Assembly: GCA_030523245.1 (NCBI GenBank)
Contig: JAUNIW010000008.1
Location: 1-36,078, forward strand
Length of the DNA stretch: 36,078 nucleotides
DNA from: Pseudomonadota bacterium
GTDB taxonomy: Bacteria > Pseudomonadota > Alphaproteobacteria > RF32 > CAG-239
Reading direction: 5' to 3'
Every line of letters starts with the position of its first letter. The first letter of the stretch is position 1. Both the position numbers and the translations under genes were made by a program. Of this stretch, positions 1 through 36,078 are shown piece after piece. The notes under the pieces were generated by a model. It was not told where the DNA came from and searched no databases. It saw only the letters and a program-made list of their open reading frames with translations.

Positions 1-2
1 TA

Positions 3-180
3 TATTCGGAAATTTTTTTATCAAAACTATTCAAAAAATACAATTCTATAAAATTGGTATCAATAACCGCGAACTTTGCTGCTTTTTCGCACCAATAGCA
101 TTGTTTTGGCTGTTAAATTGGCACGGGATACAAAAGGATTTGTAAAAACATATCCCAATCCTGATTATTACCTGAAATAA
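3..180 (+). pseudogene. Decayed 3' end of an unrecognised gene at the left edge
   Basis: Frame 3 is open from the edge and encodes a protein-like stretch ending ...LVSITANFAAFSHQ before TAG at 96-98. From position 91, frame 1 carries on with equally protein-like sequence containing LAVKLARDTKGFVKTYPNP and stops with TAA at 178-180. The two pieces abut, which suggests one coding region broken by a frameshift near 90. I do not recognise the family. It could also be two chance open stretches, or a real gene ending at 98. Only the tail is in the window. Confidence 0.3.
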
Positions 181-258
181 ATTAGTTAACCTTTTTTCCC
201 TTGAAGTTGGTTGTTTTTAATACAGATTATTCTTCTGCGGAAAATTGAATAACATCTT

Positions 259-1071
259 TTAACGTTCCTTGCTGAATATAGCTATTTTTAGGTATTTAGG
301 TAAAGAATATTGCATTTTTGATAAAGGCTCCATTTTATCGAGAATCTTGCCAGTTCTATCGTCTGTTGACCAATATGCACACCCAATCATTTTATCTACT
401 CTCTTATGTTTATTGACGATTTCTTTAACACAATCCTTAAATTGCATATTGAATTCATGGTTATCAGTGTTTCTCAAATTCTTCATAATTTTCATTAAAT
501 TTTTTAAAGGCTCATTTTCTTCATACTTATCTGTAAACTTATTTACAGCCTTCATTAGATTAAACATTCCGTTAACATTTTCTTTTAGCTTTTCCGGATT
601 TTGATAAATTTTTGTTTGTAAATCCTCAAAGGAGGTAAAACTACGTATGTTTTCAGGCATATTGTGTCTAGCTTCCAGATTAGCTTCTATGGCCATTAAA
701 TCTGAGCGAGATAACTTTGTTTTATTGACAAGTGCTTTCAATTCATCGGCTTCTATAAGCGCAAACTTAGAAGCAGCCAATTTTTCAGCATTACTAAAAG
801 GAAAATCAACACTATATGTTTTTTCGCTAATTTGAAAATCATATTTGTGCTTGGAAATTACGAAATTTTCACTTGAACCATCAACAATTATTGAACCATC
901 TTGTGTCCACAAAATTTTAATTGTTTTGTCATCCACTTTTGCATTTACGACATTGTCTTTTTTCGTATAATTTCCTAACACGTCACCATACATACCCATA
1001 CCATACTCAGGCTCATAAGTTCTTTCTTCGTTATAATTTCCTTTCTCTTTAGGATAAAATTCTATTTTCAC
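259..1071 (-). CDS. Uncharacterised protein, probably the distal part of an interrupted gene
   Basis: I do not recognise this protein. The open frame from a GTG at 1071 gives 270 residues, rich in Lys, Glu and Asn. The first third looks beta-rich and the remainder (from about residue 100) is mainly helical, with no signal peptide or membrane segment. The GTG is probably not the true start: the same frame stays open and protein-like upstream to a TAA at 1150-1152, and beyond that stop it continues to about 1197. A second frame then takes over up to the end of the P-loop gene at 1242. No Shine-Dalgarno sequence precedes the GTG. It lies downstream of, and in the same direction as, the P-loop and DHH-like genes, so it was probably the third gene of that operon. 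It may be a pseudogene. Confidence 0.5.
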   Translation of the reverse strand: MKIEFYPKEKGNYNEERTYEPEYGMGMYGDVLGNYTKKDNVVNAKVDDKTIKILWTQDGSIIVDGSSENFVISKHKYDFQISEKTYSVDFPFSNAEKLAASKFALIEADELKALVNKTKLSRSDLMAIEANLEARHNMPENIRSFTSFEDLQTKIYQNPEKLKENVNGMFNLMKAVNKFTDKYEENEPLKNLMKIMKNLRNTDNHEFNMQFKDCVKEIVNKHKRVDKMIGCAYWSTDDRTGKILDKMEPLSKMQYSLPKYLKIAIFSKER

Positions 1072-1241
1072 ATCTGCTTTATAATCATTTGCATCGAATC
1101 CTTGCCTTGCTATAAATTCGTCTGTCTTGTTTTCATAAGAAATATTTTTTTATTCATAAGTTTTTTCCTTGTAAGATTGTGTAATTTTGTTATTTTCTTA
1201 AATATGACACATCTTCAACTTGCGGTGTATATTTCAACTGT

Positions 1242-2324
1242 TCATTCAATTTCTTTTTGACTCTTTACCACTGCGTTAAGTATTTTATGATTGGGCATTT
1301 GTCTCTTAGCGGCTTTTGTCTGAATATCTGCTGTTGTCTTTCCGTTCGGCCCACTCATTTTGCCTAATTTTAGATTTTTCATACCGACCTTAATTTTCAG
1401 CGTTTCCATTTTTTCCTGTAAATAATCTCGTTGTTCAGTTGTTTTATCAAATGAAACCCCGATAATTTCGACATTCGGTTGACCGAATATACGTTTAGTA
1501 ACATCATCACGCTTAAAACCTGAACGATTACCAAGCACGATAACATCAGCTTTAATTACTTCCGGTAATTCATCAACGGAATCTGTCTCGAATACCGTCA
1601 AGCCTTGTAAATGGCTGGCCAAGGTAGATTTTCCGGTTCCTGACGCTCCCTCAATAATCCAAACCGGACGATTTTCCATAGCCCGCGCCAACGGGGTAAA
1701 TAGTTCTTTGTTAACAGACACTCCTCCCTTTGGATAATAAATATCAATACCGTAATTAGAATAGGTAAACACATTATTTTCTATCACCTTTTCTCTTTCA
1801 TCAACGGCATCACTACAGTAAGCATCAGTAATAGCATCACCTACTGTATCACGAGCAATATTACCATCTTCATCCTGTTTATAAATGGTTTGTTGCTCCC
1901 ATGACAAGTTATCGGGATTAATTGAAAATCCGGTAATAATCGTTGGTTCTGTCGGAATATGTGAGAGAGGAATGTCTTTTTCAAGTTTTTCTATTTTCAT
2001 GTGACCAAATGATGCCGTGCTATATCTCGAATAGCTGGTTCCATAAGAATTACTTAAACTAAGTAGATATTTATTTTTGTTCTTTAAGTCTTTTACTATC
2101 AATTTATAACGTTCATCGTTAATATCGCCAGCTTCTGTATCGTCCGAATAACCGCTTGTGGTCAGATATTTTTCTACAGCCAAACCTAAAACCTGAATAC
2201 GTCCTCGTTTTAACCAATCTGCTGTATTTTTCTCGGCTATCTCCTCTACAAATTGTTTTTCCCCTAATCTACCTTGTTCTTTATCTAATTCATCATTAAA
2301 TTCATTAAGTTTCAATTTTGGCAT
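1242..2324 (-). CDS. P-loop NTPase / polynucleotide-kinase-like protein with unknown N-terminal domain
   Basis: This 360-residue protein has a clear Walker A motif, GASGTGKST at residues 226-234, preceded by the hydrophobic strand VWIIE. A second strand (ADVIVLGNRSG, near residue 260) could carry the Walker B or substrate-site role. The small C-terminal domain, about 130 residues after the P-loop, is the size of a nucleotide/polynucleotide-kinase-like or zeta-toxin-like fold rather than a full AAA+ module. Residues 1-215 form a separate acidic domain that I do not recognise. The start is supported by GGAG eight or so bases upstream of ATG. It lies 128 bases downstream of the DHH-like gene on the same strand. 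What it phosphorylates or hydrolyses cannot be told from the sequence. The P-loop is certain; the kinase reading is inference. Confidence 0.65.
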   Translation of the reverse strand: MPKLKLNEFNDELDKEQGRLGEKQFVEEIAEKNTADWLKRGRIQVLGLAVEKYLTTSGYSDDTEAGDINDERYKLIVKDLKNKNKYLLSLSNSYGTSYSRYSTASFGHMKIEKLEKDIPLSHIPTEPTIITGFSINPDNLSWEQQTIYKQDEDGNIARDTVGDAITDAYCSDAVDEREKVIENNVFTYSNYGIDIYYPKGGVSVNKELFTPLARAMENRPVWIIEGASGTGKSTLASHLQGLTVFETDSVDELPEVIKADVIVLGNRSGFKRDDVTKRIFGQPNVEIIGVSFDKTTEQRDYLQEKMETLKIKVGMKNLKLGKMSGPNGKTTADIQTKAAKRQMPNHKILNAVVKSQKEIE

Positions 2325-2452
2325 AATTTTTCTCCTTTGTTATAGTTTCACAGTCATTGTTGCATGCTGAAAAACATAAGATTTATTGTATTTCGTTTGG
2401 AAAACCTACAGATATCAACCTTGCTGATTATTCATCACCTCTTATCATTATA

Positions 2453-3451
2453 TTATTCTCCAAGGCCTTTACCGCTGCCAGCAATACCGGTATTAGATGT
2501 AACTTTTGCCTTATACTCAGGCGCTAAATGAGCAAATACCGTCTTTTTAATGTCGGACAAACTGATATTACAGTTTTCGCCTTGTTTTGAACCTTTAAAG
2601 GTTGGACTGCCACCCCAACCGGATTCTATTTGATTGAACCGATCTGCAACAGCATTCAAATCAGCATAACCGACTTCGTGTTGACAAATACTAACTTTCC
2701 GGAAAGGTTCGCCTTGAGGACCCAATTTCATAGCCGGATTCACAGCAACAACCACCGGCGCCATGGAATATCCGACATTGGTTGCACAGGATAATGTTGT
2801 TTCTACATAAGCAACTCCTCCGACAACTTCAGTTTTGATTTCACCTGATTTCACTCTTTCAATAATACCGTTTTGAACAATACGATAATTATTCATTGTT
2901 GTTTCATCAACATTTCCGGTATCAATAAACTGCTCAACATCTTCAATATTCTTGGGTGTTACCATAAATACCCTAATCGAAGAAGCTAGAGCCGCTGTTT
3001 TATTATCTGGATCAAAAGCCTGTTCTATAGGTTTGGGACCATTCCACTTAGCGCCTTGAAATGCATCATGTTCATTAATTTTTGCAACATTTTCATTATA
3101 TTCAACTGATTGACCTTGCAAAAATCTATCTGCCAGAACAAATGAAGCTATCGAATCTACATCCACACGATTGGTAACAAAAACAACATCTTGTCCTTTA
3201 TATTCTGCAAGCAGATTTTCGGCATTTTGAGCAACTGTTTTAGCGCAACATTCCGCCGCATTTCCATATGTATGTTGAGGATCAATATTTTTATCACATA
3301 ATGCGGCCAATTCCGGGACAGTCATTTCTAAACCCACAATTTTCTTACCTGCACCAGTCATGGTTTGTAATTTTTTCACCTCTGTTTCACGAACATTTTC
3401 ACCGGTTTTCGGGTTTTTCATTGCAGGGTTAATATACATAAATTCAGACAT
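2453..3451 (-). CDS. Divergent DHH-superfamily phosphoesterase-like protein
   Basis: The protein has 332 residues and no signal peptide. The segment DVVFVTNRVDVDSIASFVLAD (residues 88-108) has the shape of a DHH motif I: a hydrophobic strand, then Asp-x-Asp-Ser and a small-residue helix. NIDPQH at 55-60 precedes it. Near the C-terminus GWGGSPTFKGSKQG (278-291) resembles the glycine-rich GGH...G loop of a DHHA1 substrate domain, with Ser in the His position. DHH proteins cleave phosphodiester or phosphoanhydride bonds in nanoRNA, cyclic dinucleotides or polyphosphate. The canonical DHH triplet itself is not seen, so this is a remote relative and its activity is unproven. AAGGAGG lies seven bases upstream of ATG, and a good promoter precedes it. 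It heads the operon with the P-loop gene. Confidence 0.5.
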   Translation of the reverse strand: MSEFMYINPAMKNPKTGENVRETEVKKLQTMTGAGKKIVGLEMTVPELAALCDKNIDPQHTYGNAAECCAKTVAQNAENLLAEYKGQDVVFVTNRVDVDSIASFVLADRFLQGQSVEYNENVAKINEHDAFQGAKWNGPKPIEQAFDPDNKTAALASSIRVFMVTPKNIEDVEQFIDTGNVDETTMNNYRIVQNGIIERVKSGEIKTEVVGGVAYVETTLSCATNVGYSMAPVVVAVNPAMKLGPQGEPFRKVSICQHEVGYADLNAVADRFNQIESGWGGSPTFKGSKQGENCNISLSDIKKTVFAHLAPEYKAKVTSNTGIAGSGKGLGE

Positions 3452-3487
3452 ATCGGCCTCCTTTAGATAAATTTAATTTATAAGTAA

Positions 3488-3516
3488 TTTATGTCATAAA
3501 CCAACGTTTTTGTCAA
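3488..3516 (-). promoter_or_regulatory. Sigma-70 promoter of the DHH-like / P-loop operon
   Basis: On the minus strand a perfect TTGACA (3516-3511) is followed after 17 bases by CATAAA (3493-3488). The AAGGAGG and ATG of the DHH-like gene follow about 25-37 bases further on. The -35 box is exact; the -10 box matches four of six positions. Confidence 0.5.
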
Positions 3517-3619
3517 CATTTTTATGATTTTATTTTTTGTAAAAAACCAAGTAAAAATAATAAGCTAATTTCTTTTAATTTGGAACACATTTACTTCTTT
3601 GCATTCGGTCAAAAACGTT
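3503..3619. repeat. Inverted 10-mer pair between divergent genes (operator or recombination half-sites)
   Basis: AACGTTTTTG at 3503-3512 recurs exactly inverted as CAAAAACGTT at 3610-3619, in the region between the minus-strand DHH-like operon and the plus-strand serine recombinase. The left copy lies against the -35 box and spacer of the minus promoter. The right copy lies about 45 bases upstream of the recombinase start, where its promoter should be. Serine recombinases often bind such sites next to their own gene, so these could be operators or res-type half-sites. AT-rich context makes chance possible. Confidence 0.35.
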
Positions 3620-3665
3620 CTAATAAATTGACCTGTATTTTTTAAGAAAATTTAAGGAGAAAACT

Positions 3666-4262
3666 ATGGATGTTATTGGTTATATTCGGGTGAGTTCCGC
3701 CAAGCAAACACTTGAACACCAACGCTTTGAGATTGAACAATATGCCAAAAAACATAAATTGAAAGTTGATAATTGGGTCGAAGAAAAAATATCTTCCCGA
3801 AAAGCCCTGAGAAACCGCAAACTTGGCACTTTATTAGATAATTTGCAGGAAAATGATATACTTATCTCTTGCGAAATCTCCCGATTAGGCAGATCTTTGC
3901 TTGAAGTTATGCGGATTTTGGAAACCTGCCTTAATAAAAATTGCCAAGTCTGGACTCTGAAAGAAAATTACCGATTAGGAAATGATATACAATCAAAAGT
4001 TCTGGCATTCGCCTTTGGCTTAGCTGCTGAAATTGAGAGAAATCTTATCTCCCAACGTACAAAATCATCTCTTGCCAATCTCAAAGCATCAGGCAAAAAA
4101 CTCGGCCGGCCGTTCTCCGCAGAATCAAAAAAGCTGAAACTCACTAAAAATGCTAAAAAAATAAGAAATCTGCTCGCCAAAGGCATTTCCCAAACACAAA
4201 TAGCCCAAATTCTCGGCGTCCAACGCAGCACATTAAGACGTTTTATTGAGAGAATGACTTAA
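3666..4262 (+). CDS. Serine recombinase (resolvase/invertase family)
   Basis: This 198-residue protein matches the small serine recombinases in length and order. The N-terminal catalytic domain starts YIRVSSAKQ with the nucleophile Ser10 and Arg8, followed by the ISRLGRS signature at 71-77 and a long E-helix (about 105-130). The C-terminus (about 160-196) is a helix-turn-helix of the Hin type, with GISQTQIAQILGV as the turn. Such enzymes cut and rejoin DNA at paired short sites through a phosphoserine bond, resolving transposon cointegrates or inverting segments. AAGGAG lies about six bases before ATG. It is divergent from the DHH-like/P-loop operon and no transposase is next to it, so it may be a stand-alone invertase/resolvase or the remnant of a mobile element. 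No recombination site can be fixed beyond the inverted 10-mers upstream. Confidence 0.9.
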   Translation: MDVIGYIRVSSAKQTLEHQRFEIEQYAKKHKLKVDNWVEEKISSRKALRNRKLGTLLDNLQENDILISCEISRLGRSLLEVMRILETCLNKNCQVWTLKENYRLGNDIQSKVLAFAFGLAAEIERNLISQRTKSSLANLKASGKKLGRPFSAESKKLKLTKNAKKIRNLLAKGISQTQIAQILGVQRSTLRRFIERMT

Positions 4263-4266
4263 TATC

Positions 4267-4300
4267 GTAATGTTAATGGCAAAAAGTTAATCTACATTAC
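4267..4300. repeat. Imperfect inverted repeat just after the recombinase gene
   Basis: GTAATGTTAAT (4267-4277) and ATCTACATTAC (4290-4300) pair at nine of eleven positions around a 12-base loop. No T-run follows, so it is a poor terminator. It could be a recombinase-binding site. The rest of 4263-4520 holds no gene that I can support. Confidence 0.25.
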
Positions 4301-4532
4301 CGACTAACCACTCCAAGACATTCAAACGCTTACCTCTTTGCGAGCGCATTTTATCAACAATTACTCCTCGTCCTATTTACTCTTCCGATAATCTCAGCCG
4401 CAGAAAACCTTACAATATAATTATCCAACGTGTGCAACTAATACAAACCTCTTTTCAGGCAAATAATAAATTTGACAAAAAACTCTTTACATCATCTCTG
4501 TATTATGATATTTAAAATCAGGAGTGAATCGT

Positions 4533-5723
4533 ATGGTCAATAACAAGCAATTTATAGAATTTCAGGAAAAAATCGGGGACTTGAAACATCTGAAAAGAAC
4601 CGGTTGGGTTGTCAGAGGAGTACCTGCGGCAGAAACAGTTGCCTCTCATTCCTGGCGAATGGCTTTAATGGCAATGCAAAAAGAAAATGAACTGGCATCT
4701 ATGGGGGTTAATGTTTCAAAAGTAGTTGAAATGTGTCTGGTTCATGATGTTGCCGAAGCTGTTATCGGAGATATTATTCCGGAAAATTTTCAAGCTTCCG
4801 ATAAAAAAATTTCAAGAGAAGAAAAAATAAAATCAGAGAAAAAAGCAATCAACGATTTATCTGAAAAGTACAATTTTCCCAAATTAAAATCTTTGTTTAA
4901 TGAATATGAAAAAGGTCAGACAACAGAGGCAAAAGTCGTTAAAGACTTAGACAAAACAGATATGATTTTGCAAGCTTATGAATATATGCAAGAATATCCA
5001 GAACTGACAAGATTAGATGAATTTATGGCATATAATGAAAAAGATGTAACTTTGCCTGTCTTTGCTTCGGCGTTAAAAGAAATAAAATCAAGACAAGAAA
5101 AAGGTGAAACAAAAGAAGATAAATTTATTGATTTTCAGATTTTAGCGGGAAAATTAAAGCATCTGGAGCGCAGCGGACCGAAAATGTACAATATTGCAAA
5201 TTGCGAAACTGTTGCTTCTCATTGTTTTAGGACGGCCATTATGGCATTGCATTTAGAAGAAGATTTAAAAGAACAAGGTCTAAATGTTCAGTCAATTATC
5301 AGAACGGCAATTGTTCATGACATAGGGGAAGCCGTTATTGGAGATATTGTACCGGAAAAATGGCAAAAAGGCGCAAAAATATCTAAAGAAGGGAAGCATA
5401 AAAAAGAAGTTGAAGCTATTGTCGGTATGTCCCGAAAATTTGCCGTACCTTTTATATGGAAAGCTTTTGATACAATGGAACGCAGAGCAACCCCCGAAGC
5501 GTCTATGACCAAAGATTTAGAAATTTTTGAAAGCATTCAACAAGCCTACGAATATATAAAAATATACCCTGAAAAAGCTATTTTGCGAGAATATGTACCC
5601 TATCACCAGCCAAGAATAAAATCTGATTTAGTACAGGGGCTCATTGACGGCATTAAAATAAAACAGGACAGATTTCTTACATCGAAAAATTTTCCGACCT
5701 TTTATAAAGAGGGCGGAAGATAA
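4533..5723 (+). CDS. Tandem HD-domain protein, YfbR/HDDC2-like 5'-deoxynucleotidase duplicated in one chain
   Basis: This 396-residue protein contains two complete HD domains. Repeat 1 has ETVASHSWR (His39), LVHDVAEAVIGD (His71-Asp72, Glu75, Asp80) and KDLDK (Asp138). Repeat 2 has ETVASHCFR (His230), IVHDIGEAVIGD (His262-Asp263, Glu266, Asp271) and TKDLE (Asp328). The AEAxxGD pattern is that of YfbR and HDDC2, which remove the 5'-phosphate of deoxynucleoside monophosphates; they are normally single-domain proteins of about 200 residues and act as dimers. Both metal sites look intact, so this may be a covalent pseudo-dimer. ATG at 4533 is preferred because AGGAG lies eight bases before it; the GTG at 4524 overlaps that AGGAG. 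TTGACA at 4472-4477 has no well-spaced -10 box. A strong terminator follows. Confidence 0.8.
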   Translation: MVNNKQFIEFQEKIGDLKHLKRTGWVVRGVPAAETVASHSWRMALMAMQKENELASMGVNVSKVVEMCLVHDVAEAVIGDIIPENFQASDKKISREEKIKSEKKAINDLSEKYNFPKLKSLFNEYEKGQTTEAKVVKDLDKTDMILQAYEYMQEYPELTRLDEFMAYNEKDVTLPVFASALKEIKSRQEKGETKEDKFIDFQILAGKLKHLERSGPKMYNIANCETVASHCFRTAIMALHLEEDLKEQGLNVQSIIRTAIVHDIGEAVIGDIVPEKWQKGAKISKEGKHKKEVEAIVGMSRKFAVPFIWKAFDTMERRATPEASMTKDLEIFESIQQAYEYIKIYPEKAILREYVPYHQPRIKSDLVQGLIDGIKIKQDRFLTSKNFPTFYKEGGR

Positions 5724-5806
5724 ATTTATAAAAGCTTTTTATTTTGCTAAATATATCAGTCATGATGATTATATATCCGGATTAAACAGATTTAATTCTA
5801 TAAATT

Positions 5807-5862
5807 AAACTGTTGGATGAGGGGATAATGTTTATGAAAACCTCAATCAACAGTTTTTTATT
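5807..5862 (+). terminator. Rho-independent terminator of the tandem-HD gene
   Basis: AAACTGTTG (5807-5815) pairs with CAACAGTTT (5848-5856). An inner GAGG/CCTC helix follows after a small mismatch, and the 3' arm runs into TTTTTTATTTT. It lies about 85 bases after the stop codon. Confidence 0.75.
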
Positions 5863-5980
5863 TTAGGTGGATTTGACTTTATTACAAATTATATTTATTG
5901 GGATATTTTATATCCGGTTCTGATTTTTTCTACTTATTGGAATTAAAAAAGCAGAACAAAAATTTAACTATTTAAATCGT

Positions 5981-6352
5981 CTAATTAAATGTTCCTTGTG
6001 TTTGAACAACATCCCAGTTTTCAATTTCGCCATTTTTATTAAATCCGATAAACAAATTAGTTTCTGTATAGATATATGTATCCTGACACCATGAAATAAT
6101 CCAGCCTAAAACAGGAAACAACCATTCATAGCGCCCGTGTCCTGATACATTTTTATATTCGTAATATTCTAAATCATCCTTTTCAAAAATAAGATTAGGT
6201 GTACCAAATCTTTGACGAACATCCTCTTTAGTAGTAAGGTCAGCCATTTGTTTATGAACACCCTCAGAAGAAGTTTCCAATTTTAAATTTCCGGTAGTCG
6301 TACTGCAGCCTAATAAAACAATGGTCAGACATAAAATAATCAATTTTTTCAT
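5981..6352 (-). CDS. Small lipoprotein with BamE/SmpA-like domain
   Basis: This is a 123-residue protein. The N-terminus is a lipoprotein signal peptide: MKKLI, a hydrophobic core and the lipobox LLGC, with the lipidated Cys at residue 16. The mature part contains TTKEDVRQRFGTPNLIFEKDD (residues 40-60), the VxxxFGxP signature of the SmpA/OmlA (BamE) fold, followed by alternating aromatic beta strands (YYEYKN). Family members are outer-membrane lipoproteins; BamE supports the barrel assembly machine, but many small paralogues with this fold have unknown partners. The segment WLFPVLGWIISW (about 80-92) is unusually hydrophobic for a mature lipoprotein. AAGGAG precedes ATG, and the upstream lipoprotein gene ends only 11 bases away, so the two are co-transcribed. 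It is probably not the housekeeping BamE. Confidence 0.7.
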   Translation of the reverse strand: MKKLIILCLTIVLLGCSTTTGNLKLETSSEGVHKQMADLTTKEDVRQRFGTPNLIFEKDDLEYYEYKNVSGHGRYEWLFPVLGWIISWCQDTYIYTETNLFIGFNKNGEIENWDVVQTQGTFN

Positions 6353-6363
6353 TTATTTTCTCC

Positions 6364-6987
6364 TTATTTTACCATTGCAATATCTACGGTAAAATCTTTG
6401 CCAAATTCCCGTTGCCATTTTTGTCTTTGCTCTTCCGGAATATTTTTTGATTTATCAGAAATCTTAAATGTATTAACAGATATTGACCCGTCTGGCCGGA
6501 CAGTATTTTCAGCTTTAATAAAATCAATGTGACCAATGTAAACGACTTCTCCAGGTTTAACCGTAAATCTGATTTTTTTGTCTCCTTCATAATGCTCATC
6601 AGTTACAATATGTGTTGTTGTCGTTTGCATACTGCCATAAACTTCGGTTGTTTGGTAAACATATTGAAGATATAAATTGATAACTTCATAAGTTCCGATA
6701 GAAAGCATTGCCGTATCATAAGCTTTTTCGCCAAGTAAAGTACTTAAAGAATATACTTCGCCGGACTGTACATTTCTAAAAGCGACAAGATTTGTATAGT
6801 TCGTGCTGAAAAAGCCGTCATCAGAGACATTGTCTGACATAGAAATAATAACTTCACCTCTGGCCCCAGAAGTAAATAATTCAGGACGAAATTGCTTGGT
6901 GGCAATAATCAAGCCATCAGGAGTCGGGGTTTGAGGAAAAGCACAGCCAACTAAGAGAAAAAGCAATAACAGGATACCTTTTTTCAT
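6364..6987 (-). CDS. Predicted lipoprotein of unknown function
   Basis: The protein has 207 residues from ATG at 6987, which is chosen because AAGGAG stands six bases upstream and because it yields a clean lipoprotein signal, MKKGILLLLFLLVGC, with lipidated Cys15. A longer frame begins at 7041 but only adds a non-signal leader. The mature part is beta-rich, with a central run of Tyr and Thr (YLQYVYQTTEVYGSMQTTTTH) and a later PGEVVYIGHIDF strand. That last segment is often seen in small lipoproteins that regulate surface chemistry, but I do not recognise the family. The BamE-like lipoprotein gene follows 11 bases downstream. A terminator for the gene upstream of it (7050-7069) separates this pair from the third lipoprotein. 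Confidence 0.65.
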   Translation of the reverse strand: MKKGILLLLFLLVGCAFPQTPTPDGLIIATKQFRPELFTSGARGEVIISMSDNVSDDGFFSTNYTNLVAFRNVQSGEVYSLSTLLGEKAYDTAMLSIGTYEVINLYLQYVYQTTEVYGSMQTTTTHIVTDEHYEGDKKIRFTVKPGEVVYIGHIDFIKAENTVRPDGSISVNTFKISDKSKNIPEEQRQKWQREFGKDFTVDIAMVK

Positions 6988-7042
6988 ATCAATCTCCTTT
7001 ATGTTAGCTATGAGTTTATGTCCTAAATTCATAAAAATCAAT

Positions 7043-7069
7043 AAAAAAACCGAGGCTGGTAAACCTCGG
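7043..7069 (-). terminator. Rho-independent terminator of the 7114-7539 gene
   Basis: CCGAGG (7050-7055) and CCTCGG (7064-7069) form a six-pair GC-rich stem with an eight-base loop. Read on the minus strand it is followed by seven Ts (7049-7043). It falls between the minus-strand genes at 7114-7539 and 6364-6987. Confidence 0.75.
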
Positions 7070-7113
7070 AAAATTTTTAATTTACTTTTTTTTAGATTGT
7101 CTGTTCGTCTGAA

Positions 7114-7539
7114 CTACACCGATTTTTTTGTTGATGAAAATCCAAAACATATGATACCGAGAACAAAAATACTCATCAAAATAATCAACCCCGTCTTATT
7201 TTCATGATACAACTCCTCAATTTGCAGGACGGACTGTTTACCGGCGACAGCCTGTATACCTGTTCGGTGCTCGGCTGTAAACAGGGTTACCAGCATGCCT
7301 TCGACGGGCTGAATGTCCTGTGTTATACTCATGGAACGCGGATTATGATCCGGAATGGTTATTTGAGCAACGGTGTACTGCGTTGTATCAATAACAACAT
7401 AGCAAAGTCCGCTTTTCACATCATATTGCAGATTTCCCGAACCTATAATTTTAGGATTTATCGGGGCGCTGTCAAAACAAGAACAACTTGTTAATGTCAT
7501 GCCCAGCAAGACAAAAAACAAAACCAATAACTTTTTCAT
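7114..7539 (-). CDS. Predicted lipoprotein with a C-terminal membrane segment
   Basis: This 141-residue protein of unknown function starts at ATG 7539; a TTG two codons upstream is possible, and neither has a good Shine-Dalgarno sequence. The N-terminus MKKLLVLFFVLLGMTLTSC fits a lipoprotein signal with Cys19. The following CF could give Cys21 as well. The middle is beta-rich (GLCYVVIDTTQYTVAQITI). A hydrophobic stretch near the C-terminus, GLIILMSIFVLGIICFGF (about 116-133), followed by STKKSV, looks like a single transmembrane helix with a cytoplasmic basic tail. A lipid anchor plus a terminal membrane helix would tie both ends to the inner membrane, which is unusual. It has its own terminator downstream. 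Confidence 0.6.
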   Translation of the reverse strand: MKKLLVLFFVLLGMTLTSCSCFDSAPINPKIIGSGNLQYDVKSGLCYVVIDTTQYTVAQITIPDHNPRSMSITQDIQPVEGMLVTLFTAEHRTGIQAVAGKQSVLQIEELYHENKTGLIILMSIFVLGIICFGFSSTKKSV

Positions 7540-7666
7540 ACGCAATAATTTTTTAATTCATAATTTGTTGTTATAATTATAAGTTTGTATCTGCTTTTAT
7601 AACTAAAACAGCAAAAAATATCAAGCCCAAAATCAAAATACAACTTTGTTCTACAAGTTAAAAAAT

Positions 7667-7695
7667 TTGCTTTTCTTCAAAGAATATGCTATATT
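7667..7695 (+). promoter_or_regulatory. Sigma-70 promoter of the 7725 gene
   Basis: TTGCTT (7667-7672), a 17-base spacer and TATATT (7690-7695), with a TGC extension just before the -10 box. The expected start of transcription, about 7702, lies just upstream of the AGGAG of the following gene. Confidence 0.55.
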
Positions 7696-7724
7696 TGTTA
7701 TATAATTTTCAGAGGAGACAGATA

Positions 7725-8132
7725 ATGGGCATCAGATTTAATGAAAAAACGAATGAGTTTGAAGAAGTTCCGGATACCGACGAAGAAACAAATATTCCTG
7801 TATCCTCTCCAAAAGAACCGGAAATGGTATTATCTGAGAATGCGCCTGTCCGAATATATGACGAACGGACCGGCTGTTTTGAATATAAAGACCCTGAATT
7901 ACGAAAAAAAGCAGAAGAACGAAAAAAACTAAAAAACATAAAAGATGAGCTTCAATTCAGATTAAACGGCATACGAAAACATCTTAAACGCGCCGGCTTG
8001 GAAAATGATATCGGAAAAACAGGAAATCCTTCTACACAGGAACTTTCAGAAGATAACAAAAAAGCCGGAACAATTCAAAAAGAACATGCCAAAGAATATA
8101 TTCTAAGAAACAGAAAACAGCGCAACCCTTAA
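7725..8132 (+). CDS. Small charged protein of unknown function, probable coiled coil
   Basis: This 135-residue protein starts at ATG 7725, fixed by AGGAG seven bases upstream and by a promoter whose transcript begins after the more distal ATG at 7686. It has no signal peptide or membrane segment. The first 60 residues are acidic and look disordered (MGIRFNEKTNEFEEVPDTDEE). Residues about 62-95 are a run of Lys, Glu, Arg and Leu, probably a helix or short coiled coil. The tail is polar and basic. The repeated elements NEKTNEFEEV and DERTGCFEY have the same form (xE[KR]Tx-[FC]-[EF]E), suggesting a short repeated beta-hairpin motif. I do not recognise it. Confidence 0.6.
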   Translation: MGIRFNEKTNEFEEVPDTDEETNIPVSSPKEPEMVLSENAPVRIYDERTGCFEYKDPELRKKAEERKKLKNIKDELQFRLNGIRKHLKRAGLENDIGKTGNPSTQELSEDNKKAGTIQKEHAKEYILRNRKQRNP

Positions 8133-8237
8133 AACTTATCAGTCGGGAAAACACTCCCTCTGTCTCATCGAAAAAAATATCTTGTATTTTTAATGACTTT
8201 TTTATAATATCGGCTCAAACTTTATTATAAATATATT

Positions 8238-8621
8238 ATGAATACATTATTTATTTCTTATGAAAGTATCTGCTTAATATTTTTTTTGCTGTTAGGCATT
8301 TACGCATTGAGCAGATTTATGCTTTGTAAACTTACAGAGCTGTCCCTGAAAATCAGGCTTATACCAGATGACGAGCTTTTTCAACGTTTTCAAAACCTTT
8401 CCGAATACTATGAAAAAAAGCCGACTTTTTGGAAAGGGCAGGAATGTCGTGAAATTTTTGAAGAAATTACCAAAAGACAACTGCCGGGCAAAATATCTGA
8501 TGAGTTGCTTATTGACAAGTTTCGTGAGGTTTCAGGTTGTTATGAAAAACATCAGACTTTCTGGCGAAAAAAAGAACTTTCCGCACTGCAGGAAGAAATG
8601 AAAAAAAGAAAGTTACTTTAG
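8238..8621 (+). CDS. Membrane-anchored protein with an internal 40-residue duplication
   Basis: This 127-residue protein of unknown function has one N-terminal transmembrane helix (about 9-27, ESICLIFFLLLGIYALS). The cytoplasmic part consists of two copies of a 40-residue unit: residues 44-82 (DDELFQRF...YYEKKPTFWKG...ITKRQL) and 86-127 (SDELLIDKF...CYEKHQTFWRK...MKKRKL). Each unit is a helix, a YEKxxTFW turn, and a second helix. No Shine-Dalgarno sequence is seen before ATG; the leader is A/T only. A bidirectional terminator follows. Codon use is like the neighbours'. Confidence 0.6.
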   Translation: MNTLFISYESICLIFFLLLGIYALSRFMLCKLTELSLKIRLIPDDELFQRFQNLSEYYEKKPTFWKGQECREIFEEITKRQLPGKISDELLIDKFREVSGCYEKHQTFWRKKELSALQEEMKKRKLL

Positions 8622-8636
8622 ACTGTTTCAACTTAG

Positions 8637-8672
8637 AAAAAATCCTTATGTTTCCGACATAAGGATTTTTTT
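8637..8672. terminator. Bidirectional rho-independent terminator
   Basis: ATCCTTATGT (8642-8651) pairs with ACATAAGGAT (8657-8666) around TTCCG. An A-run precedes the stem and a T-run follows it, so it can stop both the plus-strand gene ending at 8621 and the minus-strand gene ending at 8694. Confidence 0.8.
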
Positions 8673-8693
8673 ATATTCGGTTTTGCTCCTCGT

Positions 8694-9629
8694 TCAGCGG
8701 GAATTTACATCTCTTTTCATAGGCAAAAAGTTTTGCTTTGTTTTATATTCTTTTGCTTTACGGGCTATATAATTGTAGAGATTCTGCATTTTTACATCAC
8801 TGACTAAATCTTCGGGGTGTCCCTGAATACATAGAATACCGGCTTCTTTATTGCCCCATATTTCAGGGATATTATCACTATCCGAAACAGCATAGATATC
8901 CATTTTAACTTTAGGTGAACCAACAACATAGTCTTGCAAAACGCTATGCACCATTGACTGGCTGTGTCGAGAGTTAATCATTATCCTGTCATTGGTTTCC
9001 TTAATTCCCATAATATCAAAAATCGGTGTTCCTTTTAACAGTTTAATTTGATGAATGCGCACATCAGTTTCTGCTTTGGGTTTGTGAATTGCCGGATGAA
9101 CAACTTCGCTTTTTAAATCTCTGTACATTTTCATATTTCCGAGTAAAGCACCAATCATCTGTGCACCGGCACAAATTCCAAGCATCGGCTTATGTTTTTT
9201 ATAAGCCTCTGCAATTACTGCCCGATAAGCAAAATAACGTTTTCCGACTTTATCTCCCAGAATCTTTCCGTCTATATAAAAACTCTCAGGGTTATTAAAG
9301 ACGCCTCCCGGTAAAACAACCGCATCACAATCATTCATTTGCTTATAAGGATTTTCATAATCTAGAAAACGTATATTTACGCCAGTGTTCAGAAGTGCCT
9401 GTAAATAACTTTTACTGATTGTGTAATAATCCTCACCGTTTTCTGATTTATCCTGTCCCAAGAGAAAACCAATAGTCGGAGCATCTTTTATACAACCTGC
9501 CTGCATTTCTTTCGGCAACAGAATTTTTGCAATGTTTCCGTTCTGACCGGATTGTATAATAATATCTTTTTTTATACCATACGAATTAAATTCTTCAATA
9601 TGCCCTAAATAAATATCTTTTTGTGACAT
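8694..9629 (-). CDS. Class I glutamine amidotransferase-like hydrolase (peptidase C26 / PuuD type)
   Basis: This is a 311-residue protein. The class I amidotransferase triad is visible: nucleophile Cys153 in LGICAGAQMIG, and His271-x-Glu273 in CIQGHPEDL. DAVVLPGGVFNNPESFY (about 102-118) matches the oxyanion-side loop of the peptidase C26 group, whose best known member is gamma-glutamyl-GABA hydrolase PuuD. It stands alone without a synthetase domain, which favours hydrolase over amidotransferase. It is longer than PuuD (about 250) because of some 45 residues before the domain and a basic tail. The substrate is not predictable. AGGAG lies eight bases before ATG, and a promoter with an overlapping palindrome precedes it, so it is probably regulated on its own. 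Confidence 0.8.
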   Translation of the reverse strand: MSQKDIYLGHIEEFNSYGIKKDIIIQSGQNGNIAKILLPKEMQAGCIKDAPTIGFLLGQDKSENGEDYYTISKSYLQALLNTGVNIRFLDYENPYKQMNDCDAVVLPGGVFNNPESFYIDGKILGDKVGKRYFAYRAVIAEAYKKHKPMLGICAGAQMIGALLGNMKMYRDLKSEVVHPAIHKPKAETDVRIHQIKLLKGTPIFDIMGIKETNDRIMINSRHSQSMVHSVLQDYVVGSPKVKMDIYAVSDSDNIPEIWGNKEAGILCIQGHPEDLVSDVKMQNLYNYIARKAKEYKTKQNFLPMKRDVNSR

Positions 9630-9654
9630 TGACTGTTCTCCTGAATATTTAACA

Positions 9655-9671
9655 GAATAGTAACACTATTC
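9655..9671. promoter_or_regulatory. Palindromic operator candidate over the C26-family gene promoter
   Basis: GAATAGT (9655-9661) and ACTATTC (9665-9671) are perfect inverted arms separated by AAC. The palindrome covers the -10 box (9657-9662) of the minus-strand promoter, the expected place for a repressor site. No regulator gene is adjacent. Confidence 0.45.
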
Positions 9672-9685
9672 AGATTATTTGTCAA
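9657..9685 (-). promoter_or_regulatory. Sigma-70 promoter of the C26-family gene
   Basis: On the minus strand a perfect TTGACA (9685-9680), a 17-base spacer and TACTAT (9662-9657), about 30 bases before the start codon. Confidence 0.55.
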
Positions 9686-9783
9686 TTTTTATTCTTTGCC
9701 TCAAACCGACTTATTTTCTGACTAATGGCAATTTTCCGTAAAAAATCAGATTGTCAGAGAAATTTTAATATGTTGCAAAAAAT

Positions 9784-9812
9784 TTGTATTGTTTATCCAT
9801 TTAATCTATGTT
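9784..9812 (+). promoter_or_regulatory. Putative promoter of the 9853 gene
   Basis: TTGTAT (9784-9789), a 17-base spacer and TATGTT (9807-9812). Both boxes match four of six positions. If real, it excludes the possible upstream ATG at 9808, which overlaps the -10 box. Confidence 0.35.
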
Positions 9813-9852
9813 ATGGTATTTTTGTATAAATTTTAATAAAAAGATTATTTTC

Positions 9853-10704
9853 ATGCCCCGCTTATCTCCTGAAGAAATTAAAGTCCGCAAACAAGCTCTT
9901 GAAGCCCAACGCCGTGCCAGTGAAATAAAAAATAAAATTCTGGCTTCCAAACTAATGGCAAAATCTACAAATAAAAATGAAGAAGAAAAAACAATTTATC
10001 TTTCTCCTTCTCAAAAAGTCAGCGGTATTGATTTAATAATTTTAACCGAATCTCCTAAATTTAATAAAGAAAACGGCGAAAAAGACAGCTATAACCAAAA
10101 TGCATACTTTGTTAATATGAATGAGGACAATCCTTTTGTTTTTTGTAAAAATGAACAATCTTCTGATTTTGAATTGATTAAAACGATGTGCGGCATAGCC
10201 AATAAGGAGCAGCTCTGTGTTTATGGTAACTTTAACGGTATTCCGATTATCGTAGAACCAAATGAAAACAATGATACGGCTTATCAGCGTTTTGAAAAAA
10301 TCCGGAATATTTTTTATGATACATATTCTTCCCTCTCAAAACAGGCAAATGAAACTTTTAATCATGAAATTGATATTTTTGATTATGCCAAAGCAAAAAA
10401 ACAGGCCGGAAAATTTATAAAAGAAAATCCAAAATTTCCTTTTTCCGAAGAAATGGTTGCTTACGGTATGGTGTGTGCCAAAAATAACAATTTGAAAAAT
10501 TACGGTAAGGATATTCCTGTTTTAATCAGATTATTCGGTCGGGATGCAAAAGTAACCGAGAATGTTCTGAAATGTCTGGAAGTCAGCAAAGAAGAAGGAT
10601 TTCCTCTGGTCTTTAATAAAGACAAAATCAAAGAACTGAGCGAAACACGAGCTGTTCAGGTAACACAGACGAATAATCTGCAACGACAGAAAGTCCGCGA
10701 GTAA
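9853..10704 (+). CDS. Uncharacterised cytoplasmic protein
   Basis: This 283-residue protein does not belong to a family I recognise. ATG 9853 is chosen because a promoter-like sequence overlaps the alternative ATG at 9808 and because MPRLSPEEIKVRKQALEAQRR starts a normal soluble helix. Neither start has a good Shine-Dalgarno sequence. Residues 1-50 form a basic helix, about 65-150 an alpha/beta section (KVSGIDLIILTES; LCVYGNFNGIPIIVEP), and 165-283 are mostly helical. There is no signal peptide or membrane segment. It lies 138 bases upstream of the 606-residue repeat protein in the same direction. The FGRDAKVTENVLKCLEVSKEEGFPLVFNK region looks like a helical repeat pair. Confidence 0.6.
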   Translation: MPRLSPEEIKVRKQALEAQRRASEIKNKILASKLMAKSTNKNEEEKTIYLSPSQKVSGIDLIILTESPKFNKENGEKDSYNQNAYFVNMNEDNPFVFCKNEQSSDFELIKTMCGIANKEQLCVYGNFNGIPIIVEPNENNDTAYQRFEKIRNIFYDTYSSLSKQANETFNHEIDIFDYAKAKKQAGKFIKENPKFPFSEEMVAYGMVCAKNNNLKNYGKDIPVLIRLFGRDAKVTENVLKCLEVSKEEGFPLVFNKDKIKELSETRAVQVTQTNNLQRQKVRE

Positions 10705-10798
10705 ATCTGCTAAAGCTTGCTTTATCTCTTATTTCAGGCATAAAATATGATTTGTCAAAATCTGTTTTTTATGCTATTCTTTAATTGTCTGGAGAAAA

Positions 10799-10906
10799 AT
10801 GATGCGTACGGTTCTTGAAGAAATAAAGCAGGCTAACCCCATATGGATGAAGCTTTTAATGAGTTCTTATCCCATAATTTTACGGATGAACAACTTGCTG
10901 AAATAA
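10799..10906 (+). CDS. Short ORF with good ribosome site overlapping the start of the 606-residue gene
   Basis: GGAG at 10791-10794 stands five bases before tandem ATGs at 10799 and 10802. The short frame encodes MRTVLEEIKQANP and then runs out of frame through the first part of the larger gene to TAA at 10904-10906 (35 residues with the first Met). Its first 13 residues look like a genuine protein N-terminus. It is either a leader peptide coupled to the next gene, or the true start of that gene separated by a one-base shift near the CCCC at 10837-10840. Confidence 0.35.
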   Translation: MMRTVLEEIKQANPIWMKLLMSSYPIILRMNNLLK

Positions 10907-12663
10907 AGAAAACAATTACTTATGATTCGGAAAATCACAGTGTATGCTGGAAAGACGGACAAGATTCCGTTAAAGTATCTTATGATTCAAACGGACAATT
11001 AAAGAAATTTCGGGCTGTTAACGAAAATAACGGGGATTTTTATAAAATCAGATATTCCGACAGCGGCAAAACCCTCAAAGCCGAAGAAAGCTCCGTTGAA
11101 CATTCTAAAGAAGGCCGTACCAAAGAAACAACAAAACTCCGAATGAAAAAAGACCAAACAACATACCATTACAAAATGGTTCAGCTCAGTACGCCTCATC
11201 ATCATATTCAACGGGATTCTTCTTCCGTAAAAGCCGTGCTGGACAATAATTCCGGTTCGGGATATGTTGCGCAGAAAACATCCAAACTGACAGCTTATCC
11301 GCACACTGTTTTGTACGAAAATACAAAAGAAAAAACCCACTTTTCCAACCAAAATATTGTTGAAAAATCAAGTCATAAAAAAACGTCAACGGAAATAGGT
11401 CTTCTTTCCGGAATTTCTCTTTCTGTTTCCAAACAAAAGAAATCTCCCGAAAAAGAAACAAGTAATAACTTTTCCGTAAATTTTAATCCTCTTTATGCAA
11501 GCACCGGTTTTAAGCAGGCGCATTCAACCACTCTTAAAAATGAAAACGGCAGTGTCACCCGTTCTTATGAAGTCGGCACCCAAATCTCTGTATCAGCAAA
11601 AAAGCTTCTTAATCTTACATCCTCTGTCGATGCCCATTTCAGCAGAGAAAAATCTGCTCATGACGCAGAGGGAAAACTTTTATATGAAAATAAAGAAAAA
11701 ATTGGTGCTTCCGTATATATTACTCCTTTATCAGCCAAAGTTTCTTATGCCGGCAGACAACAGTCAACAGATGAAAACGGACAAACAACAACTTCTTCCG
11801 TTTCCAGACAGGCCAAGTTTTATCAGGGGTTAATCGGAGGTATTGGCAGAGGTGTTTCTTTACGCGGAGAAAAATCCGTTGTTACAAAGAATGCCGAAGG
11901 AAAACTGCTCGATGAACAAAAAGACGAACTATCCGCTATAGCGGCAACCCATAAAATCGGGTTTAAACAGAATCACAGCACAAATGATGGCACAACCAAA
12001 ACAACAACATCTTCAGCATATGTTGCCGGCGGCAGAAAATTATTTGAATGGAAAAACAAAGAAACCGAAACTCATAAAAAACCGGACAACAATTCTTCCG
12101 TCACCCAGACAAAAGAATCTTCCGAACAGCAACAAATGTACAAACATGCCGAAATCAAGCATATTCAAAATAAAGACGGTCAGTCTCGTCAATTTGCTGA
12201 AATTGACGGTAAAAAACACGGTGCAGATATTACTTTTGATGAGAACGGTCAAATTACACAAGTTGATTTATATGACAAAGGTGTCAAAATAGAACTGCAT
12301 GAAAATGATAAAGTCGACCTGTTACAGACTTCCGATGAAAATGGAAAAACTTCCAGCGTTCTTTTTAACGGAAAACCTTATGGAACCACGATATTTCAAG
12401 ATAACAACGGACAAGTCCAAGCTGAATTTTATGATTTAAATGGTAAAATTCCGCCGGCCGAAAATGCCTCCCTTGTTCTAAATGTAACCGATAACCGGCA
12501 ACAAAACACAATATCCAAGGAAGCACTCAAACAGCAAATGCTGACTGATGCTCAAAAAGCTCATGCTCCAACAGGTTTTTCCGAAACCAAACAGAACAAC
12601 AATGATTCAAAAACTCAAACAGCCATGATTTTGCAGAAACAAAAACAGTTTGCCGGCAGGTAG
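10843..12663 (+). CDS. Large uncharacterised beta-repeat protein with a YwqK/MORN-like segment
   Basis: This 606-residue hydrophilic protein has no signal peptide or membrane helix. From about residue 225 to 405 it contains roughly five beta-hairpin units of about 35-40 residues. Each has a Ser/Lys strand, an [DE]xxG turn such as DENGQ, DAEGKLL or NAEGKLL, and a following strand with alternating polar and hydrophobic residues. Residues about 445-490 (DGKKHGADITFDENGQITQVDLYDKG) resemble the YwqK/MORN-type beta repeats found in toxin-immunity and envelope proteins. The C-terminus is Gln/Asn/Lys-rich. ATG 10843 has only a weak AGG ten bases upstream, and an in-frame TAA at 10834 blocks extension, so the start is uncertain. 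Function unknown; the TerB-like gene follows. Confidence 0.6.
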   Translation: MDEAFNEFLSHNFTDEQLAEIKKTITYDSENHSVCWKDGQDSVKVSYDSNGQLKKFRAVNENNGDFYKIRYSDSGKTLKAEESSVEHSKEGRTKETTKLRMKKDQTTYHYKMVQLSTPHHHIQRDSSSVKAVLDNNSGSGYVAQKTSKLTAYPHTVLYENTKEKTHFSNQNIVEKSSHKKTSTEIGLLSGISLSVSKQKKSPEKETSNNFSVNFNPLYASTGFKQAHSTTLKNENGSVTRSYEVGTQISVSAKKLLNLTSSVDAHFSREKSAHDAEGKLLYENKEKIGASVYITPLSAKVSYAGRQQSTDENGQTTTSSVSRQAKFYQGLIGGIGRGVSLRGEKSVVTKNAEGKLLDEQKDELSAIAATHKIGFKQNHSTNDGTTKTTTSSAYVAGGRKLFEWKNKETETHKKPDNNSSVTQTKESSEQQQMYKHAEIKHIQNKDGQSRQFAEIDGKKHGADITFDENGQITQVDLYDKGVKIELHENDKVDLLQTSDENGKTSSVLFNGKPYGTTIFQDNNGQVQAEFYDLNGKIPPAENASLVLNVTDNRQQNTISKEALKQQMLTDAQKAHAPTGFSETKQNNNDSKTQTAMILQKQKQFAGR

Positions 12664-12723
12664 AAACTTCTGGATTCCTGCAAAAAATTTTGTTTTTAAA
12701 GATATCTTAATGTTTACATCATA

Positions 12724-12741
12724 CTCTTACACCAGTAAGAG
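12724..12741 (+). promoter_or_regulatory. Hairpin covering the ribosome binding site of the TerB-like gene
   Basis: CTCTTAC (12724-12730) and GTAAGAG (12735-12741) form a perfect seven-pair stem around ACCA. The 3' arm contains the first half of the AAGAGGAG ribosome site (12737-12744) of the gene starting at 12752. An alternative TACTC/GAGTA pairing would cover the rest. This could restrict translation, or arise by chance. Confidence 0.45.
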
Positions 12742-12751
12742 GAGTACGATT

Positions 12752-13183
12752 ATGGATAATGATTATATAAAAACTTTAAGTTATGATGAAAAACTTATTT
12801 TTATCAAAGTGCTATGTTGTCTTATTCGTGCTGACGGCGTTGTTGATGCGTCCGAACTTGAATTTCTAAAAGCCATTGCCATACATTTTGACATTGATAT
12901 CAATTTGATTGTCGATATTGCAAAATCCGCTGCAAACATTGATTATGTTCGGGAAGCAGCTCATATTACCAACCGTCGCCATGCTTTGGAACTGATTAAA
13001 GAACTTTGCGTGCTGGCTAATGTTGACGAGAAACTTGATGACGCCGAACTTGATGTTATCATCAATACGGCCGAAGCCATGGGAATAGAAGAAGATAAAA
13101 TCGTTTTAATCAACCGCTGGGTTTTAGACAGTCTTGTTCTGAATAAAGCCGGACGCATTATTATGGAAGCGGACAATGGATAA
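12752..13183 (+). CDS. TerB-like protein
   Basis: This 143-residue all-helical protein starts at ATG 12752, which has AAGAGGAG seven bases upstream. It carries the TerB pattern twice: LIRADGVVDASELEFL (25-40), and ANVDEKLDDAELDVI in the second half, with acidic residues spaced as in the TerB metal-binding fold. TerB-fold proteins occur in tellurite-resistance operons and as accessory domains near membranes or phosphorylation systems; as a lone domain its role is unknown. No terC/terD/terZ neighbours are present, so it should not be read as a tellurite-resistance gene. It overlaps the following gene by eight bases, so the two are translationally coupled. Confidence 0.7.
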   Translation: MDNDYIKTLSYDEKLIFIKVLCCLIRADGVVDASELEFLKAIAIHFDIDINLIVDIAKSAANIDYVREAAHITNRRHALELIKELCVLANVDEKLDDAELDVIINTAEAMGIEEDKIVLINRWVLDSLVLNKAGRIIMEADNG

Positions 13184-13514
13184 ACGAATTTTAAAAGAAA
13201 CTTTATTGGCTCAGGCAGCTTCTTTTGAAGCAGATGTCCGTCATAAACTCGATATATTGGCAAATGAAGAGGATTTTCTGGAAAACAAAGAAAACCTTCC
13301 GGATCAGTCTGATATCTTATTGGACGCTTTTCAGACGGCAAATAAAGAACAAAATTTTTCCGCGGCGACCCAGCCGGTTTTACAAACATCCGCTACGCAA
13401 CCGGCCGGAAACAATCCGACTGCCGGCAATACCCGTCACAGTATGGCCGATAAAATTGCGGCCCTGCGCGGATGTTCTTTACCCGGAGATTATTTAGCCG
13501 GTACAAAAAAATAA
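13176..13514 (+). CDS. Small uncharacterised protein coupled to the TerB-like gene
   Basis: This 112-residue soluble protein of unknown function has its ATG inside the last eight bases of the TerB-like gene, so translation is coupled and the two products probably work together. Residues 1-40 form a helix (RILKETLLAQAASFEADVRHK) and about 55-90 are Gln/Thr/Pro/Asn-rich and likely disordered. A short C-terminal helix MADKIAALRGC follows. A terminator-like hairpin lies about 80 bases downstream at 13596-13628. Confidence 0.6.
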   Translation: MDKRILKETLLAQAASFEADVRHKLDILANEEDFLENKENLPDQSDILLDAFQTANKEQNFSAATQPVLQTSATQPAGNNPTAGNTRHSMADKIAALRGCSLPGDYLAGTKK

Positions 13515-13595
13515 AATTCCGGCGATAATATCCGCATTTTCGCTCGGTTTATAAAGATAATCATACAAAATTACGGTCTTTCAGCCAATTATATT

Positions 13596-13628
13596 AAGCT
13601 GACTCTAAAATCGGCTTTCTATTTTTTT
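13596..13628 (+). terminator. Probable rho-independent terminator after the TerB-like pair
   Basis: AAGCTGA (13596-13602) pairs with TCGGCTT (13611-13617), with one G-U pair, around an eight-base loop. It is followed by TCTATTTTTTT. Confidence 0.5.
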
Positions 13629-13705
13629 ATTGATTTTTTCTATATTATTTGTAATATTCGGGTATTGAATTTTATAATTATGTTTAACGATTAAAAATTA
13701 TCATT

Positions 13706-14107
13706 ATGAAAACAAAAATCTTTATTACATTTCTTTTATCTGTAGCAATACTTATTGCCGGATATTTTTGTATGAACGGTTTCTTATATAGGGATCTTGC
13801 AAATTTTCTTGCTTCTCTTGCTGCGGCTGTCTGTATGATAGGCATCATTTCTCAAATCTGGACAAAGCCGATTCCAATGACACAGGAAGAATTTATTATT
13901 CAGATTATTGAATACATTACCAGCCGGAAAAAAGGTTCCAAAGATGAGTTTTGCCGAAAATATGGTGTTGATACATACAACTATTGTTTAGAACACGGCC
14001 TTATCCATGAGCCTTTTGATTCTGACAGTATGTCTTGGGAGGCAACCCGTCTGGCACACATTCGTCAGTCAAACATAGAAGAAGCCAAAAGAAAAGGCTT
14101 TCTGTAA
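13706..14107 (+). CDS. Small membrane protein with a cytoplasmic helical domain
   Basis: This 133-residue protein of unknown function has two transmembrane helices near the N-terminus (about 4-24, IFITFLLSVAILIAGYFCMN; and about 32-52, NFLASLAAAVCMIGIISQIW). A polar domain of about 80 residues follows, with QEEFIIQIIEYI and KDEFCRKYGVDTYNYCLEHGL, probably helical and cytoplasmic. TTGATT at 13630 and TAATAT at 13652 could be a weak promoter. No Shine-Dalgarno sequence is visible before ATG. A clear terminator follows its stop. Confidence 0.6.
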   Translation: MKTKIFITFLLSVAILIAGYFCMNGFLYRDLANFLASLAAAVCMIGIISQIWTKPIPMTQEEFIIQIIEYITSRKKGSKDEFCRKYGVDTYNYCLEHGLIHEPFDSDSMSWEATRLAHIRQSNIEEAKRKGFL

Positions 14108-14137
14108 AAAACCGGTTGTTTTAAACTTTTAGATATA

Positions 14138-14169
14138 AAAAAGAGAGAATAAATATTCTCTCTTTTTTT
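14138..14169 (+). terminator. Rho-independent terminator
   Basis: AAGAGAGAAT (14141-14150) pairs with ATTCTCTCTT (14155-14164) around AAAT and is followed by a T-run. It lies about 35 bases after the stop codon of the small membrane protein gene. Confidence 0.8.
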
Positions 14170-14201
14170 CATAACTGTTTTTATTATGAAGACCGGAAGC
14201 A

Positions 14202-14238
14202 AAATCCCCTGCAACGATTATGTTACAAGGGATTTTTT
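14202..14238. terminator. Second, bidirectional hairpin terminator
   Basis: AAATCCC (14202-14208) pairs with GGGATTT (14229-14235). Two single mismatches separate inner TG/CA and AAC/GTT pairs around GATTAT. T-runs lie on both strands, so it can serve the plus-strand gene upstream and the minus-strand gene ending at 14240. Confidence 0.6.
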
Positions 14239-14239
14239 A

Positions 14240-14524
14240 TTAAACAACCATTTTGGCTGCAACCGTCAGAATCAAAACTGCCGTAACAACGACCTGCCAC
14301 ATCAATTTTCTTCTCTTGTGCTGCTCTGTTTTCGGCAGGATAAACAACACGGATATTGCCATTATGCAGCAATAAGAAAATAAAACCAGCCCGACTTCTT
14401 TTGGCATTTCGGACATTGGTAATGCTAAACTTTTAACCCCCGTCAGATGGAGAGTTATCAGCAAAAGAACCAGCCCCGTACAAGCAGGTGAGTCCTTAAA
14501 TACATTAACGATAAAATTCTTCAT
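14240..14524 (-). CDS. Small polytopic membrane protein of unknown function
   Basis: This 94-residue protein has three hydrophobic stretches, about 15-30 (ACTGLVLLLITLHLTG), 44-63 (VGLVLFSYCCIMAISVLFIL) and 76-93 (QVVVTAVLILTVAAKMVV), separated by short loops with a KHRRK-like basic patch (TEQHKRRK) at 66-73. Helices two and three probably form a hairpin with the basic loop in the cytoplasm. No Shine-Dalgarno sequence is obvious. A plus-strand open frame overlaps it but lacks features of a gene. It is ordered as an independent gene between two terminators and the glycosyltransferase operon. Confidence 0.5.
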   Translation of the reverse strand: MKNFIVNVFKDSPACTGLVLLLITLHLTGVKSLALPMSEMPKEVGLVLFSYCCIMAISVLFILPKTEQHKRRKLMWQVVVTAVLILTVAAKMVV

Positions 14525-14624
14525 ACACCGTAATTATTTAAAATGAATAATATTGATTATATAATTATAATTTTATGATTTCATCATAGACAAAAACCCA
14601 ACCATGTCAAGCAGAAACATATTG

Positions 14625-15785
14625 TTACCGCGGCGCTTTATCATTGTATTTTCTTTTAATGATGTGAACGCTCAACAAACTGAATATTCCCGAAGATATT
14701 GTCGTAATGGCGTATAAATAAGGTAAAATATAATAAATAAGATTTATCTCCTGAAAATGAGCCTTTGACCAATTTATAAAAACAGATAAAAGACAATAAG
14801 AAACAAGTATCAGCAAACAAATTAAAATCAGGAACAATCTGTCTTCCGGCAGATTAAGCGCTTTTTGAGAGATTTTATACGGCTTTTCCTGTGGCGAAAA
14901 AATATATAACATCATCGAAAAACACCATATTTGTATGCCCAATGATGACAATATAATAAAAATTAACTGCGAATGGTAATTCAAAATCGTAATATTTCCG
15001 ATACTCAGCGGTGCCAGAAAAATTGACATCATTTCCAAAGCGGAAAAAGTGATAAAAAATATCAGACCGATAAGTTCAAAAAACTTTGGACACTCTGATA
15101 AAATAAACAGAAGATGTCTCATTCCGTCGCGCCATGTATTCAGATGCGGCGCTTTTGACCTTTTGTCTCTGTTCAGTCCGGCAGGAATTTCAATGATTTT
15201 TGCCTTGTTCTTCAGTGCCTTAATCAGTAGTTCACTGGCAAATTCCATACCGGAAGACATTACCTTCCAAGATTTATACGCACTGTTTTTCATGATTCTG
15301 AAACCGGAATTGCAATCACTCAGTTTTCCACCAAATAAAAGATTGATAATCCATGTCAGAACCGGCGTACCGACATATCTGTGCATAAAAGGCATAGCCT
15401 TGTCTTCAATTTTTCCCTTCATTCTTGAGGCAACGACCATATCTGCATTTTCAGCCACGATTTTTTCATACATCTGCGGCAAAAAGTTCAAAGGATATGA
15501 GCCGTCAATGTCTGCAAAAGCTATATATTTACCATTTGCCTGCGCAAAACCGTTTTTCAGCGCTTCGCCATAACCTTTTTTAGCCGCGTGAACAATACGG
15601 ACATCTTTATATTTTTGCGCAATTTCCAAAGAACCGTCTGTTGATCCGTTATCTGAAATGATAATTTCATAATCGATATTCATGGCACTCAAAACCTGTT
15701 GAAGCTCACGAATACATCCTTCTATTGTTTCCCGCTCATTCAAACAAGGAAAAATAAAAGATATCTCCGTCTTTTTACTATTCAT
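14625..15785 (-). CDS. Family 2 glycosyltransferase with C-terminal membrane domain
   Basis: This is a 386-residue protein. The N-terminal GT-A domain follows the dolichyl-phosphate-sugar synthase pattern: FIFPCLNERETI (10-21), IISDNGSTDGS (42-52), the metal-binding DxD as ADID (91-94), and the CNSGFRIM region near 160. These enzymes move a sugar from a nucleotide donor to polyprenyl phosphate. Residues about 235-380 contain four hydrophobic helices (for example FELIGLIFFITFSALEMM, LFLILICLLILVSYCLLSVFI), which anchor it in the inner membrane. It is the last gene of a tight operon (five-base gap from the radical SAM gene), after a GT-C-like protein. It probably makes a lipid-linked sugar donor for that protein. 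The sugar is unknown. Confidence 0.8.
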   Translation of the reverse strand: MNSKKTEISFIFPCLNERETIEGCIRELQQVLSAMNIDYEIIISDNGSTDGSLEIAQKYKDVRIVHAAKKGYGEALKNGFAQANGKYIAFADIDGSYPLNFLPQMYEKIVAENADMVVASRMKGKIEDKAMPFMHRYVGTPVLTWIINLLFGGKLSDCNSGFRIMKNSAYKSWKVMSSGMEFASELLIKALKNKAKIIEIPAGLNRDKRSKAPHLNTWRDGMRHLLFILSECPKFFELIGLIFFITFSALEMMSIFLAPLSIGNITILNYHSQLIFIILSSLGIQIWCFSMMLYIFSPQEKPYKISQKALNLPEDRLFLILICLLILVSYCLLSVFINWSKAHFQEINLIYYILPYLYAITTISSGIFSLLSVHIIKRKYNDKAPR

Positions 15786-15790
15786 TACTT

Positions 15791-16765
15791 TTAGTCCTTT
15801 CGTTTGATAAGCGCGGATTTCATAAAACTGTTTCTGATACCGGCATCAATAAAATCACAGCCGGCACAAAACGCATAACCTGTTCTCCCTTTTTTCAACA
15901 AACTGCGTATACTTTGGTAACGCTTACTCTCCCAAATTTCTTTTATGGTAGATTTGTTCAGGTTACCCAAATTTGTTTTTTCTCTGGCATCGCAACAGCA
16001 TAAACCGACCGTTCCATCCGGATAAACCGTAAAATCCGTAAAAGGCATAATACATATTTCATTATTTTTATCTTTATATTTTTTATTCGGGGCTTCTCCG
16101 GCTCTGTTTGTCAAAATTTCTTTAATATACCGAATTTGGATGGATATATCTTTTTGCCTGTATTGCGGCGTATTGTTTATCAAAACGGATAAGTCTTCAA
16201 TATTTTTATGTAATGTAAGCGATTCCGAATAATTGTTAATTATCATTTTATCAATATAAGGAATTATTTTTTCAAATCTTTTCGGTGTGAGCAGAGTACC
16301 GTTGGTATACAACAGCATTTTTGCTTCAGGAAGATTTTCTTTTGCATATTTGTACCAGTCTTCAATTCTGGTATCCATAAAAGGCTCGTTGTTCACATAA
16401 AGGTTAAGCCAGCCGTGATAATTCATTTCCTGCAATTCTTTAATGATTTTTTTAAATAGTTCTTCACTCATTCTGCAAAAAGGTCTTTTGTCCTGATATT
16501 TACTGGCAGGACAAAAACTGCAAGTGCTGTTACACCTGTTAATGGTCTCAACCGAAACGAGGCAGGGGTTCAAAAATTCTCCATTATTTGCTTTTTGTTC
16601 AAACAAATTTATATATTTTTTAAACAATGACACACGAAGAACATATTGTAACTTCAGATACCAATAACTTGTATAGCGGGAAAAATATTTCCGTAAAAAC
16701 CATCCGCATTTTCCACCATACGTAGAACATTTTACCCCGTTATTTTTTTTCATTCTGTTACTCAT
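15791..16765 (-). CDS. Radical SAM protein with SPASM-type C-terminal cysteines
   Basis: This is a 324-residue protein. The radical SAM cluster motif CNSTCSFC has Cys78, Cys82 and Cys85 (CxxxCxxC), which bind the [4Fe-4S] cluster that cleaves S-adenosylmethionine. LYVNNEPFMD (122-131) is the GGEP-type strand. The C-terminus has CIMPF (Cys238), GLCCC (256-258), and CAGC (300-303), a SPASM/twitch pattern for extra clusters. Such proteins modify peptides, sugars or lipids; in glycan operons they often act on nucleotide sugars or lipid-linked substrates. The sequence does not give the substrate. It starts one base into the upstream gene's stop (TAATG) and is followed within five bases by the GT2 gene. 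Residues 1-60 form a basic, partly amphipathic extension. Confidence 0.8.
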   Translation of the reverse strand: MSNRMKKNNGVKCSTYGGKCGWFLRKYFSRYTSYWYLKLQYVLRVSLFKKYINLFEQKANNGEFLNPCLVSVETINRCNSTCSFCPASKYQDKRPFCRMSEELFKKIIKELQEMNYHGWLNLYVNNEPFMDTRIEDWYKYAKENLPEAKMLLYTNGTLLTPKRFEKIIPYIDKMIINNYSESLTLHKNIEDLSVLINNTPQYRQKDISIQIRYIKEILTNRAGEAPNKKYKDKNNEICIMPFTDFTVYPDGTVGLCCCDAREKTNLGNLNKSTIKEIWESKRYQSIRSLLKKGRTGYAFCAGCDFIDAGIRNSFMKSALIKRKD

Positions 16766-18546
16766 TAATAATCATCTTTTAATATTTGCCGTTTCAGTTC
16801 TCTGGGTACACAAATATCAATACGATTTTCTATATTTGTCTTAATCTGACGACAATAATAATTATTTTTCAGGTCCTCTACCGTTTCTTTATACAGATTC
16901 ATTTTCTTTAGTTCCAGAAAACCTATCATATCTTTATATTTTTCTATGGGAATCATCTTTAAGAAAAATGAACGCTCAATTAACTTTTTTTCTTCGTCAA
17001 AGTTTTCCTCACCGGAAATTTCCTCAGGTAAATTCATCTTTTCGGTATCGAAAAAATAGATAACCGGTCCGGTATGCGCATTGACTATTTTTTCTCTTTC
17101 TTCCTTAAATTTATATTTTTCAATAAAATCTTCTCCTTTTCCGAAAAACCCGCAGACTTTCAGTCCTAAACACAGATGATGATAAGGTACTGCTTTGAAC
17201 GTACTGTTTTGTGCTAAAAAAGGTACAAGAAACGAGGTACAATTTCCATACAGTTTTACCAGAGCATTATCCGGAATGTTAATTTTTTCAATGGCAATAT
17301 ATTGTTTCAGATTGTGGCGAAAAACAACACCGAGATAAAAAAACGGATTATATAAAAGTGCATAAAGTAAAAAAATAAACAGACAACTCAAAGCCATCTT
17401 GGAATTATACTTTTGATAAATCTTAAAAAACAGATAAGGAACAAAGAATGACGTCAAAGCACAATATACCACAAAATAGCGTAAAATACCGAACATATAC
17501 ATTCCGCTAAACCAATCCAAAATCAGAAATACGGCTAACGCGTTTATAAGATTTTCATCCGGTTTTGTTTTCTTTGTACACTTCTTCCAAATGGCCCAAA
17601 GTATATAAAAAGCAAGAACGGCATAACTAAAGCCAAAAAAATAATCTGTTATTTCGCCACTGCGCAAAGGATCCTTGATAAAATAAAAAAACAACGGAAA
17701 CAAAGGATAATAAAACCTAAATATCATAGAAGTATCCCGAAAAGGTATCGGCGGCGCATATTCCGATTTAAAAATATTATTTAAAAACGGGAAAAAAGGA
17801 TTTCCGTATAATATCCATAATTTATACATGAAAAAGCCGTTTATTAAAATAAATCCGATAAATCCGGCAAGCGCAAAAAGGCAAATATTTTTATAACTTA
17901 TTTTCAAACTGTTCCGGCACAAAATCAGCATAAGACCCGCGCTTATGCAAACATGCGAAGAGGTCATCTTTAAACCTAAGGCAATCCCCATAATCAATCC
18001 GGCTAAGATAAAATCTTTAAAATTTTGCCGCTCCGGAAATTTGAGCGTCCTTAAAATTATGTATAAACCGCATAAATCCAAACAAAGCATCGGTATTTCA
18101 TTTGTGCTTGTACCGATTTGTATCCAAATTGCCTGCCGCGTTGTGGCCAGTATCAGACAGAGCAAAATAAACAAACTGTTTTTTACCGATTTCGGTTCAA
18201 CAAACAATGTTATAATTTTAAACAGGAAAAACAGCGCGACACCGTACCATATTCCCTGTAAAGCATAGATGATATCCGGATAATCATTAAAATATGTGAT
18301 ATAAAGATATATCGGGACTTCTAAAATCGGATTTAAAAAACCGTTTGGTCCGCCTAAAGCTAAATATCTGTCCGTATCTCCCGAAACAAAACTATACCCC
18401 AGATAATAATGGTAATTTATCAAATCAATGATATTTTCACCTTTGACAAAAACACTTAAAAGCATTCCGGCAATTGTCATCACAAATAAAATGACAACAT
18501 TGTTTGCTAAGACATTCTTTTTAAAAAAGGTTGTAATATAATTCAT
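16765..18546 (-). CDS. Polytopic GT-C-like glycosyltransferase candidate
   Basis: This 593-residue inner-membrane protein has about ten hydrophobic helices, then a soluble C-terminal part from about 415 to 590. It fits the GT-C layout (first periplasmic loop carrying acidic residues, polyprenyl-phosphate-sugar donor): residues 41-53 DLINYHYYLGYSF and GPNGFLNPILEVPIYL (66-81) recall the DxxxYHYY...NPLLxxPFY signature of uncharacterised GT-C/GT87-like proteins. ATG 18546 is taken as start; a GTG three codons upstream cannot be ruled out and neither has a good ribosome site. It is the first gene of the operon with radical SAM and GT2. The C-terminal domain, Lys/Glu-rich, has no known counterpart that I recognise. 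Role in surface-glycan assembly is an inference from fold and context. Confidence 0.6.
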   Translation of the reverse strand: MNYITTFFKKNVLANNVVILFVMTIAGMLLSVFVKGENIIDLINYHYYLGYSFVSGDTDRYLALGGPNGFLNPILEVPIYLYITYFNDYPDIIYALQGIWYGVALFFLFKIITLFVEPKSVKNSLFILLCLILATTRQAIWIQIGTSTNEIPMLCLDLCGLYIILRTLKFPERQNFKDFILAGLIMGIALGLKMTSSHVCISAGLMLILCRNSLKISYKNICLFALAGFIGFILINGFFMYKLWILYGNPFFPFLNNIFKSEYAPPIPFRDTSMIFRFYYPLFPLFFYFIKDPLRSGEITDYFFGFSYAVLAFYILWAIWKKCTKKTKPDENLINALAVFLILDWFSGMYMFGILRYFVVYCALTSFFVPYLFFKIYQKYNSKMALSCLFIFLLYALLYNPFFYLGVVFRHNLKQYIAIEKINIPDNALVKLYGNCTSFLVPFLAQNSTFKAVPYHHLCLGLKVCGFFGKGEDFIEKYKFKEEREKIVNAHTGPVIYFFDTEKMNLPEEISGEENFDEEKKLIERSFFLKMIPIEKYKDMIGFLELKKMNLYKETVEDLKNNYYCRQIKTNIENRIDICVPRELKRQILKDDY

Positions 18547-18650
18547 TTTAATCACAGATATATAGTTTATTTGTTCAGTGAATCACAGGCAAACAATAAG
18601 TTCAACTACTTTTTCAAACTTTGGAAATTTCTGTGTACAAAACAATTTTC

Positions 18651-19037
18651 TCAGAATTTGCTAAAACTGTTGTACAAATAATAGCCTAATCCCAAAACAA
18701 AAAATATCAGTAAAAAATAAAATGAAAGATAAATAATTCCCACTGCCAGAAAAAGCGAAAACAGCAATAATCCGGCCTGAACAAGCCAATGCAGCCATGT
18801 TTTTGAAACGGGCGGCAGTAAAAAATTTTCATTATCCCTATGTCCGTTAACCCCGTGTCCGCATTTTAAGCAATAAATTGAATCAACAGGCAGATTGGCA
18901 CCACATTTATCACATACCAAATATAAACCTTCGCCATTATCCGTTGTCTGACGAAAACAATGCGGGCAAAACCGCCATTTTCCAAAAGTTAAAGGCGTAA
19001 TATCTTTTTGACAGTGAAAACAAAAAACTTTTTTCAT
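18651..19037 (-). CDS. Double zinc-ribbon membrane protein
   Basis: This 128-residue protein has two zinc ribbons: CxxC at 6-9 with CxxC at 24-27, and CxxC at 42-45 with CxxC at 56-59. Each half resembles the DZR/zinc-ribbon domains that bind one Zn. A hydrophobic region at about 83-121 (LVQAGLLLFSLFLAVGIIYLSFYFLLIFFVLG) is probably two membrane helices, leaving the ribbons in the cytoplasm. Its function is unknown; similar proteins are common next to membrane transport or assembly genes. It lies about 100 bases upstream of the GT-C operon on the same strand, and may be the first gene of that unit. It is divergent from the oxidoreductase gene. Confidence 0.65.
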   Translation of the reverse strand: MKKVFCFHCQKDITPLTFGKWRFCPHCFRQTTDNGEGLYLVCDKCGANLPVDSIYCLKCGHGVNGHRDNENFLLPPVSKTWLHWLVQAGLLLFSLFLAVGIIYLSFYFLLIFFVLGLGYYLYNSFSKF

Positions 19038-19186
19038 TAAAAATCCTTATTTTTACATATTCCTAATTCTAATTTAGGTTATTGCTTCGCAAAAGGCAAG
19101 AGGGGATAAATTTGTTAAATAACAAAGATTCTTAACGAATTTTCAATTTTAACAGATTATTCTGGAAACAAACAAAAGGAGCCGTC

Positions 19187-20743
19187 ATGAAAAAAGTTGT
19201 AATAATCGGTGCCGGTCCGGCCGGTTTGACTGCAGGTTTTGAACTTTTGAAAAAATCAAAAGATTATGCCGTAACTATTCTGGAAGAGAGTGACGCTATC
19301 GGCGGAATTTCCCGTACCGTACGTTATAACGGCAACCGTATGGATATCGGCGGCCACCGCTTTTTTTCCAAAGATGAAGAAGTTGCGCAATGGTGGAATA
19401 ATCTAATGCCTTTACAAGGCGCGCCTGCTTATGACGATATCAAAACCGGACGGGCGGTGGTTTTGAATCCCGACGGTCCGAATCCCGAAAAGACAGATGT
19501 TGTTATGCTGAAACGACGCCGGATTTCCCGTATTTATTACAAGCGAAAATTTTTTGATTATCCGGTAAAAATGAATCTTAATACCATTTTTAATATGGGA
19601 TTGTTGACAACAACCAGAGCCGGTTTCAGCTATTTAAAAACGCTGCTGAAAAAACAACCGGAAACGTCGCTGGAAAACTTTTATATCAACCGGTTCGGAC
19701 ACAAATTGTACTCCATGTTTTTTGAAGGATATACAGAAAAATTGTGGGGACGGCATCCGCGGGAAATTTCGGCCGACTGGGGCGCACAACGCGTTAAAGG
19801 GTTGTCTGTTGTGGCTATTCTAAAAGATATTTTCGGTAAAATCCTGCCGTTTAAGCCAAAAAAAGTCGAAACATCTTTAATAGAAGAATTCAGCTATCCG
19901 AAATTAGGACCGGGGCAGCTTTGGGAAAAAGCGGCTGCCGAATTTGAAAAAATGGGCGGAAAAATTATAAAAAATGCCCAAGTCCGCAAATTCAGAACAA
20001 AAAAAGATGAATTTAAAGAAGTCCTTTATATAAAAGACGGCAAAGAATTTACGATGCCGGCTGATATTGTTATATCTTCCATGCCTTTAAAAGATTTGGC
20101 CGCAGGCATAGATACAATTCCGAGCAAAATCGAACGTATTGCCAAAGGTTTGCCTTATCGGGATTTTGTAACTCTCGGCCTGCTTTTGAAAAAAATCAAT
20201 CTTAAAAATAAAACAAAAATCAAAACCTTGAACAATATTGTACCGGACTGCTGGATTTATGTGCAGGATACAGGCGTTAAACTCGGCCGAATTCAGATTT
20301 TTAATAACTGGTCGCCTTATCTCGTGGCAAAACCGGAAGACACAGTCTGGATAGGGTTGGAATATTTTTGCAACGAAAATGACAACTATTGGAATATGAG
20401 TCCGGCAGAATGGTTGGCTTTCGGGGTAGAAGAACTTATAAAAATGGGTATTATTTCCGACAGAAAAGATGTCTTGGACTCCCATTTGGAACGTGTTAAA
20501 AAAGCTTATCCCGCTTATTTTGACACTTACAAAGACATTGATAAACTTACGGATTATCTTAATTCGTTCAAAAATCTTTATTGTGTCGGACGCAACGGGC
20601 AGCACCGCTATAATAATATGGACCATTCCATGGCCACATCTTTTGCCGCCGTCCGTCATATTTTAGGCGAGCTGCCGGATAAAAACGTTATCTGGCAGAT
20701 AAATACCGAAAAAAGTTATCATGAAAGCACTAAAGGTCATTAA
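19187..20743 (+). CDS. FAD-dependent oxidoreductase, UDP-galactopyranose-mutase / HemY type
   Basis: This is a 518-residue protein. The N-terminal Rossmann motif [14 protein letters not shown] (8-21) binds FAD, and [18 protein letters not shown] (about 43-62) is the conserved GGxxR...GGHxF region of the protoporphyrinogen-oxidase/UDP-galactopyranose-mutase family. Members move a double bond or rearrange a sugar; those with this architecture often sit with polysaccharide genes, as here, so a sugar or lipid-linked substrate is likelier than haem. HemY itself would be expected with a hemY/hemH context, which is absent. AAAGGAG stands seven bases before ATG. It is divergent from the GT2/radical SAM/GT-C operon, which it may serve. 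The substrate is inferred, not seen. Confidence 0.75.
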
Positions 20744-20785
20744 CCGAAAGATTACCTTTTATTTGCAAAATTCAGTTTTATCTCA

Positions 20786-20819
20786 TTGAACGTAACAACA
20801 AAAAAGTTACGTCATTCAA
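20786..20819 (+). promoter_or_regulatory. Leader hairpin upstream of the Cys-Gly peptide / Hsp20 pair
   Basis: TTGAA CGTAAC (20786-20796) pairs with GTTACG and TTCAA (20806-20811, 20815-20819), with a three-base bulge. It ends ten bases before the AAGGAG of the next gene. No T-run follows, so it is not a terminator. It could be an RNA-based control element, such as a thermosensor for a heat-shock gene, or a chance stem. Confidence 0.3.
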
Positions 20820-20840
20820 ACAAAATCAAAGGAGATAAAA

Positions 20841-20987
20841 ATGAAAAAAGAATCAAGATCATACGACAGTAAAAAATCTTCACAACAGGCTCAGCCAACC
20901 GTATCTAAAAGCGGCTGCGGTTGCGGATGCAGCAATTCTTCTGCTTCCGAAATCGAAGAAATCGACGAATTTACAATCAGTAAATAG
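20841..20987 (+). CDS. Small Cys-Gly-rich peptide upstream of Hsp20
   Basis: This is a 48-residue reading frame. It starts at ATG 20841 with AAGGAG seven bases upstream and stops at TAG 20985-20987, seven bases before the Hsp20 start. The first 25 residues are polar and basic and the last 18 are acidic (EIEEIDEFTI). Between them lies the strictly alternating motif GCGCGC (residues 27-32), three Cys and three Gly. The motif could bind a metal or cluster, form disulfides, or be modified as a peptide product. The excellent ribosome site and the tight link to Hsp20 support a real gene; the function is unknown. Confidence 0.6.
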   Translation: MKKESRSYDSKKSSQQAQPTVSKSGCGCGCSNSSASEIEEIDEFTISK

Positions 20988-20994
20988 GTATTTT

Positions 20995-21483
20995 ATGAAA
21001 AACCTGACGGCCGGCGGTGCCAATAACCGCAGCCGCCATTCGGAACCTGCAACATCCAACCATTCCGGTAATGATTTCAACAATTTTATGAATTATTTTT
21101 GGAATTATACTGATATGCCCGAAAGTATAACAGAAAATCTGGAGCCGCATATTCGGGTGGTTGAAAACAAAGATTCCGTCAAGGTTACAGCCGAGCTTCC
21201 GAGTATTCCCGAAGATAAGATTGATTTGCAAATTTCTGCCGACGGATATTTATCTATCAGCGGCGAAAAGAAAGATACAAATATTTCTTCTGCAGATAAT
21301 TCTTATTTTTCAGAAATATCATACGGTATGTTCAAAAGAACAATCCCTCTGCCTTGGGATTTGGCTTATGACAATGCGGCGGCAACCTATACAAATGGCG
21401 TGCTAACTGTTTTAATACCTAAAACTCAGGTAGAAAAACAAAAATTCAAAAAAATTGCAATTAAAACAACTAGTAAAAACTAA
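20995..21483 (+). CDS. Small heat shock protein (Hsp20 / alpha-crystallin family)
   Basis: This 162-residue protein has the usual Hsp20 order. Residues 1-48 are a variable arm rich in Asn, Ser and His. The alpha-crystallin domain runs from about 50 to 145, with PHIRVVENKDSVKVTAELP at the start and GVLTVLIPK (GVLxVxxPK motif) near 137. A short tail (KKIAIKT) carries the I-x-I/V element used for oligomer assembly. Hsp20 proteins hold unfolding proteins without ATP. It starts seven bases after the Cys-Gly peptide gene with no strong ribosome site of its own, so it is probably coupled to it. The terminator at 21493 ends the unit. Confidence 0.9.
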   Translation: MKNLTAGGANNRSRHSEPATSNHSGNDFNNFMNYFWNYTDMPESITENLEPHIRVVENKDSVKVTAELPSIPEDKIDLQISADGYLSISGEKKDTNISSADNSYFSEISYGMFKRTIPLPWDLAYDNAAATYTNGVLTVLIPKTQVEKQKFKKIAIKTTSKN

Positions 21484-21492
21484 AATACACGG

Positions 21493-21521
21493 CTCTGTTT
21501 CACATGAAACAGAGTTTTTTT
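21493..21521 (+). terminator. Rho-independent terminator after hsp20
   Basis: CTCTGTTTC (21493-21501) pairs perfectly with GAAACAGAG (21506-21514) around ACAT and is followed by seven Ts. Confidence 0.85.
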
Positions 21522-21605
21522 ATTTTTATACGGCTTTTCCTTAATCAAAATTTAAGTTCTTTAGCTTATCCTGAAAGAAAAATTTTATCTTTGATGAGGG
21601 TTAAT

Positions 21606-24600
21606 ATGTTTAAAAATAAGATTTTGCTCAAAACAGCCGGCTGGCTTTCTCTGGCATCTTTTTGTGCAGCTGCCGTTCCTTTTTCGGCTCAGGCTTATCG
21701 TCTTACACCCTTGTCTTTCAGCAAAATGTACGGTTTGGCTCAAAACGGCGAAGTAGAGGCCTTACGTGCTTCTGTCCGCCGCGGTATGAATATAGATACC
21801 GTCAACCAAAACGGCGATACGGGTTTGTGCATTGCCGCTCAGAGAAAAGATGCCTATACCTACAATGTTTTTCGGGCTGCCGGTGCAAATCCGCGGCATC
21901 CGTGTGTGCAAAGAATAGAACATTACGATGATTTTGTAAACTCATCAAAAGCTGTTTCCGTAACGGCAACCCCGCGCGAAGCTTATGGAACAATCGGTAA
22001 AGAAGAATATAAGATATCTGCGGCAACATGGTGGATTTTAGGCGGTTTGGCCGTGGGCGGCGGTATTGCAGCCATTGCGCTGGGCGGCGGTGGCGGTGGC
22101 GGCAGCAGCCATAATAATAACAATAATAACAATGAGAGTGACAGTTATGATTATATCGGTAAATATCTTTCCGAAAACAACAGTGTTGCTAAACTGGCTC
22201 AGGCTGTTAATCTTATCAATAATGACGGTTTACTTACAATTTTAAATACTGATACCAAAAAAATTGCCGAAATTATTTTTAATAAAGATGTGCAGGAAAC
22301 CGGAAAATATCTGGCTACCGGCCTGAAAGCAACCGACAACGGCTCATACACAAATGCCACTAATTCAAAGATACAGGTCGGTGCCGGAGGAACGGCAATG
22401 GCTGCCGTCGGTCAGGGCAATGTGATGAACAACGGCTATATCAACGTTGATTCTTTTAACGCTTCCGTCGGTATGATTGCCAGTAATCATTCAACGGCTA
22501 ACAATAACGGTACCGGCGTGGTGGAAAATTCTTCGACAAACGGAATTGACCTTAATTTTTCCGGCTATTCCAATGATAATATGATTATCGGTATGTATGC
22601 CGACAGCAATTCAACCATTTATAACAACGGCGATATTCAGGGAACCGCCATTAAAGCAAGTACGGCACCGACCGATAACACCGAAAATAATAACAACAGC
22701 GGTAACAATGATTCATTTCTTGACGATATTCTGCCTTCTGCCGAGGGTGTAGCCGACGGAAATTCGTCATCCTCGACTTCCGTTTCCGGAACGCTTATCG
22801 GTATGGAAACAATGATTCTGAATACCGGTGCTGTCGCCGTTAATGAAAAATCACAAGCTTACAACTACGGAAAAATAAAGCTGAGTGCCGGTGATGCCGG
22901 ACTGAGTAATTCGGAAATCAAAGTCAGTATTATCGGAATGGGCAGTTATCTGGACGACGGATTTATGAACAGTTCCAAAAATATTCAGCGGGCCGACAAA
23001 GCTTATCTCAGCAATAAAGGAACAATTCAGCTGAGCTATACGGGAAATTATACGTTTGATACCACCAAAACCCTGCGAAAAGGTTTGGGCGGTATTATCG
23101 GTATGCGGGCCGATGCCAATACCACGGCTGAAAATGACGGAACTATAGACATTATCTTACCGGACAGCAATCCTTCTTCGTCTTCATCCTCTTCTTCCGT
23201 AAATCCGGCCGCTAATGCCGATGTAGCCGTCGCTGCGGGCATGCAGTCCGTCCATACGGGTATCATTAAAAACAATAAAGACGGTAAAATTTTGCTTGAA
23301 TCAAATGCTTATAACTCCCGCGTGTCTTACGGCATGCTGGCTGTTGAAGGTTCCGGAACCGTTTCCGGTCTTTATACGGCCATAAAACCGAATATTGTCA
23401 ATGACGGTACCATTCAGCTCAGAATAAGCAACGGTTATGGTATAGCGTCATACAACGGCGGAACCATTACAAACAATGGTACAATTACTTTAGGCGACAA
23501 AAATTCAACAACTTATAAAAATAATATCGGCTTATACGGTTCGGGAGACAGCACGTTTACCACTTTGGTCAACAACGGCGAAATCAACATATATTCCTAT
23601 GAATCCAAGGCCATACAAAATGATTTCAGCGGTGATGTTACCATACAAAACGATGGTATTATCCATATTTATTCCAATGCCGTGGATTCTGATGTTTTTG
23701 CTGGAAATTACAGCAAAATCGTTAATAACGGCACGGTTATTTACGAAACAACTTCAAATAATGCCGGCAGTGTTGACAATACCGGCAGCAGCGGAAACAG
23801 CGGTAACAGCGGCGAAACGTCAGAAACTTACAATCCGGATAATTTCAATCTGGATATAACCCGTAATATTATAACAACAAAATCGGCAAATTCTTCTTCC
23901 AGCACAACCGAACGGATAGAAAATTACGGAACAGTCAAACTGGTAACGGCCAAAGCGGCGGCCATGTCCGTAGAAACGGCACAGGGAACAGCCTTTAACG
24001 GCGGAACGATAACTCTGGCTTCCAATAAAGAACTGGGTGCCGGCTATACAGGCAATAACTATGTCAATGCCGGTATGCTTTTGGGAGAAGACACGCTTAT
24101 TACATCGAGTATCATAAATGCCGGAACCATAAATGTAGAATCGGATTATTCCGTAGGTATGGCCAGCCAATCCAAAAATCCGGCCAGTGTTACCAATGAA
24201 GAAACCGGTGTTATCAATGTTAAAGGAAAGAATTCTTTCGGTTTATATGCCAAAGGCAACAGCCAGCTTTACAATAAAGGCATAATCAACCTTTATGGCG
24301 AAAATAACGTTGGTTTATACTCCAGTGCGGAAAATTCCGAACAAAACGGTACGGTTATTCAAAACAATATCATTAAAATTTACGGCAAAAACGCCATTGC
24401 TTACCAAATCAGCGGTAATGCCTCGATTGATAATCCGGGGCAGATTATCGTATGTTCCAGCGATGAGGAGGGATGTAATCCTGATGCGGCCAAAACAATG
24501 ACGGCTTATTCTGTCAGCGGTAAACTGGTTTTGAATACCCAGCAAAATATCAGCGGCGGAACGATGGTCAAAACAACTTCCGAAGACAGTGATGTCATGA

Positions 24601-27600
24601 TTGGTTCTTCGGGTCGGTTAACGCTTTATGACAGCGGCACGCTTATTGATGCTTCTGCCGGCGGAACCATAACAAACAATGGCGACCTTATTGTAAGCGC
24701 AACCGGCGGAACAGCTATTTTGGGCGGAGAAGACAACACAATTACCAATAATAAAAACATCAACTTATACGCAGGGTCAGAAAATACCGGTATTACCGTA
24801 AAAGGCGGCACAACCACAAATGCCGGCACGATTGATATTACGGAATCTTCTACAAAAAGCACCGGTATAGATGTTTCCGGCGGTGAGGTGGAAAACTCGG
24901 GAACCATCAATGTTTATTCTACAGAAAGTACCGGTATAAAAATCTCTGACGGAGAAGTGGAAAACAAAGGAACCATCAATATTTCCGGTGGATACAATAT
25001 AGGCGTTGATGTATCCGGCGGTTCTTTTACCAACAGCAAAGATATTGATATACGCGAAACTACAGCTGCTACCCAAGGTATTTATGTTCATAATGGAGCA
25101 ACAGCTGAAAATAAAGGAAATATTTATATACAAACTATAACATCATCTCATCAAACAAGAGCTGTTCTTCTTGATAATGGAACTTTTAAAAATTCTGGAA
25201 CTATATCTGGAGGATTAATTTATATTTATAATACTGAATCCGGTCATTCTGAGTTTATCAATTCCAGTAAGATAAATGATGTCGAAATCTATATTAACAA
25301 TGGCGGAATTTTTACTAATGAAGAAAATGGAACTATTTCTATAAATCATTATTCTGAAGGAATTTATGTCACAGGTATTAATTCTAAAATAACCAATTCT
25401 GGTACAATAGAATTATTATCTGCAAATGTATCTGCTGTTTCAGTTAAAGAGGGTGCAACTTTTACAAATAATGAAAAAGTTATTGTTGATGGAACAACCT
25501 CTTCCGGTATTTACATCACTGATGTTAATTCTACAGCAACCAATTCCGGTAACATATCGGTTGAAGGGAATGACTCTATCGGTGTTTCTGTCAAAAATGC
25601 TGCGACTTTCACAAACGATGGTGATATTTATATCAATGGTTCAAGAACTAAAGGAATTAGTCTTTCTGACAGTAATTCTTCGACAACCAGCTCCGGTACG
25701 ATAACGGTTGACGGAGATAATTCTTACGGTGTTTATTTTTCAGACGCTAAATCCTTTAAAAACGATGGTACAATTACTGTTAACGGGAATAATTCAAATG
25801 GTATTTATGCCTCCGGTTCTTCTTCCGAAGTAACTTCCAATACCTTAACCGTTAACGGAGATAAATCTACCGGTGTTTCTATATCCGGCGGTGTAATTTT
25901 TACAAACAGCGGAGATATTACGGTTAAAGGCGATGAGCCAAAGGGTATTTATTCATTAAATTCTTCTATAACCAATTCCGGCAAAATAACGGTTGAAAGC
26001 AACGGATATAGTGCAGATGCTATAGGTATTGACCTTCAAAACGGAACTTTAAAAAATGAAGGGACAATAACGGTTAAAGATTTGGGAGCAAAGGGACTTT
26101 CTGTTAAAGGACCTAATGTCGAGGCAACTAATTCCGGCACAATAGCTGTTGAAGGAGACAGTTCTTTCGGTATTTATTCTGACTCAGGTTCTTCTACAAT
26201 AACCAGTTCCGGTACAATAACGGTTAACGGAAATAAATCTACAGGCGTTTCTATCAGCAACGGCTCTTTCACAAATACAGAAGGAACCATTACTGTAAAA
26301 GGTAATAATACAACAGGAATTTCCATCTCGGGTGCTTCCACCGTGGTATCTAATTCCGGTGCCATAACGGTAGACGGGGTTGGTGCTATCGGTGTTAATA
26401 TCAGTGCCGGAAAATTTGTAAACACCGAAAACGGTTCTATCACCGTTACCGGTGATGAAGGCAAAGGTATAAATATTTCCGGTGGCGATGTGAGAAACAG
26501 CGGTTCAATATCTGTTTCAGGAATTAAAAATTCTAAGGGTGTTTATATCAGTGGCGGAAAATTTACAAATCTGGGAACTATCTCTATCAAAGGTGATAAA
26601 AACTCTTATGGTATTGATAAAAACGGCGGCGAGGTTGATATCGGCAGCGAAGATGGCGGTAAAAACATAACAGCCGATGATCCTGCCCAAAAATGTAACG
26701 GTCTTTCTTGTCCTGATAAAAAAGAATCGGCTAAAGCGGCTGCTTTTAAAGTGGTCGGACCAAAATCTGCCTTTATAAACAATGGAACATTTACCGCTGA
26801 AACGGAACTTGATTTTGATGCCATAACCAATTCTTCCGGCACTATGGCTGTCGGCAAAAACGGCAGCTACAGCGCAGAGGGCTTTAAAGGTGTGGTTGCT
26901 GCCGATGCAAGTATTACCCAAAGCGGTTTTGAGACCGTTTATACCAATGAAAACTCTTTTGTCGGTAAAGACAACGGTTTGGATATTACTTCCGGCTCGT
27001 ATTTGTTTTCGGCGGATAAACAGCTTAATGATAACGGCAATATTGATGTGGTTATGACAATGAAATCTTTTGACGATACGATAGCCCGTAAAGAAATGGC
27101 TGCTTATCTGGCGCAAAATTATACCGCACAAAAAGGCGAGGGTGTTTTCAATATTTTGAAAAGCATGTCCGACGCGGACAGCCTTAATGCTGCCGTTAAT
27201 CGTGAATTTGGTTTCAGTATGCTGCCGAATCTGGCTAAACAGGACTTGGATGTACTGGCTAATGTCAATCGTGCGGCAAATAATGATATTTTAAGCAAAA
27301 CAGATAAAATCAGCCGTTCGCAGGTCAATGTCCTGTCTTATCAGCAGGAAATGGACAATAAACAACATGTTTCCGGCTATAAAGACAAAGTTACCGGCGT
27401 TTACGGGTTCAGTGATTACCAAATTGCTGCCGACTGGCGCGCCGGTTTTGGTGCAGCCGCCGTTCGTACGGACAGTGATTTTGATGACGGTTCGTCACGT
27501 TACAACAACATGCTGCAAATCTTTGCGCCTATATCTTATGTCCGTGACAATTTCCGCGCTATGATTAAGTTCAAAACAGGATTTGGTAAAGGGCACTATC

Positions 27601-28106
27601 GTCGTCAGGGAACAGAAAATGCCTATAAAGCCGATTTGACAAACTACTACTACGGCGCCGATATCGAAGCACGTCAAACCGTTGAAACAACAGCGGCCGA
27701 TGTGGAACCTGTTATCGGTTTCAATCTTACCGGCGTGTCTATGGATGATATTAAGGAAAATAATAACGGTTTACATGCCGGCAGCGACAATCTTGTATCG
27801 GCTCAATCCGTTATCGGACTTGATATCAAGAAAAAACTTGATTTGGCCAAAGACCAGTCTGTTGTTTTGACAGCCGGCGGCCGTTATTATCATGAATTTG
27901 GTAATAAATACAAAACATCGGCTTCTTTGGATAATATGGTCGGTTCTTATGAACTTGTCAGCAATCGTCTGCAGCGTAACAGCGGATTGTTGAACCTCAA
28001 AGCACAGTATGATTATAAAGATGTTTCCGTCAGTGCCGCGGTTTATAAGCCGGTCGAACAAAAAAGCAATATTTACTATCTCTTCAATCTGGGATATGTT
28101 TTCTAA
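21606..28106 (+). CDS. Giant autotransporter with ankyrin-like N-terminus and repetitive passenger
   Basis: This is a 2166-residue protein. ATG 21606 is chosen because GAGGG is five bases before it and it gives a classical Sec signal ending PFSAQA (about 25-30); the longer frame from 21504 crosses a terminator. Parts: ankyrin-like repeats (about 38-95); a hydrophobic segment WWILGGLAVGGGIAAIALG (142-160) followed by poly-Gly and poly-Asn; a passenger of about 1700 residues; and a C-terminal autotransporter barrel (about 1905-2166) ending in Phe (YLFNLGYVF). Residues about 1050-1680 are dozens of units of 20-25 residues of the form [FT]xNxGxIxVxGxxSxGIxxSGG, expected to stack as a beta-helix. 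It is a type V secreted surface protein, probably an adhesin. GC content drops sharply within the passenger. A terminator follows. Confidence 0.9.
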   Translation: MFKNKILLKTAGWLSLASFCAAAVPFSAQAYRLTPLSFSKMYGLAQNGEVEALRASVRRGMNIDTVNQNGDTGLCIAAQRKDAYTYNVFRAAGANPRHPCVQRIEHYDDFVNSSKAVSVTATPREAYGTIGKEEYKISAATWWILGGLAVGGGIAAIALGGGGGGGSSHNNNNNNNESDSYDYIGKYLSENNSVAKLAQAVNLINNDGLLTILNTDTKKIAEIIFNKDVQETGKYLATGLKATDNGSYTNATNSKIQVGAGGTAMAAVGQGNVMNNGYINVDSFNASVGMIASNHSTANNNGTGVVENSSTNGIDLNFSGYSNDNMIIGMYADSNSTIYNNGDIQGTAIKASTAPTDNTENNNNSGNNDSFLDDILPSAEGVADGNSSSSTSVSGTLIGMETMILNTGAVAVNEKSQAYNYGKIKLSAGDAGLSNSEIKVSIIGMGSYLDDGFMNSSKNIQRADKAYLSNKGTIQLSYTGNYTFDTTKTLRKGLGGIIGMRADANTTAENDGTIDIILPDSNPSSSSSSSSVNPAANADVAVAAGMQSVHTGIIKNNKDGKILLESNAYNSRVSYGMLAVEGSGTVSGLYTAIKPNIVNDGTIQLRISNGYGIASYNGGTITNNGTITLGDKNSTTYKNNIGLYGSGDSTFTTLVNNGEINIYSYESKAIQNDFSGDVTIQNDGIIHIYSNAVDSDVFAGNYSKIVNNGTVIYETTSNNAGSVDNTGSSGNSGNSGETSETYNPDNFNLDITRNIITTKSANSSSSTTERIENYGTVKLVTAKAAAMSVETAQGTAFNGGTITLASNKELGAGYTGNNYVNAGMLLGEDTLITSSIINAGTINVESDYSVGMASQSKNPASVTNEETGVINVKGKNSFGLYAKGNSQLYNKGIINLYGENNVGLYSSAENSEQNGTVIQNNIIKIYGKNAIAYQISGNASIDNPGQIIVCSSDEEGCNPDAAKTMTAYSVSGKLVLNTQQNISGGTMVKTTSEDSDVMIGSSGRLTLYDSGTLIDASAGGTITNNGDLIVSATGGTAILGGEDNTITNNKNINLYAGSENTGITVKGGTTTNAGTIDITESSTKSTGIDVSGGEVENSGTINVYSTESTGIKISDGEVENKGTINISGGYNIGVDVSGGSFTNSKDIDIRETTAATQGIYVHNGATAENKGNIYIQTITSSHQTRAVLLDNGTFKNSGTISGGLIYIYNTESGHSEFINSSKINDVEIYINNGGIFTNEENGTISINHYSEGIYVTGINSKITNSGTIELLSANVSAVSVKEGATFTNNEKVIVDGTTSSGIYITDVNSTATNSGNISVEGNDSIGVSVKNAATFTNDGDIYINGSRTKGISLSDSNSSTTSSGTITVDGDNSYGVYFSDAKSFKNDGTITVNGNNSNGIYASGSSSEVTSNTLTVNGDKSTGVSISGGVIFTNSGDITVKGDEPKGIYSLNSSITNSGKITVESNGYSADAIGIDLQNGTLKNEGTITVKDLGAKGLSVKGPNVEATNSGTIAVEGDSSFGIYSDSGSSTITSSGTITVNGNKSTGVSISNGSFTNTEGTITVKGNNTTGISISGASTVVSNSGAITVDGVGAIGVNISAGKFVNTENGSITVTGDEGKGINISGGDVRNSGSISVSGIKNSKGVYISGGKFTNLGTISIKGDKNSYGIDKNGGEVDIGSEDGGKNITADDPAQKCNGLSCPDKKESAKAAAFKVVGPKSAFINNGTFTAETELDFDAITNSSGTMAVGKNGSYSAEGFKGVVAADASITQSGFETVYTNENSFVGKDNGLDITSGSYLFSADKQLNDNGNIDVVMTMKSFDDTIARKEMAAYLAQNYTAQKGEGVFNILKSMSDADSLNAAVNREFGFSMLPNLAKQDLDVLANVNRAANNDILSKTDKISRSQVNVLSYQQEMDNKQHVSGYKDKVTGVYGFSDYQIAADWRAGFGAAAVRTDSDFDDGSSRYNNMLQIFAPISYVRDNFRAMIKFKTGFGKGHYRRQGTENAYKADLTNYYYGADIEARQTVETTAADVEPVIGFNLTGVSMDDIKENNNGLHAGSDNLVSAQSVIGLDIKKKLDLAKDQSVVLTAGGRYYHEFGNKYKTSASLDNMVGSYELVSNRLQRNSGLLNLKAQYDYKDVSVSAAVYKPVEQKSNIYYLFNLGYVF
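24720..26640 (+). repeat. Coding repeat array in the autotransporter passenger
   Basis: Units of about 60-75 bases encode GTITVxGxxSxGIxxSxGxxFxNxG. Recurring DNA words include ACAATAACGGTTAA and GGTGTTTCTATATCC-like segments. The array is in frame and lacks spacers, so it is not a CRISPR. It offers ground for recombination between units. Confidence 0.7.
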
Positions 28107-28130
28107 AAAACAACGGCTTGATTTATAAAC

Positions 28131-28162
28131 AAAAAAACTCTTCTTGAAAGAAGAGTTTTTTT
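28131..28162. terminator. Bidirectional terminator between the autotransporter and tRNA-Leu
   Basis: ACTCTTC (28137-28143) pairs with GAAGAGT (28150-28156) around TTGAAA. It has an A-run on the left and a T-run on the right, so it terminates both the autotransporter mRNA and the tRNA transcript, which ends at 28165. Confidence 0.85.
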
Positions 28163-28164
28163 GT

Positions 28165-28251
28165 TGGTGCGCTAGGCCAGACTTGAACTGGCACGCCCTT
28201 GCGGGCAACAGATTTTAAGTCTGCAGCGTCTACCGATTCCGCCACAAGCGC
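28165..28251 (-). tRNA. tRNA-Leu (anticodon TAA)
   Basis: Read on the minus strand from 28251, the sequence folds as a type II tRNA. The acceptor stem GCGCTTG pairs with CTAGCGC (one T-T mismatch), and the anticodon arm GCAGA-CTTAAAA-TCTGT holds TAA in the loop. A long variable arm (TTGCCCGCAAGGGCG) and the T arm CCAGTTCAAGTCTGG follow. The discriminator A and an encoded CCA (28165-28167) complete it. The TAA anticodon and long variable arm identify leucine. Confidence 0.95.
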
Positions 28252-28264
28252 ATTGCTGTTTTGT

Positions 28265-28293
28265 TATATACATAATTTTTTTTCTATTTGCAA
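28265..28293 (-). promoter_or_regulatory. Promoter of tRNA-Leu
   Basis: On the minus strand TTGCAA (28293-28288), a 17-base spacer and TATATA (28270-28265) lie 14 bases before the mature 5' end. Confidence 0.6.
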
Positions 28294-28341
28294 CATAAAA
28301 CTTGTATTTTTCGGGAAAATATGCTTAATTGTTAGACGGAA

Positions 28342-28402
28342 AGAGGGAATTCCTCCCTCTAATTTAACTTGAGAATACAGCAGAAACAGCGTTTCGGTAT
28401 TC
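28342..28402 (+). promoter_or_regulatory. Two leader hairpins upstream of psd
   Basis: AGAGGGA/TCCCTCT (28342-28348, 28354-28360, loop ATTCC) and AGAATAC/GTATTCT (28372-28378, 28397-28403) form two consecutive stems, the second ending about five bases before GGGGAG. The first is GC-rich but has no T-run. They may control translation or stability of the psd-pssA mRNA. Confidence 0.35.
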
Positions 28403-28417
28403 TTTGGGGAGATATAA

Positions 28418-29125
28418 ATGAAATCTGTCGACACATCTCTTCATCATTATTTTTTTCCTAATATCAATGAAGACGGGTGGAAATTTATAAGCTTACTGGC
28501 TTTTTTGTCGCTTATTCTGGCGATAATATGGTTTCCGGCCGCTTGCTTTTCGTTTTTAATTACTGTTTGGTGTTTTTACAGCTTTCGTGACCCTGTCCGT
28601 GTCACACCGGTTCTGTCCAGCGCAGTTATTGCACCAGCCGACGGCTGTATTATCGCCATCACACGCGAGAAAGGTCCGGATGTTCTGGGGCTGAATAAAA
28701 AAAATTACACCAAAATAAGTATTTATATCAATCCTTTTGCCGTTAATATCAACCGGATACCTGTTAAAGGAACGATTAGCAAAATCTTTTATGACGCCGG
28801 AAAAACAATCTCCGGTTCGTTCAATAAAAATGATATAAATAATGAAAAAATGCTGTTTGCCCTCCGGCATAGCAGCGGCACAGAATTTGTCTTGCAGCAA
28901 ACTTCCCTGTTTTGCAGCAGACGTATTGTCGATAAATTTAAAAAAGGCGACGAATTTATGGCAGGACAACGTTTCGGCTTTATCCGTTTCGGTTCTTATC
29001 TGGACTTGTATCTGCCGGAAAAAATCGAGCCGCAAGTGTGTGTCGGACAATATTTAATCGGCGGCGAAACGATTGTTGCCGATATAAAATCAGATGCTCC
29101 CCGTCTTGAAGGAGAAATAAGATAA
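28418..29125 (+). CDS. psd: Phosphatidylserine decarboxylase proenzyme, short (archaeal/alphaproteobacterial) type
   Basis: This 235-residue protein matches the short Psd class. After a membrane segment (about 25-55), APADG (72-76) and the C-terminal FIRFGSYLDLYLP (188-200) are in place. The chain should cleave itself between Gly192 and Ser193, turning the Ser into a pyruvoyl group that decarboxylates phosphatidylserine to phosphatidylethanolamine. The nearby element normally read as S-x-x-D-x-H-x-N-R is here INPFAVNINR (104-113): Ala at the Asp and Asn at the His position. Whether this still processes or catalyses is open. GGGGAG precedes ATG; the next gene overlaps the stop by one base (TAATG), so pssA is co-translated. 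Confidence 0.85.
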   Translation: MKSVDTSLHHYFFPNINEDGWKFISLLAFLSLILAIIWFPAACFSFLITVWCFYSFRDPVRVTPVLSSAVIAPADGCIIAITREKGPDVLGLNKKNYTKISIYINPFAVNINRIPVKGTISKIFYDAGKTISGSFNKNDINNEKMLFALRHSSGTEFVLQQTSLFCSRRIVDKFKKGDEFMAGQRFGFIRFGSYLDLYLPEKIEPQVCVGQYLIGGETIVADIKSDAPRLEGEIR

Positions 29126-29964
29126 TGACTAAAACATCTCAAAATAATCGTCAGTCTGCCATGCGCAGCGGAATCAAAAAGAAAGCTATCGGAAAATTCA
29201 AAGAAGTTCCTTTCCGGAAAATGGCGCCGAATATTGTTACACTTATGGCTTTATGCTCCGGCGTTTCAACCATAAAATTTGCCATTTTGCAAAATTGGAC
29301 TTTTGCTATTGTCTGTTTGTTTCTGGCTTGTATTTTTGACGGATTGGATGGTCGCGTAGCCCGCAAACTCAAGGCATCTTCAAAATTTGGTGCCGAATTG
29401 GATTCACTCTCGGATTTTGTCAGTTTCGGCGTTGCTCCGGCAATTTTAATGTATCAGTGGTGTTTGAACGGCATTCCTCATTGGGGCTGGATTTTTACCC
29501 TGATGTTTTCTGCCGGTATGGCAATGCGTCTGGCTCGCTTTAATACCATGCTTGAAGATGCGACAATTCCTGAATACTGGTCACATTATTTTGTCGGCGT
29601 TCCGGCACCTATGGCCGCAGCTATTGCCGTTATGCCGCTGCTTATTTCGTTCGCTTATCCGGAATATGACTTTATTCTGCGCAACAAATATCTGTGCAGT
29701 GCACTTATTTTGCTGGTAGCTTATTTAATGGTCAGCCGTATTCCTACGTTGTCTTTGAAAAAAACACGTATTCAAGCTGATTATTTTCTGCCGTTGATGA
29801 TTGTGTTTGCCCTGTTTGTCAGCTGCTTATTGACACAGCCTTGGCTCACATTGGGATTATTTACGCTGGCTTATGTTTTAACTATTCCTTTTACGGTACT
29901 GAAATTTTTACATGACAAACGCGTTTATGAAAAAAATACAGCAGCAGCTAAAGAAATAAAATAA
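29125..29964 (+). CDS. pssA: CDP-diacylglycerol--serine O-phosphatidyltransferase
   Basis: This is a 279-residue polytopic protein. The CDP-alcohol phosphotransferase signature DGxDGRxARx(8)GxxxDxxxD is exact: D72-G-L-D75-G-R-V-A-R80, then G89, D93 and D97. The Asp residues bind the metal and CDP-diacylglycerol. The enzyme joins CDP-diacylglycerol and serine to make phosphatidylserine, the substrate for Psd encoded just upstream. About six to eight membrane helices are visible (for example IVCLFLACIFDG, GWIFTLMFSAGM, MAAAIAVMPLLISF, LPLMIVFALFVSCLL). Residues 1-30 are a basic soluble tail. It belongs to the inner membrane. A bidirectional terminator follows. Confidence 0.95.
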   Translation: MTKTSQNNRQSAMRSGIKKKAIGKFKEVPFRKMAPNIVTLMALCSGVSTIKFAILQNWTFAIVCLFLACIFDGLDGRVARKLKASSKFGAELDSLSDFVSFGVAPAILMYQWCLNGIPHWGWIFTLMFSAGMAMRLARFNTMLEDATIPEYWSHYFVGVPAPMAAAIAVMPLLISFAYPEYDFILRNKYLCSALILLVAYLMVSRIPTLSLKKTRIQADYFLPLMIVFALFVSCLLTQPWLTLGLFTLAYVLTIPFTVLKFLHDKRVYEKNTAAAKEIK

Positions 29965-29980
29965 GTATTTATTTGTTGAA

Positions 29981-30008
29981 AGAAAGGCCTTTTTTAAGGC
30001 CTTTCTTT
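29981..30008. terminator. Bidirectional rho-independent terminator
   Basis: AGAAAGGCCTT pairs with AAGGCCTTTCT around TTT (29981-30006), with short T-runs on both strands. It ends pssA on the plus strand and the Cys-rich gene (stop at 30007) on the minus strand. Confidence 0.8.
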
Positions 30009-30285
30009 ACATAACACCACCGGTGTGCAAACAATAATCATGATTTTTCAGATTATATTTTTTGAAAACTGAACATTCGCTGCAAAGACAGCCTTTATCC
30101 TGATGAATACAATTACTCTTTTCAAAAGCACAATACATTTTTTCATAATGCTGTATCTTTTGTAAATCTTCCAAAGATTTCAAAAAATTTTCCGGCGTAT
30201 TTTTCAGTTTACAATATTCAGAATAAGATGGACAGCCCATACAACGGCACTGCTTCATATTTTCTTCGGTTTTATCTACTTGCAT
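30007..30285 (-). CDS. Small Cys-rich protein, DUF2769-like
   Basis: This 92-residue protein has eleven cysteines in pairs (CRCMGC, YCK, YC, NC, GCLCSEC, YC) and a CxxHxxxxC...CSEC core, which suggests metal or Fe-S binding. It resembles the small Cys-rich proteins grouped as DUF2769; that is from memory of the pattern, not a search. ATG 30285 is chosen for the AAAGGAGG about seven bases upstream; a longer frame (to 30432) would overlap acyP. It is the last gene of the minus-strand run, 67 bases after acyP. Function unknown. Confidence 0.6.
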   Translation of the reverse strand: MQVDKTEENMKQCRCMGCPSYSEYCKLKNTPENFLKSLEDLQKIQHYEKMYCAFEKSNCIHQDKGCLCSECSVFKKYNLKNHDYCLHTGGVM

Positions 30286-30352
30286 CTCAGCCTCCTTTAT
30301 TAACAAGGTTGATATAACCGTAAAAAAAGAACATACAACCTGTCCGGCAGTA

Positions 30353-30634
30353 CTAAAGACGCTTAAAAACACCTTCTTTAATTTCCGGAAAATAAGATAT
30401 GTTTTCAGGTGTTTCACAAACATTGTCCACACGCGCCAATAACGGTCCGTCGTATAATGACGATTTAAGTTTTAAAAGAGATGTTTCGGAACCTGACGCC
30501 AAAACCAAAACATTTCCGTCAGCCAAATTACAAACATAGCCGGAAATTCCGGCTATATCTGCAACACGACGAAGAACCCAAAAGCGAAAACCGACGCCCT
30601 GAACCCTGCCGCTGACTAAAAAACATTTAATCAT
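30353..30634 (-). CDS. acyP: Acylphosphatase
   Basis: This 93-residue protein carries the acylphosphatase hallmarks: VSGRVQGVGFRFWV (7-20), whose Arg17 binds the acyl phosphate, and GYVCNLADGNV (32-42) with the catalytic Asn36. These enzymes hydrolyse acyl phosphates such as acetyl- and carbamoyl-phosphate in the cytoplasm. The ATG lies within the last eight bases of the ATP12-like gene, so translation is coupled. Length is normal (about 90 residues). Confidence 0.9.
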   Translation of the reverse strand: MIKCFLVSGRVQGVGFRFWVLRRVADIAGISGYVCNLADGNVLVLASGSETSLLKLKSSLYDGPLLARVDNVCETPENISYFPEIKEGVFKRL

Positions 30635-31133
30635 TACTCTTACCGTGTAAAAAATCTTCTATTCTCAAAAGCTCTTCTTTAATACTTTGCCGGCTTTTTT
30701 CCGCCTCTTCATCAACGCCCCATGATTCGCTTTGATAAAGCTCTTCCAAATAAGCCAGCTCAAAAGCTTCGGCCGCCGTTATCTTATCTTCAACAAAAGC
30801 CAAAGCCAGAAGCGGTGATTTAAGCTGGACGGCCGCCAGATAAAAAGCTGTCAGGCTTTTTAAGCTCATCTGATTTAAAATTTCGGTAAAACTATCCCGA
30901 TTATGTTCATTTTGCTGCGGCGGTATCAGATTTTCCGTTTTTTTGAGAGTCAGGCTGAAACGCTTGTCAAGCCATTCCAAAACCGGCAGCCACTTTTCGG
31001 TTTGAAGCTTTTTAATATCTTCTTTGGGACTCCAAAACAAAATGACATCCGTAAATGAAAAATTGACAAGCTTTTCAATAACTTCCGACTTATGAGCCTT
31101 AATTTCCTCTTCGGCTTGCCTGAAGTCTATCAT
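30627..31133 (-). CDS. ATP12-like F1-ATPase assembly protein, N-terminally short
   Basis: This 168-residue protein corresponds to the C-terminal half of ATP12, the chaperone that protects the F1 alpha subunit until it joins beta. Recognisable pieces are FTDVILFWSPKEDIKKLQTEKWLPVLEWL (27-55), LKSPLLALAFVEDKITAAEAF (104-124) and YLEELYQSESWGVDEEAEK (128-146), the WG-DEEAE signature. The usual N-terminal domain is absent: full-length proteins are about 240 residues. It overlaps the upstream asmA-like gene by four bases (ATGA) and acyP by eight. Its place after rarA and rluC matches alphaproteobacterial gene order. It may be a shortened working form or rely on a separate N-terminal partner. Confidence 0.75.
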   Translation of the reverse strand: MIDFRQAEEEIKAHKSEVIEKLVNFSFTDVILFWSPKEDIKKLQTEKWLPVLEWLDKRFSLTLKKTENLIPPQQNEHNRDSFTEILNQMSLKSLTAFYLAAVQLKSPLLALAFVEDKITAAEAFELAYLEELYQSESWGVDEEAEKSRQSIKEELLRIEDFLHGKSND

Positions 31134-32956
31134 TTTTTAACATCCTTTACCAAATTTTTTAACAAGCCTTTTGCCTGATTACCTAAATCCTTAACAGCAT
31201 CTTTTGTATCCGTTATAGACTTGGATACAACTTCCTTGGTGTCCGTATAAGATTTGGAAACATCATTTTTCACGCCATTATCACTGCTTTTAAAATGACC
31301 GGCATAAGATGTACCCTGCAAAGCAGTGTAACAAGGCGAAGAATCCGCACTCAATAACATATCACCGGCATTATACAAGCCGCCTGTAGCAATGATACCG
31401 ACAACTGTTTTTGCCGTCTGTGTCTTATTTATACCAATACTCGGCTGCGATATGGTGCCTTTAATACTCAGTAATGACCCCAGAACCGAAGAAACATTGG
31501 TATCGGTAATCCGGCCGGAAAACGGTTGTAAGTCTAAATCAAGCTTTTCATTGTAAAGATTAACACTGCCGTCAGCTACAATATAAAAATCGTTGGCATC
31601 TACGGCAATTCCTTTAGGAAAACCGGCAACACCGCCTTTGATATCCGTACGGACAACGGCGCAATTCAAATTCATGTCTTTATTGACGATGTTTAATTTC
31701 AAATTGTTCAAAATCTGTACAATTATATTACCCTGTAAGCGTTCCAGACTTTTTACGTTCAAAACGGACGGATCAATAATGGCTATAACCTGACCATTCA
31801 TATTTTCAAGATATTGGTCGGTATTACTGCCATTAGTGTTTAATTTAATGTTAAAATCCGATTTACCACCGCTTTTTACATACAAAGCTTCATTACCGGA
31901 ATCGGCAAAAGCTGTATTCAATTTTTGCAAAACAATACCGTTTCCGTTCAAATCAACGGTTGCCGTTTTTGTTCCGGCATTCAAAGAAGCTGTACCTTTA
32001 ATAACGCCGTCACCACCGTTTATATTCTTCACATCTGCTTTAAATACACCGTTTTTGAGTGTTAAATCCGTTAAAATATTTGTTAAAACCATATCCGGTG
32101 TAACATTCAGTTTTTTAATATCTATAGAAACATCAGCATCAGCCATTTTCAAGCTGTCATAAGGAATCGGCATATTTTTTATAAGCGTAGAAGCCTGAGC
32201 TTCAGAAATAAACCATATGTTTTCAGCTTGTTTTTCTTCAGAAAAATCAGCTAAATTTAATTCATTGCTTACAGCAGACATTTTTAAATACGGTGTTTTT
32301 CCTGTTAAATCAGCTGATATCATTCCATTGATTTTATTAGATTTATAATCAATTTCATATTTACCGTCAGAAGTCAGACCTTTAGAAATCCCCTTGACCC
32401 CGCCATCATAATTCAGCGTATAACCAAGCGCATTAACCTGCAGTTTTGCATCAACATCGTTATATCCGGAATCCTGTATGGACTTAAATGAAGAAGTTGT
32501 TCCTTCTCCGGTAATTTGTATTCCCGAAACAACCGTATCAAAATTTAAGTTTATCGGCGCATCAAAACTTTCCATACCAACACTAAGGTCTTTAATTTCT
32601 ACACTGTCATTTTCACCGTAATAAACATTGGTATCCGTTGTTTTTACTTTGTCTACAACAATTTCTTTTTTCAAAAGCGGCAACAATGAAAATTGTACCT
32701 GAGCCTGACCTATTTGGGCAACCTGTTGATTATTTTCAGCCTGAGAAATCAGTACATCATTCAATTCTATACTTGGTTTCAGAGATACGCCGACTTTTAA
32801 ATCGCCGTTGATTTTTACATTCATATTGGCATATTTAAGTGCCAAAGCTTCAATTTGCGGTTTATAGTTGTTAAAATTGGCTAATTTCAAAAAAACAACC
32901 AAACTGATAAGCGGAACAAAAATAATTACCGCTAAAATTATTAAAAATTTTTTCAT
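31130..32956 (-). CDS. AsmA-family envelope protein
   Basis: This 608-residue protein begins with a membrane anchor (MKKFLIILAVIIFVPLISLVVFLKL) and then the AsmA signature NFNNYKPQIEALALKYANMNVKINGDLKVGVSLKPSIEL (about 28-66). The rest is long beta-rich sequence of the AsmA/TamB repeat type, with a second conserved domain near 320-480 (LNTNGSNTDQYLENMNGQ, DLDLQPFSGRI). The C-terminus is a helical tail rich in Lys, Thr and Asp. AsmA proteins span the periplasm as lipid-transfer bridges that affect outer-membrane phospholipid and LPS. It overlaps rluC and the ATP12-like gene by four bases each (ATGA). In alphaproteobacteria the comparable slot often holds other genes, so its presence here is a local variation. 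Confidence 0.8.
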   Translation of the reverse strand: MKKFLIILAVIIFVPLISLVVFLKLANFNNYKPQIEALALKYANMNVKINGDLKVGVSLKPSIELNDVLISQAENNQQVAQIGQAQVQFSLLPLLKKEIVVDKVKTTDTNVYYGENDSVEIKDLSVGMESFDAPINLNFDTVVSGIQITGEGTTSSFKSIQDSGYNDVDAKLQVNALGYTLNYDGGVKGISKGLTSDGKYEIDYKSNKINGMISADLTGKTPYLKMSAVSNELNLADFSEEKQAENIWFISEAQASTLIKNMPIPYDSLKMADADVSIDIKKLNVTPDMVLTNILTDLTLKNGVFKADVKNINGGDGVIKGTASLNAGTKTATVDLNGNGIVLQKLNTAFADSGNEALYVKSGGKSDFNIKLNTNGSNTDQYLENMNGQVIAIIDPSVLNVKSLERLQGNIIVQILNNLKLNIVNKDMNLNCAVVRTDIKGGVAGFPKGIAVDANDFYIVADGSVNLYNEKLDLDLQPFSGRITDTNVSSVLGSLLSIKGTISQPSIGINKTQTAKTVVGIIATGGLYNAGDMLLSADSSPCYTALQGTSYAGHFKSSDNGVKNDVSKSYTDTKEVVSKSITDTKDAVKDLGNQAKGLLKNLVKDVKK

Positions 32957-33882
32957 TTTCTATACTCCAATCCAAAAAAGTCACAGGCTTCTTTAAAATA
33001 TTCAGGCAATTCGGCACAGATAATTGTTTTTTTACCATAAATTGCCGTCAAGTCAATTTTATATGCATGTAAATATAGTTTGTCCGCTACTTCTTTTAAA
33101 CGGACTCTTTGTGTTCCATAATATTTATTATCTCCTAAAATAGGACAACCGAGCACTTCCATATGCGCACGGATTTGGTGTGTACGCCCTGTTTGCGGCG
33201 AAGCAGCCAACAGCGCATATTTTTTAGAAACATTATCCAATGTTTCATAAGTTGTTAAAGCTTTTTTACCGTTTTCCGAAACTTCCATCTTTTCGCCTAT
33301 TTTTTCCAAAGGCAATTTTATTTCTCCGCTTGATTGCTGAGGACAACCCCGAACAAGTGCCAAATATGTTTTTTGCAGGCTGTGTTCGCGAAAAGCTTTA
33401 GTTAAAATGTCGGCTGCCTTACGGTTGCGAGCCAACAACAAAATACCGCTGGTTTCTTTATCAATACGATGAACAAGCTTGGGTTTTTCGTTATTTTCAA
33501 ATTTTAATGCTTCCAAAAAACCATCTACATGACGCGTTGTATTCGTTCCGCCTTGTACAGCCAGACCGGATGGTTTATTAAGGGCTATAATATCTTTGTC
33601 TTTATATATAACCAAAGATAAAATATAATCAATGTCGTTTTTGCTCAGATTTTGTTCCGATTTAACGGCTTTTTCATTATCCAGAGGCGGTAAACGTAAT
33701 TCCTGACCGGCTGAAAGCCTTGTTGATGTTTCAGCTTTTTTACCGTCAACTTTTATTTGCTTCGTTCTTAAAAGTTTTTGTAAACGCCCCAAACTTAAAG
33801 AAGGATATTCTCGCAAAAACCAACGGTTTAATCTTATACCGTCATCTTCAGACTTTATTTTGACAACAGATACACCTGACAT
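32953..33882 (-). CDS. rluC: Large-subunit rRNA pseudouridine synthase (RluC/RluD family)
   Basis: This is a 309-residue protein. An S4 RNA-binding domain (about 14-64, LNRWFLREYPSLSLGRLQKLLR) precedes the synthase domain. HRIDKETSGILLL (138-150) contains the catalytic Asp141, which isomerises uridine to pseudouridine. GRTHQIRAHM (near 230) is the second RluA-family motif. RluC and RluD share this structure, so the exact 23S target (955/2504/2580 or 1911/1915/1917) cannot be told; context with rarA favours RluC. It overlaps the asmA-like gene by four bases and follows rarA by 57 bases. Confidence 0.85.
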   Translation of the reverse strand: MSGVSVVKIKSEDDGIRLNRWFLREYPSLSLGRLQKLLRTKQIKVDGKKAETSTRLSAGQELRLPPLDNEKAVKSEQNLSKNDIDYILSLVIYKDKDIIALNKPSGLAVQGGTNTTRHVDGFLEALKFENNEKPKLVHRIDKETSGILLLARNRKAADILTKAFREHSLQKTYLALVRGCPQQSSGEIKLPLEKIGEKMEVSENGKKALTTYETLDNVSKKYALLAASPQTGRTHQIRAHMEVLGCPILGDNKYYGTQRVRLKEVADKLYLHAYKIDLTAIYGKKTIICAELPEYFKEACDFFGLEYRK

Positions 33883-33939
33883 TTTTATCCTTTTTAATAT
33901 AATTTATTACAGTCGATTTTATTCAATTTTTTTATAATT

Positions 33940-35253
33940 TCAAACTTTTTTCATTTTCGTTTGTTTTTCCCGCCGCAAATTATCAAAATAATCTATTCTT
34001 TTTTTAATTTCGCGTTCAAAACCTCGGTCAACCGGCGAATAAAGTTTTAACCGGCTCATTCCGTCCGGAAAATAATTCTGCCCTGAAAAACCGTCTTCTA
34101 AATCCTGATCATATACATAATTTTGATGATATCCCAAATCTTTCATCAATTTTGTCGGTGCATTTAAAATATGTTTCGGCGGCATAAGAGAACCTGTCTG
34201 ACGAGCCGCATCAAAAGCCTTGTGCATGGCTTTATAGACACCTGCCGATTTTGGTGCTGTTGCCAAGTAGGCTGTTAACTGCATAACAGCCAGTTCACCT
34301 TCCGGCGAACCGAGGTGCTCATACGTTTCACAGCAGGCAACGGCCTGATTAACGGCATTGGGATCGGCTAATGATACATCTTCTATGGAAAAGCGTAAAA
34401 GACGCCGTAAAATATAACGCGGATCTTCTCCGGCAACCAGCATACGTGCTACCCAGTACAAAGCCGCATCAACATCCGAACCGCGCAAAGATTTATGAAC
34501 CGCAGATATCAAATTATAATGCCCGTCACGGCCTTTGTCGTAAATCGGCGCTCTTGAACGAATAATATTTATTATCTGCTCTTTATTAAAAATTTCTCCT
34601 TTTTGAGCATATGACCAGATACTTTCAGCCATATTAAGGATATAACGACCGTCTCCGTCAGCAATTTCTTTTATAAAATCACGCGCTTCTTCATCAATCG
34701 GTAATTTATGTCCCTCTTCTTTTTCCGCACGTTCCAGTAATATTTCAAAATCTTCCGGCGTTAAACGATTCAGTACAAAAACCTGACAACGGGACAATAA
34801 AGCCGAATTTAATTCAAATGACGGATTTTCCGTTGTTGCCCCGACTAAAATAACCGTTCCGTCTTCAACATAGGGTAAAAAACCATCTTGCTGGGATTTG
34901 TTAAAACGATGAATTTCATCAACAAATAATAATGTCCCTTTTCCTTGTGTCGAACGTCTTTCTTTTGCATATTGAAAAACCCGTTTTAAATCGGCAACAC
35001 CTGAAAAAACAGCAGATATCTGCTCAAAATATAAATTCGTATATTCGGCAATCAAACGTGCAATTGTTGTTTTACCGCACCCCGGAGGACCCCATAAAAT
35101 AAAGGAAGTTATTTTACCTGAAGCCAGCATACGCCCCAGCGGGGCATTAGCACCGACAACCTGATTCTGACCGACAACTTCTTCAAGTTTTGTCGGGCGC
35201 AGTCTGTCAGCCAATGGTCTTTTAATTTTACTCGAAAATAAAGTTTCTTCCAT
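33940..35253 (-). CDS. rarA: Replication-associated recombination protein A (RarA/MgsA)
   Basis: This is a 437-residue AAA+ ATPase. It has Walker A GPPGCGKTT (55-63), Walker B LLFVDEIHRFN (108-118; Asp112-Glu113), and sensor 1 VGATTENPSFELN (about 134-146). SRCQVFVLNRL gives the arginine-finger region. The C-terminus matches the tetramerisation/DNA-clamp domain of the RarA/WRNIP1 family, and MRAHxxx-like KAMHKAFDAARQTGSLMPPKHILNAP (about 350-375) is typical. RarA acts at stalled replication forks with the clamp loader and RecA. It starts one base into the stop of the pentapeptide gene (TAATG). Confidence 0.95.
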   Translation of the reverse strand: MEETLFSSKIKRPLADRLRPTKLEEVVGQNQVVGANAPLGRMLASGKITSFILWGPPGCGKTTIARLIAEYTNLYFEQISAVFSGVADLKRVFQYAKERRSTQGKGTLLFVDEIHRFNKSQQDGFLPYVEDGTVILVGATTENPSFELNSALLSRCQVFVLNRLTPEDFEILLERAEKEEGHKLPIDEEARDFIKEIADGDGRYILNMAESIWSYAQKGEIFNKEQIINIIRSRAPIYDKGRDGHYNLISAVHKSLRGSDVDAALYWVARMLVAGEDPRYILRRLLRFSIEDVSLADPNAVNQAVACCETYEHLGSPEGELAVMQLTAYLATAPKSAGVYKAMHKAFDAARQTGSLMPPKHILNAPTKLMKDLGYHQNYVYDQDLEDGFSGQNYFPDGMSRLKLYSPVDRGFEREIKKRIDYFDNLRREKQTKMKKV

Positions 35254-36078
35254 TATCTTTCTCTGGATGACTGGTTCTGCATCAGCATTATTTTATTTTC
35301 TTTGATTTTTTCACGAATCTGTTCGCGCATTTTTTCTTTTGCTTCTCTGTCCTGTTCTTCCTGACGGCGCTCCAAAACTTCGCGTTTGTGTTGTTCTATG
35401 GTCTTGCGTAAATCATCAACATTACTTTCAACAGACTTATTTTGAGAGTTTTCTTTTTCTTTACCGAATTTTTCCATAATTTTATCGTCAGAATCTTGTT
35501 TTTTAAAAGATTTAAATAAATCTTTTCCCTTTGCACCTAAATCATTAACGTCTAACGACATACGGGTAGTGTCCAAATCAAAACCACTGCTTCCGCCGCT
35601 GAAAAATTCATCTAAATCAATGCCTTTCATTTTACTTTTTTGTTTTTTATGTTTAGGCTCCAAAATCTTTTTAAGTTCCAGTGCTGTCGGAACGTGGCCT
35701 ATAGCCTGCTCAATTTGTGCCGGAGATATAATACATTCGCTTAAATCCAATTCAAAAATATTAACACCGGTGAAATCACAACCCGTAAAATCTACGCCGC
35801 GCAAGTTTACTTGTGTTAAATCAATACGTTTCAAATCAAGAAGTGTTAAGTTCAAACGTGTTAAATTGAGTTTATAAGGATAATAAAGTGCCAGATACTC
35901 AACCAATTCCTGCAATTCTTCAATTGAAAGATTATCTAAATCGGCATCCAGTAAAATGGCATCCTGCAAATCGGCATTTTGAAATTTAACGCCATGCATA
36001 TGTGCGCCGGTAAAATTGGTACCAATCAGTTTTGCGCCTACAAAAACAGCTCCGTCAAGATTTGCACCGCTTAAATCG
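35253..36078 (-). CDS. Pentapeptide-repeat protein with helical C-terminus (5' end outside the window)
   Basis: The frame is open to the right edge, so the gene starts beyond 36078; an internal Met at 35999 is not a convincing start, because repeats continue through it. The visible N-terminal part contains A(D/N)LxX pentapeptides (for example GANLDGAVF, NADLQDAIL, DADLDNL) and, after a helical insert (about 45-80), LTRLNLTLLDLKRIDLTQVNL, which forms the right-handed quadrilateral beta-helix. The last 150 residues are charged and coiled-coil-like (REVLERRQEEQDREAKEK). Its stop overlaps the rarA start, so they are co-translated. Function is unknown. Confidence 0.75.
   Translation of the reverse strand, partial: DLSGANLDGAVFVGAKLIGTNFTGAHMHGVKFQNADLQDAILLDADLDNLSIEELQELVEYLALYYPYKLNLTRLNLTLLDLKRIDLTQVNLRGVDFTGCDFTGVNIFELDLSECIISPAQIEQAIGHVPTALELKKILEPKHKKQKSKMKGIDLDEFFSGGSSGFDLDTTRMSLDVNDLGAKGKDLFKSFKKQDSDDKIMEKFGKEKENSQNKSVESNVDDLRKTIEQHKREVLERRQEEQDREAKEKMREQIREKIKENKIMLMQNQSSRER

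Follow-up and report, generated by a model that had tools for sequence, protein, structure and literature searches.

A putative promoter-inversion switch between an Mpi-type serine recombinase and a DHH-fold gene in an alphaproteobacterial genome

The region from 1,242 to 4,262 of a 36,078-nucleotide stretch of DNA (here called the window; it is contig C44 of a 1.45 Mb genome in 97 contigs) carries a gene for a P-loop protein, a gene for a DHH-like protein and a divergent serine recombinase, which raises the question of whether the two enzymes form a functional system or whether the locus is organized around the recombinase. The initial annotation favored the former and listed four proteins; its three coordinate-bearing open reading frames are all recovered with the same ends (Table 1), however no "third protein" lies between 1242 and 4262 besides the recombinase. 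The sole candidate is an ORF with a GTG start, outside that span, which has no family at a useful score in Pfam, NCBIfam or PHROG and no counterpart in 27 other genomes searched; it is possibly the last gene of a transcript shared with the P-loop and DHH-like genes. These two genes are adjacent on the same strand with a 128-bp gap and no predicted terminator, and the P-loop gene, being downstream, may be co-transcribed with the DHH-like gene. On the other side, a tandem HD_3 protein at 4524-5723 adjoins the recombinase.

Table 1. Coordinates of genes and candidate sites in the window
Feature	Position	Strand	Description
Orphan ORF, GTG start	259..1071	-	270 aa
P-loop protein	1242..2324	-	360 aa; phrog_10007, phage homologues, viral contigs, weak kinase-like model
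Protein with predicted DHH/DHHA1 fold	2453..3451	-	332 aa; AlphaFold model, Foldseek/VIA matches, homologues
Promoter-like site toward the DHH-like gene	3488..3516	-	TTGACA-17-CATAAA; 10/12 as assembled
Outer recombination-site candidate	3495..3512	.	CATAAACCAACGTTTTTG, including left arm AACGTTTTTG at 3503-3512
Putative invertible segment	3513..3609	.	97 bp between arms; from the arms and the family pattern
Inner recombination-site candidate	3607..3633	.	GGTCAAAAACGTTCTAATAAATTGACC, including right arm CAAAAACGTT at 3610-3619
Mpi-type serine recombinase (putative promoter invertase)	3666..4262	+	198 aa; Pfam, NCBIfam

The recombinase and its inverted sites

The recombinase, a bystander in the initial annotation, is the part of the locus with interpretable biology. 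The protein is unambiguously a serine recombinase (Pfam Resolvase, 3.6e-33); the Resolvase match is full length, the C-terminal HTH_7 and HTH_23 domains score above cut-off, and RVSS and SRLGR, motifs of the catalytic domain of resolvases and invertases, are present. NCBIfam places it in the "Mpi family" (NF009949) by a narrow margin, with 274.9 bits where the cut-off is 272. Relatives are found in 18 of 28 genomes, with up to 10 matches per genome, and form a multi-copy family in the genus.

The 300 bp upstream of 22 genes of this family were read, and many of the relatives display two inverted sites, one lying about 40-110 bp and the other about 140-260 bp before the start codon; the cores are specific to each paralogue. 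The pair at L111 is exact over 17 bp (TAAATGAACGTTTATGT); the two L098 loci have pairs of 16 bp (AAAAAAGACCGGTTTT) and 15 bp (AAACCCACCGATTTT); further cores are seen at L076 (AAAGGAACGAT), L101 (AACGAACATT), L110 (AAACCAACG) and L080 (GAACGGTTT), and the arms match over 9-11 bp at several loci besides L111 and L098. At five loci (L111, L076, both L098 loci and L080) the pair is better than in any composition shuffle; a clear inverted pair is wanting in the upstream DNA read at L096, L100, L103, L104 and L107. The genes on the far side of these sites include the divergent gene Glf (L111), a Type IIG-like restriction-modification operon (L098) and lipoprotein-like genes (L110), and the far-side gene at one L098 locus reads, from its sequence, as an autotransporter-like protein. 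Glf, restriction-modification, autotransporter-like and lipoprotein-like genes are of kinds typical of phase variation. Invertons near surface genes have been described (PMC11892184). In the relative G015 the inner-site core is exactly where two contigs begin (CGTTCT... in the case of C9, and GTTCC...), and one of them reads GTTCGGTTTT, an outer-like core, at its opposite end; contig ends at site cores are as expected where both orientations coexist.

In the window, AACGTTTTTG and CAAAAACGTT form an exact 10-bp inverted pair in the gap between the DHH-like gene and the recombinase, at the position typical of the family. By itself this pair is not significant, as 17.5% of composition shuffles are as good and 6/21 between-locus pairings equal it. 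The outer site is identical over 18 bp to the correspondingly placed site at L110 (genome G005), upstream of a 60%-identical recombinase; this length is reached in 0 of 300 shuffles, run on all 21 loci, the null maximum being 14. At L079, where the recombinase is 85% identical, the same layout is found and the core differs in both arms in a matched way, CCAACATT/AATGTTCT as against CCAACGTT/AACGTTCT in the window, and DNA similarity to the nearest recombinase loci (L072, L073 and L079) begins at 3612-3616, which is the inner arm. The 10-mer AACGTTTTTG has 15 copies in the 1.45 Mb genome, 13 of them outside the window; one of these lies 167 bp upstream of a second Mpi-like recombinase of this genome (C55), where approximately 0.005 copies are estimated by chance for 600 bp of such upstream DNA. 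Genome-wide the 10-mer is not enriched (15 copies compared to 20 for a reversed control), and it is therefore not a genome-wide master site.

The perfect -35 box reported by the initial annotation is confirmed as TTGACA at 3516-3511 of the minus strand; it is paired with a mediocre -10 box at a spacing of 17 nt, and it straddles the edge of the outer arm, its last two bases lying within the arm. When 3503-3619 is flipped in silico the -35 position becomes CGGTCA and the TTGACA-17-CATAAA site is gone; the assembled orientation, the single one in which the window locus is known, is read as ON because the flip removes this promoter. Outside the segment there is a second, weaker promoter-like site, ATGACA-16-TAAATT, which would survive inversion. 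The preferred reading, with a probability of roughly 0.64, is that the locus is a local phase-variable promoter-inversion switch, composed of a serine invertase and inverted sites, which would control the DHH-fold gene. The Mpi-type recombinase would act on the two inverted sites between itself and the divergent DHH-like gene; as assembled, the segment would supply most of the -35 box of the DHH-like promoter (ON), and inversion would replace TTGACA with CGGTCA (OFF).

The DHH-fold protein and its distribution

The DHH-like protein has no relevant match in Pfam, NCBIfam, PADLOC or PDB sequences, and none to Pfam DHH/DHHA1 even at E≤1; a search of this genome with PF01368 returns one gene only, a RecJ on another contig, and similarity between RecJ and the DHH-like protein is undetectable by sequence profile comparison. 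The AlphaFold model, made with a four-sequence alignment as input, has a pLDDT of 82 and a pTM of 0.77, the five models differing from pLDDT 82 to 54. Foldseek against the PDB gives seven matches with E≤0.001, all of the DHH superfamily (GdpP, PAP phosphatase, RecJ2 and NrN). The top VIA-align match is PAP phosphatase (Z 10.8, 233 residues, rmsd 4.5), followed among the top matches by PF0399 DHH, RecJ2 (Z 9.9), Cdc45 (Z 9.8) and PggH (Z 9.4); matches in a viral structure library concur, being phage NrnB and phosphohydrolases. The remote DHH/DHHA1 call made from the letters is thus borne out by the predicted structure, whose best solved-structure matches are DHH/DHHA1 phosphoesterases, and the objection that structure prediction might find no such fold falls away. 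A DHH/DHHA1 fold is accepted for this protein on the strength of the model, the support coming from structure and not from sequence.

The active-site region departs from that of characterized members. The usual N-terminal motif I, a metal-binding Asp/His after the first strand, is absent; in structural alignments the model begins past motif I of the targets, so that D. radiodurans RecJ (5f56_A) is aligned from its residue 101 onward. In that enzyme motif I is at 79-83 (D79/D81/D83), motif II is D135, motif III is H159/H160 and motif IV is D223 (PMC4846377). The open frame of the DHH-like gene is 339 aa, so there is hardly any coding room upstream of the start. The Asp-His-His triad of motif III is in none of the family members aligned, the corresponding stretch being D57-P-Q-H60, and WGGSPTF is found at the place of the usual GGGH-type loop of DHHA1. 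Judged by spacing, E42 would correspond to motif II, D57-P-Q-H60 to motif III and T93-N-R-x-D97-x-D99 to motif IV. E42, D57, H60, D97 and D99 are invariant in 4/4 aligned members (alignment A2), whose identity goes as low as 47%, and H128/D129 are so in 7/7 (alignment A4); since these residues are unchanged, a working metal site may be argued for. The stretch VVFVTNRVDVDSIASFVLADRF, which holds D97-x-D99, looks like the strand-loop-helix of motif I, and motif I may therefore be displaced by circular permutation, or lost. A scan with RecJ motif profiles finds its best motif I window at 89-115, a score equaled by 1% of shuffles; this window is uninformative because homologues do not repeat it.

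The cargo is probably a metal-dependent phosphoesterase with a remodelled active site, which would act on a small phosphorylated nucleotide. The more specific proposal, a lineage-specific DHH/DHHA1-fold family with a circularly permuted motif I and a remodelled site, placed here under a promoter inverton as a phase-variable nucleotide-processing enzyme, is doubtful as a whole.

The family is rare. When 153 genomes of the order are searched with its profile, members turn up in eight, that of the window and seven others, and among 385 genomes drawn from the class the profile matches only the window's own genome and G030; where named, the relatives with the gene are alphaproteobacterial metagenome bins. 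Spread of the gene by phages or plasmids was considered and rejected, with zero matches in phage records, plasmids or viral contigs. Its neighbours vary, and include an aminotransferase/radical-SAM cluster, glycogen genes, an MFS permease, ankyrin-repeat genes and large hypothetical proteins. No recombinase stands alongside the homologues in the loci read, so the switch appears particular to this genome; the homologues do not look switchable, as no inverted repeats of at least 11 bp are found upstream of them.

The P-loop gene and alternative readings

The P-loop protein has a Walker A motif (GASGTGKST), weak matches to Pfam P-loop families and a match to phrog_10007 with E 3.7e-36, and the P-loop call stands. 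It consists of an N-terminal domain and a minimal kinase-like P-loop common to large phages, with its core in PHROG 10007; relatives are found in Bacillus phage Troll, Acinetobacter phage BS46, Vibrio phages R16F and P018-4 and Pseudoalteromonas phage HM1, as well as in four viral contigs. Its AlphaFold model is poor (pLDDT 57), and the P-loop part of that model resembles small kinases with a Z of up to 7.4. Three other genomes of the order have homologues: in G002 the Walker A motif is lost, in G173 the match sits within a longer protein of 725 aa, and the third is G059. The P-loop gene is phage-related and is not an obligate partner of the DHH-like gene.

The suggestion of the initial annotation, that the P-loop protein works with the DHH-like protein in a module for nucleotide signalling, repair or defence, is highly improbable. 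The close spacing of the two genes on one strand speaks for such a partnership, as does their joint occurrence in G059, the only other genome with both; however, there they lie on different contigs (C2 and C10), the P-loop gene is beside the DHH-like gene in no homologous DHH-like locus read, and a DHH-like neighbour is missing from the P-loop loci of G002, G059 and G173. Most genomes holding the DHH-like gene are without the P-loop gene, and the loss of Walker A in G002 also counts against the partnership. Because the two do not co-travel in other genomes they are not a conserved system, and a paired system is rejected on gene neighbourhoods; missing linkage elsewhere is one of the two outcomes which the initial annotation itself named as refuting. 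The idea of a phosphate-transferring enzyme working with a phosphate-cleaving one finds no support in this unlinked pair, nor does that of a defence module, given no relevant PADLOC match and no recurrent linkage.

Two further alternatives bear on the switch and on its cargo. The inverted repeat could be a product of chance in an AT-rich gap; the recombinase would then be an invertase that is mobile or acts at a distance, and its position next to a DHH-like gene with ordinary, constitutive expression would be a coincidence. The weak statistics of the 10-bp repeat taken alone would fit this, as would the many contexts in which the multi-copy recombinase family occurs, the DHH-like homologues that have no recombinase neighbours, and the precedent of Mpi, a single enzyme which itself inverts 13 scattered regions (PMC4747536); yet the outer site shares its 18 bp with another locus of the family, the arms sit at the distances usual for it, the core change is matched at L079 and the -35 box abuts the arm. 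This reading is considered less likely than the switch. The other alternative concerns the cargo only and is compatible with the switch: the protein could be a catalytically dead DHH-fold binder of a nucleotide or oligonucleotide, much as Cdc45 keeps the RecJ fold. This is a real possibility, though not the favored one; structural alignments that begin past motif I, the missing DHH triad and the presence of Cdc45 among the best structural matches point toward it, whereas the invariant, metal-site-like acidic and histidine residues and the motif I-like setting of D97-x-D99 point toward catalysis.

Comparison with known systems

The promoter-inversion switch preferred here resembles the Mpi/Bacteroides promoter invertases (invertons) in that the recombinase belongs to the same NCBIfam family, a short putative invertible promoter segment lies between inverted sites, and known phase-variable kinds of gene (Glf, autotransporter-like, restriction-modification) are found beside the recombinases of its relatives. 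It differs in its alphaproteobacterial host and in its cargo, a DHH-fold protein in place of a surface gene; unlike the Mpi master enzyme, the recombinase also appears to be local, with its own putative upstream segment and paralogue-specific cores as read from sequence.

The cargo shares a predicted two-domain fold with the DHH/DHHA1 phosphoesterases (NrnA, PAP phosphatase, GdpP, PggH and RecJ), and likewise has spaced acidic and histidine residues where motifs II-IV would fall; it differs from them in the lack of detectable sequence similarity, of the N-terminal motif I and of the DHH triad (DPQH in its place), and in its WGGSPTF loop. With Cdc45 it has in common a DHH fold with altered active-site motifs, however it is a bacterial, stand-alone protein of 332 aa without a link to a replicative helicase. 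The P-loop protein has the N-terminal domain and minimal P-loop of PHROG 10007 proteins such as Bacillus phage Troll gp255 and Acinetobacter phage BS46 gp127, at 30-45% identity, whereas the chromosomal copy is longer at its N-terminus, contains inserts and is extended at the C-terminus. Both the P-loop gene and the recombinase family belong to known kinds; what is of interest is the DHH-fold family that profiles miss, together with its probable inverton control.

If the switch operates as proposed, Mpi-type promoter inversion would extend to a group of alphaproteobacteria with small genomes, each of which would hold several self-linked switches, and such switches would reach restriction-modification and surface genes besides the DHH-fold cargo. 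It would also add a DHH-fold family that is invisible to sequence profiles and has an active site unlike the textbook motifs.

Homologues of the P-loop and DHH-like genes

The P-loop protein homologue at L006, a locus read in another genome, carries AKSAKDAEH in place of the Walker A motif GASGTGKST; the version that persists there probably does not bind ATP. At L037 the P-loop protein's N-terminal domain is enclosed within the larger architecture of a 725-aa protein. Downstream of the DHH-like gene lies an aminotransferase gene that has been cut to a fragment at L010 but is complete at L011, and this difference suggests a rearrangement adjoining the DHH-like gene.

Coordinates of the features discussed
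Locus	Coordinates	Strand	Feature
Window	4524-5723	+	399-aa protein
Window	21504-28106	+	2200-aa ORF
L006 (G002:C3)	9202-10332		P-loop homologue
L010	6807-7097		Aminotransferase fragment, 96 aa
L011	4593-5942		Full aminotransferase, 449 aa
L037 (G173:C11)	5279-7456		725-aa protein
L098 (G007:C5:68000-86000)	4042-13339		Recombinase, restriction-modification, Hachiman
L098	13647-17999		Additional recombinase, autotransporter-like gene

Other genes in the window

The 399-aa product is a single protein with tandem HD_3 domains, which are YfbR-like 5'-nucleotidase halves; matches in relatives cover one HD_3 domain only. The 2200-aa ORF has zero Pfam matches.

Neighbourhoods of Mpi-like recombinases

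At L111 (G009:C8), a perfect 17-bp inverted repeat lies within the 300 bp upstream of the recombinase, between it and glf (UDP-galactopyranose mutase); the arm nearer the recombinase carries a TTGACA directed toward that gene's recombinase side, at the recombinase itself. The additional recombinase of L098 has a 16-bp inverted repeat upstream and adjoins a divergent gene whose autotransporter-like product is at least 1158 aa long. The other L098 recombinase has 15-bp inverted sites (AAACCCACCGATTTT); a divergent Type IIG-like restriction-modification operon lies on one side of the recombinase and its sites and a HamA/HamB (Hachiman) pair is found downstream on the other flank, and this region is a candidate phase-variable defence island.
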